Shown here: piece by piece, positions 1-64,000 of the stretch
How positions within the stretch are numbered: position 1 is the stretch's first letter
Layout of the letters: every line of letters starts with the position of its first letter
From: a bacterium
Lineage (GTDB): Bacteria > Bdellovibrionota > Bacteriovoracia > Bacteriovoracales > Bacteriovoracaceae
Assembly: GCA_030425045.1 (NCBI GenBank)
Contig: JAUHVL010000009.1
Coordinates: 62,001 to 126,000, forward strand
Length of the DNA stretch: 64,000 nt
Direction of reading: 5' to 3'
The notes under the pieces: model-generated
Databases searched by the model: none
Told to the model about the DNA's origin: nothing
Seen by the model: the letters and a program-made list of their open reading frames with translations, nothing else
Program-made: the position numbers and the translations under genes

Positions 1-709
1 TGATTCTGGCGCTTGGAAAAAAGTCTTTAACAAAGGATCTAAATGTTGGAGATAGATCTGTGATGACATTCTTTACTTTTTCTCGACCTGGTATTTGTTT
101 TATTCGATCACAATGAAGATCTCCAATTGCCTTTCCTAGCACGACTTCCTTCATTCGCTTATTAGTGTAATCAACAAAAACTGTGACAAATTCAACCTTC
201 GCTCCACGTTGATTGCGAAGAAAAGAGTGTTCATCAAACCCTAGAGTCTTTGGCCAAGGGGATTTATATTTTCGTAATTCTAGTTCTGCTTGTTCATAGA
301 AAGCTTTATAAACTAGCCAATCAGAGCACCTTAGCGTTGCTGAGACGCTACTTAAATTTGCAAAGTTACTAGCACACCATCTGATATGATCTCTAAATCT
401 TTGAGTTGTTCTAAAACCTTTTCTAATTCCACCAACAGGTTCTCGAAAAACTTTATTACATGACCCACATTTAAATCTTCTTTTTCGAATGACGAGGAAA
501 ACATTTTTATTTCTAATTGGTGAATCTTTAATCGTTAAATTTACTCGATCATAGACTTTAGTACATTTAGTTGCGCAATGAGGGCAGACCTCAAAGTCAG
601 ATACTTTCTCACAATAAATAAAACGAATCTTCTTAACTGGATTGTGGATTTCTTTGACAAAACGCAGATCGGGTAACAGCAATTGTTGTGTTAGTCTTTT
701 TTCAGACAT
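1..709 (-). CDS. ISL3-family transposase, N-terminal part (runs off the window)
   Basis: The frame is open from ATG at 709 to the window edge (about 236 residues seen). It starts with the ISL3-type zinc-binding head: C42, C45 and C49 (CPHCATKC), then C81 and C84 (CGSCNKVF). A helical DNA-binding segment follows, and then two acidic positions in a DDE-like setting: D159 in LGFDEHSF and D218 in VITDLSPTF. A good ribosome site (AGGAGAA) lies just before the ATG. Zinc head plus DDE domain is the standard ISL3 (transposase_20/DDE_Tnp_ISL3) layout. The C-terminal third, with the last catalytic Glu, is outside the window, so intactness cannot be judged. I found no convincing terminal inverted repeat in the DNA upstream of the start. 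Confidence 0.85.
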   Translation of the reverse strand, partial: MSEKRLTQQLLLPDLRFVKEIHNPVKKIRFIYCEKVSDFEVCPHCATKCTKVYDRVNLTIKDSPIRNKNVFLVIRKRRFKCGSCNKVFREPVGGIRKGFRTTQRFRDHIRWCASNFANLSSVSATLRCSDWLVYKAFYEQAELELRKYKSPWPKTLGFDEHSFLRNQRGAKVEFVTVFVDYTNKRMKEVVLGKAIGDLHCDRIKQIPGREKVKNVITDLSPTFRSFVKDFFPSARI

Positions 710-1153
710 AGTTTTTTCTCCTGTGAAAAGTTGTGTGGTAACAAAATTTTACTTGAGAAAATCTATGTCTCTTTTCTTGATTAAATTACTATTGATTCGA
801 GGCTAACCACTGCGGACCGAGAAGAGCGGTCGCAAGAACACTGGCTCGCGCTCTCGTTTATGAGATCGAAGAGCTTTATATTCTTCAGTATTAATACTAT
901 TTAAGGCATTTTGACCATGCTGCGGTCTAAACCTACTCAAGCTGTAAAGATCAATTCCTGCTTAAGCAGATAACTGTAGAATTGCTATGATAATTTAGAT
1001 TAGGGATTTTTATACCTAGGTCCAATCAAGTAGAGTTTAAAGTTCTTTAGTATTTACCACAATGTCTGTGACATTAATCGATTAAGTAAACCTTTGAGCT
1101 TGCGGGATGCTTAGATAAGTATAGGCTGACTGAAGATTCGTTTGATATGTATT
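710..1153. other. 444-bp gene-free stretch beside the ISL3 transposase
   Basis: No open frame with a ribosome site and no tRNA-like fold is apparent. A short GACCG/CGGTC hairpin lies near 815-832 in a locally GC-richer patch. The stretch must contain the end of the ISL3-type element, but its boundary cannot be fixed from one end. The remainder is AT-rich and featureless to the eye. Confidence 0.4.
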
Positions 1154-1681
1154 TTATTGACGATAAATAGTGCATACCATTTCGCTAATAACAGTTTTGG
1201 GATTAGCATCTGTCCCAAAACATACGGTATCTTGAGACATATTCTCACCAACAGCTAGAAGGCAATATTCTGAAACATCATCATTTAATACTGTATAGGG
1301 CGAGTTAAATCCCTTTAGAGGAACAGCCTCTTCTTTTGTTTTGATTAAAGAGCCTACAATCTTGTTATTTCCTAAAAACGTCGTAATTTCTGGTAAGTCT
1401 GTCATTAAAGCGTTTTGACAAATATAATCAATTTGTTCTTGTACTGAAGGTGTAATTACTTTATTGGAATAGCTACTCAATCGTACTTTTAGCTTATGTC
1501 CAATTAAATTTGAAAATGGAGCAAGGTTAGACTCGTCAACAGTGTCGAAAACCGGAGTGAACTTAACTTCGTAAGAGTTCTTTAGTTTCCGTATATTATA
1601 CCCATACATGTCAGAAAAAGCAGCTTTAGCATAAGTATTTAATGATAAAATAGAGACTAGAGTTAATACAAAAGTTTTCAC
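1154..1681 (-). CDS. Secreted protein of unknown function (175 aa)
   Basis: The N-terminus MKTFVLTLVSILSLNTYAKA is a clear Sec signal peptide, with cleavage likely after AKA near residue 20. The mature part is about 155 residues, soluble-looking, with cysteines in YICQNA, YCLL, TVCFG and MVCTI that could pair as disulfides in the periplasm. I do not recognise a family. It stands alone: about 200 bp separate it from the toxin-antitoxin pair upstream and the ISL3 element lies downstream, which fits an accessory region. The start is the first Met and gives the signal peptide directly. Confidence 0.75.
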   Translation of the reverse strand: MKTFVLTLVSILSLNTYAKAAFSDMYGYNIRKLKNSYEVKFTPVFDTVDESNLAPFSNLIGHKLKVRLSSYSNKVITPSVQEQIDYICQNALMTDLPEITTFLGNNKIVGSLIKTKEEAVPLKGFNSPYTVLNDDVSEYCLLAVGENMSQDTVCFGTDANPKTVISEMVCTIYRQ

Positions 1682-1886
1682 TATTAATCCTTGATTATTT
1701 TTGATTGACTATACTATTGCGAATAATTGATTGCAACAAGTTATGAAATATTTTTAGGGCTTAATTCGATTATGTTTTGATGAATGTATCCGCTAATGAG
1801 TCATGTAAATGGTCGGGCCGACTGTCGCAATCCAACTATTCAAAATCATTTCGTTTTAAAAATGCTAGGTCACAAAAAGTCACGGC

Positions 1887-2138
1887 CTAAGAAGATTTCT
1901 TGTAAACAGACCAGAGCCGATCAACATCTTCTTTAAGAAGCTTCGTTAAAAAAGTCGTGTAGGGTATATTTTGGGCTTGAGCTAATTCTTTGATTTTTTC
2001 AAGAATATCTTCCGACAGCCTCATATTGACCTGACTAGACTTAACAAGGGGAACATCGTCCCTTTGTTCGGCACGAGTTGTGATCTCTTCAATTTGCTGA
2101 GAAGTTAAAGATTCAAGTTTGCTTTTTTTCTTGGCCAT
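1887..2138 (-). CDS. CopG/BrnA-like ribbon-helix-helix antitoxin
   Basis: The product is 83 aa when started at ATG 2138, which has a strong ribosome site (AGGTGAGG) and follows the toxin stop by one base; a longer in-frame reading would overlap the toxin. The C-terminal half, VNMRLSEDILEKIKELAQ followed by IPYTTFLTKLLKE, has the pattern of CopG-type antitoxins: a short beta strand (NMRL) for DNA contact, then two helices with the IPYxTxL turn. The N-terminus is Lys-rich. Its role would be to neutralise the upstream-encoded toxin and repress the shared promoter. Family assignment is by pattern; the BrnA versus general CopG distinction is uncertain. Confidence 0.7.
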   Translation of the reverse strand: MAKKKSKLESLTSQQIEEITTRAEQRDDVPLVKSSQVNMRLSEDILEKIKELAQAQNIPYTTFLTKLLKEDVDRLWSVYKKSS

Positions 2139-2139
2139 A

Positions 2140-2463
2140 TTAAACCTCACCTTTTGTAATCTTTTTTCTGCGATAGGCATTAACAATCCCTAAAACCTCA
2201 AGAGTATTGCCTTCAAAAAGCCATATAAGTCGATAAACTTTTGGCGGGATGCCATGTTCAACATCAGCAACAAAGTACTCTATTCCATTCGTGACAGAAT
2301 CTAGGGGAAACATTCTTCCGTCTAAACAATTAGCCAGTTCGATAATCAGTTCATCGTTCATATAGCCACTATGCTTTTCGAGATAATGTCGTCCGATCAG
2401 AATTTCTGAAATCATATTTCCGTTAATCACGGCATTGAATGGATAGCTTTTTGGCTCATTCAT
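2140..2463 (-). CDS. Probable type II toxin (RelE/BrnT-like size, unassigned family)
   Basis: This 107-aa protein lies directly upstream of the CopG-like antitoxin and is co-transcribed with it. The C-terminal part (YFVADVEHGIPPKVYRLIWLFEGNTLEVLGIVNAYRRKK) alternates strands and ends in a basic Arg/Lys patch, as in small RelE/ParE-fold RNases, but it lacks the canonical BrnT N-terminal signature. The toxin call rests mainly on size, basic C-terminus and gene pairing. Toxin-first order is known for BrnTA, HigBA and MqsRA. The start ATG at 2463 has only a weak AGGA-like site, and the likely promoter overlaps a palindrome just upstream. Confidence 0.55.
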   Translation of the reverse strand: MNEPKSYPFNAVINGNMISEILIGRHYLEKHSGYMNDELIIELANCLDGRMFPLDSVTNGIEYFVADVEHGIPPKVYRLIWLFEGNTLEVLGIVNAYRRKKITKGEV

Positions 2464-2472
2464 ATCCTATAC

Positions 2473-2487
2473 ATTATATCATATAAT
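2473..2487 (-). promoter_or_regulatory. Palindromic candidate operator of the toxin-antitoxin pair
   Basis: A perfect inverted repeat (ATTATAT, one base, ATATAAT) lies 10 bp upstream of the toxin start. Read on the minus strand it contains a TATAAT-like -10 box, so a dimer bound here would block RNA polymerase. Ribbon-helix-helix antitoxins commonly autoregulate this way; binding is inferred. If that -10 is used, the mRNA leader is only a few bases long. Confidence 0.4.
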
Positions 2488-2685
2488 ATACTGAAAAATC
2501 AGTATTTATTAGGTGTATTTGTATAGGACTCCTTGAGGTATTTACCTGAAATCACGACCTTTATTAAGAAGACTCACAGATGAAGATAAGTGGAGGGCAA
2601 CACCTGTAAATATCGATACTATTGCTGGGGAAATAAGGCCTAAAGCTCTATAACTTGAATACGGCCTCTGTCTATGGATCGCTTT

Positions 2686-2910
2686 TTATTGACTTTTATG
2701 ATCGTAACTAACACAAATGTTCTCAGCAGCAGGCTGTCCTACATTTTCAATATAAATATTACACTCAAATAGAATTCCATCATCATATGGGTTTCTAGAC
2801 CAACGTGCTATTCTTTTACCAGTATTTGCTTCAGTGAAAATCTCTATTAGACCTACAGTTTCATAATTTCGAGTTTTTGCTTTATTGCAGTAAAGTATAG
2901 AAGAGTACAT
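2686..2910 (-). pseudogene. Small Cys-containing protein, 5' end apparently frameshifted
   Basis: From ATG 2910 the frame gives 74 aa (MYSSILYCNKA...) with three cysteines and no recognisable domain. The same frame stays open upstream to about 3015 and reads ...GNILLTILSFENHIVSETKASA, which looks like a secretion signal. Its only nearby ATG (about 3012) is in another frame and stops after seven codons; one extra base after ATGAAAAA would join the two. Either this is a secreted-protein gene with a -1 lesion at its 5' end, or a short cytosolic ORF starts at 2910 with a poor ribosome site. The former fits the decayed surroundings better. Confidence 0.45.
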
Positions 2911-3519
2911 TTCTTCATTTTGTAGTATCGGACCAGCTGATGCCTTTGTCTCACTTACTATATGATTTTCGAATGAAAGTATCGTTAGAAGAATATTACC
3001 TTTTTCATTTTTCTTACCTTGTCAACTTATAACTATCCGTATGTGTATCAAGACCTTTTAACGAGCACTTCTCCAAGTTACTCAAGTCCACATCTAACGA
3101 AATAATTTTTATAAAACTTTCCTCTACTATATACAATATCAAATATTCTCCTCTCTCTTTTCTCTCGTAAAGTATACTTCGGGGCAAGCTGAATCGTTTG
3201 AGCTATATTTTTACTATCAATACTCGAAACAGACATTAACAAGCTCTGTTCATTATTATGGTCTAGGTTCGTTCATGGGCGGATTTTTTGTATCTGCCTG
3301 TAAGTAGTAAAAACTAATTCATAGAACTTCTCTTTTATAGGCGGTCAGTATGATCGCCTTTTTGTATAAAACTTACCATATCAAAATTATTTATTTTTCA
3401 ATCTCGATTTTAAATTATGAGCACAAAAACATTAACTTGTGAGGTTTAAAGAAGTCCTCAGATTTGTTTAGAAATTATATAATTTTTTAGCTATCATTTA
3501 GACTATTACAGGAGTCATC
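2911..3519. other. About 600-bp gap without a confident gene
   Basis: The first 100 bp probably contain the damaged 5' end of the small gene to the left. The rest is AT-rich, without a gene-sized frame. It holds a strong plus-strand terminator at 3339-3363 that belongs to no visible gene, so a short untranslated transcript, or the remains of a lost gene, may end there. Confidence 0.4.
3339..3363 (+). terminator. Rho-independent terminator with no upstream gene
   Basis: The stem is 3339-3347 with 3351-3359 (AGGCGGTCA against TGATCGCCT, one G-U pair), the loop is three bases, and a T run follows to 3363. The orientation serves a plus-strand transcript, but no plus-strand gene precedes it. It would end a small RNA from the 3200-3340 region or is a relic. 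Confidence 0.65.
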
Positions 3520-4074
3520 ATGAAGCTTTTAAAAGTAATCTTTTTCACATTTTTAAGTCTTAGTTATCTCAATGCCGAAGATAGCTGTGAACCAAGTGAT
3601 TACCAAAATAGTCAAAATAAAGCTGCCGTAGAGTTTATCACCTCTTTGAAAGCACTCGAAGGTCTTGGTGAGTGTCATGACCTCATCCTGCCGGAAGTAG
3701 ATCAAAGAGTTGAATGTAATATCTGGAATCCAAAAAAGTTTAGAGGATACAGTTATTTTTTTGTACTTCCCTATCATGAAAAATATGGCCCGCAAGGACA
3801 TTATTTAATGATTGGTGAAGAAAATACCCAAACAGTTTGGACAATTGGCTCTCAAAATAAAGGGAATTGGTTTACGACTCGTATTACGAAAAAAATTACA
3901 TTTGATGTCGACGAGAAGAGCCTGAGCTGGGAGTTTAAACAAGGTCTGCACAAAATTGTTACGACCTTAGAAAAAGATGATGGTGATAACCTTATTCGCT
4001 TTCAAGCAAAAGCATACAAACGCAGCTTATTTAATTCTGAGTATCGTGTTGTTTATAATACCATCTGCCAGTAA
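3520..4074 (+). CDS. Secreted protein of unknown function (184 aa)
   Basis: The signal peptide MKLLKVIFFTFLSLSYLNA is followed by a mature domain of about 165 residues with five cysteines (DSCEPS, GECHD, VECNIW and the C-terminal TICQ), probably an extracytoplasmic disulfide-bonded fold. The start ATG has AGGAG at a proper distance. The sequence contains many beta-strand-like stretches (YSYFFVLPYHEKY, HYLMIGEENTQTVWTIG) but no family I recognise. It lies 15 bp upstream of the SGNH-like gene and is probably co-transcribed with it, so it may act on or with the same envelope substrate. Confidence 0.75.
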   Translation: MKLLKVIFFTFLSLSYLNAEDSCEPSDYQNSQNKAAVEFITSLKALEGLGECHDLILPEVDQRVECNIWNPKKFRGYSYFFVLPYHEKYGPQGHYLMIGEENTQTVWTIGSQNKGNWFTTRITKKITFDVDEKSLSWEFKQGLHKIVTTLEKDDGDNLIRFQAKAYKRSLFNSEYRVVYNTICQ

Positions 4075-4089
4075 TTATGTGATGATTGC

Positions 4090-5079
4090 ATGACGCTTTA
4101 CTTTGTTAAACTCTTTTTTTTACTAACTTGGGGATCTCCTCAAATTATTGATCATTTTTTAAATCTCACAACCCCTGAAAAAAAATTAAAAGAAATCTCA
4201 ACCTATACACATTACAATCCCACGAAAAAAATTTTTTACTGGCAGAGTGCCGGACACAAAGAAAAGAAAAAGATAAGGCATATCGGGAGAACTCTCGATG
4301 AAATTCTTTTTGATGTTACGTATCTTCATGATAATTATTTTAGAAGAGTCACTCAGCTTAATGAGAGAGCGACAAAACATCTTATTATCCATGGCGGATC
4401 AAATGCCTATGGGCTAGGGCTAGCAGATCATCAAACACTTCCTTATCACCTTTCTAAAAAAATGAATAAAACAATGGTTTATAATTATGCCATTCCAGGC
4501 ACAGGTCCCAATACAACGTTAGAGGATATTCAGGATAGGAATTTGAATAAGGAAATAACTCAACAAGATGGAGATTTTCTCTTTATTTATATCGATCATC
4601 ATATCGCTAGGGCCAATGGTTTTATGCAGGAATTACAATGGCTAGCGGACTCTCCCTTTTTTAAAAAGGAAAATGGAAAAATGATAAACCAGGGCCCTTT
4701 CAAAGAAGCGTCTCCCATAAGAACATGGTTTTTAAACTTTCTTCATAACAAGATAAAAATTCATAAGCTGTTTAATAAAAACTATCCCGTCTTAAGACAA
4801 GGCCATATTGATTATACTTGCGATATCTTTGAGGCCTTAAAACAGTCTTATCAAAATCAATTTCGTAAAGGAGTATTTCGTATTCTTATTCATCCACTTA
4901 GTACCATGAATCAACGATTAGAAAAATGTCTTACGGGCAGAAATATTGAAGTGATTTCTTTTGGAGATCAATACTCAAGTCAGTATGCTACTTACTCCAT
5001 AAAATATGATCAACACCCAAACGAAAAGATGAATAAACTTCTTGCACAAAATTTAATTAATATTTTAAAACTAGACTAA
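4090..5079 (+). CDS. SGNH/GDSL-like hydrolase with N-terminal membrane anchor or signal
   Basis: The 329-aa product begins with a hydrophobic segment (LYFVKLFFLLTWG), short for a signal peptide. An SGNH-type core follows: block I HGGSNAYGLGL near residue 101 supplies the catalytic Ser, GTGPNTT near 137 resembles the Gly/Asn oxyanion blocks, and the C-terminal DQHPNEKMNKLLAQNL supplies the Asp-x-x-His dyad (block V). The family acts as esterases or acyltransferases on lipids, peptidoglycan or glycans; the substrate is not deducible. It follows the secreted protein by 15 bp. Its stop overlaps the convergent gene's stop by 4 bp. Confidence 0.65.
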   Translation: MTLYFVKLFFLLTWGSPQIIDHFLNLTTPEKKLKEISTYTHYNPTKKIFYWQSAGHKEKKKIRHIGRTLDEILFDVTYLHDNYFRRVTQLNERATKHLIIHGGSNAYGLGLADHQTLPYHLSKKMNKTMVYNYAIPGTGPNTTLEDIQDRNLNKEITQQDGDFLFIYIDHHIARANGFMQELQWLADSPFFKKENGKMINQGPFKEASPIRTWFLNFLHNKIKIHKLFNKNYPVLRQGHIDYTCDIFEALKQSYQNQFRKGVFRILIHPLSTMNQRLEKCLTGRNIEVISFGDQYSSQYATYSIKYDQHPNEKMNKLLAQNLINILKLD

Positions 5080-5648
5080 TATTCGTTAGTTTCGAGCGGA
5101 GCAATCTCTTTATCAAGTTTTTCTCTATTGGGAGAATCTTTGAGAGCATCACTTTCTTTAATTTTTTGATCTTTAAAAATCTCTTTTAATTCACTTGCTG
5201 CCTCTGGCATTTCTGATGCCAGATCTCTTAATATCTGTTTATCATCATCATCTAATACTGAAGCAACATCTATTTCTTCATCATTATCGACATCAGCATT
5301 TTTTAGATTATAACCTTCTTCATTATCATAAACTTTCCCTTCTAACTCTTCTTGTTTCTTTTCTACAAAAGACTTTGTGTTCATGGCTGGCATATTGACG
5401 TCTTCTTCTGTTATCTCTCTTCGTTTTACACGAGCTTGAATTTTTTCAACTTTTTTCTTAATCAGCTCTTTTTTAATTTCATTAACCGTTTTATTTTTAT
5501 TTACTGACGAGGTACTTCTCCCTTTTCCCTCACTATCACTATACTTACTTTTAAAGTCTTCCTTAAAAGCATTTTCGGACTTGGTCCCCATATAGTAAGA
5601 GGCAAAAAGAGCAGGAATAAATAATAAATATGACCATTTTTTCTTCAT
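5076..5648 (-). CDS. Single-pass membrane-anchored charged protein of unknown function
   Basis: Taken from the Met of MKKKWSYLLFIPALFASYYMG the protein is 190 aa, with one N-terminal transmembrane segment (about residues 4-20) followed by a strongly charged tail rich in Lys and Glu/Asp with heptad-like stretches (KKELIKKKVEKIQARVKRREI). The tail is likely helical or disordered and probably periplasmic. In-frame upstream starts exist (ATG 5687, GTG 5705), and none has a good ribosome site, so the start is uncertain. No family is recognised. It is convergent with the SGNH-like gene and divergent from the secreted gene at 5837. Confidence 0.6.
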   Translation of the reverse strand: MKKKWSYLLFIPALFASYYMGTKSENAFKEDFKSKYSDSEGKGRSTSSVNKNKTVNEIKKELIKKKVEKIQARVKRREITEEDVNMPAMNTKSFVEKKQEELEGKVYDNEEGYNLKNADVDNDEEIDVASVLDDDDKQILRDLASEMPEAASELKEIFKDQKIKESDALKDSPNREKLDKEIAPLETNEY

Positions 5649-5836
5649 AGGAGATTTATCGGAAGCTATTGAAATAAGCTTAAGCATGGCAGATGTTCTG
5701 GGCACTTTTACTTGTGAAATATACGAAACTTCCTCTCTAAGGTATTGAATTTATTATAATAAATAAAAAGCTTTATCATCATTGAGCAGTCATAACTTAA
5801 AATTTAGTTAGATTTACAAAACTTGGGGGGTTGGAC

Positions 5837-6598
5837 GTGAAAACTTTAATAATTTTATCTCTTTTATTTACTACATCTGCATCGGCAAGAAATCTTTTAA
5901 ATGATTATGGAACTGATAAATATGCAATGGATATACAAATGGGTGATGTCAAAAGAGTACGAAACTCCATAATTGAATACCAAAAAAGAGAGCCCGCAAT
6001 GCATCTCGCTGTTGTTGGACAAAAATCTCTCATATCAATTGTTAATCAAACTACTCAAGAGGTCGAAAGAACTAAAGTTCCCTACTGGAGCTGGTACTCT
6101 TTATTTACGAATATAACAAACGATACTCAGATTGATAATATGTTTGCCTGCTATGATGACGCTGTTAAACTTCTAGACTCATCAGAAGTAGATAATGAGC
6201 TAGATGTATCTTTTTCTGCTGCAGGTTTAAGGAAATGGCAAGTTTATGTTGAACCAAGAAAGCTTAGAAAGAATAGATATCATATCTACTCAGTGAGAAG
6301 AGGAATTAGAGCAATTAACCGTCATCTAAATATTGCTCGCAAATCCCAAAACACTGAAGCAGTTCAGTCTTTAAATGATCTCAAAGAACGAGTTCTTCAG
6401 AAACTAGATGGTCTTTACGGAACAAGAGACCAGTTACTAGCAAGATACAAGGTCTGGAAACCAAGAAGGGGTACTTGGGTTAATATGAATAATAATCCAG
6501 GTGAATGCTCTATAGAGAAAGCTCATAAGGTAGCCATAGCACCAGTAGACTTTATCCTAGAAAAACTTGAAGCTATTAGAAGAAAATATTCGCTTTAA
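5837..6598 (+). CDS. Secreted protein of unknown function (about 253 aa)
   Basis: GTG at 5837 is chosen because a G-rich ribosome site (GGGGGG) sits six bases upstream and translation yields the signal peptide MKTLIILSLLFTTSASA; the TTG two codons earlier would overlap that site. The mature protein is soluble, Arg/Lys-rich and mostly helical in appearance (SVRRGIRAINRHLNIARK, AVQSLNDLKERVLQKLDGLYG), with two cysteines. No domain is recognised. It stands alone and converges on the IHF-like gene, from which it is separated by a hairpin. Confidence 0.7.
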   Translation: MKTLIILSLLFTTSASARNLLNDYGTDKYAMDIQMGDVKRVRNSIIEYQKREPAMHLAVVGQKSLISIVNQTTQEVERTKVPYWSWYSLFTNITNDTQIDNMFACYDDAVKLLDSSEVDNELDVSFSAAGLRKWQVYVEPRKLRKNRYHIYSVRRGIRAINRHLNIARKSQNTEAVQSLNDLKERVLQKLDGLYGTRDQLLARYKVWKPRRGTWVNMNNNPGECSIEKAHKVAIAPVDFILEKLEAIRRKYSL

Positions 6599-6611
6599 AA
6601 AAAGATCAGTG

Positions 6612-6642
6612 TTCGTGAGGTTTTTTTATTAAGCCTCACGAA
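6612..6642 (-). terminator. Terminator of the IHF-like gene
   Basis: A nine-base perfect inverted repeat (TTCGTGAGG 6612-6620 with CCTCACGAA 6634-6642) straddles the gene's stop. On the minus strand the hairpin is followed, after eight bases, by a run of T. The T-rich loop on the plus strand may make it work in both directions. Confidence 0.55.
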
Positions 6643-6934
6643 TAACGTATTTGTCTTTTCCTGCATCCACCATTTCTTTTAACTCTTTTCCTACTTTGAA
6701 AAAAGGTACTTTCTTTGGTGGTACTTTAACGACTTTACCTGTTTTAGGATTTCTCCCTTCATAGGCCTTGTAGTTTCGATTGGCAAAAGAACCAAAACCT
6801 CTAATCTCAATTCGCTCATCGTTGTAAAGCGACTTGATCATAGCATCGAAGCAAATATTGACGATGGACTCGGCCTGCTTATGAGTTATATTGGCCTGCT
6901 TTTCCAATGCGGCAACGAGGTCTGCCTTTGTCAT
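6629..6934 (-). CDS. Histone-like DNA-binding protein, IHF-beta/HU type
   Basis: The product is 101 aa from ATG 6934, which has a clear AAAGGAGA ribosome site. It spans the whole Bac_DNA_binding family: MTKADLVAALEKQANITHKQAESIV (helix pair), the dimer strand RIEIRGFGSF near residues 42-51, the DNA-bending arm YEGRNPKTGKVVKVPPKKVPFFKVGKELK, with the Pro in the arm tip that intercalates in IHF/HU. RIEIRGFGSF and GRNPKTG resemble IHF-beta more than HU. It would bend nucleoid DNA as a dimer. The promoter region contains a long palindrome, suggesting it is tightly or self-regulated. The ten C-terminal residues (AGKDKYVIREA) extend beyond the core. Confidence 0.93.
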   Translation of the reverse strand: MTKADLVAALEKQANITHKQAESIVNICFDAMIKSLYNDERIEIRGFGSFANRNYKAYEGRNPKTGKVVKVPPKKVPFFKVGKELKEMVDAGKDKYVIREA

Positions 6935-6966
6935 TTTGATTCTCCTTTGATTGACTCTATAGTTAT

Positions 6967-7005
6967 ATTTTAATTTAACCCTGAATAGTTTCAAAGGGTT
7001 AAATT
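6967..7005 (-). promoter_or_regulatory. Promoter and palindromic operator of the IHF-like gene
   Basis: On the minus strand TTGAAA (6994-6989) and TAAAAT (6972-6967) are separated by 16 bp, a plausible sigma70 promoter. A perfect 11-bp inverted repeat, AATTTAACCCT at 6972-6982 and AGGGTTAAATT at 6995-7005, brackets the spacer and overlaps both boxes. A dimeric repressor could occlude polymerase; which protein binds is unknown. Confidence 0.5.
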
Positions 7006-7245
7006 ATTCACTCTTGCAGTTTCGGTTATTTACAAAAAAAACTAAACATATTGATAAATTTTCTAAATTTAGCTCAAATTGACGACTTTTTGAGGCAAGT
7101 ATTCTAGCTGTTTTTATAAGAATTCAAGCCTTTAGCCCGGCCCTAACTTGAGAACTTTAATCAGAGTTAAAATATTACTAAGAAGATAAGGTACTAAAAT
7201 CCAAATCACTTTGGACGATAAGTACTAAGGAACTGTGGAATTTTG

Positions 7246-8910
7246 ATGAACAAATTTTTATTAATCACACTTTTAATTTTTTCCATGATGGGATCATCAT
7301 GTGTTCAAGAGTCTGCTCGCTCTTCTTCTGCCATCATTAATCAAATTTCAGGATCAAACAATGGTCCTCCTCCAGCAACTTTTTGTGAAGACTTTTGGGA
7401 TGTCACTAGTACTCCTCAAGCTTGTGTATCAGAATGTAGTGCTCTAACAAAAATAGCTGATGAAGATGAATTACAAGATATTCTTTTTGTTATTAATAGA
7501 GACTTTAATGCAACTGATGCAGAATTTATCATTAATAATATTGAAAGTGCTGTTGGAGTTTGCGTTGCTAAAAACCCAAGACCAACAGATCAAATTGAAG
7601 TCAATAGTGACTTCTGTGCTTGTAAAGATGGCAAAAGTGATTTGATTAATAATTGTCAGTCAGTCTGTAGTAGTAAACCAAATACTTCTACTTCAGTCCT
7701 TTATGGATCTGTTACCTTAACGGGAGCCGATGTTCTTTTTAACCCAGAACTCGGAAGTTTAGAAAATTGGTGTACTGTTCCTCTCGTTGGTTCAGAAACT
7801 CCAGGATGTGCCTTAGAACTAATTTCAGGAAACGATACAAAAACTATCGACATCTCAGTCAGTGGAAATAATTTTCAAGCGAACTTAAGTGACCTCGATG
7901 TTCCGTATGGAAAGACATTTATTGCTCGAATCATTGAGTCTCAATCAGGATCAAACGCAACAACCAAGACGTTTCAGCTTTATCGTTACCAAGAAGAAGA
8001 TAATGATGATGAAACACTTTTAAAAGTTATGCCTATTTCTCAATATAACTGTATTTCAGTAGCGGGAACAGAAGATCAAGGTAGTGGTAATTTTAATTTT
8101 GATCGTTATATTAAAACTCATTATTATTTTGCTTCTTCTTCTACTCCCCCTGCGATTCCAGACACTGTCGTCCCTCCAGTTCTTTGTCACGATATAAATG
8201 AGTTTGGAACTAAAGATAGTGCTCTTCACCCAAGGCTTGGATTACGACCTATTCACTTTGCTCTTTGGAATGTAAGCGATATACGTTTTGTCGATTTAGA
8301 TAGAAATGGTTTTCCTGATCTTAACGACACCATCGAAGCTGCTCTTGCGAGAACGGGAGATAATGTTGTCGGAAGACAAATTTTTCACCTTCTCCAGTGG
8401 CCTAATATGCCTAGAATCACGGGACTTACCCCAAGTGATAATCCAAACCTTGGTATTTTTATGCAGCCTTGGCTAGATGAAAACGACAACGGCTTTTGCC
8501 CCGATGAAGACGACCTCAGTACAGGATCAAACAATGTCTTTCGAGAACTTGGGAAGTATGTTGGTGAAACGGAAGCTGTTTATTTAGCAGAGAGTGAATT
8601 TGTACAAAATCCTGATGGCTCTCTTATCACCGACGTAATGATCATGAGAGAAACTGATCTGGAAAAAATTTGGTTTTACTTTGAAAAAGGCCAGCATGTT
8701 AAACCTGATACTTTTACCGTTAACTCTAAAACAATCCATTACTATTGGCCTATCGATGAAGACAATCCCTATATAAGAAAGTCTGATAGTCTCCTTTATA
8801 CCATTAAGTTTCCATCTAATATTGGCAACGCTGGGGCAAGTAGTGGGCTTCCCAACAGTATCAACCCACCTGATAAAAGATTTGGGTGTGTGCCTAAATA
8901 TTCAGATTAA
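7246..8910 (+). CDS. Lipoprotein of unknown function with EF-hand-like calcium loops
   Basis: Translation from ATG 7246 gives a lipoprotein signal MNKFLLITLLIFSMMGSSC with lipobox GSSC and lipidation at Cys19. The mature domain is about 535 residues, Cys-rich near the N-terminus (FCEDFW, QACVSECS, DFCACKDGK, NNCQSVCS). Two acidic loops match the DxDxNGxxD calcium pattern: DLDRNGFPDLND in the middle and DENDNGFCPDEDD further on. No enzyme motif is seen. It is probably a surface or periplasmic structural protein. It stands alone on the plus strand and converges on the GspE-like gene, overlapping its stop by 4 bp. Confidence 0.75.
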   Translation: MNKFLLITLLIFSMMGSSCVQESARSSSAIINQISGSNNGPPPATFCEDFWDVTSTPQACVSECSALTKIADEDELQDILFVINRDFNATDAEFIINNIESAVGVCVAKNPRPTDQIEVNSDFCACKDGKSDLINNCQSVCSSKPNTSTSVLYGSVTLTGADVLFNPELGSLENWCTVPLVGSETPGCALELISGNDTKTIDISVSGNNFQANLSDLDVPYGKTFIARIIESQSGSNATTKTFQLYRYQEEDNDDETLLKVMPISQYNCISVAGTEDQGSGNFNFDRYIKTHYYFASSSTPPAIPDTVVPPVLCHDINEFGTKDSALHPRLGLRPIHFALWNVSDIRFVDLDRNGFPDLNDTIEAALARTGDNVVGRQIFHLLQWPNMPRITGLTPSDNPNLGIFMQPWLDENDNGFCPDEDDLSTGSNNVFRELGKYVGETEAVYLAESEFVQNPDGSLITDVMIMRETDLEKIWFYFEKGQHVKPDTFTVNSKTIHYYWPIDEDNPYIRKSDSLLYTIKFPSNIGNAGASSGLPNSINPPDKRFGCVPKYSD

Positions 8911-10451
8911 GAACTTCGAATTAAACTATTTAAAACTTGGGCCTCTCTCATAATTGTTCTTAAAGGAACAACTCTAAGTATTTCATCTAGAGAGGTATAA
9001 CCTCGCATGGCCTTTTTCAGGCCATCGACTAGTATCGATTCATGTCTTCTTTTTATAAGTAATCTTCTCACTTCCGACATTTCACCTTTTGAACTATAAA
9101 CCGCTTTCGTTAGCTCATCATCTAACATAAGATGCTCGTACAGCCCCACTCTTCCCTTATAGCCCGTTCCATGACAAGCCTCACAGCCTTCTCCAATGAT
9201 AAACTCGCCTTTGATAGGTACAATCCCCATCTCTTTAAGCTTTGACGTGGCCTTAGTATCAGAGGTTTTACAATGCGGACAAACACGACGAACGAGTCTT
9301 TGGTTGATGATTCCCAAAATTGCCGAACTTAAGTTTTCCCAACTACAGTTCAGCCCCCATAGTCTTGTAAACGTACCTAGCAATTCTGGTGAATGAAGGG
9401 TTGCTATAATAAGAGAACCGTTGGAACTTGCCTGTATTGCGAGATCGGCAGTCTCTCGATCCCTTACCTCTCCAATTAACATCACATCAGGATCTTGCCT
9501 TAGAAAAGCACGCATATAATCTTTGAAGTCCATATTAGTTGAAACTTCTTTATGGTTAACACCAGGAATTGCATTTTCAACGGGATTCTCCACCGTGAGA
9601 ATTTTTTTATTTTCGTTAGCAAGATAAGATAGTGCCGAGAAAACGGTGGTCGATTTCCCAGAGTTAGTTGGCCCTGTCACAAGAATGAGCCCCTCAGTAT
9701 TATTGATCATGGTAAAGAGATCTGATCTAAGTTTACTTCTCATTCCTAGATTTTTAATATCAGTTACTTTTTTTAACTTCTCAGTAAGTCTAATAACAAG
9801 ATCAACGCCATTTAGCGCAGGAACGGCATTCACTCTCAGCGTAAACTCTCTATTTTCTCCATCATCATATGTGACAGTAAAACTTCCATCTTGAGATATT
9901 TTACTTTTACTGGCATCCATCTCTGCTAAAACCATCACTCTATTTACAAACTCTTTAACGTTTCCAAGAGAAATGGGACTTGCAACGTTATTTAAAACAC
10001 CATCAACTCGGTAGCGTAAATCGACATCATTTTCATACACTTCAATATGAATGTCAGAAGCCTCGAGATAAATTCCATGGGCGACTACCTGATTAACCAG
10101 TTCGGGAATATTCTCATCTTTTTTATAATCAAAAGTGTGAGTGGGGCTGAGTTTGAGTTTGGTCTTTTGAGAAGAAGAAAGAGCTTGGGCATTTTTATAA
10201 ATCTGATTAATAGCAAAGTTAAATTCATAACGATTAATTTGAACGGGTTTAATTTCAGATTGAACTTGGCCCTCTAACTTTTTAATCGTCAGATCATCTT
10301 CACTATCAAGCATTCCAAGATAAAAGTTATGATCACCTTCTAGATTTCCAAGGGGAATGACATGATATTTCTGAGCAGTATTATAAGGTAATAAGTTCGC
10401 CAACTTTTTACTTAGGTCAAAGCACGACAAATCAATAAAGCTTTTACTCAC
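8907..10451 (-). CDS. GspE/PilB-family secretion or pilus ATPase, orphan
   Basis: The 514-aa protein has the type II secretion/type IV pilus ATPase layout: an N-terminal domain, the arginine/Asp-box region, Walker A GPTNSGKST near residue 263 (the usual G after GPT is N), LRQDPDVMLIGEVRDRETA covering the Asp box and Walker B, a His-box-like ATLHSPE, and a C-terminal four-cysteine zinc module (CPHCKT...CEACHGTG). It would power pseudopilus or pilus assembly at the inner membrane. No gsp or pil partner genes lie next to it, so the machine it serves is unknown. The sensor-like HSPEL replaces the common HTNDA. Start at MSKSFIDLSCF. Confidence 0.88.
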   Translation of the reverse strand: MSKSFIDLSCFDLSKKLANLLPYNTAQKYHVIPLGNLEGDHNFYLGMLDSEDDLTIKKLEGQVQSEIKPVQINRYEFNFAINQIYKNAQALSSSQKTKLKLSPTHTFDYKKDENIPELVNQVVAHGIYLEASDIHIEVYENDVDLRYRVDGVLNNVASPISLGNVKEFVNRVMVLAEMDASKSKISQDGSFTVTYDDGENREFTLRVNAVPALNGVDLVIRLTEKLKKVTDIKNLGMRSKLRSDLFTMINNTEGLILVTGPTNSGKSTTVFSALSYLANENKKILTVENPVENAIPGVNHKEVSTNMDFKDYMRAFLRQDPDVMLIGEVRDRETADLAIQASSNGSLIIATLHSPELLGTFTRLWGLNCSWENLSSAILGIINQRLVRRVCPHCKTSDTKATSKLKEMGIVPIKGEFIIGEGCEACHGTGYKGRVGLYEHLMLDDELTKAVYSSKGEMSEVRRLLIKRRHESILVDGLKKAMRGYTSLDEILRVVPLRTIMREAQVLNSLIRSS

Positions 10452-10523
10452 GTTTTTTTCCTTCTTAAAATTTCAAATGCTATAATATTTTATACCAAAA
10501 AAATAATTCAGAAAGGATGAATA

Positions 10524-11048
10524 ATGAGCGACAAGTGGATTGATCAGTTAAAGCAATATACCGGAATTAAAGATAGCGTAAAAGCAACCTATGCCCTTTC
10601 TCTTGCTCTTCCTTTCGCTTTGGTCAGTTATGTCGATCGTGATATTTCCACAGGTGAAGTGAGCTTTACTCGTAAATATTTAAAGTCAAAGCTTAATTAC
10701 GATGATACTGCTATCGAGTATCTTTTTGACTTTGCCCTCGCCGTGGTCAGAAAGTGTAAATATAATTTTAATCATTATGATACATTTTTTTATTGTTTAA
10801 ATTCTGCGCTAAAGGAAGATGATAAAAGAGATTTCTTGGCCAATCTTTATGTGCTCTCAAGACAAGACATGGAAATTGAAAAAAATGAAGAAAAGGTCAT
10901 TATGAAAGTTATTAAACAACTTAATATGGATGAGCTCTATGCTAGTGGTTTTAAGGCTATTGAGCAGTTTTATCTCGACTGCAAAGCTGGTCTTGATACC
11001 TCCGAAACCTATCAAGTCGTTCATGGCGCCGAGAAATTTGAGATTTAA
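10524..11048 (+). CDS. Small helical protein, possibly TerB-like
   Basis: The 174-aa protein starts at an ATG with GAAAGGAT upstream and has no signal peptide or membrane span. Two segments resemble the repeats of the TerB/DjlA helical fold: ALPFALVSYVDRDISTGEVSFTRKYL and FLANLYVLSRQDMEIEKNEEKVIMKVIKQLNM, each a helix, an acidic turn, then a second helix. The resemblance is a visual pattern, not a confirmed match. The stop is two bases from the start of the DUF808 gene, so the two are certainly co-transcribed; TerB-like proteins often associate with membrane partners. Confidence 0.5.
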   Translation: MSDKWIDQLKQYTGIKDSVKATYALSLALPFALVSYVDRDISTGEVSFTRKYLKSKLNYDDTAIEYLFDFALAVVRKCKYNFNHYDTFFYCLNSALKEDDKRDFLANLYVLSRQDMEIEKNEEKVIMKVIKQLNMDELYASGFKAIEQFYLDCKAGLDTSETYQVVHGAEKFEI

Positions 11049-11050
11049 TT

Positions 11051-11863
11051 ATGTTTTCATTACTTGCCCTACTAGATGATATTGCTACTACTTTAGATGA
11101 TGTTGCCGTCATGACAAAAGTGGCGATGAAAAAAACTAGTGCCTTAATGTCTGACGACCTCGCAGTTAACGCAGGTGTCGTTCATGGAGTTAATCCAGAT
11201 CGAGAGCTTCCCATGGTTAAGGCCATTTTTATTGGCTCTCTCGTTAATAAAGTTATCGCCATTGGCGGTGCTCTTATCTTACTTGCGGTTTATCCCCCCC
11301 TACTCAATCTTGTTCTCTTATTAGGTGGACTATTTCTATGTTATGAAGGAGCTTACAAAGTAAGTGAGAAAGTTTTTGGTAAAAAAGATCAAAAAGAAAA
11401 AAAGCAGCTTAGTGAAAAACAAAAAATTAAAGGTGCTATCAAAACAGACCTTATCCTTTCTATCGAAATCATCGCTATCGCAAAGTCTGCTCTTAAAGGA
11501 ACTTTTCTTGAGCAAACACTTGCCCTTATTCTTGTTGGGTTGGCCGCTTCACTTATCATTTATGGTTTGGTCGCTATTTTAGTAAAAATTGATGACTTCG
11601 GTCTTTATCTCATTAAAAAGGGATATAAAGGTGCTGGATCTAAGCTTGTTTATGCCATGCCTTTTATGATGAAAGGATTAGGAATCTTGGGAACCACAGC
11701 GATGTTTCTCGTCGGTGGAGGAATCTTCGCTCATCAATTTCACCTTCCACTATATGCACCAGAAATGCTTCAAAATTTACTTTTAGGATTCATCATGGGC
11801 GCATTCACTCTTCCTCTCGTTGGCCTTGTTATGAAGCTCAAAAAGCCAAATAGCGTGACCTAA
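11051..11863 (+). CDS. DUF808 (YedI-like) inner-membrane protein
   Basis: The N-terminus MFSLLALLDDIATTLDDVAVMTKVAMKKTSALMSDDLAVNA is the conserved signature of DUF808/YedI. It is followed by VHGVNPDRELPMVKAIFIGSLVNKV and several transmembrane helices (about residues 55-95, 130-180, 200-225, 240-262). At 270 aa it is somewhat shorter than typical members, through a short central loop. YedI has no established function. It is coupled (2-bp gap) to the TerB-like gene, and a gap of about 150 bp follows before the next gene. Confidence 0.88.
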   Translation: MFSLLALLDDIATTLDDVAVMTKVAMKKTSALMSDDLAVNAGVVHGVNPDRELPMVKAIFIGSLVNKVIAIGGALILLAVYPPLLNLVLLLGGLFLCYEGAYKVSEKVFGKKDQKEKKQLSEKQKIKGAIKTDLILSIEIIAIAKSALKGTFLEQTLALILVGLAASLIIYGLVAILVKIDDFGLYLIKKGYKGAGSKLVYAMPFMMKGLGILGTTAMFLVGGGIFAHQFHLPLYAPEMLQNLLLGFIMGAFTLPLVGLVMKLKKPNSVT

Positions 11864-12019
11864 AAATCTTACTGTAATTAAATGTTAGGTTTTCAAAACA
11901 GCACGATCGACTCAAATCAAAAATAACTTAATTATAACGGCTACTTAGGTAACTTCTAAAAGTATGTAAGGATTAACTCCTCTTTGGTTTCTTACATTAA
12001 TTGATGTTATATTCCGGCC

Positions 12020-13084
12020 ATGAAAAAACTAATGATTTGTACACTTTTCTTTTTAATGAACTTTACTCACGCTCAAACACTTACCATCCACGGTAAAGTT
12101 GTTAAAACGAGTCGTCTCTCAGGAGATCCAAGAGTTAATCTTATAGGTGCTGTTATCGCTGAAAATTTATCCGTTGATCTCGGAGAAAATTCATTAAAAG
12201 ATATACCCGCAGGTTCTTCAGTCTACTTTCAAAAGAACTTTGGAGAACAAAGTAATTTAAAAGTTTCTGGTATGGTGATTAATAGGCCAATGGCCAACCA
12301 ACAATGGACTTTTAAAAATGGAAAAAGCCTAACCCTCAATTGTGGTCGCTACGCAAGTGGTCCCGCCTTTATCGAACTTTCTAAAGATTTTGATCTTCTT
12401 AGTGGTTGTCGCTCAGCAGTTGATCAAAGCTGGAATAGTTTTATTATTAAAGATAAAAGTAGCCTCGCCTTTTTTCAAAATGGAAAATTAAAAGGATCTT
12501 CTCTCACAGCTGGAACACTTAATCTTAATGGTCAAAGTGTTTCCCTAGAAGAAGATAAAGGCGTTCGTTATCACGATAACGGTCAGCTCTTCTATTTTCA
12601 CCCAGCTGCTGGTGCAGAATTTACAGCATCGACAGAGTTAAATGATGATACTGTTTTTTATCAACCTGAAACGATGGATAGCTTCGCCGTTATGTTTCAT
12701 GAAAATGGTCAACTCTCTACGGCCATCTTAAAAGAGCCGGAAGCTGAAGTAACGGTTACACTTTTTGGAACAGAGGTTCCTTTCTTTATCGCTAGCGGTC
12801 CTGTGGGATTTAACGAATCGGGAATTGTCGACAGGCTATCTCTTAAAAACAGACTTACTGTCGTTGTAGCAGAAGCTACCTTTATCAAAAGTACAGAAAC
12901 TTATTTTCAAGCAGTCAGTTATGGTCGTGTTACTCCAGGAATGGAAATATCGATTGCCGCTGGAGAGCAGCTTTTTCTAGAGAGCTCCGCTGAAAGAAAA
13001 AACCTTAGGGCCTTTACTGAGCAAGGCCAGCAAGGACTTACTTTTTTCAATGAAGTTTCAAGTAAGCCCTTTATTTCAAAATAA
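12020..13084 (+). CDS. Secreted MORN-like repeat protein (354 aa)
   Basis: The signal peptide MKKLMICTLFFLMNFTHA precedes a beta-rich mature protein. It contains several short units of the MORN/YwqK type, aromatic-x-x-NG-x-hydrophobic: FKNGKSL, FQNGKLKG, YHDNGQLFYF, FHENGQLSTA and FNESG. The same layout, including a central GC-containing segment (LLSGCRSAVDQSWNSF against YKMGCNSMSQKWFE), recurs in the protein at 25293-26246, so the two are probably paralogues. MORN-like sheets are generic scaffolds; no function can be assigned. It is monocistronic and meets the M48 protease gene tail to tail with a 1-bp gap. Confidence 0.7.
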   Translation: MKKLMICTLFFLMNFTHAQTLTIHGKVVKTSRLSGDPRVNLIGAVIAENLSVDLGENSLKDIPAGSSVYFQKNFGEQSNLKVSGMVINRPMANQQWTFKNGKSLTLNCGRYASGPAFIELSKDFDLLSGCRSAVDQSWNSFIIKDKSSLAFFQNGKLKGSSLTAGTLNLNGQSVSLEEDKGVRYHDNGQLFYFHPAAGAEFTASTELNDDTVFYQPETMDSFAVMFHENGQLSTAILKEPEAEVTVTLFGTEVPFFIASGPVGFNESGIVDRLSLKNRLTVVVAEATFIKSTETYFQAVSYGRVTPGMEISIAAGEQLFLESSAERKNLRAFTEQGQQGLTFFNEVSSKPFISK

Positions 13085-13085
13085 A

Positions 13086-14084
13086 CTAAGAAAGTAATTT
13101 TTTAATATACTTAAACTCTCGAGAGCTTACTTTCGTTCCCACATTTCTATTTGAACTTGCCATCTCTCTCATTTGAGAAACTCTTTGCTCTGAAGGAGGA
13201 TGAGTTGACATGGCATCGGCAAACGTTCTCATGACAGCATTTTGCTTACCTTGATGTTTCTTTTCCATTTCAAGTAAACGGTTATAAAAAAGTCCGATAT
13301 GATCTTTATGAAAACCAGCATTGAGTGAGGTTTTAAAGCCTATACGATCAGCTTCCATCTCGTCTTCTCGACTATTGGCCATAAAAGCAAACTTCGAAAT
13401 GAGAAGCCCACCAGCACCACCAGCGGCTGCACCATACATGGAGATTCTTCTCAAGCACTCTTTATCTTCTTTTTTACAAACCGCTTTTCCAAGGGCAAAT
13501 CCAGCAGCCCCACCGAGGATTGCTCCTCCGATACCATAGAGAATACTTTTCGTTTGAGCTTTATTTGCAGCATCGATTCTTTCTGCCGTATGCCTTGCTT
13601 GAATATGACCAATTTCATGGCCAACAACTCCAGCAAGCTCTGCTTCACTTTTTGCCAATTGAATAAGTGGAGCCGTTACAAAAACTGTTCCGGCAGGTAA
13701 GGCAAAGGCGTTTACCATTTTTGCCTTACACACTCTAAAATTATAATTATAAGGCTTACCACCTAAGTTATTGGCAGCGACAATATCATTTCCAAGAGAA
13801 GTTATATAACGCTGAACTCTTGCATTAGGATGTCGAGGGTATTCTTTTTCCATTTTTGGAAGATACTCTCTCGTCATTTTTCTTTCATCATTAACGGTCA
13901 AAGAAGTCTCTTGTCCGGTATTGTCCCCTTCTCTATATCTTGTCTTTTTCGCTGAAGCACAACCCGCTAATAAAAGAGGAGCTGCCTTAAGGAAAACTCT
14001 TCTTCCCGCTGGTGTTGAGTTAATTTGAATTAAGTCTTTTCTCAGCTGACTTAATAACATCTCTTTTCTAACATCAGTTTTCAT
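13086..14084 (-). CDS. M48-family metalloprotease with twin-arginine lipoprotein signal
   Basis: The protease motif HEIGHIQARH (about residues 154-163) is the M48 zinc site, with EDEMEADRIG supplying the third ligand Glu and STHPPSEQR typical of the BepA/LoiP group. The N-terminus is unusual: a polar stretch, then GRRVFLKAAPLLLAGCAS, which combines a twin-arginine motif (RRVFLK, Arg28-29) with a lipobox LAGC (lipidation at Cys42). A Tat-exported periplasmic lipoprotein protease for envelope protein quality control is the natural reading. A Gly/Ala-rich hydrophobic segment lies between the HEIGH site and EADRIG. It lies at the distal end of the yajC-tat-secDF block. Confidence 0.9.
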   Translation of the reverse strand: MKTDVRKEMLLSQLRKDLIQINSTPAGRRVFLKAAPLLLAGCASAKKTRYREGDNTGQETSLTVNDERKMTREYLPKMEKEYPRHPNARVQRYITSLGNDIVAANNLGGKPYNYNFRVCKAKMVNAFALPAGTVFVTAPLIQLAKSEAELAGVVGHEIGHIQARHTAERIDAANKAQTKSILYGIGGAILGGAAGFALGKAVCKKEDKECLRRISMYGAAAGGAGGLLISKFAFMANSREDEMEADRIGFKTSLNAGFHKDHIGLFYNRLLEMEKKHQGKQNAVMRTFADAMSTHPPSEQRVSQMREMASSNRNVGTKVSSREFKYIKKLLS

Positions 14085-14110
14085 CCTCTAACTCCATTAG
14101 TTTACTTGAA

Positions 14111-14686
14111 TTAAAAAAAAGTTTTTTTAGTAATCTCCCAAAAGGGAGTAATTTCTGCTTTAAAATAAATAATAAATAAGGCGATTCTTGAAATTTGTAA
14201 GACGATAACTCTAGTAAGAGTTCTTTTTAAACTACCGACAAAGCCCACTTCATCTTTGGTATTTTTATGACTTTTCTTCCACATATAACCAGCAATAAAA
14301 ATTAAGATATTAAGGCCTAAAAACGTCAGCAGACGGTTACGATCTTTAACAATAGCAAACATTCCAGGAACGGCTTTTTCATCCCTTAACACTCTAGCAA
14401 AAAAAGTAAACCATTTTGAATTTTCTTTAAAGAGTGGTCCGATGGGAAGAACTCGAATTCTTTCTTCTAATACTTTTGCCACTTCCTCTTCGGGTGCCGC
14501 TTGATAACTTTCTAAAATAGTTTTTACGACTTTATCGGGATCAATTTTTGGAAGACTTGGAGCAGCCCCTTGCTCCGTTACAACTTCTTCTGTTACTTCT
14601 TCATCAACAAATTCTTCTTCCTCTTCTTGGGCGTAGAGACTTAGTCCCACAAGCAAAAAAAGGAAGAGAATTATTTTTTTAAGCAT
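14111..14686 (-). CDS. Membrane protein of unknown function, coupled to secF
   Basis: ATG 14686 overlaps the end of secF by eight bases (ATGCTTAA), indicating translational coupling. The 191-aa product has a signal peptide or anchor (MLKKIILFLFLLVGLSLYAQ), an acidic run EEEEEFVDEEVTEE, a soluble section of about 80 residues, and two further hydrophobic spans near the C-terminus (LLTFLGLNILIFIAGYMW and VIVLQISRIALFIIYF). No family is recognised. Its position after secDF and before the M48 protease suggests a role in or near the Sec/YidC export complex, but this is inference from context. Confidence 0.65.
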   Translation of the reverse strand: MLKKIILFLFLLVGLSLYAQEEEEEFVDEEVTEEVVTEQGAAPSLPKIDPDKVVKTILESYQAAPEEEVAKVLEERIRVLPIGPLFKENSKWFTFFARVLRDEKAVPGMFAIVKDRNRLLTFLGLNILIFIAGYMWKKSHKNTKDEVGFVGSLKRTLTRVIVLQISRIALFIIYFKAEITPFWEITKKTFF

Positions 14687-15608
14687 TCGCAGTTGTATTT
14701 TCGGGAGCTTTCTCTCCACTAAACCTATCAAAGAAAAGTGTTACAGGAGCAGCAATATAGATTGATGAGTAAGTACCAACAATCACACCTAAGCTGATCG
14801 CTAAGAAGAAATCTCTAATTGCTAAACCACCAAAGAAAAACATCGTGATCGAAATAAAGAGTGTTGTTCCCGATGTTAATACGGTACGAGAAAGAGTTTC
14901 ATTAACAGCGTTATTAATATGATCGACGAGAGAGCGACCTGAGTATTTTTGCTCATGTTCACGAACTCGGTCATAAACAATCACCGTATCGTTTACCGAG
15001 TAACCAATCACGGCAAGTAGTGCGGCAACTGTCTGTAGAGTAAACTCAGTTCCTGAAAAAGCAAAAACGCCTAGAATAATAGAGACGTCGTGAAAAAGGG
15101 CCGCAATCGCTCCTGGAGAATACTTAAAATCAAAGCGAAGACCGATATAAACCATAATGGCCAAAAGCGCCCAGAGCATGGCCTGAAAACCAGAGAGTCT
15201 TAACTCTGCACCAGCTTTAGGACCAACGATATCAACCTTTCGAACTTCTAGCCCTTTGTTTTGAAAATCCTTCCCTAAGGCTTCACTTACATTTTTCGTA
15301 ATTAGATTTAACCCTTGCTCACTTCCTGGAACCTTAATCAGATACTCTCGATTTAGAGTTTCACCTATTGATTGAACAGAAATCCCTGAAAAGCCTTGCT
15401 GTTTTAAATCCTTTCTAATCTCTTCAGCTTTTACATCTTGTTGAAAGAGAACTTGAATTTCAGCTCCCCCTCTAAAGTCGACTCCATATTTCATCTGTGA
15501 AAAGAGTGCGTATAGAGATACGGCCACAAGAATAATTGAAACGGGAAAGGTAAACGCAAACATTGAAGAGAACTTAATTTTTGTGTCTGGTCTGATAATT
15601 TGAAACAT
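14679..15608 (-). CDS. secF: Protein-export membrane protein SecF
   Basis: The 309-aa protein has the expected SecF plan: first transmembrane helix, the VDFRGGAEIQV motif at the start of the periplasmic domain, then five more helices with the conserved SVNDTVIVYDRVREH stretch and the SRTVLTSGTTLF loop. With SecD it uses the proton-motive force to pull preproteins out of SecYEG on the periplasmic side. It lies 25 bp downstream of secD on the same strand and overlaps the following gene by 8 bp. Length and motifs are normal. Confidence 0.97.
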   Translation of the reverse strand: MFQIIRPDTKIKFSSMFAFTFPVSIILVAVSLYALFSQMKYGVDFRGGAEIQVLFQQDVKAEEIRKDLKQQGFSGISVQSIGETLNREYLIKVPGSEQGLNLITKNVSEALGKDFQNKGLEVRKVDIVGPKAGAELRLSGFQAMLWALLAIMVYIGLRFDFKYSPGAIAALFHDVSIILGVFAFSGTEFTLQTVAALLAVIGYSVNDTVIVYDRVREHEQKYSGRSLVDHINNAVNETLSRTVLTSGTTLFISITMFFFGGLAIRDFFLAISLGVIVGTYSSIYIAAPVTLFFDRFSGEKAPENTTANA

Positions 15609-15632
15609 TTTACTATTTCCTTATATAAATAA

Positions 15633-17342
15633 TTAAATTGATAATTTTTGGCCTTCTACTTTATTCAAATAAAATTCAAATAAAAGTCTTCCTACAAAAT
15701 ACGAGGCATAAACCGTTGAGATAATCCCAATTAATAGCGTCACCGCAAAACCTCTAATCGGACCGGTACCAAAATTGAGAAGACAAATCCCGGCAAGTGC
15801 GGTGGTGATGTTTGCATCGATAATCGTCCAAAAGGCATTTTCAAAGCCAGACTCAACGGCCTTGTAATAGTTAAGCCCCTTTCGAACTTCCTCTCGAATC
15901 CTCTCGTAAATAATAATATTCGCATCGACGGCCATCCCCACAGTCAGAGCAATACCTGCAATCCCCGGAAGAGTTAACGTCGCTTCAAATGAAACAAGAA
16001 AGGCGAGCACAAAAAGAATATTTAAACACAAAGTCATAGCTGCGATACCTCCAGCGACTCTGTAATAAATAAAGATAAAAAGAAAAACTAAGCCTGCACC
16101 AATTAAACTTGCATAACGAGCTTTAACAATTGAATCATGTCCAAGAGAAGGACCAACAGTTCTTTGCTCTTCGAAGTTAAGTTGAACAGGAAGGGCACCA
16201 GCTCTTAAAACGAGGGCAAGGTCTCTCGCCTCTTTCATGGTTTTATCGAAGTTTCCACTTCCCCCCATGGTAATCGAAGCACGTCCCCCACCAATTCTTT
16301 CATTAATATTGGGAGCACTATAAACGTTCTTATCAAGTACAATGGCCATTCTTCGACCAACATTATTACCTGTTAGCTCTTCAAAGATATTGGCACCCGT
16401 CGATTTAAAATCGAGAGAAACGTATGGTTTATTTTGTTGTTGATCAATTTGAACTCTCGCATCTTGCAGTTGCTCACCTGAAAGGGGAACCTCTGATTCA
16501 AGAAGGTAGGGGATCATATTGGTCACTTCGTTAGTCGCTTTGGAAACTTCTTTTTCAAAAGCTAACTCATGTCCTTTGGGAAGATCATTTTTTAAAAAGG
16601 TATTGAGCTGACCGACATATTCGCTAAAACGCATTCCCTTTTTAAATTCAATATTATTATCTTTCGCTTTTTTCAACCAATCTTGAATGGTGGCCATAGG
16701 TACGGTGTCGTTTACCATCTGAAAAGTCAGCTTTGCTGTTTGACCAATTAGAGACTTGGCACGATCGATATCCTTTACACCGGGAAGTTGAATAACGATT
16801 CTATTAGAACCTTGAGATGTAATTTCTGGTTCCGTTACACCGAATTCATCAATTCTGTTTCTAATAACTTCAATTGACTTTGAAACCGCTTGCTCTTCGA
16901 TATTTGTTTTAATCACTTTGGTGAGGGCAAACTGTAGCTTTGCTCCATCTTCTCTCGTTAATCTTAAATAACCTGGGAAGTAAGACTTAACCTTTTCTTT
17001 GGCCTTGGTAACATCGAGAATATTATCTAAAATAATTTCTTGCTTAGGATCGGTAGGATCAGAAATATCTAAATCCCCACCACTTGATTTGATCCCTTGA
17101 TCTTCAAGAATATACTTTAACTTAGGAACATATCCTTTCATTTCATCGGCATAAACTTGATTGAAGTCGATTCCAAGAACCATATAAAGGCCACCTTGTA
17201 AGTCGAGACCAAGGTTAACTTTTGACTTCACAAAAAAGTTTGAATTTTCGTCATGATCAAATGCCGTTGGTATAACGAGGATCACTGAGATCACACCAAC
17301 AATTAATAAAAATACAAATCGGTACCACCAACTACTTTTCAT
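15633..17342 (-). CDS. secD: Protein-export membrane protein SecD
   Basis: The 569-aa protein shows the SecD signature motifs: GLDLQGGLYMVLGID after the first helix, the periplasmic P1 domain with RNRIDEFGVTEPEI, the P1-head, and the C-terminal SecD/SecF core with AVDANIIIYERIREE and TTALAGICLLNFGTGPIRGFAVTL. The length is normal for separate SecD. It partners SecF downstream (25-bp gap). The gene lies about 100 bp after the TatA/B-type gene, so transcription is probably continuous from yajC, though a secondary promoter is possible. Confidence 0.97.
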   Translation of the reverse strand: MKSSWWYRFVFLLIVGVISVILVIPTAFDHDENSNFFVKSKVNLGLDLQGGLYMVLGIDFNQVYADEMKGYVPKLKYILEDQGIKSSGGDLDISDPTDPKQEIILDNILDVTKAKEKVKSYFPGYLRLTREDGAKLQFALTKVIKTNIEEQAVSKSIEVIRNRIDEFGVTEPEITSQGSNRIVIQLPGVKDIDRAKSLIGQTAKLTFQMVNDTVPMATIQDWLKKAKDNNIEFKKGMRFSEYVGQLNTFLKNDLPKGHELAFEKEVSKATNEVTNMIPYLLESEVPLSGEQLQDARVQIDQQQNKPYVSLDFKSTGANIFEELTGNNVGRRMAIVLDKNVYSAPNINERIGGGRASITMGGSGNFDKTMKEARDLALVLRAGALPVQLNFEEQRTVGPSLGHDSIVKARYASLIGAGLVFLFIFIYYRVAGGIAAMTLCLNILFVLAFLVSFEATLTLPGIAGIALTVGMAVDANIIIYERIREEVRKGLNYYKAVESGFENAFWTIIDANITTALAGICLLNFGTGPIRGFAVTLLIGIISTVYASYFVGRLLFEFYLNKVEGQKLSI

Positions 17343-17443
17343 AAAACTAAAACTCCGTGGGTGTTAAATAATATAAGACTGTTAGAGATTATAACCTTTT
17401 AGATGATCGGATTACAACGTATATATAAGATGTTCGCGACGCG

Positions 17444-17833
17444 CTAAGCTTTTTTAGTTTTAGGCTCATCAGACTCTTCAGTGGCCGTTTCACTTTCAGC
17501 GTCATTATTTTCAGCGAAAGTTGAAATATGTTCTTCGTCATCGTGATCATGACTAAGTTCTTGATGATAATCATCATCCATTGCTGGATCTTCTTCAGAA
17601 ACACCTGTCACTTCTGCTTCAATATCATCTTCACTTGAAAGGTCTTGGTTAGGTTGATGACGGGCCATATGATGATCCGTCTCCATATTGTGGAGAATTT
17701 CGTCCTTGGCACGTTGAAACTCTCTCAAGCCTTTTCCTAAACTCTTTGCCATCTCTGGTAATTTTTTAGGTCCTATAAAAATAAGAGCAAAGGCCAAAAT
17801 AATGAGAATTTCACCGATACCAAGTCCAAACAT
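17444..17833 (-). CDS. Twin-arginine translocase subunit, TatA/TatB type, with acidic His-rich tail
   Basis: The start at ATG 17833 (AGGAAG ribosome site) gives 129 aa beginning MFGLGIGEILIILAFALIFIGPKKLPEMAKSLGKGL: a short membrane helix, the FGPxKLPE-type hinge and the amphipathic helix of Tat pore proteins. FxGxGxxE and GPKKLPE favour TatA over TatB. The tail is about 80 residues, highly acidic and His-containing (EEDPAMDDDYHQELSHDHDDEE), longer than usual. A 48-base overlap with yajC would arise only with an upstream start and is not needed. Its place between yajC and secD puts Tat and Sec export under one transcript. No tatC is in the window. Confidence 0.85.
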   Translation of the reverse strand: MFGLGIGEILIILAFALIFIGPKKLPEMAKSLGKGLREFQRAKDEILHNMETDHHMARHQPNQDLSSEDDIEAEVTGVSEEDPAMDDDYHQELSHDHDDEEHISTFAENNDAESETATEESDEPKTKKA

Positions 17834-17834
17834 A

Positions 17835-18182
17835 TTACTTTTCTTCCTGTTTTTTAAATAGTGTACTCGAAGGACCAGCAATACTGCTACGGAGAATTTT
17901 AAATTTCATTCCGTCGGATACTTCAAGAGTCACAATCTTATCTGTAAGACCAACAATTTTACCGATAATTCCTGACTTAGTATAAATTTCGTCACCTTTG
18001 GTCAGAGAGTTTAGCATTGATTGCTCTTCTTCTAGTTTTTTCTTCTGAGGTCTGATCATTAAAAAATAGAAAATCATAAAAATGATTACAAAGGGGGCCA
18101 TTCCCATCCAGGCGGGCTGTTGTTGAGCTGCAGCTCCAGCAGCATCCTGAGCATAAGTACTTGATATTAAAAGATTCAACAT
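17835..18182 (-). CDS. yajC: YajC, Sec translocase accessory subunit
   Basis: The 115-aa protein has one transmembrane helix (APFVIIFMIFYFLMI), then the hallmark RPQKKKLEEEQSMLNSLTKGDEIYTKSGIIGKIVGLTDKIVTLEV. YajC binds SecDF-YidC at the inner membrane. An N-terminal segment (MLNLLISSTYAQDAAGAAAQQQ) precedes the helix, resembling a signal-like extension seen in several proteobacterial YajC proteins. It lies 8 bp after tgt and 1 bp before the Tat gene, so tgt-yajC-tat are one transcription unit, the classical tgt-yajC-secDF order with a tat gene inserted. Confidence 0.95.
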   Translation of the reverse strand: MLNLLISSTYAQDAAGAAAQQQPAWMGMAPFVIIFMIFYFLMIRPQKKKLEEEQSMLNSLTKGDEIYTKSGIIGKIVGLTDKIVTLEVSDGMKFKILRSSIAGPSSTLFKKQEEK

Positions 18183-18190
18183 AATCTCTC

Positions 18191-19365
<1,175 letters not shown>

Positions 19366-19388
19366 ACAAAAGTGTTATTTCTTAAGAC

Positions 19389-19928
19389 TTAATAAACGGG
19401 AATCTCATTGATAACGAGGGCCATCCATTTCGTGTTCATATAAACTCTCTTACGGGCCAACTCTTTCATTTCAGCATCCATCATCTCAAACTTTTCAGAC
19501 TGAACATAAAGAAAAGGTGAAGCACCAACTTTCTCCATTGGTTTTGTGATATTAACCCACATTGATTGGGCATACATGCCAATCTGAGTTCTATTCATAA
19601 TTGAGTTTAAGTAACGAAACGATTTTTGCATTTGTTTGTGATAAACACGTCCTGCGACTTTGGCGGCCATTCTATTATCTTCGGCAACTTTCGTGAAACC
19701 TTGTTGATCAGCGATACTCGCTTGATATAAAAACCTAGCTGGAATTAAACCAAACTTCCCTCTGATATTTGCTCTTTCAACATCAGTTAAAATCCAAGGC
19801 TCTTGAGCACAATAATCTTCCGCTCTTGTTGGATCAAGATATTCATCCATGGGAACACCAGGAATTTCAGCAGCATTTAAAAAACTAATATTTATAAGAA
19901 ATAAAAAACCAATTAACTTAGCAACCAT
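19389..19928 (-). CDS. Secreted protein of unknown function (179 aa) between queA and tgt
   Basis: The signal peptide MVAKLIGFLFLINISFLNAA (cleavage near residue 20) is followed by a mainly helical soluble domain, rich in Met, Arg and Tyr (AAKVAGRVYHKQMQKSFRYLNSIMNRTQIGMYAQSMW). There is a single mature Cys (EDYCAQEP). No family is recognised. The gene is inserted between queA (31-bp gap) and tgt, and has its own strong terminator. It has nothing obvious to do with queuosine and may be carried along in this lineage's export gene cluster. Confidence 0.7.
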   Translation of the reverse strand: MVAKLIGFLFLINISFLNAAEIPGVPMDEYLDPTRAEDYCAQEPWILTDVERANIRGKFGLIPARFLYQASIADQQGFTKVAEDNRMAAKVAGRVYHKQMQKSFRYLNSIMNRTQIGMYAQSMWVNITKPMEKVGASPFLYVQSEKFEMMDAEMKELARKRVYMNTKWMALVINEIPVY

Positions 19929-19959
19929 AGAAACTCTCCTTTAAAAGATATCTTAAAGG

Positions 19960-21003
19960 TTAAAGGATGAGCATGGCATCGCCATAGCTAAAAAATCTAT
20001 ATTTTTCTTTCACCGCGAGTTCGTATAATTCTAAAGCTTTTTCCCGACCAATTAAGGCCGCTACTAACATAAGCAGTGATGATGAGGGTAAATGAAAATT
20101 TGTCAGTATGCCGTCGATGGATTTTATTTCATATCCTGGATAAATAAAGATATCAGTAGTTGACCACGTATCTACGTCTTTAAAACTTTCTAACGCTCTC
20201 AGTGACGTTGTCCCCACCGCTATTTTTTTAGGGGCATCCTGAATCTGCTGCCATTGATCATTGGAAATATGAAAAAATTCTTTGTGTAGTTTTTTGTTTT
20301 CAAGTTGTTCATCTTTAAGAGGAGCAAACGTTCCAAGGCCAACATGTAAAGTGACGAAGCTATTTTTAATCTTTTTTTCTTCCAACTTGTTAAAAACATT
20401 TTCTGTGAAGTGAAGCCCTGCCGTGGGAGCGGCCACACTTCCCTTTTCTTTGGCGTAAACTGTTTGGTAGTCAACAATATCTTGTTCATCGGACTCTCCC
20501 CCTCTTATATAGGGAGGTATGGGCGTCTTGCCACAAGACTCTAAAATTTCCTCAAGGGGATGAGAAAATTGTAAATCAAATGTACCCTCTTCATTTTTTG
20601 CGACAATGGTTGCTGAGTAAGTATCACCAATAAAATATTTTTGCTCTAAATTTTTTTTACTACCTGATTTGATTAAGCAAGTATGGCCTAAATCATTTTT
20701 CATCAAAGAGAGAACAAAGATCTCTGCTTTTCCTCCTGTGTCTTTTTTAGCAAATAATCGACAGGGAAAAACTTTACTTTGATTAAAAACCAATTGCGTT
20801 CCCGAATCTAAGAACTCGGCAAGCTCATAAAAATGAGTGTGTATAATTTCGCCAGTCTCACGTTTATAGACAAGCAGTCTAGAATGATCACGGGGACTGG
20901 CCGGTCTTTTTGCAATCAACTCCTCTGGCAAATTAAAATGATAGGCCTTAGGGTCTAAATCAAGAGGCAATTTCTGGCCCGAATGTCGATCTTCTGTCAT
21001 CAT
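19960..21003 (-). CDS. queA: S-adenosylmethionine:tRNA ribosyltransferase-isomerase
   Basis: QueA transfers the ribosyl part of SAM to preQ1-tRNA, giving epoxyqueuosine. The 347-aa protein has the family landmarks: YHFNLPEELIAKRPASPRDHSRLLVY near the start, FNQSKVFPCRLF, YQTVYAKEKGSVAAPTAGLHFTENVF, THVGLGTFAPLK-like VTLHVGLGTFAPLKDEQL, and TNFHLPSSSLLMLVAALIGREKALELYELAVKEKYRFFSYGDAMLI at the C-terminus. The first two codons are both ATG. It heads the queA-secreted-tgt-yajC block and is divergent from the gene at 21046. Confidence 0.96.
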   Translation of the reverse strand: MMTEDRHSGQKLPLDLDPKAYHFNLPEELIAKRPASPRDHSRLLVYKRETGEIIHTHFYELAEFLDSGTQLVFNQSKVFPCRLFAKKDTGGKAEIFVLSLMKNDLGHTCLIKSGSKKNLEQKYFIGDTYSATIVAKNEEGTFDLQFSHPLEEILESCGKTPIPPYIRGGESDEQDIVDYQTVYAKEKGSVAAPTAGLHFTENVFNKLEEKKIKNSFVTLHVGLGTFAPLKDEQLENKKLHKEFFHISNDQWQQIQDAPKKIAVGTTSLRALESFKDVDTWSTTDIFIYPGYEIKSIDGILTNFHLPSSSLLMLVAALIGREKALELYELAVKEKYRFFSYGDAMLIL

Positions 21004-21045
21004 AGAAGTGTATTGACATGAATTACTGAAATAGGCAAGCGCATC

Positions 21046-21354
21046 ATGGAAAGAATCGCTCTCATTTTATCTCTCCTTTTTATGACAGAAATCTATGCTG
21101 AAGGAAGTCGGCTTTCTCGAGAACTTAATTTTATTTTAGGAAAACAAGAAAAAGCTCCCATCGTTCCTAAAGTTGTAACCTATGAAAGTTGGAAAGGGGT
21201 ATCTCCTAAAAAAGAAAATGACGGAATGATTGTCGATGAAACCAGTACCGCTCTCGCTGCCCCTGTCAGAGAAAATAAAAAAGTTATTATCAACCTAGGT
21301 GAACCGGCTCCTAAAAAACAAGGTTTCGTAGGACCAAGAAAAAGATCACGTTAA
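21046..21354 (+). CDS. Small secreted protein of unknown function (102 aa)
   Basis: A signal peptide (MERIALILSLLFMTEIYA) leads a mature chain of about 84 residues, low in complexity, rich in Lys, Pro and Glu and ending GPRKRSR. No cysteines or domain are seen. Its stop overlaps the next gene's ATG (TAATG), so the two are translationally coupled. It is probably a periplasmic partner of the barrel-like protein that follows. Confidence 0.65.
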   Translation: MERIALILSLLFMTEIYAEGSRLSRELNFILGKQEKAPIVPKVVTYESWKGVSPKKENDGMIVDETSTALAAPVRENKKVIINLGEPAPKKQGFVGPRKRSR

Positions 21355-22625
21355 TGAAACTCACACTAGTACTGCTTCTCTTCTCTTTTATAACCTTTGC
21401 CGATAATAAGCTGATTAGTTTTGGTGATGTTCAAATTGGTGCCGATAGAATCAACCTTATCTTAGATGATTTCAAAGTAAATATTGAATCAAAATCTAAT
21501 ATTCCCATAAAAGCAACCTTCGCTCCTGACTCTGTTCAGTGGATTCGACATCATAGTAACTTGCTCATTCCTAGAGCACGATTACAAATTGATGTAGGAA
21601 GCACCTCTTCAACCATCGTCGCTAAATATATTGATGAAATCATTATTCCAGAGAAAACAAAAAAAGGGAGTTCCTTTGATCTCTATGTAAATTTATTTAA
21701 TCCCGGAAAAGTTGAAATCAAAAGAGGTGTTGAAACTCTTGGTTTGGTTGGCATAACTGTCGATGATATTGGAGCAAAAATTAAATCACGTAATCAAAAA
21801 ACGAAACTGATTGATTACTCTTGCTCTCGCTATCGTTTAGAGTTTAAAGGTCTCGAGCATGAATACATGAGTATCGGCTGTAAACTTGATAAAATCGAAA
21901 CCGATGGAAAAGATACACCTCGTCTCGTCGTTACGTGGTCAACGACAAGTTATACTCTTCTCGATGGCTCTCCTCCTCCCTATAAAGTCATTCTTCATGG
22001 AACTGATCCGGCTACAATTATCGTCAAAGATCGAAATAATAAAAATAAAAAGATTTTGATTAGTGCCAAACTTCCCGATCGACTTCATCGTTTAAAGACA
22101 GCAATTGGTTTTGGTCCTTATATGTTTGAGCCTCGAGATGGTGATAAAAGCCGAAACCAACGAGTAGCACCTGCTCTTATGTTTTATGGAAGATATGACT
22201 TAATCAAAACGACTTCGTTGCGCTTTTTTAATGCGACTGTTGCCAGTGGAAGTGTTTTTAATAATGCTGGAGTTTATTTTGCCTACGAACTTGCTGATGC
22301 ATTTGATGGAAGGCTCGAATTGGTTCCCCTGCTCGGTGCTCAAATTTTAAGTTTTGACTATGATGATGAAAACAGTGCTTACCACAAAGCAATCTATCCT
22401 CAAGGGGCAGAACTGGTCTGGAATAATGCCTTTAATATCGAAAACTATACCGTGGTCTATGGCATGTTCCTTTCAACTTCAAGTCAGCAAGAATACCAAA
22501 ACCTTTGGGTTCGCTGGGGCAAGGGCTACTTTTGGGAACTCAACTATATCAACTGGGAACAGGATGGTTTTAAAGCAAAAATGTGGGGACTTTCCATTGG
22601 GCTGCCTCTCTTTCAAGCTTTCTAG
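21354..22625 (+). CDS. Exported protein, probable outer-membrane beta-barrel domain at C-terminus
   Basis: The 423-aa protein has a signal peptide (MKLTLVLLLFSFITFA). The first 220 mature residues look like a soluble beta-rich domain. The last 170 alternate aromatic strands (FGPYMFEPRDGD, APALMFYGRYDLI, GVYFAYELADAFDGRLELVPLLGAQIL, FWELNYINWEQDGFKAKMWGLSIGLPLFQAF) in a manner typical of outer-membrane barrels, and the chain ends in Phe as Bam substrates usually do. The function is unknown. It is coupled to the small secreted protein upstream and followed after 8 bp by the dehydratase-like gene. Confidence 0.6.
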   Translation: MKLTLVLLLFSFITFADNKLISFGDVQIGADRINLILDDFKVNIESKSNIPIKATFAPDSVQWIRHHSNLLIPRARLQIDVGSTSSTIVAKYIDEIIIPEKTKKGSSFDLYVNLFNPGKVEIKRGVETLGLVGITVDDIGAKIKSRNQKTKLIDYSCSRYRLEFKGLEHEYMSIGCKLDKIETDGKDTPRLVVTWSTTSYTLLDGSPPPYKVILHGTDPATIIVKDRNNKNKKILISAKLPDRLHRLKTAIGFGPYMFEPRDGDKSRNQRVAPALMFYGRYDLIKTTSLRFFNATVASGSVFNNAGVYFAYELADAFDGRLELVPLLGAQILSFDYDDENSAYHKAIYPQGAELVWNNAFNIENYTVVYGMFLSTSSQQEYQNLWVRWGKGYFWELNYINWEQDGFKAKMWGLSIGLPLFQAF

Positions 22626-22633
22626 GAAAAAAT

Positions 22634-22870
22634 ATGAACGAATGGGAAAATAAAGACAATCACTTAGAAAAAACATTTAAGTTTAAAAACTATCGAGAAG
22701 TCTTGAGTTTTGTAAATGCCGTTGCCGATTTGGCAAACGCTCAAAACCATCACCCTCAAATGATCGTGGATTTTAATAGAGTAGTCGTCCGAACAACGAC
22801 TCATGATGCCGGGAATACCATCACTGAAAAAGATGAGAAACTTACACTAGCAATAGATCATCTTTTATAA
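22634..22870 (+). CDS. Pterin-4a-carbinolamine dehydratase-like protein
   Basis: From ATG 22634 (AGGAAA site) the 78-aa product carries the PCD/DCoH core: FKFKNYREVLSFVNAVADLANAQNHHPQMIVDFNRVVVRTTTHDAGNTITEKDEKLTLAIDHL. The HHP pair and TTHDAGxxTxxD correspond to the substrate-binding histidines and the conserved loop. The family dehydrates 4a-hydroxytetrahydrobiopterin during phenylalanine hydroxylation. It is shorter than the typical 95-110 aa at the N-terminus. The TAA stop is the first base triplet of the repeat element that fills the following gap. Confidence 0.85.
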   Translation: MNEWENKDNHLEKTFKFKNYREVLSFVNAVADLANAQNHHPQMIVDFNRVVVRTTTHDAGNTITEKDEKLTLAIDHLL

Positions 22871-23160
22871 ACTGATACCTTTAATTTGAGATAAGTTTTC
22901 AACATAAACTCTTAACATTTATACACCTCCAAATTCTTACAAAAAATAAATTAAAACTTCCATGTTTTGCGATAACCAATATTCAGCCATCCATGGCCTC
23001 ACCCTAACGGGCAAGTATTGGCCATCTCTACAGTATAAGTTAAAAGATATTTAAAACTGGCCCACAAAGTGGGTGCGACCACGACGGGAGCATTTTAAAT
23101 ATCAAAAAACAGGGATGTTTTTTAGGACTTTCAAAATAAGTTTTAAATACTAAAAGGAAT
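22868..23160 (+). repeat. Convergent-gap repeat, copy A (about 290 bp, structured)
   Basis: This is one of three related elements in the window. A 56-bp block at 22868-22923 matches 50/56 bases of copy B (43283-43228, opposite strand). A 31-bp block at 22951-22981 is identical in copy B (43200-43170). Inside lie an imperfect inverted repeat (GATAACCAATA 22971-22981 with TATTGGCCATC 23016-23026), a perfect 11-bp stem (GATATTTAAAA 23046-23056 with TTTTAAATATC 23093-23103) enclosing a CCCAC-AAA-GTGGG hairpin, and a T-run palindrome at 23104-23123. It begins at the stop codon of the plus-strand gene and reaches almost to the end of the minus-strand gene. It encodes nothing obvious. Confidence 0.8.
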
Positions 23161-23185
23161 CATATCCATTTAGGTACATTACTTT

Positions 23186-23461
23186 TTATCTTTTAAATAA
23201 TTGAAAGGCCAAAAGAGGATCAATCATTTTAATAAGATTTTCGAGGCCCTCTGTAATCTGTTCTAACCAAGCACTTAGTACTTCAATCATGGCATAGTTG
23301 CTACAAGCAGCGATGATTTGCTCTAGAATTTCATCAAAGATTTCGAGAAGAGGCTCTAGACCTAATTTTTTTACGAAAGCATCAAAAAGGCCACTGGCTT
23401 GTTCTACATCTTGGCCATCGTTAGTGACAACAAATAAAGGATTTTTTGTTTTAGTGGACAT
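23186..23461 (-). CDS. 91-aa protein coupled to a ParA-like ATPase, function unknown
   Basis: The start overlaps the end of the ParA-like gene by 11 bp, so it is translationally coupled. The chain is acidic and mostly amphipathic helix (GLFDAFVKKLGLEPLLEIFDEILEQIIAACSNYAMIEVLSAWLEQITEGLENLIKMIDPLLAFQLFKR), with no signal peptide. It has no resemblance to ParB or to known ParA partners such as TubZ/TubY-like regulators that I can see. A cargo adaptor or regulator of the ATPase is the simplest guess from gene coupling. Confidence 0.6.
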   Translation of the reverse strand: MSTKTKNPLFVVTNDGQDVEQASGLFDAFVKKLGLEPLLEIFDEILEQIIAACSNYAMIEVLSAWLEQITEGLENLIKMIDPLLAFQLFKR

Positions 23462-24335
23462 TCATCTCTCCGAGGCCGCCGGTTCTATTTGCAATGATAT
23501 CGGCAAGCTCTCCAAATTGTTTTTGCAATAATAAGTATTCAGATGATTTATAGTCAAATACTGTTTTCTTTTCAGCGGTCGCTTTGACCAAGCCTACTCT
23601 ATTGTAGAAAGGATCAACCACTCGTTCTTCGCCCCAGTATTCACGAACATCATCTTTTATTTGTTCCAAGTCGTCATTCTCTTGTTTTCTTCTGGTATCC
23701 ATTAAGTTTGGAATATGAGCAAGGACTTCAGGAATCTGCGTTACTCCCATATCTTCAATTTGGTCTAAGATATCATAAAAATGACCAAGCCCTTTTCGGC
23801 TAAGGCCATCAGGTCTAAAAGGAACCATCACCCCATGACAAGCACAAAGAATATTTACCACGAGAAGTCCAAGGGTTGGTGGCCCATCAATAATAATATA
23901 ATCGTAGCGATGTAGAATCCTTTCATTTTCAATAAACTTTTTAAGTATTAACTGTCTCGGAGCAGTAATTCCGGCAACCGTAAGCTCAAGCCCAGAAAGG
24001 TCTTGGCTTGAAGGCAATAAATCCATTCCATTTTTAGTTTTTAATACTCCGGCCATATTAACGGGAGCATGAAGCGCTTTAAGTTCTCTCACTTGATTAA
24101 TAAGCAGGTGAAACAAACTATAACGTGGGTCGACTACATCAAATAGATGAGTGAGGTTGGCCTGAGGATCCATATCAAGACAAAGAACTTTGTGACCTTT
24201 CGCTTTTAATGCGCTAGCAGTATTGAAGGCCAAGGTGGTTTTCCCCACTCCTCCTTTTTGGTTTAGAAAAGCGATAACCTTTCCCTTACCTTGATCAATT
24301 GTTTCCGTTTTCTTTCTCTTTGAAAAAAGCCCCAT
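23451..24335 (-). CDS. ParA/MinD-family ATPase (orphan, chromosomal)
   Basis: The start at ATG 24335 has a good AGGAG site. The 294-aa protein has a deviant Walker A KGGVGKTTLAFN near residue 28, Walker A-prime CLDMDPQANLTHLFD, and Walker B YIIIDGPPTLGLLVVN, i.e. a ParA-type partition ATPase. Residues 1-15 (MGLFSKRKKTETIDQ) form a basic tail. No parB, parS or mip gene is adjacent. Orphan ParAs position cargo such as chemoreceptors, carboxysomes or secretion machines. The cargo here is unknown; the coupled 91-aa protein is the only candidate partner. Confidence 0.88.
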   Translation of the reverse strand: MGLFSKRKKTETIDQGKGKVIAFLNQKGGVGKTTLAFNTASALKAKGHKVLCLDMDPQANLTHLFDVVDPRYSLFHLLINQVRELKALHAPVNMAGVLKTKNGMDLLPSSQDLSGLELTVAGITAPRQLILKKFIENERILHRYDYIIIDGPPTLGLLVVNILCACHGVMVPFRPDGLSRKGLGHFYDILDQIEDMGVTQIPEVLAHIPNLMDTRRKQENDDLEQIKDDVREYWGEERVVDPFYNRVGLVKATAEKKTVFDYKSSEYLLLQKQFGELADIIANRTGGLGEMNVH

Positions 24336-24406
24336 AATCATCTCCTGATGGCCAAATACTACCACTATTTATAAGCAATGCCCATGCTAAGAGCCATTTA
24401 TCATGA

Positions 24407-24832
24407 TCAAATTTTGGTCAGGATTATTTGATAATCACCTAGCTTTCGAGAGTTATAGACAATGGTGATTATCCCCTCTTCGAGGCATATAAATTCACCA
24501 TGATAGAGGCCACCAAGACCAAACTGAACATCAAGAGTAAAAAGATCATTCATTAATTTTTGAGAAGCCTTAATTTTTCCCTGATCAATTCCCCGAGGAA
24601 TTTCATCAACTTCATTAATATGAATCCCCGTTCCAGTGAGAGTATTGGCAAACCAACTTACTTTAGCTTGATGACCAAAAACGGGACCAGAAACTGTATC
24701 GACTCCCGTTTTCAATAATCCACTTCCATCTATCGAAATCGTTCTTCTGAAATCGCTTACCTTACGACAAAAAATATCACTAAAGGAAGTTTGTGAGAAT
24801 AACAGAAATAGAATAAAAATTATCTGCTTCAT
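24407..24832 (-). CDS. Secreted protein, tandem paralogue 1 (141 aa)
   Basis: The signal peptide MKQIIFILFLLFSQTSFS precedes a mature chain starting DIFCRKVSDFRRTISID and containing LYHGEFICLEEGIITIVYNS near the end. The CRxxxDFRR start and the HGExxCxxxG motif recur in the next gene upstream (24832-25281), so the two are tandem paralogues with a probable Cys-Cys disulfide joining start and end. The ATG overlaps the upstream stop (TAATG). It is the last gene of the all-exported operon. Confidence 0.7.
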   Translation of the reverse strand: MKQIIFILFLLFSQTSFSDIFCRKVSDFRRTISIDGSGLLKTGVDTVSGPVFGHQAKVSWFANTLTGTGIHINEVDEIPRGIDQGKIKASQKLMNDLFTLDVQFGLGGLYHGEFICLEEGIITIVYNSRKLGDYQIILTKI

Positions 24833-25281
24833 TAGTTATCAAAACTATAAGTTAAGCTATAACCACCATCGGGCTCGTCACCAACAATGGTGATGCCAAG
24901 ATAACCATCTTTAATACAAGCGTATTCACCGTGAAATGAAGTTCGTAGTCCCTTAGAAAAGACCCCGAGAAAAAGTTCCTCTCGGTCACCATCTACTTTT
25001 CTATAATCTATATCTGGAGTGATATTTGGATAAGTATTAAACACTAAGTTCCAACCGGTGTATTCTGTGCCACCTTTTACAACTTTTTGTTTTGCAATAA
25101 TTGTATCTCTCGCACTATGGCCACTTCCATAATCATCAACACTGGCTTGTATAACGGGGCCACCAGAGGTTTCAATAATATTAACCTGTCTGCGAAAATC
25201 ATCTAAGTTTCGACAAGAAATTGAACTGGCACTTGCTGGAATACTTGTTAAAACAATAGCACTCACTATAATTTTTTTCAT
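24832..25281 (-). CDS. Secreted protein, tandem paralogue 2 (149 aa)
   Basis: ATG 25281 is chosen because it begins a signal peptide (MKKIIVSAIVLTSIPASA); an upstream in-frame ATG would overlap the preceding gene and delay the hydrophobic core. Mature residues SISCRNLDDFRRQVNI and SFHGEYACIKDGYLGITI match the paralogue downstream. The fold is probably a small beta sandwich with one disulfide. The gap to the preceding MORN-like gene is 11 bp. No function is known. Confidence 0.7.
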   Translation of the reverse strand: MKKIIVSAIVLTSIPASASSISCRNLDDFRRQVNIIETSGGPVIQASVDDYGSGHSARDTIIAKQKVVKGGTEYTGWNLVFNTYPNITPDIDYRKVDGDREELFLGVFSKGLRTSFHGEYACIKDGYLGITIVGDEPDGGYSLTYSFDN

Positions 25282-25292
25282 ACCATGACCCT

Positions 25293-26246
25293 TTAATTTA
25301 ACTCTGCTGCTTTTTCTGCACAAAACCTTGGATGTTTAACTTCTTTATTTTTATCAAGACAAATAACAATCTCACCAGTTCGTAGAGGAACCGCCAGTCT
25401 TCTTATTTCAAGATTTTCAAAATAAGTATTACCAGGAATAAAGATTGAGAAAACCTCACCTGTAGGATAAAACTGAGCTGCTAGCGTTTGAAAAGAGTAA
25501 GTCCCACCATTGAAGTTAATCTCAACGACTTCTTTTATTGAACCCACTTCTAAATTTCCGTCTTCTGAAAACTTAACCGCGGTTTTTCTTTTTGGATCTG
25601 TATAAAGAGTCACCACACCAATATTTTTAGTTTGATATTTGAGCTCTTCTCCCTCTTTAAGTGTAAAAAAGCGAGGTGTTCCGTTTTTATGAAAAGCAAC
25701 TTCCGAAGATTGAAAAATATGTACATTTTGCTCGCCAAACTTAATAAAAGAATCGTCAGAAAGTTTATTGGCGTAAGCGATATTACCTTGTTCATCAAGT
25801 TCTAAAAAAGACTTGAACCGTATATTTAATTTCGCATACTCAGTCTCAAACCACTTCTGAGACATGGAGTTACACCCCATCTTATACCGACCGTTTGGAT
25901 GAAAGCTGATAATACGCCCCATTTCCATTCCATTTTGAAATCTTTTATTACAGTCTAATAATAAGGAACTTCCATCTGGGAGTAAGTAGGTAAGATAACC
26001 TATTTGCCCTACCATCATAATTTTACCATTTTCATCGAGCCAAAAATGATTGCCAAATTCAATGACATTATTATCGGCCATTTCAAAGGTATAAGGTTTT
26101 ATAAAGCTACCCGTATGAAGTTTTTCTGTTCCGCTATAAAAAGAAAAATTCGTTACTTCGACATCTTTTCCTTGAATAGAAAAAGTTTTTGAAGATCCCA
26201 TAGAGTTTAAGCTCAATAAGAAAATTAGTACTGCAAATAATTTCAT
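25293..26246 (-). CDS. Secreted MORN-like repeat protein (317 aa)
   Basis: The signal peptide (MKLFAVLIFLLSLNSMGSS) leads into MORN/YwqK-like units: LDENGKIMMVG, FHPNGRYKMG, FHKNGTPRFF, FSEDGNLEVG and FYPTGEVF. Its layout parallels the protein at 12020-13084 (starting IQGKDVEVTNFSF against IHGKVVKTSRLSG). The C-terminus has two cysteines (VICLDK, PRFCAEK). It lies 10 bp from the preceding small gene and 11 bp from the following one, inside the all-exported operon. The function is unknown; such sheets often bind or coat rather than catalyse. Confidence 0.7.
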   Translation of the reverse strand: MKLFAVLIFLLSLNSMGSSKTFSIQGKDVEVTNFSFYSGTEKLHTGSFIKPYTFEMADNNVIEFGNHFWLDENGKIMMVGQIGYLTYLLPDGSSLLLDCNKRFQNGMEMGRIISFHPNGRYKMGCNSMSQKWFETEYAKLNIRFKSFLELDEQGNIAYANKLSDDSFIKFGEQNVHIFQSSEVAFHKNGTPRFFTLKEGEELKYQTKNIGVVTLYTDPKRKTAVKFSEDGNLEVGSIKEVVEINFNGGTYSFQTLAAQFYPTGEVFSIFIPGNTYFENLEIRRLAVPLRTGEIVICLDKNKEVKHPRFCAEKAAELN

Positions 26247-26255
26247 GTTAATCCC

Positions 26256-26588
26256 TTAGAGACAAGGTTTAACAAGACGACGACCTTGCCAAAACGATTG
26301 CTGATCGACCCCAAGATAACTTACGCCATCTCTTGTTTCCATTGCATCTGTAAACATATATCCAGAGCTCGAATTGTCGAAGTATTCGTCATTAATAAGA
26401 TCAACAAGCTCCTCAGCATCACCTTTAAAACAAATATTCTCTTTACCCCAAGCAAAATTTGCTAGACATGATTTATGACGAGTTGTGATGAGATCATAAG
26501 TTTCATCAGTAAAGCGATCATAACAACGTAGCTGAACATTAGCTGCTGATACATTTAAACAAATAAAGAATAATAATAGTAATTTCAT
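26256..26588 (-). CDS. Small secreted Cys-containing protein (110 aa)
   Basis: ATG 26588 is the start that yields a signal peptide directly (MKLLLLFFICLNVSA); it lies 3 bp beyond the protease stop. The mature chain has four cysteines (LRCYDR, KSCLAN, ENICFK, KPCL), consistent with two disulfides. It is a protein of inhibitor or chaperone size immediately downstream of the subtilase. A protease inhibitor or propeptide-like partner is possible but not shown by any motif. Confidence 0.65.
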   Translation of the reverse strand: MKLLLLFFICLNVSAANVQLRCYDRFTDETYDLITTRHKSCLANFAWGKENICFKGDAEELVDLINDEYFDNSSSGYMFTDAMETRDGVSYLGVDQQSFWQGRRLVKPCL

Positions 26589-26590
26589 TT

Positions 26591-29434
26591 TCACCTCACC
26601 TCTTGCCAATTGATTGGCACGATACCTAATTCGATTTTATTTTCACGCTTACATATTAATAAATAAGAATAAAAGTCTTCATTTTTTAATTGCTTTGGCC
26701 CCATATTGGCACACCCTCTAGGGATTCCCACTGACGAAAAAAATGGTCTTATAAAGCTGTCATCCTTAAACACCATAGAATAAAGCCTGTCACCAAAAAT
26801 CATCGTCGAGTCGATATAGATTGCTGGGTATAGCGTGTTTTCGACTTGAGCGTTGATAGGCGAAAAGCTTTCACTAAACTGAGTTTCCTGAAAAGTGGAG
26901 TCACGATTAATGGGAAGTTTTAACGAATACTCGTTAGAAATGGCATGAATATAATAACGACTATTAATAAAAAACTTATTTTTGTCATGACCAGAGATCA
27001 CTTCAAAAATAGGATCAGACCAAAGTCCTGTATTAAAATTGATATCTTCCCTATCGAACTGGCCGAGATCTATTCTTACTTCATTTCTTTTATTATTTCT
27101 TCTGATAAAAGCATTACCTTGGACTGCACCTTTATTATCAAACATTGTGACAAGGCTATTATTTGAAATATCATTATTTGGCCTAAAAGAAATCGTTTGA
27201 ATACTTTTAGTATTAGCAATCGTTAAACTAATATATTTTTTATTCGTATGTTGACCTATACTAAACATCCCTTGTATTTCACCTCTTCTTCGCTGAAGAG
27301 CTGTTTGCTGACTTGGGTTTTCTAAATGAATAAGCTCATTCCAAGGTAAGTCGTATTTTTCAATTAAATCATCAATAAAATCATCGCTATTAATGGCCCT
27401 TAAGTTCACTGTAATTTTGTTTTGAGAAGTCACTGGCTCAAAATAGTATAAATGATATTTTTTCTGAGCCTCAGGTCTTTCATCTAAAAAGTCATCTGTC
27501 TGATCGAGTTCAGGGGTTTTATAGTATTTATAAATTGCAGGCAACATAAGCTGACCTAATCGAGTTTGAGTTTTTACCCAAGAAAATTGCTCTTTTCTTG
27601 ATCTGCTGATTGGTAATCCCTCAAATTCAGAGATGGGGAAATACCACCTATTTTGTGATATAACGGCAGAACCATCCAAATTTAAAAACTCCAAAATTAA
27701 ATTTTTTCGCTCAAGATCCATGCCGTAAACAAAAAGATCGGTCTTTCCATCTAGGTTTGTATCGTTTGCAAAAATACCTAGCAGTTGATGATAGTTCTTC
27801 AACTTCAATTGTGTTGCAACAGGACCATCTTTTTTAATAGTGAGAAGACTAACGTCAATATCTCGATCAACTTTACTGTCGGTATAGACAATTGGATTTT
27901 CTAATAAACGGTGAGGGTCACTGACAAAGTTGCCGATAAAAAAAGAACGTCGACCACCAGCATGAAGAAGTTTATCCAGTCCATTTCCAGCGACGGAAAT
28001 GAAGTTGTCTTGATTAAGAGTCCTAGCAAACATTAATGTTGTTGCTGTAGTTTGGGTGAACTCACCTACTTTAATTGTCACAACTAGCTTAGCATTATTA
28101 TCTGCTAGTTCGTTTACAATCTTACCCTTTACTTTTAATAACTTCGTTTCTCCACCAGAAATAGTTTCAATTGTATTTGTCGTATTATCTAGTTTTAAGG
28201 CCTCCGATTCGATCACTGTTTTTACTTCAATATTACTTACCGTTTTGAGATAATTCTTAATTGGTAATTCAAACTCAAAGGTTTTTGACTGAGTATCGTA
28301 TTTCACATCTAGTAGGTTTTTATAGGAAGGACTTAAAAAAGTTTTAGGCTCAGCGGCAAGCGCCTTTTTCATCGACGCTCGTGCAAACTTACTAAACTTA
28401 TCTCCCTTAACGATATCGATTGCTGAGCTATAAAGTTTTGCTTTCATCGCATCTACACCAATGCGAGGATCGAGAAGTCTCATATTTGCCAGTATGGCCG
28501 AAATAAAAGGAGCCGCCTGAGATGTTCCCTTTAATGATTCGTAGCCTTTTATTCGCAAAATATCTGACTCAATATCAGTTGCAGGATATGTCGAAACAAT
28601 TTGATCACCAGGAGCAAGGATATCTACTTTTCCACCATAATTTGAAAATTCACTATAAAGTCCATCCACACCATAAGACCCAACACAAATTACATCTTCA
28701 TAGGTACAAGGATAAATCGGAATTTCTTTATTATTATTTCCTGCAGCTGCAACGATAGCGACATTATTTCTTTTTGCATATGCGATAGCATCTCTCATTC
28801 TTTGAGTCTCGACAAGACTAGGAAATCCTAATGATAGGTTCACCACATCCGCTTCGTTTTTAACGGCGAAAATAATTCCATCAGCAATAACATCAGTAAT
28901 CAGCTTTCTTCTATTATTTTCAGTATAGACATAACCTTCAAGCATCGGATCAAGTACTTTGACAGGCATAATTAAAACATTTTGATGAGCAGCTCCTCTT
29001 ACGCCAAATTCATTTTTATTAGCAGCAATAATACCTGCCACATGAGTACCATGTCCGTCATCATCGATAACGTTTCGATCTCTTTTGAAGGCATTATACC
29101 CATGACAAGCTTTTTCAATTTTTTCTTCATTACTTTCAGGAAGCTCGGGACATGTTTTTTTATTTTGCCAAAATCTTCCTTTTAAATCAGGATGAAAAAT
29201 ATCAACACCTGTATCAACAACCGCAACCACGGCCTTTCGATGAGCGGGTACTTCGATATCAGTCCACTCAATATCGATACCTTCAATTCCTTTTATTTCT
29301 CTTCGACTAAATTCACTATCATCGACAAGTAATGTTTGACCTTTATTGAAAAGACCCCACTGACGAGTTAATAACGTATCTGTTGCTTGTGTGTTAAGTG
29401 CTATTATTGAAAGAAGTGCTAATAGTTTTTTCAT
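26591..29434 (-). CDS. Secreted subtilisin-like serine protease (S8) with large C-terminal region
   Basis: The 947-aa protease has a signal peptide (MKKLLALLSIIALNTQA) and then the S8 domain with the full triad: Asp74 in VVDTGVDIFHPD, His128 in DDDGHGTHVAG and Ser near 305 in GTSQAAPF, plus the oxyanion Asn in AAAGNNN. There is no obvious long propeptide: the domain starts by residue 60. The C-terminal 580 residues are beta-rich, with a calcium-type loop DTNLDGKTDLFVYG near residue 570. It probably degrades host or envelope proteins outside the cell. Its ATG overlaps the stop of the 1015-aa gene (ATGA). Confidence 0.93.
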   Translation of the reverse strand: MKKLLALLSIIALNTQATDTLLTRQWGLFNKGQTLLVDDSEFSRREIKGIEGIDIEWTDIEVPAHRKAVVAVVDTGVDIFHPDLKGRFWQNKKTCPELPESNEEKIEKACHGYNAFKRDRNVIDDDGHGTHVAGIIAANKNEFGVRGAAHQNVLIMPVKVLDPMLEGYVYTENNRRKLITDVIADGIIFAVKNEADVVNLSLGFPSLVETQRMRDAIAYAKRNNVAIVAAAGNNNKEIPIYPCTYEDVICVGSYGVDGLYSEFSNYGGKVDILAPGDQIVSTYPATDIESDILRIKGYESLKGTSQAAPFISAILANMRLLDPRIGVDAMKAKLYSSAIDIVKGDKFSKFARASMKKALAAEPKTFLSPSYKNLLDVKYDTQSKTFEFELPIKNYLKTVSNIEVKTVIESEALKLDNTTNTIETISGGETKLLKVKGKIVNELADNNAKLVVTIKVGEFTQTTATTLMFARTLNQDNFISVAGNGLDKLLHAGGRRSFFIGNFVSDPHRLLENPIVYTDSKVDRDIDVSLLTIKKDGPVATQLKLKNYHQLLGIFANDTNLDGKTDLFVYGMDLERKNLILEFLNLDGSAVISQNRWYFPISEFEGLPISRSRKEQFSWVKTQTRLGQLMLPAIYKYYKTPELDQTDDFLDERPEAQKKYHLYYFEPVTSQNKITVNLRAINSDDFIDDLIEKYDLPWNELIHLENPSQQTALQRRRGEIQGMFSIGQHTNKKYISLTIANTKSIQTISFRPNNDISNNSLVTMFDNKGAVQGNAFIRRNNKRNEVRIDLGQFDREDINFNTGLWSDPIFEVISGHDKNKFFINSRYYIHAISNEYSLKLPINRDSTFQETQFSESFSPINAQVENTLYPAIYIDSTMIFGDRLYSMVFKDDSFIRPFFSSVGIPRGCANMGPKQLKNEDFYSYLLICKRENKIELGIVPINWQEVR

Positions 29435-32400
29435 TGCAGCTCCCTCAACCAGCTACCGTAGAACTCTCCACTTTGCATGCCAATTTTTTCTAAAAGAGTT
29501 GAAACGGGTCCATTCCAATAACGTCCACCATGGATATTTCCAATAGTATGAGACCGGATCGGTTCATTTAATATTTCTGAGTTTTTTCTAAAGCCATTTA
29601 TAGTAGCGTGAACAAAAACATTTTCACTGCCAACAAGCTCAATAATTTTATGAGCAGGAGTATCCTCGTTATACATCGTTAAAAATTTCATCATACACTG
29701 GAGATACTTCTCTCCTTTGACAATCATCCACTTTCCATCTCTTTTAACACGAGCAACCTGATTACATTTTCTAAACTGAACAATTGATTTACATTCTTGT
29801 TGATTATCGTCATTACCTGAGGATTGACGACAATCACTTCCGATCACTTTAAGATCATTTTCTTTTAATGAAATGAGTTTTTTCACACCTTCTTCATAAA
29901 TATTCATATGAGAAGTTATTTCATAAAGCTGTAGTCCTCCGAGACCTTCAATCATTTCGTCTGAGAAAAGTTCTCTTCTAAAGTCTCTTTTAATTTCGTT
30001 AGTCTTTCTCTTTATTCGTCTAACGCCTGTACTCCAACCTTGATAACGAGTTGTTAGCCTGACAAAGGGGTGCTCAATCACATTGTGATCCATAGGAACT
30101 CTCCCCTCGAAAGAGGCCATTTTAGTTTTAGAGCTTCCGTGAATTGTTTGACCAGGGTTTTTATCAGCATTATTATTTAGCGCTCCTTCAAAATCTTCAA
30201 AGTGCTTCTTGATATAAAAATTTAAGAGATCCGTTACAAAAGCTTGATAATTAAATCCCGTTATTTTTGAAAATTTTAAGTCTAAAAATCTATACTCTCG
30301 ATCACGATGGTCTTTAAATAAAAGATCCGTACTATTACTAATTGATTTGTCGTAAAGAAATAAAAATCTAAATCGAAAAGACTTATCTAAAAAGCTTGCT
30401 TTAAACTCGTAATGATCTGTTACTTCATCTAATAGTTCAGTTGAGTTATTTTCTAATAAATCGTGTAACGAACGTCCGACAGCTACGATATCCCCTTGCT
30501 CTGGATTGATATTTAAGTTATAGAGGTTTGTTTCGTATTCACCTTTTCTTCTTTTGGCATTCACATTAAGAATCGGAATATGGTAGCTGACATTTAGCAG
30601 AAAGCTTAATTCGAAGGCCTTTCCTTTATCTACATAGACTTGAACAATATCACTGCTTTTTCTATAAATTTGCATTCGACGAACAAAGTCTTTCTTGGCA
30701 TTAAGACCAAATGAGACGCCCGTTTCTCCAAAGTAAACTCCTGCACCAGCAGAGACAGATGGAACGATTTTATCTGTAATGATGAGAGATTCCCCCACAC
30801 TTAAAGATTCATTTACAGACCTTACAATTTCTTTTGTTACATCTCTTTGGTCTTCTTCTTGATCCTCATAAGCCGGCATAGAAGCTAACTTATCAAGAGA
30901 CTCTTTTAAATCTTTTTTGATGAGAGGAACAATCATATTTCGGTATGGTTCTTCAAATGTTTTTTTCAAACTTTGAACCGGTCTTAAATGAGAGAATGTT
31001 CTAATAAAACTTCCTGTTGCTTTGGAATGAACATTCACTAAGGTCGGAACATTTTCAAAACCAATATGAACTCCGGCCGTTGCTGCATACCCAAAAGTAT
31101 CGGCCATTTGTACCAAATTATCTGTACCAAAATAATTACCGACAACAATATCTCTTGAAAGAATAAGTGTTCCATCAAGGACAGGACTGGTCCAATATCC
31201 GACGCCAAACTCTAAAAGCTCACCCGTTTCAATAAAATGGTTGAGACCTTTTTCAAATTGATCTTGATGAAAAGCAATCTTTTGATCAGTTGGATTAAAA
31301 GCACTCAGTTCAGCATTCACTCTCAACATCAATTCATCGATTCCCGTTTTTTGAAGTTTGTTAAAAATAAAATATTCGAAGTCTTTAAAGGGACTTTCGG
31401 TATCCCCATGAGAAAAACGTGTCGCATAACCTTCCCATGTTTCACGAGTAAGTTTTCCCTTAACTAACTCTTCGCCATGAGATATCTCTGCATTGACATC
31501 AAGCTTGTCATGATCAAGCTCAAATAAAGTAATAAGACTATTTCTTCTCGCTATAAGCTTTTCAACAATTAGTTTCTCAACACTTTCAGGAAAATATGAT
31601 TTTTTAACAATATCGACAAAGTCATAGCGATCTAATTTGGCCAGGCGATTTAAAATCCAATAGGCATCTTCAAGACCTGTATTTAAAAGGCCATAGGCAA
31701 AATGCTCAAGTGTAATGTGCTCATTATCTATTCTACCAACAGACCATTTAAATTTATTGACTGACTCTTTGAGATCAGCAAGAGCGTAAGGAACAGCAAG
31801 TGCGCGAAGGACTCGATCTTCTAAAGGTCTCGGTGGGTTACCAACGGGAACACCTAAGGCAACATTATAATGATCTCTTTGCGAAGGAGTCATGACGGCC
31901 ACATCATAAAGAGAGACCGTTAGCTTATCGTTATCTTTATCATCATCATTGACAAGCCAACGTGAACTGGCACCGTAGGTATTATTCACAATGGCCTTTC
32001 CATCACCAATTAAATTATTTTTTTCCTCAAGCGAAGAGAATGTTAAATTAAGTTTTTTAACATACTTAATTTCAGGAATTTTATAACCAAGTTTTTTTAA
32101 TAAATTTTTACGAAGTAAAATGGTGTGTAGCTCTCTATGCATAAGAACAATATGATAAGAATTCTCATCTCTTTTAAGCGCATTAAATCTCATTAGCCCA
32201 GTATAAGAAAGCATGGTCCCGGTAAAGTCTAGGTCCATTTCATTTTCTACTTCAGGAGCAAGACTTCCTTTTTCATCGGACCATATTTCACTTTCATGAG
32301 GATTCATTAGAGCGATATTCACACCTCTTTCATGAAGCTTTAATACCTCTTCTGGAGAAATTGAGCGTCCATTGAAATTCAAATCCTGCGCAGGCAGTTT

Positions 32401-32478
32401 CATTTCTTTCAAAGGAATAGAGACTTCGTAGGCATACAAAGACGTCAAAGCGAATAAGGTAAGTAGGAGTACTCTCAT
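29431..32478 (-). CDS. Large exported protein of unknown function (1015 aa), leads the protease operon
   Basis: The signal peptide MRVLLLTLFALTSLYA is followed by about 1000 residues without a domain I recognise. An N-terminal third carries VLMHRELHTILLRKNLLKKLGY. The centre has beta-rich segments reminiscent of a barrel or passenger (VVGNYFGTDNLVQMADTFGYAATAGVHIG, VPSVSAGAGVYFGETGVSFGLNAKKDF). The C-terminus has paired cysteines (SDCRQS, QECKS, FRKCNQ, LQCMMK). The stop overlaps the subtilase start by 4 bp, so the two are made together. It could be an outer-membrane or extracellular partner of the protease. Confidence 0.7.
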   Translation of the reverse strand: MRVLLLTLFALTSLYAYEVSIPLKEMKLPAQDLNFNGRSISPEEVLKLHERGVNIALMNPHESEIWSDEKGSLAPEVENEMDLDFTGTMLSYTGLMRFNALKRDENSYHIVLMHRELHTILLRKNLLKKLGYKIPEIKYVKKLNLTFSSLEEKNNLIGDGKAIVNNTYGASSRWLVNDDDKDNDKLTVSLYDVAVMTPSQRDHYNVALGVPVGNPPRPLEDRVLRALAVPYALADLKESVNKFKWSVGRIDNEHITLEHFAYGLLNTGLEDAYWILNRLAKLDRYDFVDIVKKSYFPESVEKLIVEKLIARRNSLITLFELDHDKLDVNAEISHGEELVKGKLTRETWEGYATRFSHGDTESPFKDFEYFIFNKLQKTGIDELMLRVNAELSAFNPTDQKIAFHQDQFEKGLNHFIETGELLEFGVGYWTSPVLDGTLILSRDIVVGNYFGTDNLVQMADTFGYAATAGVHIGFENVPTLVNVHSKATGSFIRTFSHLRPVQSLKKTFEEPYRNMIVPLIKKDLKESLDKLASMPAYEDQEEDQRDVTKEIVRSVNESLSVGESLIITDKIVPSVSAGAGVYFGETGVSFGLNAKKDFVRRMQIYRKSSDIVQVYVDKGKAFELSFLLNVSYHIPILNVNAKRRKGEYETNLYNLNINPEQGDIVAVGRSLHDLLENNSTELLDEVTDHYEFKASFLDKSFRFRFLFLYDKSISNSTDLLFKDHRDREYRFLDLKFSKITGFNYQAFVTDLLNFYIKKHFEDFEGALNNNADKNPGQTIHGSSKTKMASFEGRVPMDHNVIEHPFVRLTTRYQGWSTGVRRIKRKTNEIKRDFRRELFSDEMIEGLGGLQLYEITSHMNIYEEGVKKLISLKENDLKVIGSDCRQSSGNDDNQQECKSIVQFRKCNQVARVKRDGKWMIVKGEKYLQCMMKFLTMYNEDTPAHKIIELVGSENVFVHATINGFRKNSEILNEPIRSHTIGNIHGGRYWNGPVSTLLEKIGMQSGEFYGSWLRELQ

Positions 32479-32587
32479 ACCTTTAAATTATCATAAGTGC
32501 CTATAATCATTTGCTTTTTTGTAAGATTTTCAATGGTGACTAAAGATGTGACACCAGTGGTACTTTTGAAAGTGTTGAAATCACAAA

Positions 32588-32612
32588 AAAAAGGGACCCT
32601 AAGGTCCCTTTT
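32588..32612 (-). terminator. Terminator of the triple-repeat protein gene
   Basis: The perfect 10-bp stem AAAAGGGACC (32589-32598) with GGTCCCTTTT (32603-32612) and a 4-base loop is followed by a T run on the minus strand. It isolates the gene at 32633-33559 from the protease operon, whose promoter must lie between about 32480 and 32580. Confidence 0.8.
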
Positions 32613-32632
32613 ATCTTCAACATTTTTTCAAA

Positions 32633-33559
32633 TTAATAAATTCTTGAATTGATTTCTGCGATTAAATTAGAAAGTCTATTGTCTAATCTATTTAATCTTC
32701 TTCTAAAGTCTTCTCTTTGAGACCAAGAGTAGACACTATCGACAGCAATTTGAGCGTTAACAATAAGTTCTCTCATTCTCACCATTGCTCTTTTTACTCT
32801 TCTCGCTGGTGCCATATTATTGATTCTTGTTTCAATAACATTAGCTTGTTCAATTAATGGTCTAATATTTCCTTCTGATAAATAATAAGGAACAGTCCAT
32901 CTCATTTCAGAGGCAAGAGTTGAAATTTTAGAAGCAACATCTAAAACTCTCCCATTAAAACCAAGACCAGGTCTTACTGGGTTTGTATAAATCTCGTTTC
33001 CACAACGAGCATTATTACGACACTGATAATAATCAGTGTTATAAGCATTCATACATTTAGAGACGACGTGATTCTTTGTTTGAAAACGATCTCTACTTTC
33101 ATCAGAGAAAACCTGTCCTCTTGATCTGGTCTCACATCTCACCATTGGTGCTGTATAAGATCCGTCGTTACAACTTACGTTTACACGACACTCAAAAGAA
33201 GTTGTTCTATAACTACTTTGACAAGAGTTGATTGCTCTTTCTCTCACGTTATAAGAATTTCTTCCTGATTCCGTAAAGAAAAGTCCATTCGATTCTGTAT
33301 TACATGAAACACGTGGGTATGTGACAACGCCACCACCGTTTCCACCAGTGTTACTACCTTGACAGTTTAGGTTTAAACGACAATCACCACTATTGGTTCC
33401 ATGAGACTGGTTACACCTTCTCACTGTATTTCTCGAAGCCTCAGTTCTTGTTTGCCCTTTACCAGCAAAGTTTAAACCATTTGAGCTTGTACTACATCTC
33501 CATGCGGCTTCAGCAGAAAATGTTAACCCTAACATTACACTTAAAATTAAAGTTTTCAT
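32633..33559 (-). CDS. Secreted protein with three tandem Cys-rich repeats
   Basis: After a signal peptide (MKTLILSVMLGLTFSAEA) come three repeats of about 50 residues, each with a first Cys followed by an SxG-x-x-F motif, then spaced cysteines: RCSTSSNGLNF...VRRCNQ...DCRLNLNC; SCNTESNGLFF...INSCQS...ECRVNVSC; RCETRSRGQVF...VSKCMN...QCRNNARC. Each unit has four Cys. They are separated by a Gly/Asn linker (GSNTGGNGGG) after repeat one. The C-terminal 110 residues are helical and Arg-rich (AMVRMRELIVNAQIAVDSV, EDFRRRLNRLDNRLSNLIAEI). Carbohydrate or protein binding is plausible; no family is recognised. Confidence 0.72.
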   Translation of the reverse strand: MKTLILSVMLGLTFSAEAAWRCSTSSNGLNFAGKGQTRTEASRNTVRRCNQSHGTNSGDCRLNLNCQGSNTGGNGGGVVTYPRVSCNTESNGLFFTESGRNSYNVRERAINSCQSSYRTTSFECRVNVSCNDGSYTAPMVRCETRSRGQVFSDESRDRFQTKNHVVSKCMNAYNTDYYQCRNNARCGNEIYTNPVRPGLGFNGRVLDVASKISTLASEMRWTVPYYLSEGNIRPLIEQANVIETRINNMAPARRVKRAMVRMRELIVNAQIAVDSVYSWSQREDFRRRLNRLDNRLSNLIAEINSRIY

Positions 33560-33580
33560 CTTAATTCCTTAAACAACAAA

Positions 33581-33599
33581 GGCCCACTTTTCGTGGGCC
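33581..33599 (-). terminator. Terminator of the lipoprotein gene
   Basis: A perfect 7-bp stem GGCCCAC (33581-33587) with GTGGGCC (33593-33599) lies directly after the minus-strand lipoprotein gene; on that strand the sequence beyond it is T-rich (TTTGTTGTTT). The T tract is interrupted, so the terminator may be moderate. Confidence 0.55.
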
Positions 33600-33613
33600 A
33601 TCGTTTTTATACA

Positions 33614-34486
33614 TTATTTAATATTAAACATTGGTAGAAGTTCTGCTTCAATTCTTTGAGAGCTTACACCAATTTTGTCAGCGATTTTATCAAGAACAAC
33701 TTCTTTTTTGTCTTCATCAACTGAAGCCTCAAGAATTTCTGTCATCGAAGTTCCTGTAAACTCTAACATCCCTTTAGTAAGAGCATCTTGATCAGCTTGA
33801 GTTAATTCACCTTTTGATGAACCTTTCTTAAGCATTTCATTAGCTGTATCACCAAGAGAAACAAGAGCTTTTGCTGTATCAAAAGGAAGCTTCATCGACA
33901 TAGAAAGCTTCGCTGAACGACGGATAAAGTCTTCACTTTGAGCTCTACCGGCCATAAGAGCAACGTCTTTTGTTTCCGTTTCATCTTCATAGATTTCAAA
34001 AGAGTTAACACCTTCAAACCATAGGAAGTTTCCGAAAGCATCAAATTCTTCAGTAACAACTTCGTAATCTGTACCCGTTGCTTCACCGTTTACGTCACCA
34101 TTTAAGATGTCATCAACTTCGATATCTCTGAACTCTTGTGCCGTTGCATCGAAATTGTTTCTATAAAAGTCATAGTAAACAATTGATCTTAAGTACTGAA
34201 GACTAAAAGCTTTGTACTCACCATAAAGAGCATCCCAGATAACGAAATAATCGTCTTCACCAGGGATAGCAGAACGGATTGTTTGGTTAATATCTAACTC
34301 AAGCTCTGATTCATTTAATGGATTAGCTCCATCAACGTAGTTTAATGAATCGAGAAAGTGAGCAACTGTAATAGAAGGTGATTGATAAGTCCCAAATGTG
34401 GAAGTACCACCACCTGAACAAGAACCTAAAACTAGAGCTGCGGCCATAGACGCACCAATAGCGAGGTTTTTCATTTCTTTTTTCAT
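33614..34486 (-). CDS. Lipoprotein of unknown function (290 aa)
   Basis: ATG 34486 follows a strong GGAGGAG site. The lipoprotein signal MKKEMKNLAIGASMAAALVLGSC has lipobox LGSC, and the next residues SGGG would keep it on the outer membrane rather than signal retention. The mature domain is acidic and mostly helical (DEDKKEVVLDKIADKIGVSSQRIEAELLPMFNIK), with no Cys other than the lipidated one. No family is recognised. It is flanked by terminators or gaps and is probably monocistronic. Confidence 0.75.
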   Translation of the reverse strand: MKKEMKNLAIGASMAAALVLGSCSGGGTSTFGTYQSPSITVAHFLDSLNYVDGANPLNESELELDINQTIRSAIPGEDDYFVIWDALYGEYKAFSLQYLRSIVYYDFYRNNFDATAQEFRDIEVDDILNGDVNGEATGTDYEVVTEEFDAFGNFLWFEGVNSFEIYEDETETKDVALMAGRAQSEDFIRRSAKLSMSMKLPFDTAKALVSLGDTANEMLKKGSSKGELTQADQDALTKGMLEFTGTSMTEILEASVDEDKKEVVLDKIADKIGVSSQRIEAELLPMFNIK

Positions 34487-34699
34487 ATTCTCCTCCACAA
34501 AATATGTATTGCCTCGTAAAGCGTGCGCCGTTTATATCTTCCTTTTGAAGTCACGACAACTCATGTCAGAAGTTTACAGACATTAACAATTTTTCATAGT
34601 CAATGTGACACCATTAAGAAAATAGTGTGAAAGCTAATTTAGTAACTTGCTGATTTCAAATTTTTAATTTCTTGATTGCGAGATTAACAAAAGAAAAAA

Positions 34700-37600
34700 T
34701 TAGTTCTCATCATAATCACTACTAGCTTCATCGATAGGAATGATACAACGGAAACCAACATCGGTTCGGTTATTTTTGGCCTCATCGGTAACATCTTCTA
34801 AATATTTTTCTGAAGAAAAAGGAGTTTGAGTAGCTGAGGAGTCTCCTGAAATATAAGCTTCAACTAAGCCTGTGGCAGCAGTATTAACGGCAGCGGCCAC
34901 CACTTCTGCCGTGGGAGTGACACTATCACCGAGATTCACTGTAATATCATTACCAGAGACACCAACGTTGATCGCTCCGGTAGATGCGGTATATTTAATA
35001 TTCACCAGAGAAGGAGTACCTGCCCCACTAATATAAACATAAGAAACGTCTTGAATAGTGAGAACACCTTCCGCATCATTACCACAAGGAATATATTCAC
35101 TCGTCCAGACACCGGCCCCGGTTCCTGAACCATCATAACTTCCACCATAGGCAAGTCCACCACACCTGGTGCTATTAGAAGCGGCAATATATTTTGAATT
35201 CACTTTAATGGTATCATCGTGAAGCAGATCGTGATCGATCACGGTTCCAAGTTCAAGCATATCTACATTACTAGTGGGGTTATCGGCCAAGAAATCTCTG
35301 TGAGCAACAAGGCCTACGGGAACAAACATTCTTCCAGCAGAAAATGCTTCTGTCTCTAAAGACCATGAACCAATATTACTATCACAAATATCATCTCCAC
35401 CACTAGCATCATTACAAGGACCTTTCACTCCATCAAGCGCCCAGTTTCCAAAGACTGCAGACTCGGCGGCACTACTAGAAGTATAATCTCCGTCGAGTGC
35501 ACCTGTTAAATTATTGCCATCAGTTGAATCAGCGGCAAAACATTTTGAGAGCGCTTCATCTTCAGTGACTCCACCATTATCAACATGGCAAGTAATTCTA
35601 TCGAGTGTCCACTCCGCCACATTTCCAACAGCGTCTTGTACTCCAAATAAACTGACACAATTATTAGTTTCACCACTTCCCGTCACAACTGAGCGAATAT
35701 TACTGGTAAATGTTCCCGGTAGTGAGAAAAAGTCTGCACTACTTGGTACAGAGACATCACTATAAGAAGATGAAATACCGCTGGCATTACTTGAGTTACA
35801 CTTTGAAATACTATTAAGTGATAACCCTGCTTCTAGAGCAAGTATCTCAGAATCCGTATCTGTCGCATCGGCAGATGTATCCCATTGAGAAAAAGCAACC
35901 TGCTCTTTTCTTGAAGGAAGTTTATAACTTAAATTATTTCCAATTCCATAGATCTCTTCAAAATCAATTTGATCGAGAGAAGAACAAAATCGATGAGCAT
36001 CAGCCTGAGTTACATTAACAAGAGGAGGGAGGTTAGATCGGTTATAATACTTATCCGTTGTCTCATCATCCTGGGCCGTTGAAAGATCATTGGCATCAAA
36101 GGCAACCAAAGCGGCATTATCGACCGCGGCTAAATAATTATCAACTTGAGTATTTCCTGTAATTTGTTGCCAAGCTCCTGCGACACGAACATAACATGTC
36201 CCGTTTGATCTAGCATAATAAACAGAATCATCGGCAGCGGTTGCTCCCTCTGTCGTAGGATCATCGATACCAATACAAGAACCATCAACTGTTCCAGTAC
36301 AAGCAGGAGCCGCACTATAAGCACAACCGGCTTCATAGCGATCAACTAAATAATCAAATGAAATATCATAATACTGAGTCCCACTATCAGTGACATCTCC
36401 AGGACCAATATATTCACAACGGTAATTATTATTGGGATCCGTCGCTCTATTCATAATGTCACAAATTGTTTTATTGGCCATCCAACGATGAACAAAGGCC
36501 ATATTTTTAGGTGGTGAAACCATTCTCAGTTCAGTAAAAACATCACTGGTCGCTGTTAAAACACCATCAACCACTGGCCTGACTTCATAAAAATAAACCG
36601 TATTGGGAATCGGTGGTCTTAGTGAATAAAAAGCATTATCCATAAAAGTATAAGTACTACTTGAACCATCTATGGTTAGCCTATTGATTGGATCATCGTA
36701 ATCATAAGACTCTTCAGAGGCCCTTCTAAAAACTTTATATTCAGTAATACTACCTGAACCTGAAACAGAAAAAGCATTCCACGTTAATTTAATCTCACTA
36801 GTGGCATCATATGGCACCCAAGAGAAAGCATCTGATGAATCTTTCATGGCACGATAACACACACCACCTTCTTCATCATAATAACGTGAATCGACAACCG
36901 TTGGTGTCACCCCTGGAGCACCTTTGCCTAAACAAGTTTCTCCATAAGTAGAACAAGCAGACTCTTCGTCAGTATGAGAGATTGCACAATTGGTGGTAAA
37001 CGTTTCCCAGTTGGCATTACTAAGGTTCCCCACACTCACAACACTTTGAGAGTCTTGTTCTTCTCCACTATCGCGGTTAAACACTTTAACTAGACCATTT
37101 GCTGTGGTGTCGCCTTCGATCGCTGTTATGATTTGATCAGTAGTCGACACATTATCTTCTATTGTCACAGTAATAACATAAGGGTCACCTGACGTTCCCG
37201 AACCTGTCGTTGCAACCGTTTCAGAACCTGCAGTCACACCATCAGTATAGACAATTGAAACATAACTAGTCGTTTTAGGAACATAATGAATATCTTGAAC
37301 CGCCGTTCTTTTAACTCTAAAACAAGTTTGAGTACTTCCCACTTCATAAAGATAAATCGCCTCAAAACTATCCGGGTCAGCTGCAGCATTATTGAGAGGA
37401 GTCGCAGAAGTACTATAACAACTCGTCCCCCCTTCACATAAGTCACGACTGAAAGGACAATGATTTCTATCTTCAGTAATAAATCCGTTACGATCGACTT
37501 TAGGTCCTGTAGCGGCCATCGCTTCCCAACCACCATGAGTAGCCGAGTTACCTTGAACCGTAACAGTGAATTCAACTTCTGTGGTTTGAGTACCATCACT

Positions 37601-40243
37601 AAAAGTTAATTCAATATCGGAGCTTCCAGTCTGTCCGACAACAGGAACAATTTGTAATGAAAAATCTCCAGCATCTTCAGAAGAGCCATCACCAAAAGCA
37701 ATTGGCAAAGATCCCGCATTACAATTATCACTTAAAGTATCACACGTAGTCGTGCCACTAAAGACAACTTTAATATTTCCTAGCGGAACAAGTGTTGTAT
37801 TACTACTACTAGCTACAGTAATACTTAAAGACTGGGCATCTTCTCCAGCATCGCCCCCACCTTCATCAACTTTAATTTTATCAATCACAATAGTTTGCAA
37901 TTCATTGACAGTTTTATCTTTTATATAAGATGTAATAGCACTCCAACTACCACCACTTGATTGGTAACAAGCCGCTGAGTTGGTATCGTAATAAACAAGC
38001 CCATCAAGATCTGGTGTGATTGAAGAAGGATCACCGTTTCCAATACAACCATTGAGACCACAAACAGTAGTATCTGAGTAATTACTATATTCACAAATAA
38101 GAGGAGTATCATCTACTGGCTGGATCGAAATATGAAACTCACGATCGGCCGTCGCCCCTGTACTATCAGTGACTCGATAAACGAAACTATCTGCCGTTGC
38201 CGTTCCCGCTGACAGAGTATAGGTTCCATTAATTCCCGTTAACGTTGTGGCCGGTGCGCCATCAGAATCTTCGGCCCGAATAAGCGCTTTAACTCTAGCG
38301 TTGGCATCGACGGCGGCAATAATATCATCAGTATCTGAGACACCACTTTCATAGAGGATTTTTATAGTATTTCCATCAAGCCAAGCTTCTTCACTTCCTC
38401 CACCAACACCATCAGCTTCGATGATTTCAACACTGATAGCATTACTAGAGTCACCATAGGTGCTTGAGATAAATCTTAAATCTGTTGCACCAACATCATC
38501 AAAACCTTTATTGGCCGTGGTATCAGCTAGCGTTGCCGAGTTATTTAAATTTCCATTACTCGGAGTATAGGTACAAGTTAAGTCAGTCGTTCCACTACTT
38601 CCCGTAGCATCCATACAACCCGTTAACGTCCCACTACTTGGAGCTGTCACAATAGAGTAAGTTAAAGATGTATCTCCATCGGGGTCATGGGCCGTCGCAA
38701 TTTCAAAGTCTACATAATTTGGTAAATGAGTTGAGGATTCATTAAAAGTGACACTGCCGTTTGAGTCAACGGCCGAGGTTCCTACATTATCTTCAAACGA
38801 TGTCGCACTTGAAGCTGTTCCAAAAGGAATAGGATTATCTCCCTGAGCATACATTATAAAGTTCACCGTTTGCGCCGAAGACGTTGTCGGAGCGGTACCT
38901 GAGGTAACAGTATAATCAAAAGAGCCGACACCTGTAGTGTGCGCCTTACCCGTTAGTCCAACGGTACAAACATTGGCCACACAGGTACAGTCTGTTGAAA
39001 CATAAACGCCATTAAGCGAAGAAACACTACAACTACTTATAGTCTCACCACCATCTGGCTCTACATAAGTAAGAGTGACTTGATCATCTGTAGGATCATT
39101 GGCCTGAGTATCTTCATTAAAACCTGTAATACTTGTCAAAGTTCCATAAGGCGCATCGGCCGCCGCCGTAACACTGATATTTATTGTTTCATAAGCAGTA
39201 CAAAGAAGATCCGGGTCACAAACTCTAAAGGTAAAGGAATCAGCAGCGGTGCTATTGGTTGCCGTAACATATGAGTAAGTTCCATCTCCATTTAGCGTTA
39301 ATGAACCAGCAGGATCTGTCCCTACTTCATAAGTGAGTGTCGCACCCGTCGGATCGCCATCATTGGTATCAGAAACTGAGAAGCCAGCATCTGTTGCTAA
39401 CGTTCCACCTGCTACAACATCCTCAGTAACCGTCATCGAACCCGTTGTTACCGTAATTGAAGGAGCATCATTAACAGAAGCAATACTAACACTTGAAAGC
39501 TTATAAGCACTGGTACCGTCATTATCTGTTAAACGATAATAAAGATCGGTGGAACCATTGTAATTATCTGAAGGAGTTAATGAAAGTGAGCATGTTCCCC
39601 CCGTACAATTACAAGGAAGCTTTGAAATGGGAGTGTAGCTTAACGTATTATCTATTCCAATAAACTGACTGATGGATGCATTTAAATCACAACTTGCATC
39701 TCCATCACTACAGTCATCATCGGCATCGCCATTAATGAGTGAGGCAATTGTAGAAGATGTGGTACTTCCTAGTACGACGTTAATGGTAATATAAGTATTG
39801 GGTGCACTATAAACTCTAGAAACAGAAGCAGATCCGGCACTAACAAAACGAACATAAATATTATGAGCATCATCTATATCTGTATTCGAATTAATGATCA
39901 CTCCATCATGCTCTAGTCTTTTCACTAGCCCTGAACTTAAAGAATAGGCCTCACAACTGGTGGCAAGGTCTCCTCCATTATCGGTATATCTGAGATTAAA
40001 AGAATCCGCCGTATCTTCAGTTAATGCAAATGATCCCGTGATAGGAGCAGGCGCTCCATCAGTTGATCCACCTGTTGACGAGCTTACACATGCTCTCGTT
40101 TTAGAATTAAAAGTTCCACCGCTACAAGCAGGATCACTTCCTTCTTCGGAAACAGAAGGCACACAAGATGTGAAAATAAAGATGGCCATAAGACCAACAG
40201 TACTTATTCCACCTTTATATATGTTTTTAAAAAATTCCTTCAT
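34700..40243 (-). CDS. Giant lipoprotein with cadherin-like repeats and FGE-sulfatase-type C-terminal domain
   Basis: From the Met of MKEFFKNIYKG the product is about 1847 aa. The lipobox is FTSC. Residues about 70-620 hold beta-sandwich repeats of the VCBS/cadherin type (SITVTTGSMTVTEDV, GDGTYSYVTATNSTAADSF, NDAP linkers). Four short modules ending in iTV...aAi...lV and four Cys modules with the pattern CxG...YY...CYR...W recur in the middle. A fibronectin-like segment (IKLTWNAFSVSGSGSITEYKVFRR) precedes the C-terminal 590 residues, which follow the FGE-sulfatase order: YKLPSRKEQVAF, LFGVQDAVGNVAEWTLDR, LAYGGSYDGSG, DVGFRC. It is probably a surface adhesin. Catalytic residues of true formylglycine-generating enzyme cannot be confirmed. 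Confidence 0.8.
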   Translation of the reverse strand: MKEFFKNIYKGGISTVGLMAIFIFTSCVPSVSEEGSDPACSGGTFNSKTRACVSSSTGGSTDGAPAPITGSFALTEDTADSFNLRYTDNGGDLATSCEAYSLSSGLVKRLEHDGVIINSNTDIDDAHNIYVRFVSAGSASVSRVYSAPNTYITINVVLGSTTSSTIASLINGDADDDCSDGDASCDLNASISQFIGIDNTLSYTPISKLPCNCTGGTCSLSLTPSDNYNGSTDLYYRLTDNDGTSAYKLSSVSIASVNDAPSITVTTGSMTVTEDVVAGGTLATDAGFSVSDTNDGDPTGATLTYEVGTDPAGSLTLNGDGTYSYVTATNSTAADSFTFRVCDPDLLCTAYETINISVTAAADAPYGTLTSITGFNEDTQANDPTDDQVTLTYVEPDGGETISSCSVSSLNGVYVSTDCTCVANVCTVGLTGKAHTTGVGSFDYTVTSGTAPTTSSAQTVNFIMYAQGDNPIPFGTASSATSFEDNVGTSAVDSNGSVTFNESSTHLPNYVDFEIATAHDPDGDTSLTYSIVTAPSSGTLTGCMDATGSSGTTDLTCTYTPSNGNLNNSATLADTTANKGFDDVGATDLRFISSTYGDSSNAISVEIIEADGVGGGSEEAWLDGNTIKILYESGVSDTDDIIAAVDANARVKALIRAEDSDGAPATTLTGINGTYTLSAGTATADSFVYRVTDSTGATADREFHISIQPVDDTPLICEYSNYSDTTVCGLNGCIGNGDPSSITPDLDGLVYYDTNSAACYQSSGGSWSAITSYIKDKTVNELQTIVIDKIKVDEGGGDAGEDAQSLSITVASSSNTTLVPLGNIKVVFSGTTTCDTLSDNCNAGSLPIAFGDGSSEDAGDFSLQIVPVVGQTGSSDIELTFSDGTQTTEVEFTVTVQGNSATHGGWEAMAATGPKVDRNGFITEDRNHCPFSRDLCEGGTSCYSTSATPLNNAAADPDSFEAIYLYEVGSTQTCFRVKRTAVQDIHYVPKTTSYVSIVYTDGVTAGSETVATTGSGTSGDPYVITVTIEDNVSTTDQIITAIEGDTTANGLVKVFNRDSGEEQDSQSVVSVGNLSNANWETFTTNCAISHTDEESACSTYGETCLGKGAPGVTPTVVDSRYYDEEGGVCYRAMKDSSDAFSWVPYDATSEIKLTWNAFSVSGSGSITEYKVFRRASEESYDYDDPINRLTIDGSSSTYTFMDNAFYSLRPPIPNTVYFYEVRPVVDGVLTATSDVFTELRMVSPPKNMAFVHRWMANKTICDIMNRATDPNNNYRCEYIGPGDVTDSGTQYYDISFDYLVDRYEAGCAYSAAPACTGTVDGSCIGIDDPTTEGATAADDSVYYARSNGTCYVRVAGAWQQITGNTQVDNYLAAVDNAALVAFDANDLSTAQDDETTDKYYNRSNLPPLVNVTQADAHRFCSSLDQIDFEEIYGIGNNLSYKLPSRKEQVAFSQWDTSADATDTDSEILALEAGLSLNSISKCNSSNASGISSSYSDVSVPSSADFFSLPGTFTSNIRSVVTGSGETNNCVSLFGVQDAVGNVAEWTLDRITCHVDNGGVTEDEALSKCFAADSTDGNNLTGALDGDYTSSSAAESAVFGNWALDGVKGPCNDASGGDDICDSNIGSWSLETEAFSAGRMFVPVGLVAHRDFLADNPTSNVDMLELGTVIDHDLLHDDTIKVNSKYIAASNSTRCGGLAYGGSYDGSGTGAGVWTSEYIPCGNDAEGVLTIQDVSYVYISGAGTPSLVNIKYTASTGAINVGVSGNDITVNLGDSVTPTAEVVAAAVNTAATGLVEAYISGDSSATQTPFSSEKYLEDVTDEAKNNRTDVGFRCIIPIDEASSDYDEN

Positions 40244-40493
40244 ATACCCACACATTCCATCATTAGCTTATCGATCTAAAACCAGTAAAACTTAATAATT
40301 CCGACTGTTTCACTCAGACCGTGCTCTCTCTCTATTTTCACCGAAAAAAATAATGTTTGATTTGAAATTCACATTGATTGATTAATTTTCAAGGACTTAC
40401 TTATACTTTAAGATCGATTTGCCCACGAGAGAATTGTTAAAATTGCCTCAGATATATGCCATCAAAATCAATCTTTTTGGTATAATTTTATAG

Positions 40494-41378
40494 ATGCTTA
40501 ATATTAGGAACCTTACCTTTTTTCTGCTTGTTTTCTTTCAAGCTGCACTCTTTGCCGAAGAGCTGATTATTATTAAAGCCGTTTCGAGTTCAGGTCGCTC
40601 TTTTGCTATTTCAAGAGGAAGTGATCAAGGAATTGGGCTTGGCCAAACCTCACTTTTTTCCAGCGAAGAGGCTAGTTTTAAGGCCAAGGCCGTCTCTGTA
40701 GATAAGAACTACTCTCTTTGGCAAGTCAGTGACAACAAAGCAAAAGTTCCCTTTGAAAAAGATGAATTTGTTCATTTTTCAAACTCCCTTGAAAATATTT
40801 GGACTCAACTTCCAAAGACTGCCTTTCTAGCAAAAAAAGAACTTGGCTTTAAAGAACATAATGTTTGGATCGTTAGATTAAATTATTCTTACGCCATCAC
40901 TGAATCAATCTCTGATACCAGTAGCGATCAGTACGATGTCCGAAGCGGTTTTCAGCTAGAAGCTCTCTATGGCCGTCGTTTTGATATCGACTGGGAAATT
41001 GCCGGGGGCTTTCGCTACGATAGAGAGACAACAACATTACAAAATCCAAGTTTTACAATTCCCACCACAAGAATGATGGCCGTTGCCGAGGGAACATATC
41101 ACTTTTATCGTTTTCCTGCTTCAAATAATAGTATGTACTTTTCTCTTGGCGCTGCTTACGGAATTTCAAATACCAGCATTAGTGATACAACGATTAGTGG
41201 AACATCATTTGCAATCCCGGTCTTAAAAGTTGGTATGATCTATAAAAATAATTCTCGCTATACTTGGATCTTTGAAGGAAGTTTTGAATCCATTAACTCA
41301 GAAGAGTCTTTTACTGATGGAACAAATGTATCAACAAGTGTGACCAATACCAAGTTTGGTGTTGGCATGCGTTTCTAA
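40494..41378 (+). CDS. Exported protein with probable outer-membrane beta-barrel
   Basis: The signal peptide MLNIRNLTFFLLVFFQAALFA is followed by a small beta domain (EELIIIKAVSSSGRSFAISRGSDQGIGLGQTSLF) and then about 180 residues of alternating amphipathic strands (IVRLNYSYAITESIS, GFQLEALYGRRFDIDWEIAGGFRYDRET, YFSLGAAYGISNTSI, TKFGVGMRF). The chain ends in Phe, the usual Bam signal. Its size suits an 8-10 strand barrel. The SRGxxxGI motif in the N-terminal part resembles FlgT/curli-assembly-like domains but is too short to assign. It converges with the FAD oxidoreductase gene (4-bp overlap). Confidence 0.68.
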   Translation: MLNIRNLTFFLLVFFQAALFAEELIIIKAVSSSGRSFAISRGSDQGIGLGQTSLFSSEEASFKAKAVSVDKNYSLWQVSDNKAKVPFEKDEFVHFSNSLENIWTQLPKTAFLAKKELGFKEHNVWIVRLNYSYAITESISDTSSDQYDVRSGFQLEALYGRRFDIDWEIAGGFRYDRETTTLQNPSFTIPTTRMMAVAEGTYHFYRFPASNNSMYFSLGAAYGISNTSISDTTISGTSFAIPVLKVGMIYKNNSRYTWIFEGSFESINSEESFTDGTNVSTSVTNTKFGVGMRF

Positions 41379-42550
41379 ATTAACCGAGCAGCTTTTTCAC
41401 CAGATAACATGGCCCCTTCAATAGAGGGCGTCTCTGTAAAATCACCCGCAATCGTGATGTGAGAATAAGGGTTCTCTAGTTTCGCATTATAAAACGTTTT
41501 GGGTAAGGCATAGGGAACTTTGTATTCACCAACAAATTTCCAGTCGCTCACATCAAGTGAGTTCCATGACTTTATTTCGGCCAGAACTTCATCACTTGAG
41601 ATATCTTGATCATTTAATATTGTAACGGAGTAAAGGCTAACTCCTTCCTTACAGTAACCTGGTTGAACTGAAGATAGTGGAGCAATATGATTGACGATTC
41701 CCTTTTTCGAAGCATTTAGATAAAGATAACCTTCATCATTTCTTTTATTGCACGAAAAATATTGTGTCGTACATTTTCTAAAAGTTGAATCGAGAGACAA
41801 GTCAGGCAGTAATTTTGAACAGGTGTTGGAATCTAACGCTACAATAACTTTATCAAACTCAAAATTAGTTTCTTTCGTCTCTACAATTACTTTTTCTCCA
41901 GCTGTTATTTTTGTTACCTCACTATTAAATACAAGAGTCCCCTTATTTTTAGACATGAGCTGTTTAGCAATTTCATTCATCCCCTTTTCGGGAAGCGAAG
42001 CATAGCCTCTGGCAAATCGTTGATAAATAAATTGGAAAAAACTGGCAGGTGTCTCGAGTTCTTTTTCTAAAAAGACTCCAGAGAAAAAGGGACGAAAAAA
42101 AGATTCAATCATCTTATCACTAAATCCCATTTCTTTTAAAAGCTGATAGGTCGTTTTGGTCTCTGACGAATCCACTTGATTTCTTAACTTTAAAATTTTT
42201 AATTTATCTGACAATGTTCCAATGGGAGAAACCAAAGTCTCTAACAATTTCTCAGGATTTCGAAGGGGATCTGAGACCGTAACAGTTTGCCCATTGCCTA
42301 AAAATATTTTTGCCCCCGCTTTAAACTTCTTTAATTTTAATTCTTTTAAATCGAGATGTTTTTGGACTTGAGGATAACTATCAAGAAGAACTTGAAAACC
42401 GTGATCAAAAATAAATCCATCTATAAGATCAGATTTTACTCGTCCACCAGGTCCCTCACTTGCTTCAATCAAAGTATAAGACACACCACGTTCAGAAAGA
42501 ACTTTTCCAGCTGTTAAACCGGCCAAACCTGCACCAATAATTCCAATCAT
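41375..42550 (-). CDS. FAD-dependent amine-oxidase/phytoene-desaturase-like oxidoreductase
   Basis: The 391-aa protein starts with a Rossmann FAD motif, GIIGAGLAGLTAGKVLSERG, then EASEGPGGRVKSDLIDGFIFDHGFQVLL, the ADP-binding and GGR signature of the protoporphyrinogen oxidase/phytoene desaturase superfamily. A C-terminal ITIAGDFTETPSIEGAMLSGEKAA holds the second FAD motif. The substrate cannot be read from sequence; bacterial homologues are often called NAD(P)/FAD-dependent oxidoreductases of unknown role. It is divergent from an SRPBCC protein gene with about 30 bp between them, suggesting shared regulation. Confidence 0.85.
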   Translation of the reverse strand: MIGIIGAGLAGLTAGKVLSERGVSYTLIEASEGPGGRVKSDLIDGFIFDHGFQVLLDSYPQVQKHLDLKELKLKKFKAGAKIFLGNGQTVTVSDPLRNPEKLLETLVSPIGTLSDKLKILKLRNQVDSSETKTTYQLLKEMGFSDKMIESFFRPFFSGVFLEKELETPASFFQFIYQRFARGYASLPEKGMNEIAKQLMSKNKGTLVFNSEVTKITAGEKVIVETKETNFEFDKVIVALDSNTCSKLLPDLSLDSTFRKCTTQYFSCNKRNDEGYLYLNASKKGIVNHIAPLSSVQPGYCKEGVSLYSVTILNDQDISSDEVLAEIKSWNSLDVSDWKFVGEYKVPYALPKTFYNAKLENPYSHITIAGDFTETPSIEGAMLSGEKAARLI

Positions 42551-42580
42551 GCTATGATTATACTACTAATAAAGGAGCTT

Positions 42581-43018
42581 ATGAATATATTAATCAAAAC
42601 AACTTTGTCTAAGAATTACCGAGAGGTTCACCGCGGCTTCGACCTTAAACTTTTTAAGGCGCTCAAACCACCTCTTATCGCTCTAGAAGTTAAGCGTTTT
42701 GATGGTTGCAAAAAAGGAGATGAAGTTCACTTAGAAATCGGACTAGGCCCACTTAAACAAAAATGGGTGAGTCTTATCACTGAAAATATTGAAAATGAAA
42801 ACGAATGCACCTTTGTTGATATCGGCCATATACTCCCCCCTCCCCTTAAAGATTGGAAGCATACTCATCGCATTCTAAAAATTAATGAACAAACTTGTGA
42901 AATTCACGATGATATTCACTTCTCTTCAGGAAATAAATTACTCGATCTTTTTCTCTATCCAGCGCTCTACGCTCAATTTGCTTTCAGGATTCCTGTTTAT
43001 AAAAAATTTTTTAAATAA
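42581..43018 (+). CDS. SRPBCC-like ligand-binding protein
   Basis: The start at ATG 42581 directly follows AAAGGAGCTT. The 145-aa protein (MNILIKTTLSKNYREVHRGFDLKLFKALKPP...) has the alternating strands of the START/SRPBCC helix-grip fold: GDEVHLEIGLGPLKQKWVSLITE, THRILKINEQTCEIHDDIHFSSGNKLLDLFLYPALYAQF. Members of this group are often annotated as ligand-binding SRPBCC or cell-division inhibitor SulA-like. It is divergent from the FAD oxidoreductase and may handle the same hydrophobic ligand. The stop is 3 bp before repeat copy B. Confidence 0.65.
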   Translation: MNILIKTTLSKNYREVHRGFDLKLFKALKPPLIALEVKRFDGCKKGDEVHLEIGLGPLKQKWVSLITENIENENECTFVDIGHILPPPLKDWKHTHRILKINEQTCEIHDDIHFSSGNKLLDLFLYPALYAQFAFRIPVYKKFFK

Positions 43019-43020
43019 AG

Positions 43021-43285
43021 AGTTATAAACTGATTTACTTAAGTAGATAAGTTTTATTTTTGAAATTAAAACTATTTTGATAATCCTATAAAAACGTCCC
43101 TGTTTTTTGGACATTTAAAATAGGAGATAACCAATACTTGCCCGAAGGGTCGGGGCATGGATGACCCGATATTGGTTATCGCAAAACATGGAAGTTTTAA
43201 TTAATTATTTGTAAATATTCGAAACTTTATAAATGTTACGAGTTTACGTAGAAAACTTATCTCCAATTAGAGGGATCAGTTTAAT
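43021..43285 (-). repeat. Convergent-gap repeat, copy B (about 265 bp, internally shorter)
   Basis: Read on the minus strand this matches copy A: 56 bp at 43283-43228 (50/56) and 31 bp at 43200-43170 (identical). It keeps a perfect 11-bp inverted repeat, GATAACCAATA (43126-43136) with TATTGGTTATC (43170-43180), enclosing GC-rich inner pairs (GGGTC 43147-43151, GACCC 43163-43167). The two ends are imperfect inverted repeats of each other (TAAACTGAT then GATAAGTTTT). It lacks about 70 bp found in A and C, including the covarying stem. It lies between stop codons of convergent genes, 2 bp from one and 4 bp from the other. Confidence 0.8.
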
Positions 43286-43289
43286 AAAA

Positions 43290-44222
43290 TTACATCAAGC
43301 CAATTTCGGCCAAACGCTGAGACAAAAACTCTCCGGCCAAAATGTCCTCATATTTTTTCCCTTCGCCGATACAGCTTGGTAAACAAGCGAGAGATGCTTG
43401 GCTATGAGGATGAACGAAATAAGGCATCGAATAGCGAGTGCTTCCACTGTCTTCAGGATTAATCACACGATGAGTTGTGGCAGGTAATACTTCGTTTGTT
43501 AAACGAGACATCATATCCCCAGTATCAACGACAATTTGTCCTGGCTTGGTTTCAACATCAAGCCATGTTCCATCACGATCTAAAAGCTGAAGACCAGCAC
43601 CTCTTGCTCCAACAAGAAGAGTAATCAGGTTGATATCTTCATGGGCAGCGGCCCTAATACTATTTTTAGTATCCTCACCAACAGTTGGAGGATAATTAAT
43701 TAAACGTAAGATAGAGTTTCCATCGGCAATCATATCAGAGAAAAAACCTTGTTTTACATCAAGACCTCTTCCGATTGCCTCTAAAAGTATCCCTGCTGTT
43801 TTATCCATCGAATTATAGAGGTTATGAAAAGTTTGTTTGAACTCTGGAATTTCTGATGGCCAAACATTTTCAGGATAAACACCTTTATAAGGTCCTTCCG
43901 TCAATTCTCTTCCCACATGCCAGAACTCTTTTAAATCAGGGTTTGCATTATCTTTTGCATGTTCTCTTTTATAAGGAGTAAAACCACGTTGTCCGCCAAG
44001 GCCTTCAACGTAATATTTCATCTTTTGATCTTCGGGAAGATTGAAAAGACGATCAGTCATTTCGTAAGCATTATCAACTTCATTTTGATCAATTGTATGG
44101 TCAGTTAAAATGATAAACCCGTAGTCTTTAAGACCACTAAAAATATCATCTACAAATTTGATTTGATCAGCATCTGATCCATTGACGTAAGATAATAGTG
44201 ATAACTCTGGTACTTTTCTCAT
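43290..44222 (-). CDS. 2-oxoglutarate/Fe(II)-dependent dioxygenase, isopenicillin-N-synthase-like family
   Basis: The 310-aa protein has the DIOX_N domain (VPELSLLSYVNGSDADQIKFVDDIFSGLKDYGFIILTDH) and the catalytic 2OG-FeII domain with the iron triad His/Asp in AAHEDINLITLL (near 192-194) and His in ATTHRVINP (near 251), and the 2OG-anchoring RYSMPYF. Plant and bacterial relatives oxidise small molecules; the substrate is unknown. It follows yggS by about 14 bp and ends the glpX operon. The start has GGGGGATCA upstream. Confidence 0.9.
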   Translation of the reverse strand: MRKVPELSLLSYVNGSDADQIKFVDDIFSGLKDYGFIILTDHTIDQNEVDNAYEMTDRLFNLPEDQKMKYYVEGLGGQRGFTPYKREHAKDNANPDLKEFWHVGRELTEGPYKGVYPENVWPSEIPEFKQTFHNLYNSMDKTAGILLEAIGRGLDVKQGFFSDMIADGNSILRLINYPPTVGEDTKNSIRAAAHEDINLITLLVGARGAGLQLLDRDGTWLDVETKPGQIVVDTGDMMSRLTNEVLPATTHRVINPEDSGSTRYSMPYFVHPHSQASLACLPSCIGEGKKYEDILAGEFLSQRLAEIGLM

Positions 44223-44236
44223 AATTGATCCCCCAA

Positions 44237-44899
44237 TTAAGTAAATAACGCTGAGCCTACACGTATCACATTAGCACCTTCTTCTAAAGCAATTTTGTAG
44301 TCTCCGCTCATTCCCATGGATAATTCAGTACTTTCTAAGGCCAATCCACGGTTTATTAGGGAATTTTTTATGTCAGCGAGCTTCTTAAAGCAATGACGAG
44401 CATCAGTTAAAGGATCATCCGTTCTTATTTTGCCCATCGTCATTAACCCATGAAAAACTAGCTTTTGGGCGCTTTTTAAAAGATGAATCGCCTCTTCTAA
44501 CTCGGCCTCACTTTCAAACCCTGCTTTTTCCTGCTCACCACTGGTATTAAATTGTAAATAAACTTGCAGAGGATTCACTAAAGCGTCTTCTTTTTTTATG
44601 AGGGCCTCAACAAGAGAAAGACGATCGACAGAGTGAATGGCGAGCAGGTTTTGAGTTGAAAAAAGTTTGGTAATTTTATTGGTTTGTAATCGTCCAATAA
44701 AATGCCATAAAATTTTTTCGTCAATTTGCTGAGACTTTTCGACTAACTCATCAACACGATTTTCCCCAAATTCAATTTGCCCATTTTGAAATAAGTTAAG
44801 GATTTGCGCGATAGATCTGGTTTTACTGACGGCCAGCAAGCGTCCGTTGGGAAAGTTTTTTAACTCCTCTTTTATGGAGAGAAGTTTATTGTTCTCCAT
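44237..44899 (-). CDS. YggS/PROSC pyridoxal-5'-phosphate homeostasis protein
   Basis: From ATG 44899 the protein is 220 aa, the family norm. PLP Lys26 lies in LLAVSKTRS; GENRVDELVEK, WHFIGRLQTNK, IHSVDRLSL, FNTSGEQEKAGF, GLMTMG and LSMGMSGDYKIALEEGANVIRVGSALF are all conserved YggS motifs. It binds PLP and keeps its level balanced. A longer in-frame reading would start inside the preceding gene and add a Lys-rich stretch not found in the family. It overlaps the upstream gene's end by 14 bp. Confidence 0.94.
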   Translation of the reverse strand: MENNKLLSIKEELKNFPNGRLLAVSKTRSIAQILNLFQNGQIEFGENRVDELVEKSQQIDEKILWHFIGRLQTNKITKLFSTQNLLAIHSVDRLSLVEALIKKEDALVNPLQVYLQFNTSGEQEKAGFESEAELEEAIHLLKSAQKLVFHGLMTMGKIRTDDPLTDARHCFKKLADIKNSLINRGLALESTELSMGMSGDYKIALEEGANVIRVGSALFT

Positions 44900-45239
44900 C
44901 TTTTTTTTCTTTTTGTGTCGACTCTTTAGGAGAGAAAGAAACATTGATATTGATATCGTAGTTTTTAGCAATATAGTCGACAATCTCTTTCGATTCGATT
45001 TTTGCTAAGTGGTTTCGAAACTCATCTCCTAGAGAATTCAACAGTTCACCTTTGGCATTTTTTGCATTTTGGATAAGAGCATTGGTGATATCTTTTGGTA
45101 GCGAGAGATCTCCCACGACAGACTTAATGGTATCTTCAGTTAAAAAAGCTGCTCCCATACCAACGGAAGTAATTTTTTTTAAAATATCACCAAGGCCACG
45201 ATCTTTTTCGTCATCGCCGTCTTTAGACCTCTTAACCAT
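44886..45239 (-). CDS. Small protein of unknown function (117 aa) in the glpX operon
   Basis: The ATG overlaps the upstream SRPBCC stop (TAATG), and the 3' end overlaps yggS. The chain starts with a charged stretch (MVKRSKDGDDEKDRGLGDILKK) and continues with helices (AAFLTEDTIKSVVGDLSLPKDITNALIQNAKNAKGELLNSLGDEFRNHLAKIE), ending in a lysine-rich tail. The helix pattern is reminiscent of phasin-like or accessory regulatory proteins, but no family match can be claimed. Confidence 0.65.
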   Translation of the reverse strand: MVKRSKDGDDEKDRGLGDILKKITSVGMGAAFLTEDTIKSVVGDLSLPKDITNALIQNAKNAKGELLNSLGDEFRNHLAKIESKEIVDYIAKNYDININVSFSPKESTQKEKKDGEQ

Positions 45240-45667
45240 TAATGCCCCCTGATCCTATCGTGATAAGACTTCATCATTGCGGGAAGATTATTCGACGTTA
45301 ATTTACTAACAATACTTTTAGGAACAAAAAGTCCTTTAACATCAACATCAAGTGAGTACGTTACTTCTGTTTGATCATCTGAAATCTTTTTTAAATCCCA
45401 TTGCCCATCATTTTTCTTAAAAAGATCCCCGGACTCCAATGACCACGAAACTTTTTGAGGTCTGTCGTGCACGAGTTTAATCGTATAGGAAAACTTTTTA
45501 ATTAAATTTAGACTGAGGGTTACACGTGCTCCTTGCTCAGAGGACTCATGCACCTCAACAGCACTTACCCCATCAACAAACTCTTTATAAGAATTATAAT
45601 CAATGAGGACATCATAAATTCTTTCAATGGGACAATCCCAGGTCTCTGTTCTTGAAACTTTTGCCAT
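45239..45667 (-). CDS. SRPBCC/COQ10-like polyketide-cyclase-fold protein
   Basis: The 142-aa protein matches the START-like family: VSRTETWDCPIERIYDVLIDYNSYKEFVDGVSAVEV at the N-terminus, VSWSLESGDLFKKNDGQWDLKKISDDQTEVTYSLDVDVKGLFVP in the centre and a C-terminal helix LTSNNLPAMMKSYHDRI. These proteins bind a hydrophobic ligand such as a quinone in the COQ10 group. It follows glpX by 2 bp and is coupled to the next gene by a TAATG overlap. The exact ligand is unknown. Confidence 0.8.
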   Translation of the reverse strand: MAKVSRTETWDCPIERIYDVLIDYNSYKEFVDGVSAVEVHESSEQGARVTLSLNLIKKFSYTIKLVHDRPQKVSWSLESGDLFKKNDGQWDLKKISDDQTEVTYSLDVDVKGLFVPKSIVSKLTSNNLPAMMKSYHDRIRGH

Positions 45668-45669
45668 GA

Positions 45670-46623
45670 CTAATACCTAGGTTTCATATCAAAATGATGT
45701 TTTGCTTCGATTTTACGAACTGTCCCCGACTCACTTCTCATAACGATTGATTGAGTCGTCGCACCCCATGAACGAAAGTGAACACCATCTAAAAATGTTC
45801 CATCCGTCACACCCGTTGCACAGAACATAACATGACCACTGGCCAGCTCTTCAATTTGATAAATCTTATCAATATCTGTAATTCCCATTTTCTTTGCACG
45901 TTCAATTTCATCATCACTTCTGAATTTTAAAATTCCTTGAAAGTCTCCCCCCATACAACGAAGGGCAGCTGCAGAAATAACTCCTTCTGGAGCTCCACCA
46001 GTTCCAAGCAACATATCGATCCCCGAATCTGGTTCACAACAAGCCAGAGAAGCTGCAACATCACCGTCACCAATAAGTCTTATTCTGGCGCCAGCTTCAC
46101 GAACTTGTCTGATCAACTCCTCGTGACGAGGACGATCTAAAATTACGACTGTTAGATCATTAACTTTACATTTTTTTGCTTCAGCTAAACGCTTTAAGTT
46201 TTCAAGAGGAGTTTCAGTAATATCGATAATCCCTTTTCCTTCCGGGCCTACGGCAATTTTTTGCATATAGGTATCAGGAGCGTTGAGAAAATTTCCTTCT
46301 TCGGCAATGGCCATAACAGAAATTGAGTTACTCGCCCCAACAGCGCAAACAGTTGTTCCTTCAAGAGGATCAAGCGCAATATCGAGAGCAGGGCCCTCAC
46401 CTGTTCCTACTTTTTCACCAATATAGAGCATGGGGGCTTCATCTCTTTCACCTTCTCCAATCACCACAGTCCCTCGACATTCAATGGTATCAAGCATTGA
46501 TCTCATGGCATCGACAGCGGCTTGATCAGCTGCTTTCTCATCTCCACGACCCATCCATCTGGCTGAAGCGATGGCGGCCATTTCTGTAACACGAACAAAT
46601 TCAAGGGCGAAATTTCTATTCAT
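45670..46623 (-). CDS. glpX: Class II fructose-1,6-bisphosphatase
   Basis: GlpX hydrolyses fructose-1,6-bisphosphate to fructose-6-phosphate in gluconeogenesis. The 317-aa sequence has the class II signatures GRGDEKAADQAAVDAMR, VIGEGERDEAPMLYIGE, DIALDPLEGTTVCA (metal site), GDGDVAASL and LLGTGGAPEGVISAAALRCMGG, with the family length. It leads a five-gene operon with an SRPBCC protein, a small protein, YggS and the 2OG oxygenase, all within a few bases of each other. The product of this leading gene gives the operon its only clear metabolic anchor. Confidence 0.97.
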   Translation of the reverse strand: MNRNFALEFVRVTEMAAIASARWMGRGDEKAADQAAVDAMRSMLDTIECRGTVVIGEGERDEAPMLYIGEKVGTGEGPALDIALDPLEGTTVCAVGASNSISVMAIAEEGNFLNAPDTYMQKIAVGPEGKGIIDITETPLENLKRLAEAKKCKVNDLTVVILDRPRHEELIRQVREAGARIRLIGDGDVAASLACCEPDSGIDMLLGTGGAPEGVISAAALRCMGGDFQGILKFRSDDEIERAKKMGITDIDKIYQIEELASGHVMFCATGVTDGTFLDGVHFRSWGATTQSIVMRSESGTVRKIEAKHHFDMKPRY

Positions 46624-46706
46624 AAGAGGAACTCCAAATTAATGATATATGGAGCCTACTATACTTCGTTGAATACGCTATTAGAAGTCTTGATCAGTAC
46701 AAAGCT

Positions 46707-47438
46707 CTACGGTGCAGCGTGCAAACCGACTTTTAGCGAGAGAAAGTCCCTCGTTTTATCAGAGCAAAAGTTTTCGGGGATATTTTTAATAATTTCTCTG
46801 GCGAAATTTAGCTTATCTTGATCGAGTTTTTCATCTACTAAAAACTCAAACTCCTCTTCTGAGTTAAGAGGAGTCTCGACATCTCGACTTGCAGGAATCA
46901 CTCCACTTCTCAGCCCTTTACCGTCAACGTACTCGATAAAGGTATCCATTAGAATAATATGAAATCCTGAAATTTCTCCATCGGTGTGACGCCAAACAAA
47001 GATTTCCATTGGGCCATCCGCTTGCAACCAGCACATAAGATTACTTGGCAGCTCAATACCAAGTTCTTCTTTATGAAGCGGTCTAAAACTTGCCACAATA
47101 TTATCGACACAAAGAAAGCTTTTGAGATCTTCTTGAGTTTTAGTTTCTTCAAAAGAAACACCGAGTCTCTCTCCTTTCACCCAAACAACTTTTCCCTCAA
47201 CATTGGTGGAAACTTTTTTCCAATGAAGCGCACCGGTTAAGGGGTCTCCCACTCGATACTGGTGGCCTCCGTTTTTTAGGGTTAATTGCATACCTTGGTA
47301 GTTAATATCTCTGACAGCAAACACTCTGTTTTCATCATTGTGCAAAGCTTTAAATGTTAAAAACGAAAATGGAAAACGAGGAAAAGTTCTTTTCTCTAAA
47401 ACTTCTGTTCCTGACTTTACCAAACTTAAATGGTCCAT
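46707..47438 (-). CDS. PilZ-domain protein (probable c-di-GMP receptor)
   Basis: The N-terminal 115 residues carry the PilZ c-di-GMP signature: the RxxxR-type site KRTFPRF (Arg17, Arg21) and the [DN]xSxxG site read as RDINYQGMQL (S replaced by N-Y). A WVKGERLGVSFEE strand follows. The C-terminal half (about 125 residues) lacks a known output domain. The degenerate second motif weakens c-di-GMP binding but does not exclude it. It lies downstream of glpX's promoter region and is divergent from pgsA. Confidence 0.78.
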   Translation of the reverse strand: MDHLSLVKSGTEVLEKRTFPRFPFSFLTFKALHNDENRVFAVRDINYQGMQLTLKNGGHQYRVGDPLTGALHWKKVSTNVEGKVVWVKGERLGVSFEETKTQEDLKSFLCVDNIVASFRPLHKEELGIELPSNLMCWLQADGPMEIFVWRHTDGEISGFHIILMDTFIEYVDGKGLRSGVIPASRDVETPLNSEEEFEFLVDEKLDQDKLNFAREIIKNIPENFCSDKTRDFLSLKVGLHAAP

Positions 47439-47715
47439 TTTTTCCCCTTAATTTAATCAAAACGGATAATTTTTAATATTTTAAATCAAATTGGCATGAG
47501 ATGTTACTGGGAAGATATCCTCCCACTGATTTATTTTTAAGGTCACATTCATAGAAATGCTGTCTAGACCATGTTATGTTTAAGCTGTCTTTTTTAATGG
47601 GTCACTTATCGAAACTGAAAATAGCGAACAAACACAATCACAACTAGAGGCCAAGCAAGCCTTACGAAGAGAATGGGATATCGATAACCTTCCCAACAGA
47701 CTAACCATCTTTAGA

Positions 47716-48273
47716 ATGCTTTTAATTCCGATTATTATTGTTAGTCTTTTTTTGTGTAAGGATAATATCAATCTATTACCTGAGTATCATAAAGAGCTTG
47801 GTTATATTGCTGCTTGGACATTTGTTATCGCTTCCATCACCGACTTCTTAGATGGATATATTGCTCGAAATAGAAAAATTGTGACGGTCTTTGGCTCTTT
47901 TCTCGACCCCGTGGCCGATAAATTTCTCGTGATCTCTTCAATAATTCTTTTAAATGATCTTCACCGTCTTCCCGTTTTAATTAGTATCATTCTTGTTTTA
48001 AGAGAACTCTATATCACTTCCCTTCGCCTGCTAGCACTTGAAAGAGGATTTAAAGTTCCCGTCGGTGCTTTTGGAAAATGGAAAACAGCTTTTCAAATGA
48101 TTGGTATTCCTATGCTTATGGCCTATGACAAACCATGGGGAATTCCTATGATTACCATGGGAAATATTTTTATTTACCTGGCCAGTTTTTTCTCACTCTA
48201 TTCTGCATTTGAGTATTCCTTTAATTTATTTAAAAAGTTAAAATTAAAACGTAATCAAATGCTCAACTCTTAG
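47716..48273 (+). CDS. pgsA: CDP-diacylglycerol-glycerol-3-phosphate 3-phosphatidyltransferase; true start uncertain
   Basis: PgsA makes phosphatidylglycerophosphate. The catalytic CDP-alcohol phosphotransferase motif DGYIARNRKIVTVFGSFLDPVADK is intact (DG-x2-AR-x8-G-x3-D-x3-D), and four to five membrane helices follow. From the only ATG in frame (47716) the product is 185 aa, but the conserved N-terminal NLPNRLTIFR motif is encoded just upstream in the same frame, with hydrophilic coding back to about 47584 and no ATG, GTG or TTG. Translation must therefore begin at a rare codon or after a frameshift, or the sequence has lost a base. The N-terminus is unresolved. Confidence 0.9.
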   Translation: MLLIPIIIVSLFLCKDNINLLPEYHKELGYIAAWTFVIASITDFLDGYIARNRKIVTVFGSFLDPVADKFLVISSIILLNDLHRLPVLISIILVLRELYITSLRLLALERGFKVPVGAFGKWKTAFQMIGIPMLMAYDKPWGIPMITMGNIFIYLASFFSLYSAFEYSFNLFKKLKLKRNQMLNS

Positions 48274-48286
48274 CTAGGGGTCACTC

Positions 48287-49468
48287 TTGGGACAATTACC
48301 AAAATATTTAATCACGGTCAGCGGGCCTGATCATGCCGGTATTACATCAAACCTTATGGATATCTTGGTGCAAACAAAAACCAATATCCTCGATATGGGT
48401 CAAGCTGTTACCCACGGTCTTCTTTCATTAAGTTTTTTAATTGAGCTCGATAAAAATGATCACCACCACCCGGTCCTAAAAGAGTTACTTTTTGCGGCCA
48501 AAGATAAAAATCTCGAACTTACTTATAAAGAAATTGAACAAACTACTTCACACCAATACTCGGGAGAGAAATTTGTCCTTCACTGCATCTCTCAACAAAA
48601 TTTAAGTGCAGAATTTTTGAGAGACCTCTCTACTCTTTTAGCCGAACTCAATATCAATATTCATCGTATTGAAAATATGGCCCTCGAAAATTTCAAGGCT
48701 TTAGAAATGATCACCACCATTTCCCCCGATATTGACCTAGCCCAAGTAAAAGAAAAACTACTCAATACTTCATCCCACCATGCTGTCGATATTGCCTTTT
48801 TAAAAGATAATGTTTTTAGAAGATCAAAACGCCTAATTGTTTTTGATATGGATTCGACCTTAATTCAAACAGAAGTAATCGATGAGATTGCGGACTTGAT
48901 GAATGTCAAAGATAAAGTGGGAGAAATTACCGAAAGAGCGATGAATGGCGAAGTGGATTTTGATCAGGCCTTGAGAGAAAGAGTTTCTCTTTTAAAAGGA
49001 CTTGAAGTCTCTAAGATGAAAGAAATTCTCGATAACCTTCCTCTTACTCCGGGTACTGAGCAATTTATTAATACTGTCAAAAACCTTGGTTATAAAACGG
49101 CCCTTATTAGCGGTGGTTTTTCTTATTTTGCTGATGCACTAAAAGAAAAACTTGGCATAGACTACGCTTTTTCAAATGAACTTCAAATTGTTGATGGTAA
49201 ACTCACAGGTCTTGTCGAAGGGGCCATTATCAATGCCTCTCAAAAAGCATTACTACTCAAAATGATTGCTCAACAAGAAAAGATCAGTTTAGAGCAAGTG
49301 GTGGCCATCGGTGATGGGGCCAATGACCTACCGATGCTTTCAACCGCAGGACTTGGTATCGCTTTTCATGCCAAAGATATCGTAAGAAAAAAAGCCGATC
49401 ATCATATGAGTCACGGACCGATGACGACGATTCTCTACTTTCTAGGAATACCCCTCGATCAAATTTAG
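48287..49468 (+). CDS. serB: Phosphoserine phosphatase with N-terminal ACT-like domain
   Basis: SerB removes phosphate from L-phosphoserine in serine synthesis. The 393-aa chain has an ACT-like N-terminus (YLITVSGPDHAGITSNLMDILVQTKTNILDMGQAV), then the HAD core: FDMDSTLIQTEVIDEIADLM with the catalytic Asp-x-Asp near 187, ISGGFSYFADALKEKLG (motif II) and GDGANDLPMLSTAGLGIAF (motif IV). TTG start preceded by GGGGT, 13 bp after the pgsA stop. It closes a two-gene unit that ends at repeat copy C. Confidence 0.94.
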   Translation: MGQLPKYLITVSGPDHAGITSNLMDILVQTKTNILDMGQAVTHGLLSLSFLIELDKNDHHHPVLKELLFAAKDKNLELTYKEIEQTTSHQYSGEKFVLHCISQQNLSAEFLRDLSTLLAELNINIHRIENMALENFKALEMITTISPDIDLAQVKEKLLNTSSHHAVDIAFLKDNVFRRSKRLIVFDMDSTLIQTEVIDEIADLMNVKDKVGEITERAMNGEVDFDQALRERVSLLKGLEVSKMKEILDNLPLTPGTEQFINTVKNLGYKTALISGGFSYFADALKEKLGIDYAFSNELQIVDGKLTGLVEGAIINASQKALLLKMIAQQEKISLEQVVAIGDGANDLPMLSTAGLGIAFHAKDIVRKKADHHMSHGPMTTILYFLGIPLDQI

Positions 49469-49526
49469 TTATTAGTATTAAGTTAATTTGTGTTTATATT
49501 AGGTAACTCTGAATAATTTCGAAGTC

Positions 49527-49720
49527 CAAACAAAACATCCTTGTTTTGCGATAACCAATATCGGGTCATCCCTGCCCCGACCCTTCGGGCAAGTATTGGC
49601 CATCTTTTAATTTCTAATGTTGTTTAACAACTCATGGATGCTTAGAACTCGCCCACATAGTGGGTGCGACCAGTATGGGAGCATTCTAAGTATCAAAAAA
49701 CATGGATGTTTTTTGATAGA
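49527..49720 (+). repeat. Convergent-gap repeat, copy C (about 190 bp core)
   Basis: The block 49531-49560 matches copy A in 27/30 bases. The GC-rich hairpin with a TTCG turn is at 49562-49593, and the perfect-length stem GATGCTTAGAA (49637-49647) with TTCTAAGTATC (49684-49694) encloses GCCCAC-TAG-TGGGTGC. The right end AAAAAACAT-GG-ATGTTTTTT (49696-49715) is a palindrome with a T run. Compared with A, the stem differs by two base pairs that change on both strands. It sits between the stop of serB and the stop of the minus-strand membrane protein. The long A-like left flank is not present. Confidence 0.78.
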
Positions 49721-49780
49721 CTATGTTTAACTGATTAAAATTAAAAAAAATAGCCTACCAACAATTAAGCCTATCATTTT

Positions 49781-51085
49781 TTAGTTATTTAAGAGAGAAA
49801 CATTTTTTGGAGTAACCAGATAAATATTCTTATCGCGATTATTGTCAATAAATCGTTGATCAACTTTCTTTGACCAAAAATGCTCGCATTGAACTCTATC
49901 TTTGGGCATGATTTGTCTAAAATAGGCAAGAGGACAACCTCGAAAACTTTTTAAAATAAAGATACTTTTATCATCTTTTAAAAAGATATCTTTACTATAA
50001 AGGTATTGCTCGTAAGCTTCATTTTCAGTTTGATTTGAGAAGTTATGAATTTGCACCACCGAAAAAGTACAAAGAATTGAAATGATTAAATAAACGACAC
50101 TTTTTTTAACATTGATTTTTAGGCCTATTAATAAATCACTCATCAAAAGATAAAAAAGTGGGGCGAGATGGATAAAATATCTGGCCTCAAAAACGGGAGT
50201 GCTCACCAGTGATTTGATGATCGAAATGAGGTAAGTTGAGATGATTAAATAAAGTAAAAGAAGATTTGTCTTTGAGACCTTAAACTTTTGCTTAATTGCC
50301 TTGGCGACAACAAAAAACAGGGCCACAACAAAAAGGACTCCCCCACTATAATAACTAATAAAATTATAAACCTTTAAACCATCAATCGGTTTACGATAAG
50401 AGTGAAATGTTCCCAAGTCTCGTAAGATATCCATAAAGAAGGGAATTAAAGTTAAAACGAGTATCGCGGTAGCGATAATTTTTCTTTTATCACGAAGAAT
50501 TGTTCTGGCGAAAAAGAGAATAAAAAGGCCGCAAAATAGGATTCCAAAATAATGAGAATAACTTAAAGCAATAGCATAAACACTTAACCACACCAATCGT
50601 TTCGTCGAATGGTCACCTCTTAAAATAGGAAACAATTGGGCATAAAACATAAGAGCACAAAATAAAAAGACACCATAAGGTCTAAAGGTCGTTGAAATAA
50701 TAATCTGAGGGGCGCTTAACATTAATAAAGCAGCAGATAATTTAGCGTGAAGTAATGAAAAATTATTTTTAACAGAAAAATAAAAATAAACGATCCCTGT
50801 TAGGACAAGAAAAAAACTGGGTAGTCTTAAAAACCATTTGTATGAGAGACCTTCCACAAAAAAGATTTTACTCATAATATAAAAAAGCGGCATCTGAGTA
50901 TCATGATCTTTGATATGCCTTAAAAGTTCCGTGATATTTCCTATAAAATAATAAACCCAGCTGTGAATGAGCTCATCTACATGAAAATTAACCTGAAACA
51001 TGAAATAAACTTTTAAGATAAGTCCTAAAGTGCAAGCTAAAAAAAAGGGACTCTCCAAAATTCTGAAGAAGATTAATTTTTTCAT
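49781..51085 (-). CDS. Polytopic membrane protein, GT-C glycosyltransferase-like
   Basis: The 434-aa chain has about ten hydrophobic helices and an early acidic pair after the first helix, VNFHVDELIHSWVYYFIG, in the position of the catalytic DE/DD of GT-C (PMT/ArnT/GT39-like) enzymes, followed by HIKDHDTQMPLFYIMSKIF (a second-loop motif). These transfer a sugar from a lipid carrier in the periplasmic leaflet. The C-terminal soluble part is about 80 residues. No partner gene is adjacent; the acceptor is unknown. It is convergent with serB across copy C. Confidence 0.65.
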   Translation of the reverse strand: MKKLIFFRILESPFFLACTLGLILKVYFMFQVNFHVDELIHSWVYYFIGNITELLRHIKDHDTQMPLFYIMSKIFFVEGLSYKWFLRLPSFFLVLTGIVYFYFSVKNNFSLLHAKLSAALLMLSAPQIIISTTFRPYGVFLFCALMFYAQLFPILRGDHSTKRLVWLSVYAIALSYSHYFGILFCGLFILFFARTILRDKRKIIATAILVLTLIPFFMDILRDLGTFHSYRKPIDGLKVYNFISYYSGGVLFVVALFFVVAKAIKQKFKVSKTNLLLLYLIISTYLISIIKSLVSTPVFEARYFIHLAPLFYLLMSDLLIGLKINVKKSVVYLIISILCTFSVVQIHNFSNQTENEAYEQYLYSKDIFLKDDKSIFILKSFRGCPLAYFRQIMPKDRVQCEHFWSKKVDQRFIDNNRDKNIYLVTPKNVSLLNN

Positions 51086-51149
51086 GAGTTTTTATTATAA
51101 CCGCGCTTGATAAGTTTACGAAATGACTGGAAATTAAAATGGCAAACTA

Positions 51150-51393
51150 TTATGCAAAGCGCATCTGTAATTATTACATGAGTGCAAATTGGCCTTGCCT
51201 AAGTGATACCGGCCAACTATAAATTCCCCATACTCAAACGGTGAACGATAGTTGTTCTAGTGGAAGCGGAAGTGAGGACTAATGAAGATTTAGTCCAGGT
51301 AGATAGCTGTCAAATTGTTACTGTTGTTATTGAAGTTCATGTTAAAGTTGTTTTCGTTCATCAAAAGCGCCTCCCCTTAGGGGAGGCGTTTTT
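51150..51393 (+). ncRNA. Candidate small RNA or leader before panD, capped by a strong terminator
   Basis: No gene is evident in this stretch, yet it ends in a textbook terminator and contains defined hairpins: TTGGCC (51189-51194) with GGCCAA (51211-51216), and GGACTAA (51276-51282) with TTAGTCC (51290-51296). A TATTAT -10-like box precedes it near 51150. The adjacent panD has its own promoter after the terminator, so this looks like a free RNA of about 230 nt. No known RNA family (6S, SRP, tmRNA, RNase P) was recognised. A very short peptide ORF at 51178-51222 is an alternative. Confidence 0.4.
51368..51393 (+). terminator. Strong rho-independent terminator upstream of panD
   Basis: The 9-bp perfect stem CGCCTCCCC (51368-51376) with GGGGAGGCG (51380-51388), a three-base loop and TTTTT (51389-51393) end whatever is transcribed rightward from the gap, 110 bp before the panD start codon. 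Confidence 0.9.
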
Positions 51394-51449
51394 AATTCTG
51401 CTGGCAAAAATAAAGCAAATGAGTATAAATAACTAAAATTATTGATCTA

Positions 51450-51478
51450 TTGAAACCCCATTTAAATTGATGTATATA
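51450..51478 (+). promoter_or_regulatory. Sigma70-type promoter for panD
   Basis: TTGAAA (51450-51455) and TATATA (51473-51478) are separated by exactly 17 bp, 25 bp before the panD ATG and after the upstream terminator. This gives a short leader with AGGAAT as the ribosome site. Confidence 0.55.
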
Positions 51479-51502
51479 GTCTTGATGCAAACAGGAATAC
51501 AA

Positions 51503-51844
51503 ATGCGCGAATTAATGCAATCAAAAATTCACAAGGCCACTGTGACGGGTGCTGATGTCTCTTATATTGGCTCAATTACGATTGATCCCGTTTTAATGAA
51601 GAAAATTGACTTATGGCCTGGCCAAAAGGTTCTCGTAGTCTCTAATACTTCTGGAGCGAGACTAGAGACCTATGTTATCGAGGGTCAGCCTGATAGTGGT
51701 GATATCTGTTTAAATGGAGCCGCTGCTCACTTGATTAAAAAAGGTGAAGAAGTCATTATTATCGCTTTTGCTTTTTGTGATAAGCCAATTGAAGCCAAGT
51801 CCATCCTAGTCGATGAGCAAAATCGCTTCGTTCAATATCTCTAA
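51503..51844 (+). CDS. panD: Aspartate 1-decarboxylase precursor
   Basis: PanD makes beta-alanine for pantothenate and CoA. From ATG 51503 the 113-aa proenzyme has the self-cleavage site YIGSITID (Gly23-Ser24, giving the pyruvoyl Ser), Lys8 in QSKIHKATVT, and Arg/Thr/Tyr in RLETYVI plus NGAAAHL. All catalytic positions are conserved. The nearby in-frame ATG at 51467 lacks a ribosome site and would add 12 residues not found in the family. It is followed after 3 bp by the LRR gene. Confidence 0.96.
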   Translation: MRELMQSKIHKATVTGADVSYIGSITIDPVLMKKIDLWPGQKVLVVSNTSGARLETYVIEGQPDSGDICLNGAAAHLIKKGEEVIIIAFAFCDKPIEAKSILVDEQNRFVQYL

Positions 51845-51847
51845 ATA

Positions 51848-52405
51848 ATGAAAAGCCTATTTCTTAAATTAGGTAAAAATAAATCCACACTTCCACTAGA
51901 AAAAATCACTTCAGAAATCACTCACCTAGAGATACAAGCCCCTGCACTCACAAAACTCCCCCTTCTTAGGTTAGAAAAGCTCACTGCCGTAACCATTCAC
52001 ACCTCGTCTCTTACAGAGTGCCCAGACTGGCTTTTTCAACTTGAGTCGTTAGAGATTCTTAAAATAAAAAATACTCCTTTAAAAAAAGTTTCAAATTTTT
52101 CTGAGAATTCAAAAATAAGAATATTACAGTTGGCCCACTTAGATCTCGATGAGCTACCTGAAAGCATTGGCTCACTGGCACTTCTAGATACCATCGACTT
52201 GGCAGGAAACAACTTATCGGATCTCCCCGATTCTATGCATGATTTAAAAAATTTAACGAGAATTAATCTTGATAAAAACCAGTTTCAAATTCTACCACTT
52301 TGGTTAAGTGAGCTCCCAAAGCTGAACCATCTTTCACTCGATGGAAACCCTCTTACCGAACAAGAAAAAAACAGACTCTTCAAGGCCTTTGGTATCTGGT
52401 TTTAA
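51848..52405 (+). CDS. Leucine-rich-repeat protein (185 aa)
   Basis: From residue about 25 to 165 there are consecutive bacterial-type LRR units: LEIQAPALTKLP, LTAVTIHTSSLTECPDWL, LEILKIKNTPLKKV, IRILQLAHLDLDELPESIGS, LDTIDLAGNNLSDLPDSMHDL, LTRINLDKNQFQILPLWLSEL, LNHLSLDGNPLTEQE. The LPxSx units are like those of SDS22/plant-type LRRs. There is no signal peptide, so it is cytosolic. The role is unknown (LRRs bind proteins). The ATG is 4 bp after the panD stop, so the pair is co-transcribed. Confidence 0.88.
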   Translation: MKSLFLKLGKNKSTLPLEKITSEITHLEIQAPALTKLPLLRLEKLTAVTIHTSSLTECPDWLFQLESLEILKIKNTPLKKVSNFSENSKIRILQLAHLDLDELPESIGSLALLDTIDLAGNNLSDLPDSMHDLKNLTRINLDKNQFQILPLWLSELPKLNHLSLDGNPLTEQEKNRLFKAFGIWF

Positions 52406-53292
52406 CTGGCCTTTTTTAATCCTTGTTTCACACTTTGAATCAACGTTTCTATTTCTTGATTAAAGTTTCTCTCTTTTAAACCAAAAAAATGAAGATCTTT
52501 ATATGGTAAAAAGAGGTAACAAGACTGCTCATCAGGGCTTAGCTGAGCTTTGTTGAGATGCTCTTGTACTGTAGCAAGAGGTAGCCAAAAATTGGCCAAA
52601 GCATGATACCAAGACTGCAATTTAAATCCGTCTGGTAACTTCATATCGACTTCTTGATTAATTGAAATTGGCTTTTTAACAAATACCACATCTGCTTCTT
52701 TTTTCTCCCAAAGTTTTAATTGAGCACAGTACGGAAAAAAGACCAAAATACCATAATCACTAATTTGAGTAACCGCCCCTTTGATATTTGTAAAAGGGTT
52801 TCCATCTAGTCTGGCCTCTAGAGGTATATTTATATTGAGTCGAAACTGTCTTACCGGTGCTCTATTTTCTAATAATCTTTTAAAAATAAATCGTGAACAA
52901 AGGTCTCGGTCAAACCAGCGCATACTTTTTAACGTATGATAAGGCCCTGTTTCATTATCCATTGAAACTAATATTTCATCTTTTGATGCAAACAATAGAT
53001 TTTTTAATCGTGGATCACAATAGGACTCATAAAGTTCATAAAGTGTTGACTCTTTTTGCTCCATTGGGTTTTTCAGCCAGATCTTTCTGTCTTTTAAAAA
53101 GCTGATCGCATGCTCAAGTTTTTCCGCTCGTTTCTTATCGACATGAGTCTTTATATAGTCAGCGGTATAATCCCAATTGGCCCAGTGAAATGAGAGATTG
53201 TTACTCGAATTGAGTTTAAAGTCCGAGGCGAGATTCCCCTTCTTTAAATAATGCTCAAAGCTCGTTTCTTTATCTGTCTTTTTTCCAATCAT
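52402..53292 (-). CDS. Protein with a degenerate PilZ-like domain (296 aa)
   Basis: The N-terminal 140 residues are helical and charged. Residues about 150-190, VRQFRLNINIPLEARLDGNPFTNIKGAVTQISDYGILVFFP, resemble a PilZ domain: RxFRL in the position of the RxxxR site, then QISDYGILV in that of [DN]xSxxG. No output domain is seen and the chain has no signal peptide. Together with the protein at 46707, it is the second PilZ-like protein in the window. The stop overlaps the convergent LRR gene's stop by 4 bp. Confidence 0.5.
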   Translation of the reverse strand: MIGKKTDKETSFEHYLKKGNLASDFKLNSSNNLSFHWANWDYTADYIKTHVDKKRAEKLEHAISFLKDRKIWLKNPMEQKESTLYELYESYCDPRLKNLLFASKDEILVSMDNETGPYHTLKSMRWFDRDLCSRFIFKRLLENRAPVRQFRLNINIPLEARLDGNPFTNIKGAVTQISDYGILVFFPYCAQLKLWEKKEADVVFVKKPISINQEVDMKLPDGFKLQSWYHALANFWLPLATVQEHLNKAQLSPDEQSCYLFLPYKDLHFFGLKERNFNQEIETLIQSVKQGLKKAS

Positions 53293-53558
53293 AACGACGT
53301 CCTTTCTAAGGTCATCTCACTATACGCTATTGAGTGCTAAAAGCTCCCCTAGCAGGGGGGAAACTGATTCAAGGTGGGTTAAGGAGTTGAAAAGATGAAG
53401 AATTAGCGAAATCACTCAAGAATACGCAAAATAAAGTTAACGCTCTATAAATGCCAAAAATTTGTGGCATTATTTTTTTATAAATTAAATTCAAAGCATA
53501 TTTTAGGTAAAACTCAGGGTTTGACGATAAGATAAGAGGATAAAAAACGAGATATAAA

Positions 53559-54932
53559 ATGAGTCAAATTACCAATGTACTTTTACTAGTTTTAAGTATC
53601 AATATATATGCTCAAAAAGAACAACCAAGAGTAAATAATCAACCTGAACTTACAGACTGCCAAAGTTCTGAAGAGGCTTTATCTATCATAAACACACTTT
53701 TTGAAAGTTTCAGTAAAGTAAGAGACAGTGAATTTCTTTCGGGTCTAAATACATTAACCGATAACTGTCGAACTCATTTTTCACAACACGATTCCTATAA
53801 TTCAATGCTTGATCAAGTTATCTCAACATCGGAAGGCTTATACAGAGATGAGAATAACCATGTTGATTTAGATTTATCGAACTTCATAAGAGTTCATCAA
53901 TTAAGAGGTACAACTATTAGCGATGAGCTAAGAAGTATTAATACATCTCGACTCAATAATACGAGAAGCCAATGCAGTAATATTGACCGCAGAAGTGAAA
54001 TGCCACCCGTAAGAAATCAAGACTCAACAGGTTGGTGTTACGCTTTTGCAGCTGCTGATCTTGTAAGCCATCGAACTGGTAGAAATATATCAGCTTTTGA
54101 TATAGCAGTACGCTACAATCAGCATATAAACGAACAAGTCTTTAACCATGCTATTAGAAGTCTCAATGAAGACTCAAACTATGGTATTAGTCCTCTAAGA
54201 CTAGACATTGATGCTGAAAGATTTAACCAACAAGTTAGTCTACTTGAACTCATAATGGAACGTAATGGAGGCTTTTCTGCAATTGCAGTTGAACAGAGAA
54301 TTCCTCAAGGTTTTTGTCTCGAAAGCGATATGCCGTCTGATAATTACGCTTTTACAAGAATTGGGAATGTTTTAAGTCAATTTAGTCGTCTTCATCAACA
54401 ATCTCTTCAAAGACAAGATAATAGAAACGCAATGGAGATGGCCCAAGCCTTTTGTCTCGAAAATCGAAATAGTATGAGCGTTTTTCCAGGTACTCTCGTT
54501 TCTGATATCGCAGAAGCTATTGAGGCCATGACTGTTCCTCAGTTTTTTCAAGAGCTCGTCGATAGACAATGTCAAAATAGGATTCCTTTTAATGAGGTTC
54601 CTACTTCTATGTCAGCGTCAAGCTCAAGGTATTCATCACCACTAGTTGATGAGCTCAACCGTGTAATGGACAGCGGTCAAATAGTACAAATTGATTACGA
54701 TGTAGGTCTTATCGAACGAGCTGGACGACAAGAAGCTCATGCCTCAAGTATAGTTGCTAGACGATGGAATGAAGAAACTCTATCCTGCGATTACCTCATT
54801 CGGAATAGTTGGGGAGAAGGATGTGGGCTTTATAAACCTCAATACCAATGTGAAGCTGGGCATGTTTGGGTACCTAGAGGTGATCTCCAACAAGAGCTCA
54901 GCAAAATCACCTATTTTCCTTTGAATAATTAA
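53559..54932 (+). CDS. Exported papain-like (C1) cysteine protease
   Basis: The N-terminus (SQITNVLLLVLSINIYAQ) is a signal peptide. After a 140-residue N-terminal section (Cys34, Cys70 and helices, possibly a propeptide) the catalytic core has the papain spacing: Gln154 and Cys160 in RNQDSTGWCYAFA, six apart as in Q19-C25 of papain, with Tyr where most have Trp. His near 395 is in EAHASSIVARRW and Asn near 415 in YLIRNSWGEGCG. All four active residues are present. It is probably a secreted or periplasmic protease of unknown substrate. It converges with the MBL-fold gene (26-bp overlap). Confidence 0.85.
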   Translation: MSQITNVLLLVLSINIYAQKEQPRVNNQPELTDCQSSEEALSIINTLFESFSKVRDSEFLSGLNTLTDNCRTHFSQHDSYNSMLDQVISTSEGLYRDENNHVDLDLSNFIRVHQLRGTTISDELRSINTSRLNNTRSQCSNIDRRSEMPPVRNQDSTGWCYAFAAADLVSHRTGRNISAFDIAVRYNQHINEQVFNHAIRSLNEDSNYGISPLRLDIDAERFNQQVSLLELIMERNGGFSAIAVEQRIPQGFCLESDMPSDNYAFTRIGNVLSQFSRLHQQSLQRQDNRNAMEMAQAFCLENRNSMSVFPGTLVSDIAEAIEAMTVPQFFQELVDRQCQNRIPFNEVPTSMSASSSRYSSPLVDELNRVMDSGQIVQIDYDVGLIERAGRQEAHASSIVARRWNEETLSCDYLIRNSWGEGCGLYKPQYQCEAGHVWVPRGDLQQELSKITYFPLNN

Positions 54933-55806
54933 AAGAAGTTCCATAATTAAGTTCAGGGATCATGATCGACGGTAGACTCCCCTTCAACCTTAACTTTAAC
55001 TTATCTAATTTTACAAAAGGTAACATTTTTAACTCTTTAGAAAGTGGAATAAAAAAATTATCATAATGTAGAGGTATAAAAATACTTGGTTTCATAGGCA
55101 ATATAATTTTATTTAATATCTCATCATCACTTTTTCTGCTTGCGATTCCCATCAATACAATATCACTATCGTAGTTTCTATTTACATTCAAGTCAGCAAA
55201 GGGAACTGGAGTTGGATGTAGGAGAATTTTTCCTAGAGGGTGATGAATAAAGTAATTATAACTTTGATCCATTTTATAATCTTTGGCCCTTGAATTTACA
55301 GGAAGTGGTGTATTTATTTTTCCATCAAAAAAAGTAAGGCCCATAAAATGAGGAGGGTGAAAAGCTTTGAGAATTCTTATATTAAAGTCACCTATTTGAA
55401 TCTCTTCATTTAACTTTACTCGTTTAACTCGATTCTTTGCGACTCCTCCCCCAAGAGCGACATTTTTCATCGAAAGTGAACCATAAAGTATTGAGTCTGA
55501 CATTTTTGCAGCATTGACGAGGTCCAATACATGGTCGTAGTGAGTATGACTAACAAAAATCGCTTTTGTTTTTTTTAAATCATTTCCTAGCCACTTCTTA
55601 ACAATATTTAGATCAGACTGTACTTTTCTAAATGTAGCAAGATCTAACAAAGATGGTCTTGTCACAAAAGGGTCAAATAAAAGAATCGTTTTACCGTCCG
55701 TAATTGTTAAGCATGTCGTTCCGTACCACTTAATTGAAAGAGCTTCCTTGGCTAAACTATTGATAGAAATATGAAAGAAAACCAAAAAGACAAAGAAATT
55801 ATTCAT
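54907..55806 (-). CDS. Exported metallo-beta-lactamase-fold protein, UlaG/L-ascorbate-lactonase-like
   Basis: The 299-aa chain has a signal peptide (MNNFFVFLVFFHISINSLA) and the MBL motif HTHYDH (His87, His89, Asp91, His92), with DPFVTRPSL earlier and HPPHF, HPTPVPF and HYDNFF later supplying further metal ligands. Layout and WYGTTCLTITDGKTILLFDPF resemble the UlaG/lipid-hydrolase-like MBL group. Its export suggests a periplasmic hydrolase. The substrate cannot be named. The 3' end overlaps the C1 protease gene by 26 bp. Confidence 0.82.
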   Translation of the reverse strand: MNNFFVFLVFFHISINSLAKEALSIKWYGTTCLTITDGKTILLFDPFVTRPSLLDLATFRKVQSDLNIVKKWLGNDLKKTKAIFVSHTHYDHVLDLVNAAKMSDSILYGSLSMKNVALGGGVAKNRVKRVKLNEEIQIGDFNIRILKAFHPPHFMGLTFFDGKINTPLPVNSRAKDYKMDQSYNYFIHHPLGKILLHPTPVPFADLNVNRNYDSDIVLMGIASRKSDDEILNKIILPMKPSIFIPLHYDNFFIPLSKELKMLPFVKLDKLKLRLKGSLPSIMIPELNYGTSFNYSKENR

Positions 55807-55926
55807 TACAAGATATTCTAAATTATTTTATTAAATGCTCTTAATTATATTTATTATATGTGGCAATTTTAAAGATAGCATGCCACATCTTTTTATTATA
55901 ACAGTAATGAGGAACTGGAGATACCT

Positions 55927-56385
55927 TTGAAAAATGTTTTTTTAAAAATTTTAATAATGATAGCAATTTCAATAAATACAAGCTTGGCGTATAAAGAGCA
56001 TTGTAATTCTTCTTTTACATTTGAAACAGACTTACTACTTGCATGCAACTCCGACAATAAACTCATTTGTCTTTATTCTTCTAAAAATCGAGATCATTAC
56101 TACATGGTTGAACATCCAAAAGTTTTTGAAAACGGTAAGAATGTATCTGCAGGATCAAGTACATATAGAATAGGTGAAAGTACCGGCACGACTATTGAAT
56201 TTACTCGAGACAGGATTTTCGTAAGAAAGATTCTCCCTTCGTATGCTATCACCAAGTCTCGTGAATATATCATCGACTTGAAAAATTTTGATGCTATAGA
56301 GAAAGTTGTCAGTCGCTTTCAATCAAAAGCAACTACCGAAGAGGATTATTTTCAATGCGAAATTGATTTGGGTTCATCATATTAA
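55927..56385 (+). CDS. Secreted protein of unknown function (152 aa)
   Basis: The TTG start at 55927 follows a GGAG site and gives the signal peptide MKNVFLKILIMIAISINTSLA; no ATG fits as well. The mature chain has four cysteines (EHCNSS, LLACNSD, LICLYS and YFQCEI), which suggests two disulfides, and a beta-rich pattern (RDHYYMVEHPKVFE, YRIGESTGTTIEFTRDRIFVRKIL). No family is recognised. It is convergent with the esterase gene at a 0-bp gap. Confidence 0.7.
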   Translation: MKNVFLKILIMIAISINTSLAYKEHCNSSFTFETDLLLACNSDNKLICLYSSKNRDHYYMVEHPKVFENGKNVSAGSSTYRIGESTGTTIEFTRDRIFVRKILPSYAITKSREYIIDLKNFDAIEKVVSRFQSKATTEEDYFQCEIDLGSSY

Positions 56386-57225
56386 TTAATTTGTCTTTTG
56401 AAAAACCCTAAAATATCTTCGACCAAGCTTCCTTTGTGCTTTTGCAGAAAAGTGAATTTCATCATTACCAGTCCCTTGAGACTTATTAGACTTTAATCTA
56501 GAACTAGAAACTACATATGTATCTTTAATAACTCTTGCGACTTTTTTGATAATTCTTCTTAGATGCTTATCAGTAACAGCTCCTCCATCTTTCCAGGTCT
56601 CTACAGGTTGTCCTAAGTAAAAAGGAATTCTACTTTTATCTCCACCAAGATCAGTCCGGAATGACCTGATGAACTTTCTTAAGTGTCTATAATAATTTTT
56701 ATTATCTTGAGAGGTATCGTATTCTCCTTGTTGCCATAAAACTGCCACAACTTTATTTTTATAGCCTTTATCCTTGTCTAGATGGAGGGAGAAGAGGGCC
56801 CTCGTAACAGCATCTTCATATGCTTTTTCACCTTCATTCCAGACTCCATTATTGGCAAATCCGGTCCCGCCCATGGCGGTATTAATAATAAGAACTTTTC
56901 GATCTTTAGCTAAAATAGATTTTTCATATTCCCGAGCAAATTCTAGTCCAAAACCAATTTTCTTTTCTCTTAACTTCTTTCTAAAGTTCCATGAATGCAA
57001 AGGAAAGCTTGCCGGAATAACTCGGTAATCACGCTTTCCAATTCTACCAAGTTGCTTAATTCTTGAATTAATTTGCTTATCATAATCAGTTGCACAGCAG
57101 CCCATCCCAGAAGCGTTGCTTTGCCCAGCAATAATAATGATGTCATATCCGGGTGCAATATTACTATTCGCCCCTAGCTCTAAAGATATAATTAGAATAC
57201 TTACTACTGTTATTAGCTTGACCAT
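56386..57225 (-). CDS. Exported SASA/CE6-like acetylesterase (SGNH fold)
   Basis: The signal peptide (MVKLITVVSILIISLELGANS) precedes the sialate-O-acetylesterase/carbohydrate-esterase-6 pattern: IIIAGQSNASGMG (nucleophile Ser in GQSN), AVLWQQGEYDT (block with WQQGE) and the C-terminal DEIHFSAKAQRKLG (Asp and His of the dyad). It would remove acetyl groups from polysaccharide or sialic-acid-type sugars in the periplasm or outside. In a predator that is consistent with digesting host envelope glycans; this is inference. There is no visible partner. Confidence 0.85.
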   Translation of the reverse strand: MVKLITVVSILIISLELGANSNIAPGYDIIIIAGQSNASGMGCCATDYDKQINSRIKQLGRIGKRDYRVIPASFPLHSWNFRKKLREKKIGFGLEFAREYEKSILAKDRKVLIINTAMGGTGFANNGVWNEGEKAYEDAVTRALFSLHLDKDKGYKNKVVAVLWQQGEYDTSQDNKNYYRHLRKFIRSFRTDLGGDKSRIPFYLGQPVETWKDGGAVTDKHLRRIIKKVARVIKDTYVVSSSRLKSNKSQGTGNDEIHFSAKAQRKLGRRYFRVFQKTN

Positions 57226-57410
57226 TGTTTTCCTTCTTTATTAAATTTGATGACTTAATTTTATAATAGCCCAAATCTTTTACAAAGAAATAAGCATATT
57301 ACTTAGTATACGTTTTCCTAACTTCAAGCACTTAATTGATCTTTTACAATTTTTGAAACAAAAACAACCTGCCTTTAAGGGTTTTTAATTGACCAGTTTT
57401 TTTGCCGATT

Positions 57411-57764
57411 TTATTTACTTTTGAATACTTTAATCTTGAAGGTTGTAATTTGATAAAACATCTTCCAATCCCCAAGAAGGCTATAAAAGAAATAGTCAAA
57501 TGCGGCTGGTTTATTTTTTTCAAAAGCAAAGTGACCAATCCATGCAAAGCCGTAACCTACGATGGGACAAGCCACGATAAAATAAACCCGCTTAGTAATT
57601 ATAAACAAGGTGAAGTTAATAATTACTAACCATAAACCAATATAATGGAGTAAACGACACATACGATTTTTATGTTGAGAAAGATAAAAAGGGTAAAATT
57701 GAGAAAAGGATTTATATTCCATTATTTGCCCTACAGAATCTCTTGCCACAAATTTTTTATACAA
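57411..57764 (-). CDS. DUF962/Mpo1-like membrane protein
   Basis: The TTG start at 57764 has an excellent GAGGAG site seven bases upstream; the ATG at 57722 would drop 14 residues. The 117-aa protein has the family pattern FYLSQHKNRMCRLLHYIGLWLVIINF, with conserved Asn and His, two or more membrane helices, and the C-terminal YGFAWIGHFAFEKNKPAAF motif. Yeast Mpo1 is a 2-hydroxy fatty-acid dioxygenase; bacterial members are thought to act on lipids. It is divergent from a fatty acid desaturase gene, consistent with lipid metabolism. Confidence 0.82.
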   Translation of the reverse strand: MYKKFVARDSVGQIMEYKSFSQFYPFYLSQHKNRMCRLLHYIGLWLVIINFTLFIITKRVYFIVACPIVGYGFAWIGHFAFEKNKPAAFDYFFYSLLGDWKMFYQITTFKIKVFKSK

Positions 57765-57803
57765 GTAGTGTCTCCTCTAAATCAGTAAGTTACAATATTT
57801 AAT

Positions 57804-58724
57804 ATGTTATCCAAACAAGAACTTAAAGAGTTGAGTCTTATCAAAGAAGAAAATGCATTGTTAGCGACTCTAGGAGACTGGTTGCTTATCTCATTTTGTT
57901 TTGTAGCTTCAGCAATATATCCTCACCCTATCACTTTTCTCATTGCTGCTATAATTATTGCGAGAACCCAGCTTGCTTTGGCCCTCTTGATGCATGATGC
58001 TTCTCACTTTAGATTACTTAAAAATAAAAAATACAACGATTATTTTGCTCAGTTCTTTTGCTCTGGCCCAATTTTTTTTTCACTTTACTCTTATAGAAGC
58101 AACCACCTTAGACACCATAAAAAACCATTGGCCCTAGATGACCCAGATATTACTTTAATTGGTGGATACCCCATCAGCAAATCAAGTTTTTTACGAAAGC
58201 TTTTGCGAGACCTCTTTGGGATTTCCTATTTTAAATTTATTCACTATTTTTTATATGGATCACATAAAAGAAAAATCAATATAAGTGGCAAAGGTAATAT
58301 CGCTACTCATAGCGACAAGGCATATTTTTCTAAACCAATGATTATTTTTAGTATTTTACTTTCTAATCTCTTAATTCTTATGACATTATTCTATTTTGAT
58401 CAACACTATCTTTATCTAATCTTATGGTTACTCCCCTCAATGACAATTCTTCAATTGTTATTGAGGATAAGAGGCATAGCGGAGCATGCTGGTCTGCAAA
58501 TCAATGAAGACCAAAGTCAAAATGCCAGAACCATTTTAAATCCCTGGCAAACTTTTTTCTTTGCTCCTCACAATGTAAATTATCATATAGAACATCATCT
58601 TTATGTTGGGATACCTTTTTATAATCTTCCAAAAGCGCACCAGCTTCTTCATGCTAGAGGAGCACTTCCCAAAAAAAATCTTTATCGAAACTATAATGAA
58701 ATTTTAAAAGAGCTTGTTATCTAA
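57804..58724 (+). CDS. Membrane fatty acid desaturase
   Basis: The 306-aa protein has the three histidine boxes of the integral-membrane desaturase family: HDASH (64-68), HLRHH (101-105) and HIEHH (near 260), in four or more membrane helices. The spacing and the NVNYHIEHHLY third box place it among FA_desaturase proteins. It probably introduces a double bond into membrane acyl chains. The ribosome site before its ATG is weak. It is divergent from the Mpo1-like gene (40-bp gap). Confidence 0.88.
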   Translation: MLSKQELKELSLIKEENALLATLGDWLLISFCFVASAIYPHPITFLIAAIIIARTQLALALLMHDASHFRLLKNKKYNDYFAQFFCSGPIFFSLYSYRSNHLRHHKKPLALDDPDITLIGGYPISKSSFLRKLLRDLFGISYFKFIHYFLYGSHKRKINISGKGNIATHSDKAYFSKPMIIFSILLSNLLILMTLFYFDQHYLYLILWLLPSMTILQLLLRIRGIAEHAGLQINEDQSQNARTILNPWQTFFFAPHNVNYHIEHHLYVGIPFYNLPKAHQLLHARGALPKKNLYRNYNEILKELVI

Positions 58725-58865
58725 TAATTTAGGTCATACACAAAAGTACCTTAAATATTTGCCACTTAAAATCTCATAAATCACAAGTTAAATATCTGTA
58801 ACTACATGTAAAAATTTATTTTTTCTCATTAACACGTATAATAATACTTAAAACAAGGACACAGG

Positions 58866-59558
58866 ATGAAACTTTCAATCATATTATTTTTTATACTTTC
58901 TTATCAATCTCTGGCTTCAGATATCGCAACAGGCGTTGAGCAACAACAAATCAAAGCAATGTATCTCAAAAGAGACTCCATAGCAGAAGGTCTCAGTAAG
59001 CTTAGTTATGATGTTTGTACAAAAAGTAGAATTATGAAACTTAGTAAGTTTAAACAACTTCAAAATAAGAAAATAGAATCACAATCGACTCCAGAGCTTA
59101 GCGGTTGTTTATCCCTAGATTGTGCTCAACCTAAAGACCCTAGAGTTGTGTTGCCACTAACAAAAGATGGTTACCGAGAACAAAAAGCAATGAGTGGAGC
59201 AATGAACTGGATTTTAAACAAAAAAGATAAAAAAGCAGGATTCTTTCAAAAGTTCAATAATCGATTAAGCTGTCTTCAAGGTCCGGGAATAAAGTTAGCA
59301 TGTCAGCTTTTACAACCCCAATTATCAGCTCCCCAAGCAGGCGCTAGCACCATATCAAATTCAAACTTTAAAAATCAATTTGATGCCGCGAGAGCATGTG
59401 AAGTTGCCGAGTCAAAACAAAAATATGTTCAAGCACTCAGAAATATTCAGGCTGAAATAAATAAACTCGAAGAGAAAATTCAAAAAAGGTCCAAAAAGAA
59501 AAGAAGAAAAAGAAGACAACAATTAGATCAACCTTTTTCTTCAAGTGCGGGACTGTAG
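58866..59558 (+). CDS. Secreted protein of unknown function, 3' end created by the IS insertion
   Basis: The signal peptide (MKLSIILFFILSYQSLA) is followed by a helical, Gln- and Lys-rich chain with four or five cysteines (DVCTK, SGCLSLDCAQ, SCLQG, LACQL, RACEVA), and a strongly basic stretch KRSKKKRRKRRQQ near the end. The TAG stop lies inside the left inverted repeat of the IS256-type element, so the last two residues and the stop are donated by the element. The original protein may have been longer. The function is unknown. Confidence 0.65.
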   Translation: MKLSIILFFILSYQSLASDIATGVEQQQIKAMYLKRDSIAEGLSKLSYDVCTKSRIMKLSKFKQLQNKKIESQSTPELSGCLSLDCAQPKDPRVVLPLTKDGYREQKAMSGAMNWILNKKDKKAGFFQKFNNRLSCLQGPGIKLACQLLQPQLSAPQAGASTISNSNFKNQFDAARACEVAESKQKYVQALRNIQAEINKLEEKIQKRSKKKRRKRRQQLDQPFSSSAGL

Positions 59559-59623
59559 ATAATTTTGTGTTTTAGACTGAAAGAGTCATTCAAGTCAAAC
59601 TTATAACTAATAGGAGTTTGATT

Positions 59624-60838
59624 ATGAACACAGAAAAACAGTCCCAAAACCTCTCTACCCTTAAAAATCTAGATGATCTTTTTGCCGAAAACGGAATCAT
59701 TCAAAATCTTGTAAAGTCCACCGTCGAAACAATCCTCAAGGGTGAGCTTGAAGATCATTTAGGCTATTCATTTAGGCAAAAAGAAGGGCCATCTGAAAAT
59801 CGGAGAAATGGATCTTATAAAAAGTCCATAAAGACCTCTGCGGGAAAAGTAGAAATAGATGTCCCAAGAGATCGTGAAGGTACTTATCAGCCTAAATTTA
59901 TCCCCAAATATGAAGGTATTGATTCTAAGCTAGAAGAATCAATTATCTCTCTTTATGGCAAAGGAATGACTACCAGAGAGATATCACTTCACTTAGAGCA
60001 AATGTATTCAGGCATGGAGATTTCTCCATCAATGATTTCAAAAATTACAGATAAAATTATTGATTCGGCTAAAGAGTGGCAATCAAGACCTCTTCATGAT
60101 GTATATCCAATCATCTTTTTTGATGCGATTCACTTTAAGGTTAGAAAAGATGGAAAAATCGTTTCAAAAGCTGCCTATGTATGTCTTGGTATTAACAGTG
60201 ACGGGATCAAGGATATACTTGGCATTTATATTGGAGAAAATGAATCCTCGACTTTTTGGCTTTCCGTTTTAACTGACCTTCAGAATCGTGGAGTTCAAGA
60301 TATTCTCATTGCTTCCATTGATGGACTGAAAGGGTTCCCTGATGCCATTAAATCAATTTTTCCAAAAACAGAAATCCAAACCTGTATTGTCCATCAAATT
60401 AGAAACTCTCTAAAATATATCAGTTCTAAATATCAAAAAGAATTTCTTAGAGATTTAAAGCCCGTCTACCAAGCTCCGACAGAAGAGTTAGCCTTAGAAA
60501 ACTTAAACCTTTTAGCCGATAAATGGGAGAAACGATATCCTGTAGTTATCAACTCGTGGAAAAATAATTGGGGTACTCTTTCAACGTATTTTAAATATTC
60601 TGAACCTATTAGAAAAATTATTTATACTACCAATATTATCGAAAACGTTCATCGCCAAATGAGAAAGGTAACAAAGAACCGATCTGTCTTTCCAAGTGAT
60701 GATTCACTTTTCAAGCTTTTATATCTTGTAAGTTCTGATGTTTCTAAAAGGTGGACTACCCCTAAATGGAATTGGGGACAGGTGATTTCTCAATTAGCAA
60801 TACATTTTGAAGGGCGAATTAGACTTGGACTAGTTTGA
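59624..60838 (+). CDS. IS256-family transposase (Mutator-like), apparently complete
   Basis: The 404-aa protein from ATG 59624 (AGGAG site) has the full transposase_mut layout: an N-terminal helix-rich domain with ILKGELEDHLGYSFRQKEGPSENRRNGSYKKSIKT, PRDREGTYQPKFIPK, the DDE-core Asp in IIFFDAIHFKVRKDGKI, the second in LIASIDGLKGFPDAIKSIFPKTEIQTCIVHQIRNSL, and the C-terminal IIYTTNIIENVHRQMRKVTKNRSVFPSDDSLFKLLYL carrying the Glu. All motifs are intact, so the enzyme could be active. It begins about 70 bp inside the left repeat. Confidence 0.95.
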   Translation: MNTEKQSQNLSTLKNLDDLFAENGIIQNLVKSTVETILKGELEDHLGYSFRQKEGPSENRRNGSYKKSIKTSAGKVEIDVPRDREGTYQPKFIPKYEGIDSKLEESIISLYGKGMTTREISLHLEQMYSGMEISPSMISKITDKIIDSAKEWQSRPLHDVYPIIFFDAIHFKVRKDGKIVSKAAYVCLGINSDGIKDILGIYIGENESSTFWLSVLTDLQNRGVQDILIASIDGLKGFPDAIKSIFPKTEIQTCIVHQIRNSLKYISSKYQKEFLRDLKPVYQAPTEELALENLNLLADKWEKRYPVVINSWKNNWGTLSTYFKYSEPIRKIIYTTNIIENVHRQMRKVTKNRSVFPSDDSLFKLLYLVSSDVSKRWTTPKWNWGQVISQLAIHFEGRIRLGLV

Positions 60839-60841
60839 CAT

Positions 60842-60857
60842 TGGCCCTTCGGGGCCA
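60842..60857 (+). terminator. TTCG hairpin after the transposase gene
   Basis: TGGCCC (60842-60847) pairs with GGGCCA (60852-60857) around a TTCG tetraloop, 3 bp after the transposase stop. No T run follows, so it is a weak terminator at best or an mRNA-stabilising hairpin. Confidence 0.35.
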
Positions 60858-60918
60858 TTCAATAATGCCCAATACTCTGTTTATTCTTGAGTACCGCTAG
60901 CAAGTGATTATTTCATCG

Positions 60919-61521
60919 TTATTCATAGGGTTGATCTTCATATTCTCTAAAACTATCATTTTTACAATTATTCTTATATCTTCCAGTTTCATTACCTTCT
61001 CGATTATACTTTATACAAACCTCTTTCCCATTTTCTACTTCAATTCGTTTGGCCTTAATCATAGAATGGTCATAAAAATTAGTTGCAGAAAACCCATTAT
61101 TGGTCCAACTATATGCCAAAACTCTTCCATCTCCCCAACTCTTTGATAATGAGTTTCCATTTTTCATTGACCAAGTTTCACTAGATAATATTCCTTCGGT
61201 GTATACCTTCGTGACCTTGTCCCCTGCAGTAATATTATAAACCTCAACGTAAGAGCCATCTTCATCAAGCTCTACTCTTTTTTCATACTTCCCCTGAGGA
61301 AATTTAATTTTAAAAACTTCTGCCCCATCTAAATCTTTGTAACCAAGAAATGCTTTCTTACTATTTTTTTCAATAATATCGAATTTTTCTTTATCTTTGA
61401 TAATTAAGGAGATGTCTTTGGAAGACACTTTTATTGAAGCCAGATTTTTATTAGATTCTTGTATGAAAACTACATAAAAAATCCAAAAAACAATTGGAGA
61501 AAGTACAACTATTCTTTTCAT
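60919..61521 (-). CDS. MORN/YwqK-like protein with N-terminal membrane segment, inside the IS boundaries
   Basis: The 200-aa protein starts with a signal or anchor (MKRIVVLSPIVFWIFYVVFI) and continues with units of the MORN/YwqK kind: YVEVYNITAGDKVTKVYTEGILSSETWSMKNGNSLSKSW, YSWTNNGFSATNFYDHSM, YNREGNETGRYK. It has two cysteines. It resembles in style the secreted MORN-like proteins at 12020 and 25293, though not closely enough to call a paralogue. It lies between the transposase and the right inverted repeat, so it may be cargo or a resident gene enclosed by a rearrangement. Confidence 0.65.
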   Translation of the reverse strand: MKRIVVLSPIVFWIFYVVFIQESNKNLASIKVSSKDISLIIKDKEKFDIIEKNSKKAFLGYKDLDGAEVFKIKFPQGKYEKRVELDEDGSYVEVYNITAGDKVTKVYTEGILSSETWSMKNGNSLSKSWGDGRVLAYSWTNNGFSATNFYDHSMIKAKRIEVENGKEVCIKYNREGNETGRYKNNCKNDSFREYEDQPYE

Positions 61522-61702
61522 CTGCTGGAAAGAATACCAAAATATAAAAGCCTAATAAACTGTTTTAAGTTCCAATATTTAACGTAGATTGACATCTGTT
61601 CCCATATTGGATATTCATGGATTTCAACAAATGGCTTGAAGCTTTTGAAGTCTAGCCAGACACAAAATAATCTACACTACCTCAAGTGCTCCAAAGTAAG
61701 AC

Positions 61703-62185
61703 TTATTCAAATGAACATTTATAGATAAATCGATTCTTATCACTTTTATTTGTCGAAAAAAGAATCTCACGAAGAATGATATCCTCTCCATTTTCATCTC
61801 TGGTAAAAAGAGCACTGGCCTTATAAGGTTGAAAAGGCTTTTCAACCCATAGTGCAAAATCCCTTTGGTGAAGCATATAGGGACTCTTCGCTTTCATTTT
61901 TTTAAAGATCTTATCACCAATTTCAAGATTCATTTTCTTTACGGGTTTGCCACCAATAAACATATGACTTGGGCCATTTCTTCTAGGCCTGACACTTCCT
62001 ATTCCAGCAAGTTCTCCTGTAAATTCAACCAAAGCCTTACAAATTTCTCCAACAACGTTGCCTACGCTCTGACATTCGACTTCATTTTGTTGGCAGTACT
62101 TTGTTTCTATTACTTTTCCAACAAACGTTACTTCTTTTGCCACTAAGTTATTTGAGATCAATAGTAAAAAAATAAGTTTAAGCAT
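61703..62185 (-). CDS. Secreted protein of unknown function (160 aa)
   Basis: ATG 62185 follows GGAGAG and yields the signal peptide MLKLIFLLLISNNLVAK. Mature residues include CQQNEVECQSVGNVVGEICKALVEFTGELAGIGSVRPRRNGPSHMFIGGKPVKKMNLEIGDKIFKKM; cysteines at the start and end (YKCSFE) suggest disulfides. The sequence has no family I recognise. The longer in-frame reading begins with GTG inside the preceding gene. It is 16 bp downstream of the catalase-like gene, so the two form an operon of exported proteins. Confidence 0.65.
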   Translation of the reverse strand: MLKLIFLLLISNNLVAKEVTFVGKVIETKYCQQNEVECQSVGNVVGEICKALVEFTGELAGIGSVRPRRNGPSHMFIGGKPVKKMNLEIGDKIFKKMKAKSPYMLHQRDFALWVEKPFQPYKASALFTRDENGEDIILREILFSTNKSDKNRFIYKCSFE

Positions 62186-62201
62186 CTTCTCTCCGATTAT
62201 A

Positions 62202-63395
62202 TTATTCACTAATTTCTTCCATTCTTAAGGCGCGACTCTTTTCTTCGACATAAGTTCGCACTCTTGAGATTGAACCGATCGGTAGGTTTTCTAATGTTGA
62301 GTGAATACGTGTATTCACATAACGATTCTGACAGTCTTGTGCACTTGAGTTTTGTGGGATTTCTATCCTTGCCAGATGATAAAAAGGAAGCACTGACTCT
62401 GGCCATTCTAAGCCACCCTGTTCAATCCAGTCATGAGTTTTCCACCAATGATATTTAATTTTATTAAACTTCTTATGAGTTAATATTTTTTCTCGGTCAA
62501 AGAACTGTACTTTTAAATCAAAACAGATTGTCCCCTCTTTAGCTCTCTTTACGATATCTTTTTGTAAATAATCACTTTCTTTTTCACTTAAATCGGGACT
62601 CCGATACTCAGAACAAGGGACGGCTTGATACTTTACAATTTCTTCCGGTCGCCCCTCACTGTCCATTCCATGGGTATAGGGAATATTAGACCAGTAATGG
62701 ATATCTGCAAGACTGGTGATATTTTGATGATCACTATTTCCACCGGAAATAGCGAGTAGTCCCTTGGCTATTTCTTTAGTGTATAGTGGGTTTGGTTTGT
62801 ACTCAAAGTCACCATAAACTAATACGTTGGCAGCCTTAACAACTTCATAAAATCCTTTAATATCTCCATTTGAAAAACCTGGAGTAGAGTTCATCATGAA
62901 ATCAAGTCTTCCCTTTCCCGCAAAATCATTAATTTCATCACTGTGGATCGAAAAAGACAAACCTCTAACATCTCCTGGGCCATCATCATTTTTTCTTCCG
63001 AGGCCATCGGCATTTGCTAACCGAATCTCTGTTTTAAGTATTTCATCTTTTAAAAAGAGTCCTTTTTTGATTCTTGAAATTAGCTCTTGTGAATAGGAGA
63101 AATTTTCTTTTAATTCCTTGGCCGAAAATATTTTAAGTGATCCATCGAAACATTGTCCCTTAGCGTGTGTTCCTCTATTGAGACTTCCATCACTATTTCT
63201 ATTTCTTTTAGCAAATGACTGAAAGAGATCAATTAAACTTTCTTGAATTTGTGCCTCATCAGATCTTGGCTTTTCGTAACCATCAATCAGAGGGATTGAA
63301 TTTAAAACTTCAATATTGCTTAAATGCTCATTGGAAAAAACGCTCAATGATAGACAAGATAATATAAAAAGATGTGTTGCTTTTTTACAGTTCAT
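62202..63395 (-). CDS. Exported catalase-like heme protein
   Basis: The signal peptide MNCKKATHLFILSCLSLSVFS leads to the catalase-fold core: RGTHAKGQCFDGSLKIFSAKELK (distal His in THAKG), GDVRGLSFSIHSDE and, at the C-terminus, YVNTRIHSTLENLPIGSISRVRTYVEEKSRALR, the RxHSxLxNxPxGSIxRxR pattern of the SrpA/y4iL catalase-like group. Classical catalases have a different length; this 397-aa form fits the catalase-like subfamily, some of which are peroxidases or lipid-oxidising enzymes. Export is unusual for catalases and points to periplasmic peroxide or lipid peroxide chemistry. Confidence 0.82.
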   Translation of the reverse strand: MNCKKATHLFILSCLSLSVFSNEHLSNIEVLNSIPLIDGYEKPRSDEAQIQESLIDLFQSFAKRNRNSDGSLNRGTHAKGQCFDGSLKIFSAKELKENFSYSQELISRIKKGLFLKDEILKTEIRLANADGLGRKNDDGPGDVRGLSFSIHSDEINDFAGKGRLDFMMNSTPGFSNGDIKGFYEVVKAANVLVYGDFEYKPNPLYTKEIAKGLLAISGGNSDHQNITSLADIHYWSNIPYTHGMDSEGRPEEIVKYQAVPCSEYRSPDLSEKESDYLQKDIVKRAKEGTICFDLKVQFFDREKILTHKKFNKIKYHWWKTHDWIEQGGLEWPESVLPFYHLARIEIPQNSSAQDCQNRYVNTRIHSTLENLPIGSISRVRTYVEEKSRALRMEEISE

Positions 63396-63503
63396 AAACT
63401 TCCTAAAATATTTAACCTCTACTTTACTAAAGAAGAGGTTATGATCGGATGCTTATGAAAATTCTATTTAGTAGTGTTTAAACAGTAGTCAGCTCTAAGC
63501 CCC

Positions 63504-64000
63504 TTAAAATAGAGGCTTTACCCCAAGAAGAGTGAGAATTGCTGTTACCACACCCATCAGCCCCTCTCCGGCGACAAGCCCAGAAGCCACGGCAAAGCCG
63601 TAATTCTTTGCTTTATCGGGGTGATTTTTTGTCCACCAGATAAAAAAGAGTGAACCAACAAACATGGCAATGGAGTAATACGCTGGAACGATAAAGGCAA
63701 TCCCCATAGCAAGACCACTTGGAAGATAATTTTTTACCGCATCAACTTTCTTTAACAGAGAAAGAACAATTCCGACACCAACGGCAACCATTACACCTTG
63801 GAAAGAGTAAGCAGGCATTGCCTCTGTTCCTTGAGCGAGAAGTTGGGCCATCGCCTTCCATGCATGAGCTGCCGGAGCAGGAATATCTCCTTGACCAATA
63901 GTATAGGCACTATCGAAAAGTTTATAGATAGGAACCGCAAATAACATACCGACAAAAATACCAATACATTGCGCTTTAAATTGTTTTTTCGGGCCAACAC
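63504..64000 (-). CDS. OPT-family oligopeptide/metal-chelate transporter, C-terminal part
   Basis: The open frame runs off the right edge; the C-terminal 165 residues are visible. They carry hydrophobic helices and the OPT landmarks GQGDIPAPAAHAWKAM, NYLPSGLAMGIAFIVPAYYSIAMFVGSLFFIWW and YGFAVASGLVAGEGLMGVVTAILTLLGV. These proteins move oligopeptides or siderophore-like compounds with protons across the inner membrane. An internal ATG (63947) is not the start, since coding continues upstream (VGPKKQFKAQCIGIFVGM). Peptide uptake fits a proteolytic lifestyle. Confidence 0.82.
   Translation of the reverse strand, partial: VGPKKQFKAQCIGIFVGMLFAVPIYKLFDSAYTIGQGDIPAPAAHAWKAMAQLLAQGTEAMPAYSFQGVMVAVGVGIVLSLLKKVDAVKNYLPSGLAMGIAFIVPAYYSIAMFVGSLFFIWWTKNHPDKAKNYGFAVASGLVAGEGLMGVVTAILTLLGVKPLF

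Follow-up and report, generated by a model that had tools for sequence, protein, structure and literature searches.

Several described systems pair an exported protein with a dedicated partner. In NalP and the other subtilase autotransporters (type Va secretion), an outer-membrane barrel serves the subtilase from within the same polypeptide, and in two-partner secretion (type Vb) and the Slam systems the barrel is encoded beside its cognate exported protein. The dentilisin operon of Treponema denticola, PrcB-PrcA-PrtP, encodes a subtilase together with a large partner. For the Aeromonas sobria subtilase ASP, which is propeptide-deficient, a chaperone encoded by the neighboring gene, ORF2, is documented (PMC5638518; 3wqb). 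Among predatory bacteria, Bdellovibrio bacteriovorus HD100 has Bd2428, listed as an S8 protease among the proteins of the predator in prey that are dead and empty (PMC11003981). Another source gives it as up-regulated at 30 min, early in predation, and as one of the genes of Tudor's predation-deficient mutants (PMC2797640). Bd2427-2429 go unmentioned in the main text of a Tn-seq study, which reports that five proteases, unnamed there, have high intraperiplasmic expression and were missed by the screen, likely because of redundancy (PMC6561027).

The locus analyzed here lies in a 64,000-nt stretch of bacterial DNA (the window). The original prediction described six packed minus-strand genes separated by overlaps or small gaps, and examination of the ORFs and their junctions confirmed all six, from 32478 down to 24407, with unchanged coordinates. 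The first gene encodes a 1015-aa exported protein (LRG, 29431..32478) and overlaps by 4 bp, at the ATGA noted originally, the gene for a 947-aa S8 subtilase (SUB, 26591..29434). A gap of 2 bp separates SUB from a gene for a 110-aa exported protein with five cysteines (26256..26588), which is followed after 9 bp by a gene for a 317-aa exported protein (25293..26246) and after another 11 bp by a gene for a 149-aa exported two-Cys protein (24832..25281). The latter has one base in common (TAATG) with the gene for a 141-aa exported two-Cys protein (24407..24832), and the 33% identity of the two products (E=1.6e-6) supports the claim that they are tandem paralogues. The 317-aa protein had been called MORN-like; it has visible, degenerate xFxxxGxx repeats, but no Pfam family, MORN included, matched it at E<=1.

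Upstream of LRG, an intrinsic terminator with a 10-bp stem and a T-run (32589..32612, minus strand) sets off the transcription unit on its 5´ side; immediately 5´ of the first ATG is a weak promoter-like site. Beyond it are two further minus-strand genes, one for a 308-aa exported protein with three Cys-rich repeats (32633..33559) and one for a lipoprotein with the lipobox LGSC (LPP, 33614..34498). The former is terminator-bounded and inserted between LPP and LRG, has no Pfam match and is absent from the conserved neighbor families of LRG loci. LPP is outside the region originally described and was overlooked there. At the other end, the co-directional run passes 24407 and continues, 41 bp on, with a gene for a ParA-like ATPase (23451-24365; AAA_31, E=5e-40) and then a 91-aa ORF; no predicted terminator was seen between the 24407 end and the ATPase gene. 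As had been claimed, all six products are exported: a simple rule finds a plausible Sec signal peptide in each of them. However, the same rule assigns export to 27 of the 55 window genes and the exported, co-directional run reaches upstream to 34498, so the all-exported property is less unusual than it first appeared and is weakened as a mark of something special.

Homologue searches showed which genes of this packed operon of exported products form a conserved core and which are local additions. LRG is present in 220 of 369 genomes of the phylum Bdellovibrionota, and LRG and SUB are adjacent in 78/81 loci across the phylum, named relatives included; in most cases the two genes overlap or have no more than about 25 bp between them. 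Adjacency is kept even in the few loci, such as L081 and L141, in which the order is reversed. The LRG and SUB trees agree (mirror-tree r=0.945, 77 pairs) and, for the four genomes with two pairs, seven of the eight loci have the same nearest-relative locus for both proteins, which points to co-duplication. The long LRG variants L073, L139 and L143 have no SUB nearby, and HD100 carries a distant LRG paralogue without SUB. A profile scan of genome contigs with LRG found 57 loci, each carrying the label of a Bdellovibrionota-type genome or of an unplaced proteobacterial MAG; a single-sequence scan of the contigs gave no match. An apparent in-frame LRG-SUB fusion, a 2129-aa open-frame entry in genome G025, was not supported, as the ORFs are separate. 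The next conserved neighbor family is LPP, found in 69 of the 81 LRG loci at varying positions, upstream or downstream and sometimes on the opposite strand; in several Bdellovibrio loci, it is directly behind SUB.

In 60 of 78 loci, no close co-directional gene is found 3´ of SUB. Among 128 genomes of relatives from the order, no homologue was detected for the 317-, 149- or 141-aa proteins (genes 4-6), and no synteny of all six genes was found. The 110-aa protein (gene 3) has homologues in seven other genomes, all unlinked to the module. Separate occurrence of the genes in related genomes had been named originally as refuting the unit; genes 3-6 are found apart from it or not at all in the relatives, and a conserved six-gene operon is therefore rejected. 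The conserved unit is LRG and SUB, usually with LPP, behind which four unrelated small exported genes were added in this genome.

The assignment of SUB as a subtilisin-like protease is well supported by the match to Peptidase_S8 (PF00082; E=4.7e-44, 151.3 bits compared to a gathering score of 21.8). Residues 18-364 form the catalytic domain and have the subtilisin fold (Z=41.1 and rmsd 2.4 to deseasin MCP-01, Z about 41 to thermitase); beta-rich domains make up the remaining part, about 580 aa. Given the intact triad D74/H128/S305, conserved in 76, 76 and 77 of 77 members, SUB is predicted to be an active enzyme. Because residues 18-364 align with mature thermitase from its residue 4, the window SUB has no propeptide and its catalytic domain directly follows the signal peptide; by Pfam, an I9 propeptide was found neither in this protein nor in nine divergent members. 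In some divergent SUBs the N terminus is longer by roughly 80-110 residues, an extension that could be a propeptide. Compared to the NCBIfam equivalog for type VII secretion mycosin, SUB scored 151.9 bits, below the cut-off of 278.75.

For LRG, the AlphaFold (AF2) model (pLDDT 85.3, pTM 0.82) predicts an N-terminal domain at about 17-370 and a 14-strand beta-barrel at about 427-964. Among the 50 matches listed in a structure comparison with this model, all were outer-membrane barrels, including CymA (Z=16.3 over 254 residues, rmsd 6.0), OmpG (Z=13.0) and the NalP translocator (Z=12.2). The strands show the hydrophobicity alternation expected of a barrel (score 1.38 vs 0.38 for SUB strands), with weak outward hydrophobicity in strands 8-12. 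None of the Foldseek matches, which include the RagAB and levan utilisome barrels, reached significance (best E=0.0068, TM about 0.1), and a PDB sequence search gave no match. No Pfam or NCBIfam family matched LRG, the small proteins or LPP with a score above its cut-off. With Pfam at E<=1, no POTRA, plug or other translocator domain, TonB-dependent receptor domain, Slam barrel domain or N-terminal TPR was detected in LRG, and no TPS or POTRA domain in SUB or LRG. We predict, from the model, that LRG is an outer-membrane beta-barrel. It had been stated that no transporter was included among the genes, a view that changes with this prediction, since such a barrel is a possible transporter within the unit. 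Similarly, the proposal of an extracellular or periplasmic protease with a partner stands as far as SUB has a large partner, but the prediction for that partner is a membrane barrel, not a soluble protein secreted along with the protease.

The HD100 genome contains orthologous LRG, SUB and LPP genes in one direction. Because this trio adjoins a rhomboid gene (PF01694) and Bd2426 is a rhomboid (PMC3818213), we infer that HD100 LPP, SUB and LRG correspond to Bd2427, Bd2428 and Bd2429, respectively. The HD100 proteins differ from those of the window in that LRG (1133 aa) and SUB (1033 aa) are longer and LPP directly follows SUB. The literature on Bd2428 notes the protease only; in the papers found, neither Bd2429 nor Bd2427, and thus neither barrel partner nor lipoprotein, is described. 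With the presumed SUB orthologue reported in killed prey (PMC11003981), the idea of a module in a relative of predatory bacteria holds for this core, but not for its six-gene extent.

LRG, SUB and the nearby lipoprotein are probably a tool used on prey, and our best reading is a protease module of predators that extends across the phylum and includes an outer-membrane partner dedicated to the protease, where a predatory lifestyle is known for at most a minority of the sampled genomes. In this model, SUB, LRG and LPP would cross the inner membrane by Sec and LRG would insert into the outer membrane of the predator, where it may move the cognate SUB to the cell surface or beyond, or retain it there. 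LPP may act as a membrane accessory, and SUB would cut proteins of the prey envelope or periplasm. We give this account, in which LRG passes or holds SUB and SUB cuts prey proteins, about an even chance of being right.

The six genes were originally taken as one co-delivered toolkit, with the small Cys proteins as disulfide-linked accessories of the protease. The overlaps and gaps of <=11 bp do suggest co-transcription of genes that all encode signal peptides, and the part of the claim that joins the protease to a large partner stands, as LRG and SUB are nearly inseparable. However, genes 4-6 are missing from the relatives, gene 3 is unlinked elsewhere, the LRG-SUB pair occurs without genes 3-6 in all other lineages, and the co-directional run goes on into the ParA gene. 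We consider the full toolkit very unlikely; small disulfide-linked accessories would at best be peculiar to this genome. A different division of labor, in which SUB cuts prey proteins at the surface, the LRG channel takes up the peptides and LPP is the binding lipoprotein, would make the module functionally similar to RagAB/SusCD with a protease. This is consistent with the general plan of such systems (barrel, lipoprotein and hydrolase), with the solute channel CymA as the best structural match of LRG and with the RagAB and levan utilisome barrels in the Foldseek list, and the pairwise co-evolution of LRG and SUB is also compatible with it. Given that LRG lacks a TonB-dependent receptor or plug domain, that LPP has no SusD-like Pfam domain and that many proteases secreted by predators have no known barrel pairing, we regard uptake as possible but rather unlikely.

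The lack of a propeptide in the window SUB raises the question of whether LRG serves chiefly as an external chaperone or inhibitor, as ORF2 does for ASP, rather than as an exporter. The tight pairing and co-duplication of LRG and SUB fit this reading, but LRG has a length of about 1000 aa and its predicted barrel is of the membrane type, and some SUBs with an N-terminal extension still keep an LRG; we consider a chaperone role unlikely. Finally, LRG could be delivered with SUB into prey and insert into the prey membrane as a pore. The detection of the presumed HD100 SUB inside killed prey (PMC11003981) is in line with such delivery, but LRG is unnamed in the text of the papers found, no pore activity is known and the data can be explained without a prey-directed barrel; we consider this extremely unlikely.

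The preferred reading, a protease module with an outer-membrane partner, bears on the route by which enzymes of predatory bacteria cross the predator's own outer membrane and reach the prey. A reported prey-associated protease, presumed to be Bd2428, gains a nearly inseparable and previously undescribed predicted outer-membrane partner as well as a lipoprotein, in a module that is conserved throughout the phylum and that also occurs in HD100, a strain amenable to genetics. If LRG indeed exports or anchors SUB, this would constitute a predator-specific secretion route.

The module shares features with each of the systems introduced above. Like dentilisin, it combines a subtilase with a large partner, and the NCBIfam PrtP equivalog model matches SUB, but at 89.1 bits, below the cut-off of 300; no evidence of a relationship between PrcA and LRG was found. 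As for ASP and ORF2, a propeptide-deficient subtilase has its partner encoded next door, whereas ORF2 is encoded downstream and is a folding chaperone and inhibitor, while LRG is encoded upstream and is a large predicted membrane barrel. The barrel beside its cognate exported protein recalls type Vb secretion and Slam, though no POTRA, TPS or Slam domain was found here and the sequences are unrelated by Pfam. With NalP and the other type Va autotransporters, the module has in common an outer-membrane barrel that would serve a subtilase, the NalP translocator being among the top structural matches of LRG; in contrast to the single polypeptide of a classical autotransporter, passenger and barrel are separate, overlapping genes, and LRG has 14 predicted strands and a large N-terminal domain. 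We tentatively suggest, as a possibility that we consider less likely than not, that LRG may be the founder of a new class of translocators in the outer membrane. In this view, a dedicated 14-strand barrel, aided by a lipoprotein, would export its cognate protease, which is a separate protein and has no propeptide. The module would then be the two-gene counterpart of the subtilase autotransporter and would serve the Bdellovibrionota as a conserved secretion system for predation.

The original prediction drew six minus-strand genes, packed from 32478 down to 24407, as one operon of exported products. The genes are present as described, two junctions overlapping by 4 bp and 1 bp and three leaving gaps of 2, 9 and 11 bp, and a signal peptide is plausible for every product by a simple rule, a trait to be read with caution given that the same rule scores 27 of the 55 window genes as exported. 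LRG, the gene for the 1015-aa exported protein (29431-32478, minus strand), is likely the first of its transcription unit, since a good intrinsic terminator (32612-32589) ends the gene upstream. Beyond 24407, the same-strand run continues directly 3´ of the six genes with a ParA/MinD-like ATPase (AAA_31, E=5e-40) and an overlapping 91-aa ORF (together 23186-24365, minus strand), and no terminator was predicted between the six genes and the ATPase. The host genome, of 3.97 Mb, falls in one family with Bacteriovoracaceae and Halobacteriovorax records.

As a unit, the six genes were drawn wrongly: only LRG and SUB, the 947-aa subtilase gene behind it (26591-29434, minus strand), are kept together among relatives. 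The 317-aa protein and the 149-aa and 141-aa proteins had no match in any other of 129 genomes, seven other genomes carry homologues of the 110-aa protein, every one away from the module, and 60 of 78 loci have no co-directional gene within 60 bp behind SUB. The six-gene set is therefore a two-gene core to which genes were added locally. The window, with six co-directional genes behind SUB, is the extreme of these loci. The kin of the 110-aa gene (L198-L204) form a family of small exported Cys proteins with the motif C-ADF-WG--NVCF-G, unlinked and in scattered contexts in seven genomes.

The original prediction was right to expect a large partner for the protease. SUB stood beside LRG in 78 of the 81 loci fetched around LRG-family genes, counts that are not independent because the sample has several species per genus, and mostly overlapped LRG or began at most ~25 bp behind it; in a few loci, such as L081 and L141, the order is reversed with adjacency kept. 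Of 129 genomes from the order, 103 match LRG; of 369 from the phylum, 220 match its profile. The best SUB match shares a contig with an LRG match in 86 of 91 genomes, the other five being mostly fragmented assemblies. For seven of eight loci in genomes with two pairs, LRG and SUB find their nearest relatives in one and the same locus; the LRG and SUB tree distance matrices correlate at r=0.945 (77 pairs), which, unlike the paralogue test, partly reflects species history. Three loci with long LRG variants (L073, L139 and L143; 1123-1230 aa) have no subtilase nearby and are natural separations of the pair. A SUB C-terminal match in another genome (G101, C34:15294-17042) carries one internal TAG stop and is possibly a decaying copy.

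Unbiased clustering of neighbours gave one further family, which 69 of 81 loci carry: LPP, lipoproteins of ~290 aa, most of them with a recognisable lipobox (68/86). LPP lies 5´ or 3´ of the pair, at times on the other strand and often in tandem, and in several Bdellovibrio loci is chained straight behind SUB. An association that survives such shifts of position and strand points to a functional link. The window LPP (33614-34498, minus strand) is separated from LRG by a terminator and by a gene for a 308-aa exported protein with three Cys-rich repeats of ~60 residues each (32633-33559, minus strand), which has intrinsic terminators on both sides and no match in Pfam. Further along (34700-40255, minus strand), a giant 1851-aa probable lipoprotein has bacterial Ig/cadherin-like repeats, possibly an adhesin, and a C-terminal FGE-sulfatase-like region scoring below the cut-off.

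In G132, which we take to be Bdellovibrio bacteriovorus HD100, LRG and SUB occupy 2332599-2339095; LPP comes behind SUB, and a rhomboid gene adjoins LPP. Since tag Bd2426 belongs to a rhomboid-like protein (PMC3818213) and tag Bd2428 to an S8 protease (PMC11003981), we infer that LPP, SUB and LRG are Bd2427, Bd2428 and Bd2429, respectively. Bd2428 has been found in prey that was dead and empty, and a role in damaging prey was proposed for it (PMC11003981); it is up-regulated 30 min into predation and is among the genes of Tudor's predation-deficient mutants (PMC2797640). Neither Bd2427 nor Bd2429 is mentioned by tag in the papers that we found.

SUB is an S8 peptidase (PF00082, E=4.7e-44) whose catalytic triad is retained in essentially all members; the remaining ~580 residues are beta-rich. 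Because the model aligns with mature thermitase and deseasin (Z ~41) from residue 18, directly behind the signal peptide, the window copy has no propeptide. An N-terminal QW motif, found in 60 members, falls within the first 63 residues in 42; in the remaining 18, which come from divergent lineages, the N-terminus is longer, and no I9 domain was recognisable in the nine tested.

LRG had no sequence match in Pfam or PDB. Residues 427 to 964 of its AlphaFold model (48 sequences; pLDDT 85.3, pTM 0.82) hold ~14 long strands. Foldseek gave no significant match by itself, while each of the 50 VIA-align rows was an outer-membrane barrel; CymA came first (Z=16.3 over 254 residues, rmsd 6.0), then OmpG and the NalP translocator. 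As VIA-align re-aligns only candidates from Foldseek, we looked for independent evidence in strand alternation: from inside to outside it was far stronger in the 14 LRG strands (1.38), several of them weak, than in soluble SUB strands (0.38). On its model, LRG is likely an outer-membrane barrel. A distant paralogue in HD100 without an adjoining subtilase (L197, 236225-239692, plus strand; E=2.5e-29) may reveal what the barrel does alone.

What the present analysis shows is the pairing, the co-duplication, the triad and the predicted fold; the outer-membrane location, direction of transport, role of LPP and substrate are what we infer. The evidence best fits a predator protease module: LRG would export or anchor its own SUB, and LPP would be an accessory. 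The main rival is digestion followed by import, with LRG as a peptide channel. Next comes a chaperone role for LRG, like that of ORF2 for the Aeromonas sobria subtilase ASP, which shows that a propeptide-less subtilase can need a partner encoded next door (PMC5638518).

The module joins a reported predation protease to a lipoprotein and a predicted outer-membrane barrel, a combination that is undescribed and extends across the phylum. So redrawn, the unit is more interesting than the six-gene version, and HD100 is the place where it can be tested. By the domain tests made, LRG falls outside two-partner secretion, Slam, SusC/RagA and the classical autotransporters, although it may still work like any of them.

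Follow-up and report, generated by a model that had tools for sequence, protein, structure and literature searches.

Bacterial genes that start at codons other than ATG, GTG or TTG are of a known kind, with infC, sigR, ccpN and cvfC1 as described examples. The IF3 gene infC starts at AUU, AUA or AUC and is autoregulated by IF3; to our knowledge, AUC-started genes outside infC have rarely been proposed. In Streptomyces the GTC start of sigR is repressed by IF3 (available part of PMC5472188), and in S. aureus ccpN starts at AUA and cvfC1 at AUU, both with extended Shine-Dalgarno (SD) sequences (available part of PMC13009471). As far as the accessible text of these two sources goes, the use of a non-canonical start as a low-output device is established. 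Third-base mismatches and expanded-wobble pairs gave very low peptide yields in vitro, according to the accessible portion of PMC10158994. Our literature search found no paper on the initiation codon of pgsA, broader matches on pgsA start codons being judged by titles and abstract openings, and at the same depth nothing on start codons in Bacteriovorax.

Here we analyzed the pgsA gene in a 64,000-nucleotide stretch of DNA (the window) from a member of the Bacteriovoracaceae. No ATG, GTG or TTG precedes the conserved N-terminal block in its frame, and judging from the nucleotide sequence pgsA is probably translated from the near-cognate codon ATC 47608. Like infC, it would then be a likely essential gene with an ATH start; infC starts at ATA in this genome, and its candidate with the best SD is ATC in some relatives. 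With sigR it would have in common that the one start codon is non-standard and ends in C (PMC5472188, available part), and with ccpN and cvfC1, whose starts lower output, an ATH start of an ordinary chromosomal gene (PMC13009471, available part). The features discussed below are these:

47608..48273, plus strand: pgsA coding sequence as proposed (start ATC 47608, 221 codons plus stop), from TIGR00560, the boundary model and the 7drj match
47608..47610, plus strand: proposed ATC start codon, the only in-frame ATH codon from the TAA to the EWDIDNLPN block
47599..47602, plus strand: weak SD match GGGT, about 6 bases 5' of the ATC, duplex energy -3.6 kcal/mol
47671..47715, plus strand: conserved N-terminal block EWDIDNLPNRLTIFR, 5' of the first in-frame ATG, from column counts in 95 relatives
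47716..47718, plus strand: first standard in-frame start, an ATG within the conserved region, rejected as sole start
47571..47597, plus strand: short ORF from ATG 47571 to TAA 47595-47597, without SD
47597..47647, plus strand: overlapping 16-codon ORF in frame +1, from ATG 47597 to TAG 47645, SD energy -1.1

The identity of the gene is clear from profile searches, as it scores 150.8 bits with TIGR00560 (the NCBIfam model for pgsA, cut-off 109.1 bits) and 134.6 bits with PF01066. The CDP-alcohol phosphotransferase motif, DxxDGxxAR...GxxxDxxxD, is present in the translation as DFLDGYIARNRKIVTVFGSFLDPVAD, and the match to the relative with a solved structure (PDB 7drj) begins at the N of NLPNRLT. 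The closest matches in a named genome collection were mostly from Bacteriovoracaceae and Halobacteriovorax relatives. To the left, on the minus strand, lies a divergent gene with a PilZ domain (46707-47438); to the right lies serB, with an apparent TTG start at 48287. Three CDP-alcohol transferases were found in the genome and only pgsA passes the TIGR00560 cut-off: the second is PssA, and the third (31.9 bits) has archaetidylinositol phosphate synthase as its best match, also under the cut-off of that family. The gene described here is therefore the only clear pgsA of the genome. Its product catalyzes the committed step to acidic phospholipids, and pgsA is likely an essential single-copy lipid gene.

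The frame is open from 47584 to 48270, between TAA 47581-47583 and the stop at 48271-48273, and the first in-frame ATG, GTG or TTG after the TAA is ATG 47716; the opening of the frame at this TAA and the lack of a standard start before 47716 had been pointed out in the initial annotation and were borne out by reading the frame. The ATG at 47557 is also in the pgsA frame but 5' of TAA 47581; together with seven further codons it forms an ORF (47557-47583) from which pgsA could be reached only by stop readthrough, and the residues are unlike those of a pgsA tail. By our own estimate, 44 codons without ATG, GTG or TTG arise by chance with a probability of roughly 12% at ~35% GC, so the gap by itself is unremarkable. 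It becomes meaningful because the conserved block falls within it.

To place this block in its family we compared distinct copies of at least 50% identity drawn from 178 loci, in all 97 including our own. A pgsA match was present in 120 of 129 family genomes, only part of these loci entering the family set; apart from our own, all genomes in the set are from other genera, and identity to the closest pgsA is about 72%. One copy, the 96th (L129), failed the motif search and was left out; a second locus from that genome (L006) carries an ATG. In all 95 remaining copies an in-frame ATG, GTG or TTG lies 5' of the conserved block, our copy being the sole exception, and none (0/95) shares the feature. 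In four of the 95 no ATG is present and only GTG or TTG is available, and weak starts therefore recur in the family. The E. coli pgsA begins at ATG and hence offers no parallel. Among 50 more distant loci (L061-L110) the motif was absent in 8 and matched in 42; one of the 42 (L084) appeared to be without a standard start and was rejected as an exception, the motif match being false. In two other genomes, pgsA matches carry in-frame stop codons (G015:C58:8882-9472 and G046:C26:6843-7484).

The peptide encoded in the gap agrees with that given in the initial annotation and contains the PgsA N-terminal motif noted there, and the motif is close to invariant. In the NLPNRLTIFR columns L, P, the second N, T and the final R are each conserved in 95/95 family copies, the first N in 94 and the I of the preceding IDN in 93. 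Translation could begin at ATG 47716, the first standard in-frame start, and give a protein without NLPNRLTIFR. We find this very hard to credit, because the block precedes that ATG and would be deleted, while it is near-invariant in the relatives and intact here; the ATG itself has no SD (-0.7 kcal/mol). We take the conserved block 5' of ATG 47716 to be translated.

To locate the start more closely we made use of the residue composition of the N-terminal tails. D, E, Q, H and N abound in the family tails between start and block, whereas F, C, Y, W, R and L abound in the frame 5' of the starts. A boundary model was trained on the 95 relatives with our own gene left out, their starts being picked from the SD energy, with ATG given a bonus. 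The best of 29 candidate positions was exactly codon ATC 47608, the only ATH codon among them, and the boundary fell there in 954 of 1000 bootstraps and one codon later in the remainder. In cross-validation the model was exact in 32/78 cases, within one codon in 41/78 and within four in 62/78; this is moderate precision, and we therefore use it as a guide and not as proof. If the ribosome initiates at ATC 47608, the protein would read (f)M-ETENSEQTQSQLEAKQALRREWDIDNLPNRLTIFR..., with (M)ETENSEQTQSQLEAK as its N-terminal peptide. Scores based on codon usage had too little power to locate the pgsA start.

A different route into the frame had been suggested in the initial annotation, next to a rare ATC- or ATT-type start: a +1 shift resembling that of prfB, from the short ORF that starts at ATG 47571. 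This ORF does run to TTT-TAA as described, and at CTT TTT TAA (47589-47597) a stop would stand in the A site after the slippery TTT-T, so that a programmed +1 frameshift, or slippage of the transcript by one base at the T6 run, would join the frames. In contrast to the prfB type, the region has neither an SD-like stimulator 5' of the slip site nor a coding upstream frame. The leader MLCLSCLF... looks untranslated, as do the added residues AVFFNGSL, which place the boundary at least 14.6 bits (about 15) worse than ATC, and ATG 47571 has no SD (-0.9 kcal/mol). Such a shift is absent from all relatives and unneeded by them, and we regard it as the least probable of the readings considered, whereas the rare-start option stands, with ATC 47608, the only ATH codon, on the boundary.

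At ATC 47608 the SD energy of -3.6 kcal/mol is more favorable than that of ATG 47597 (-1.1) and of the two ATGs at 47571 and 47716. An energy this good or better was found at 55% of 283 ATG starts of the genome and at 25.5% of 2000 random places, and the SD is therefore weak support for ATC. The leader is unstructured, folding no better than its shuffles (z +1.05), an Rfam scan found no family in it and one weak chance match inside pgsA, and a promoter scan 5' of pgsA gave no convincing site. We also looked at GGTCAC, which lies 5' of the pgsA ATC and recurs before serB TTG 48287 and at 47541. The serB TTG is preceded by GGGGTCACTC, like GGGTCACTT before the pgsA ATC; the likeness is probably due to chance. 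GGTCAC as a lineage-specific ribosome site was rejected (92 observed vs. 76 expected, near chance), and GGTCA is rare before starts (6/283 in this genome). At ATC 47608, initiation may be aided by the GGGT element and by a leader that is AU-rich and unstructured, and the normal initiator tRNA may give a low yet sufficient level of it.

A sequencing or assembly error is the alternative that deserves most attention. A true ATG 47608 may have been substituted, or a base may be missing from the GGG that follows ATG 47597 or from its vicinity, in which case the tail would begin MGSLIETENSEQ. The normal start in all other family copies speaks for an error, as does the draft state of the assembly (3.97 Mb, 91 contigs), and natural AUC starts are expected in very small number too. 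Moreover, ATG 47597 is just one base out of the pgsA frame and its implied boundary is only 3.5-4 bits worse than that of ATC, but it has no SD. The lost base was one of the options put forward in the initial annotation. We compared 1059 ORFs from 1.2 Mb of a relative (G002) with 1.01 Mb of our genome. Neither a frame change nor an internal stop was seen in 150 orthologues (128,436 aligned nt), and a smaller first pass had given 0 frame changes in 42 orthologues. By our calculation the frameshift rate does not exceed about 2e-5 per base (95% limit), a figure that concerns indels only and does not cover substitutions. The assembly is thus clean and indel errors are rare. Of 114 genes with N-termini suited to a start test three were flagged, and after checking pgsA alone was without a standard start; in each of the other two, L323 (GTG) and L318 (ATG), an ordinary start lies a short way into the alignment. 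A single-base error at pgsA itself is still carried as a serious but lesser possibility. The relative weights given here to the ATC start, the error, ATG 47716 and the shift are our judgement and were not computed.

Near-cognate initiation is normal in this lineage for infC, where it goes with strong SDs. Our own infC (L198:1465-1467) starts at ATA after GGAGGTG (SD -12.6). For 30 infC loci, taken from 30 genomes of the phylum, the candidate with the best SD is ATT, ATA or ATC in 28, and 22 have no standard start within the examined stretch. Across the phylum the best infC candidate varies among these three codons. The infC start is conserved and its SD strong, whereas the pgsA ATC is unique in its family and lacks a strong or extended SD that could offset the weak codon (-3.6 vs. 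-12.6). It differs likewise from sigR, which has a AGGAGGTG site, a start demonstrated by mutation and regulatory elements described as highly conserved across Streptomyces (PMC5472188, in the part available), and from ccpN and cvfC1, whose starts are kept in relatives and accompanied by extended SD motifs (PMC13009471, in the part available).

The initial annotation's idea that lipid synthesis would have an unusual control point here is speculative: the pgsA ATC fails two marks of the known control genes, strong SD and conservation, and we refrain from giving it that label. On sequence grounds, the weak SD and the non-conservation would argue against an evolved control switch. We infer that a ribosome start at ATC 47608 would bring low output and sensitivity to IF3. 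That pgsA is kept at low output, with the AUC start discriminated against by IF3 and an overlapping AUG decoy ORF (47597-47647) in competition with it for 30S subunits, seems improbable to us; if true, it would couple membrane lipid synthesis to IF3 and ribosome status. Most likely, the lineage formerly had an ATG or another ordinary start, which would have mutated to ATC or drifted there via weak starts.

If the irregularity is a sequencing error, it is a useful warning on start calls in draft genomes. Gene finders would overlook or shorten AUC-started genes. If the ATC start is true, a likely essential enzyme can be supplied by near-cognate initiation that is weak and lacks a strong SD.
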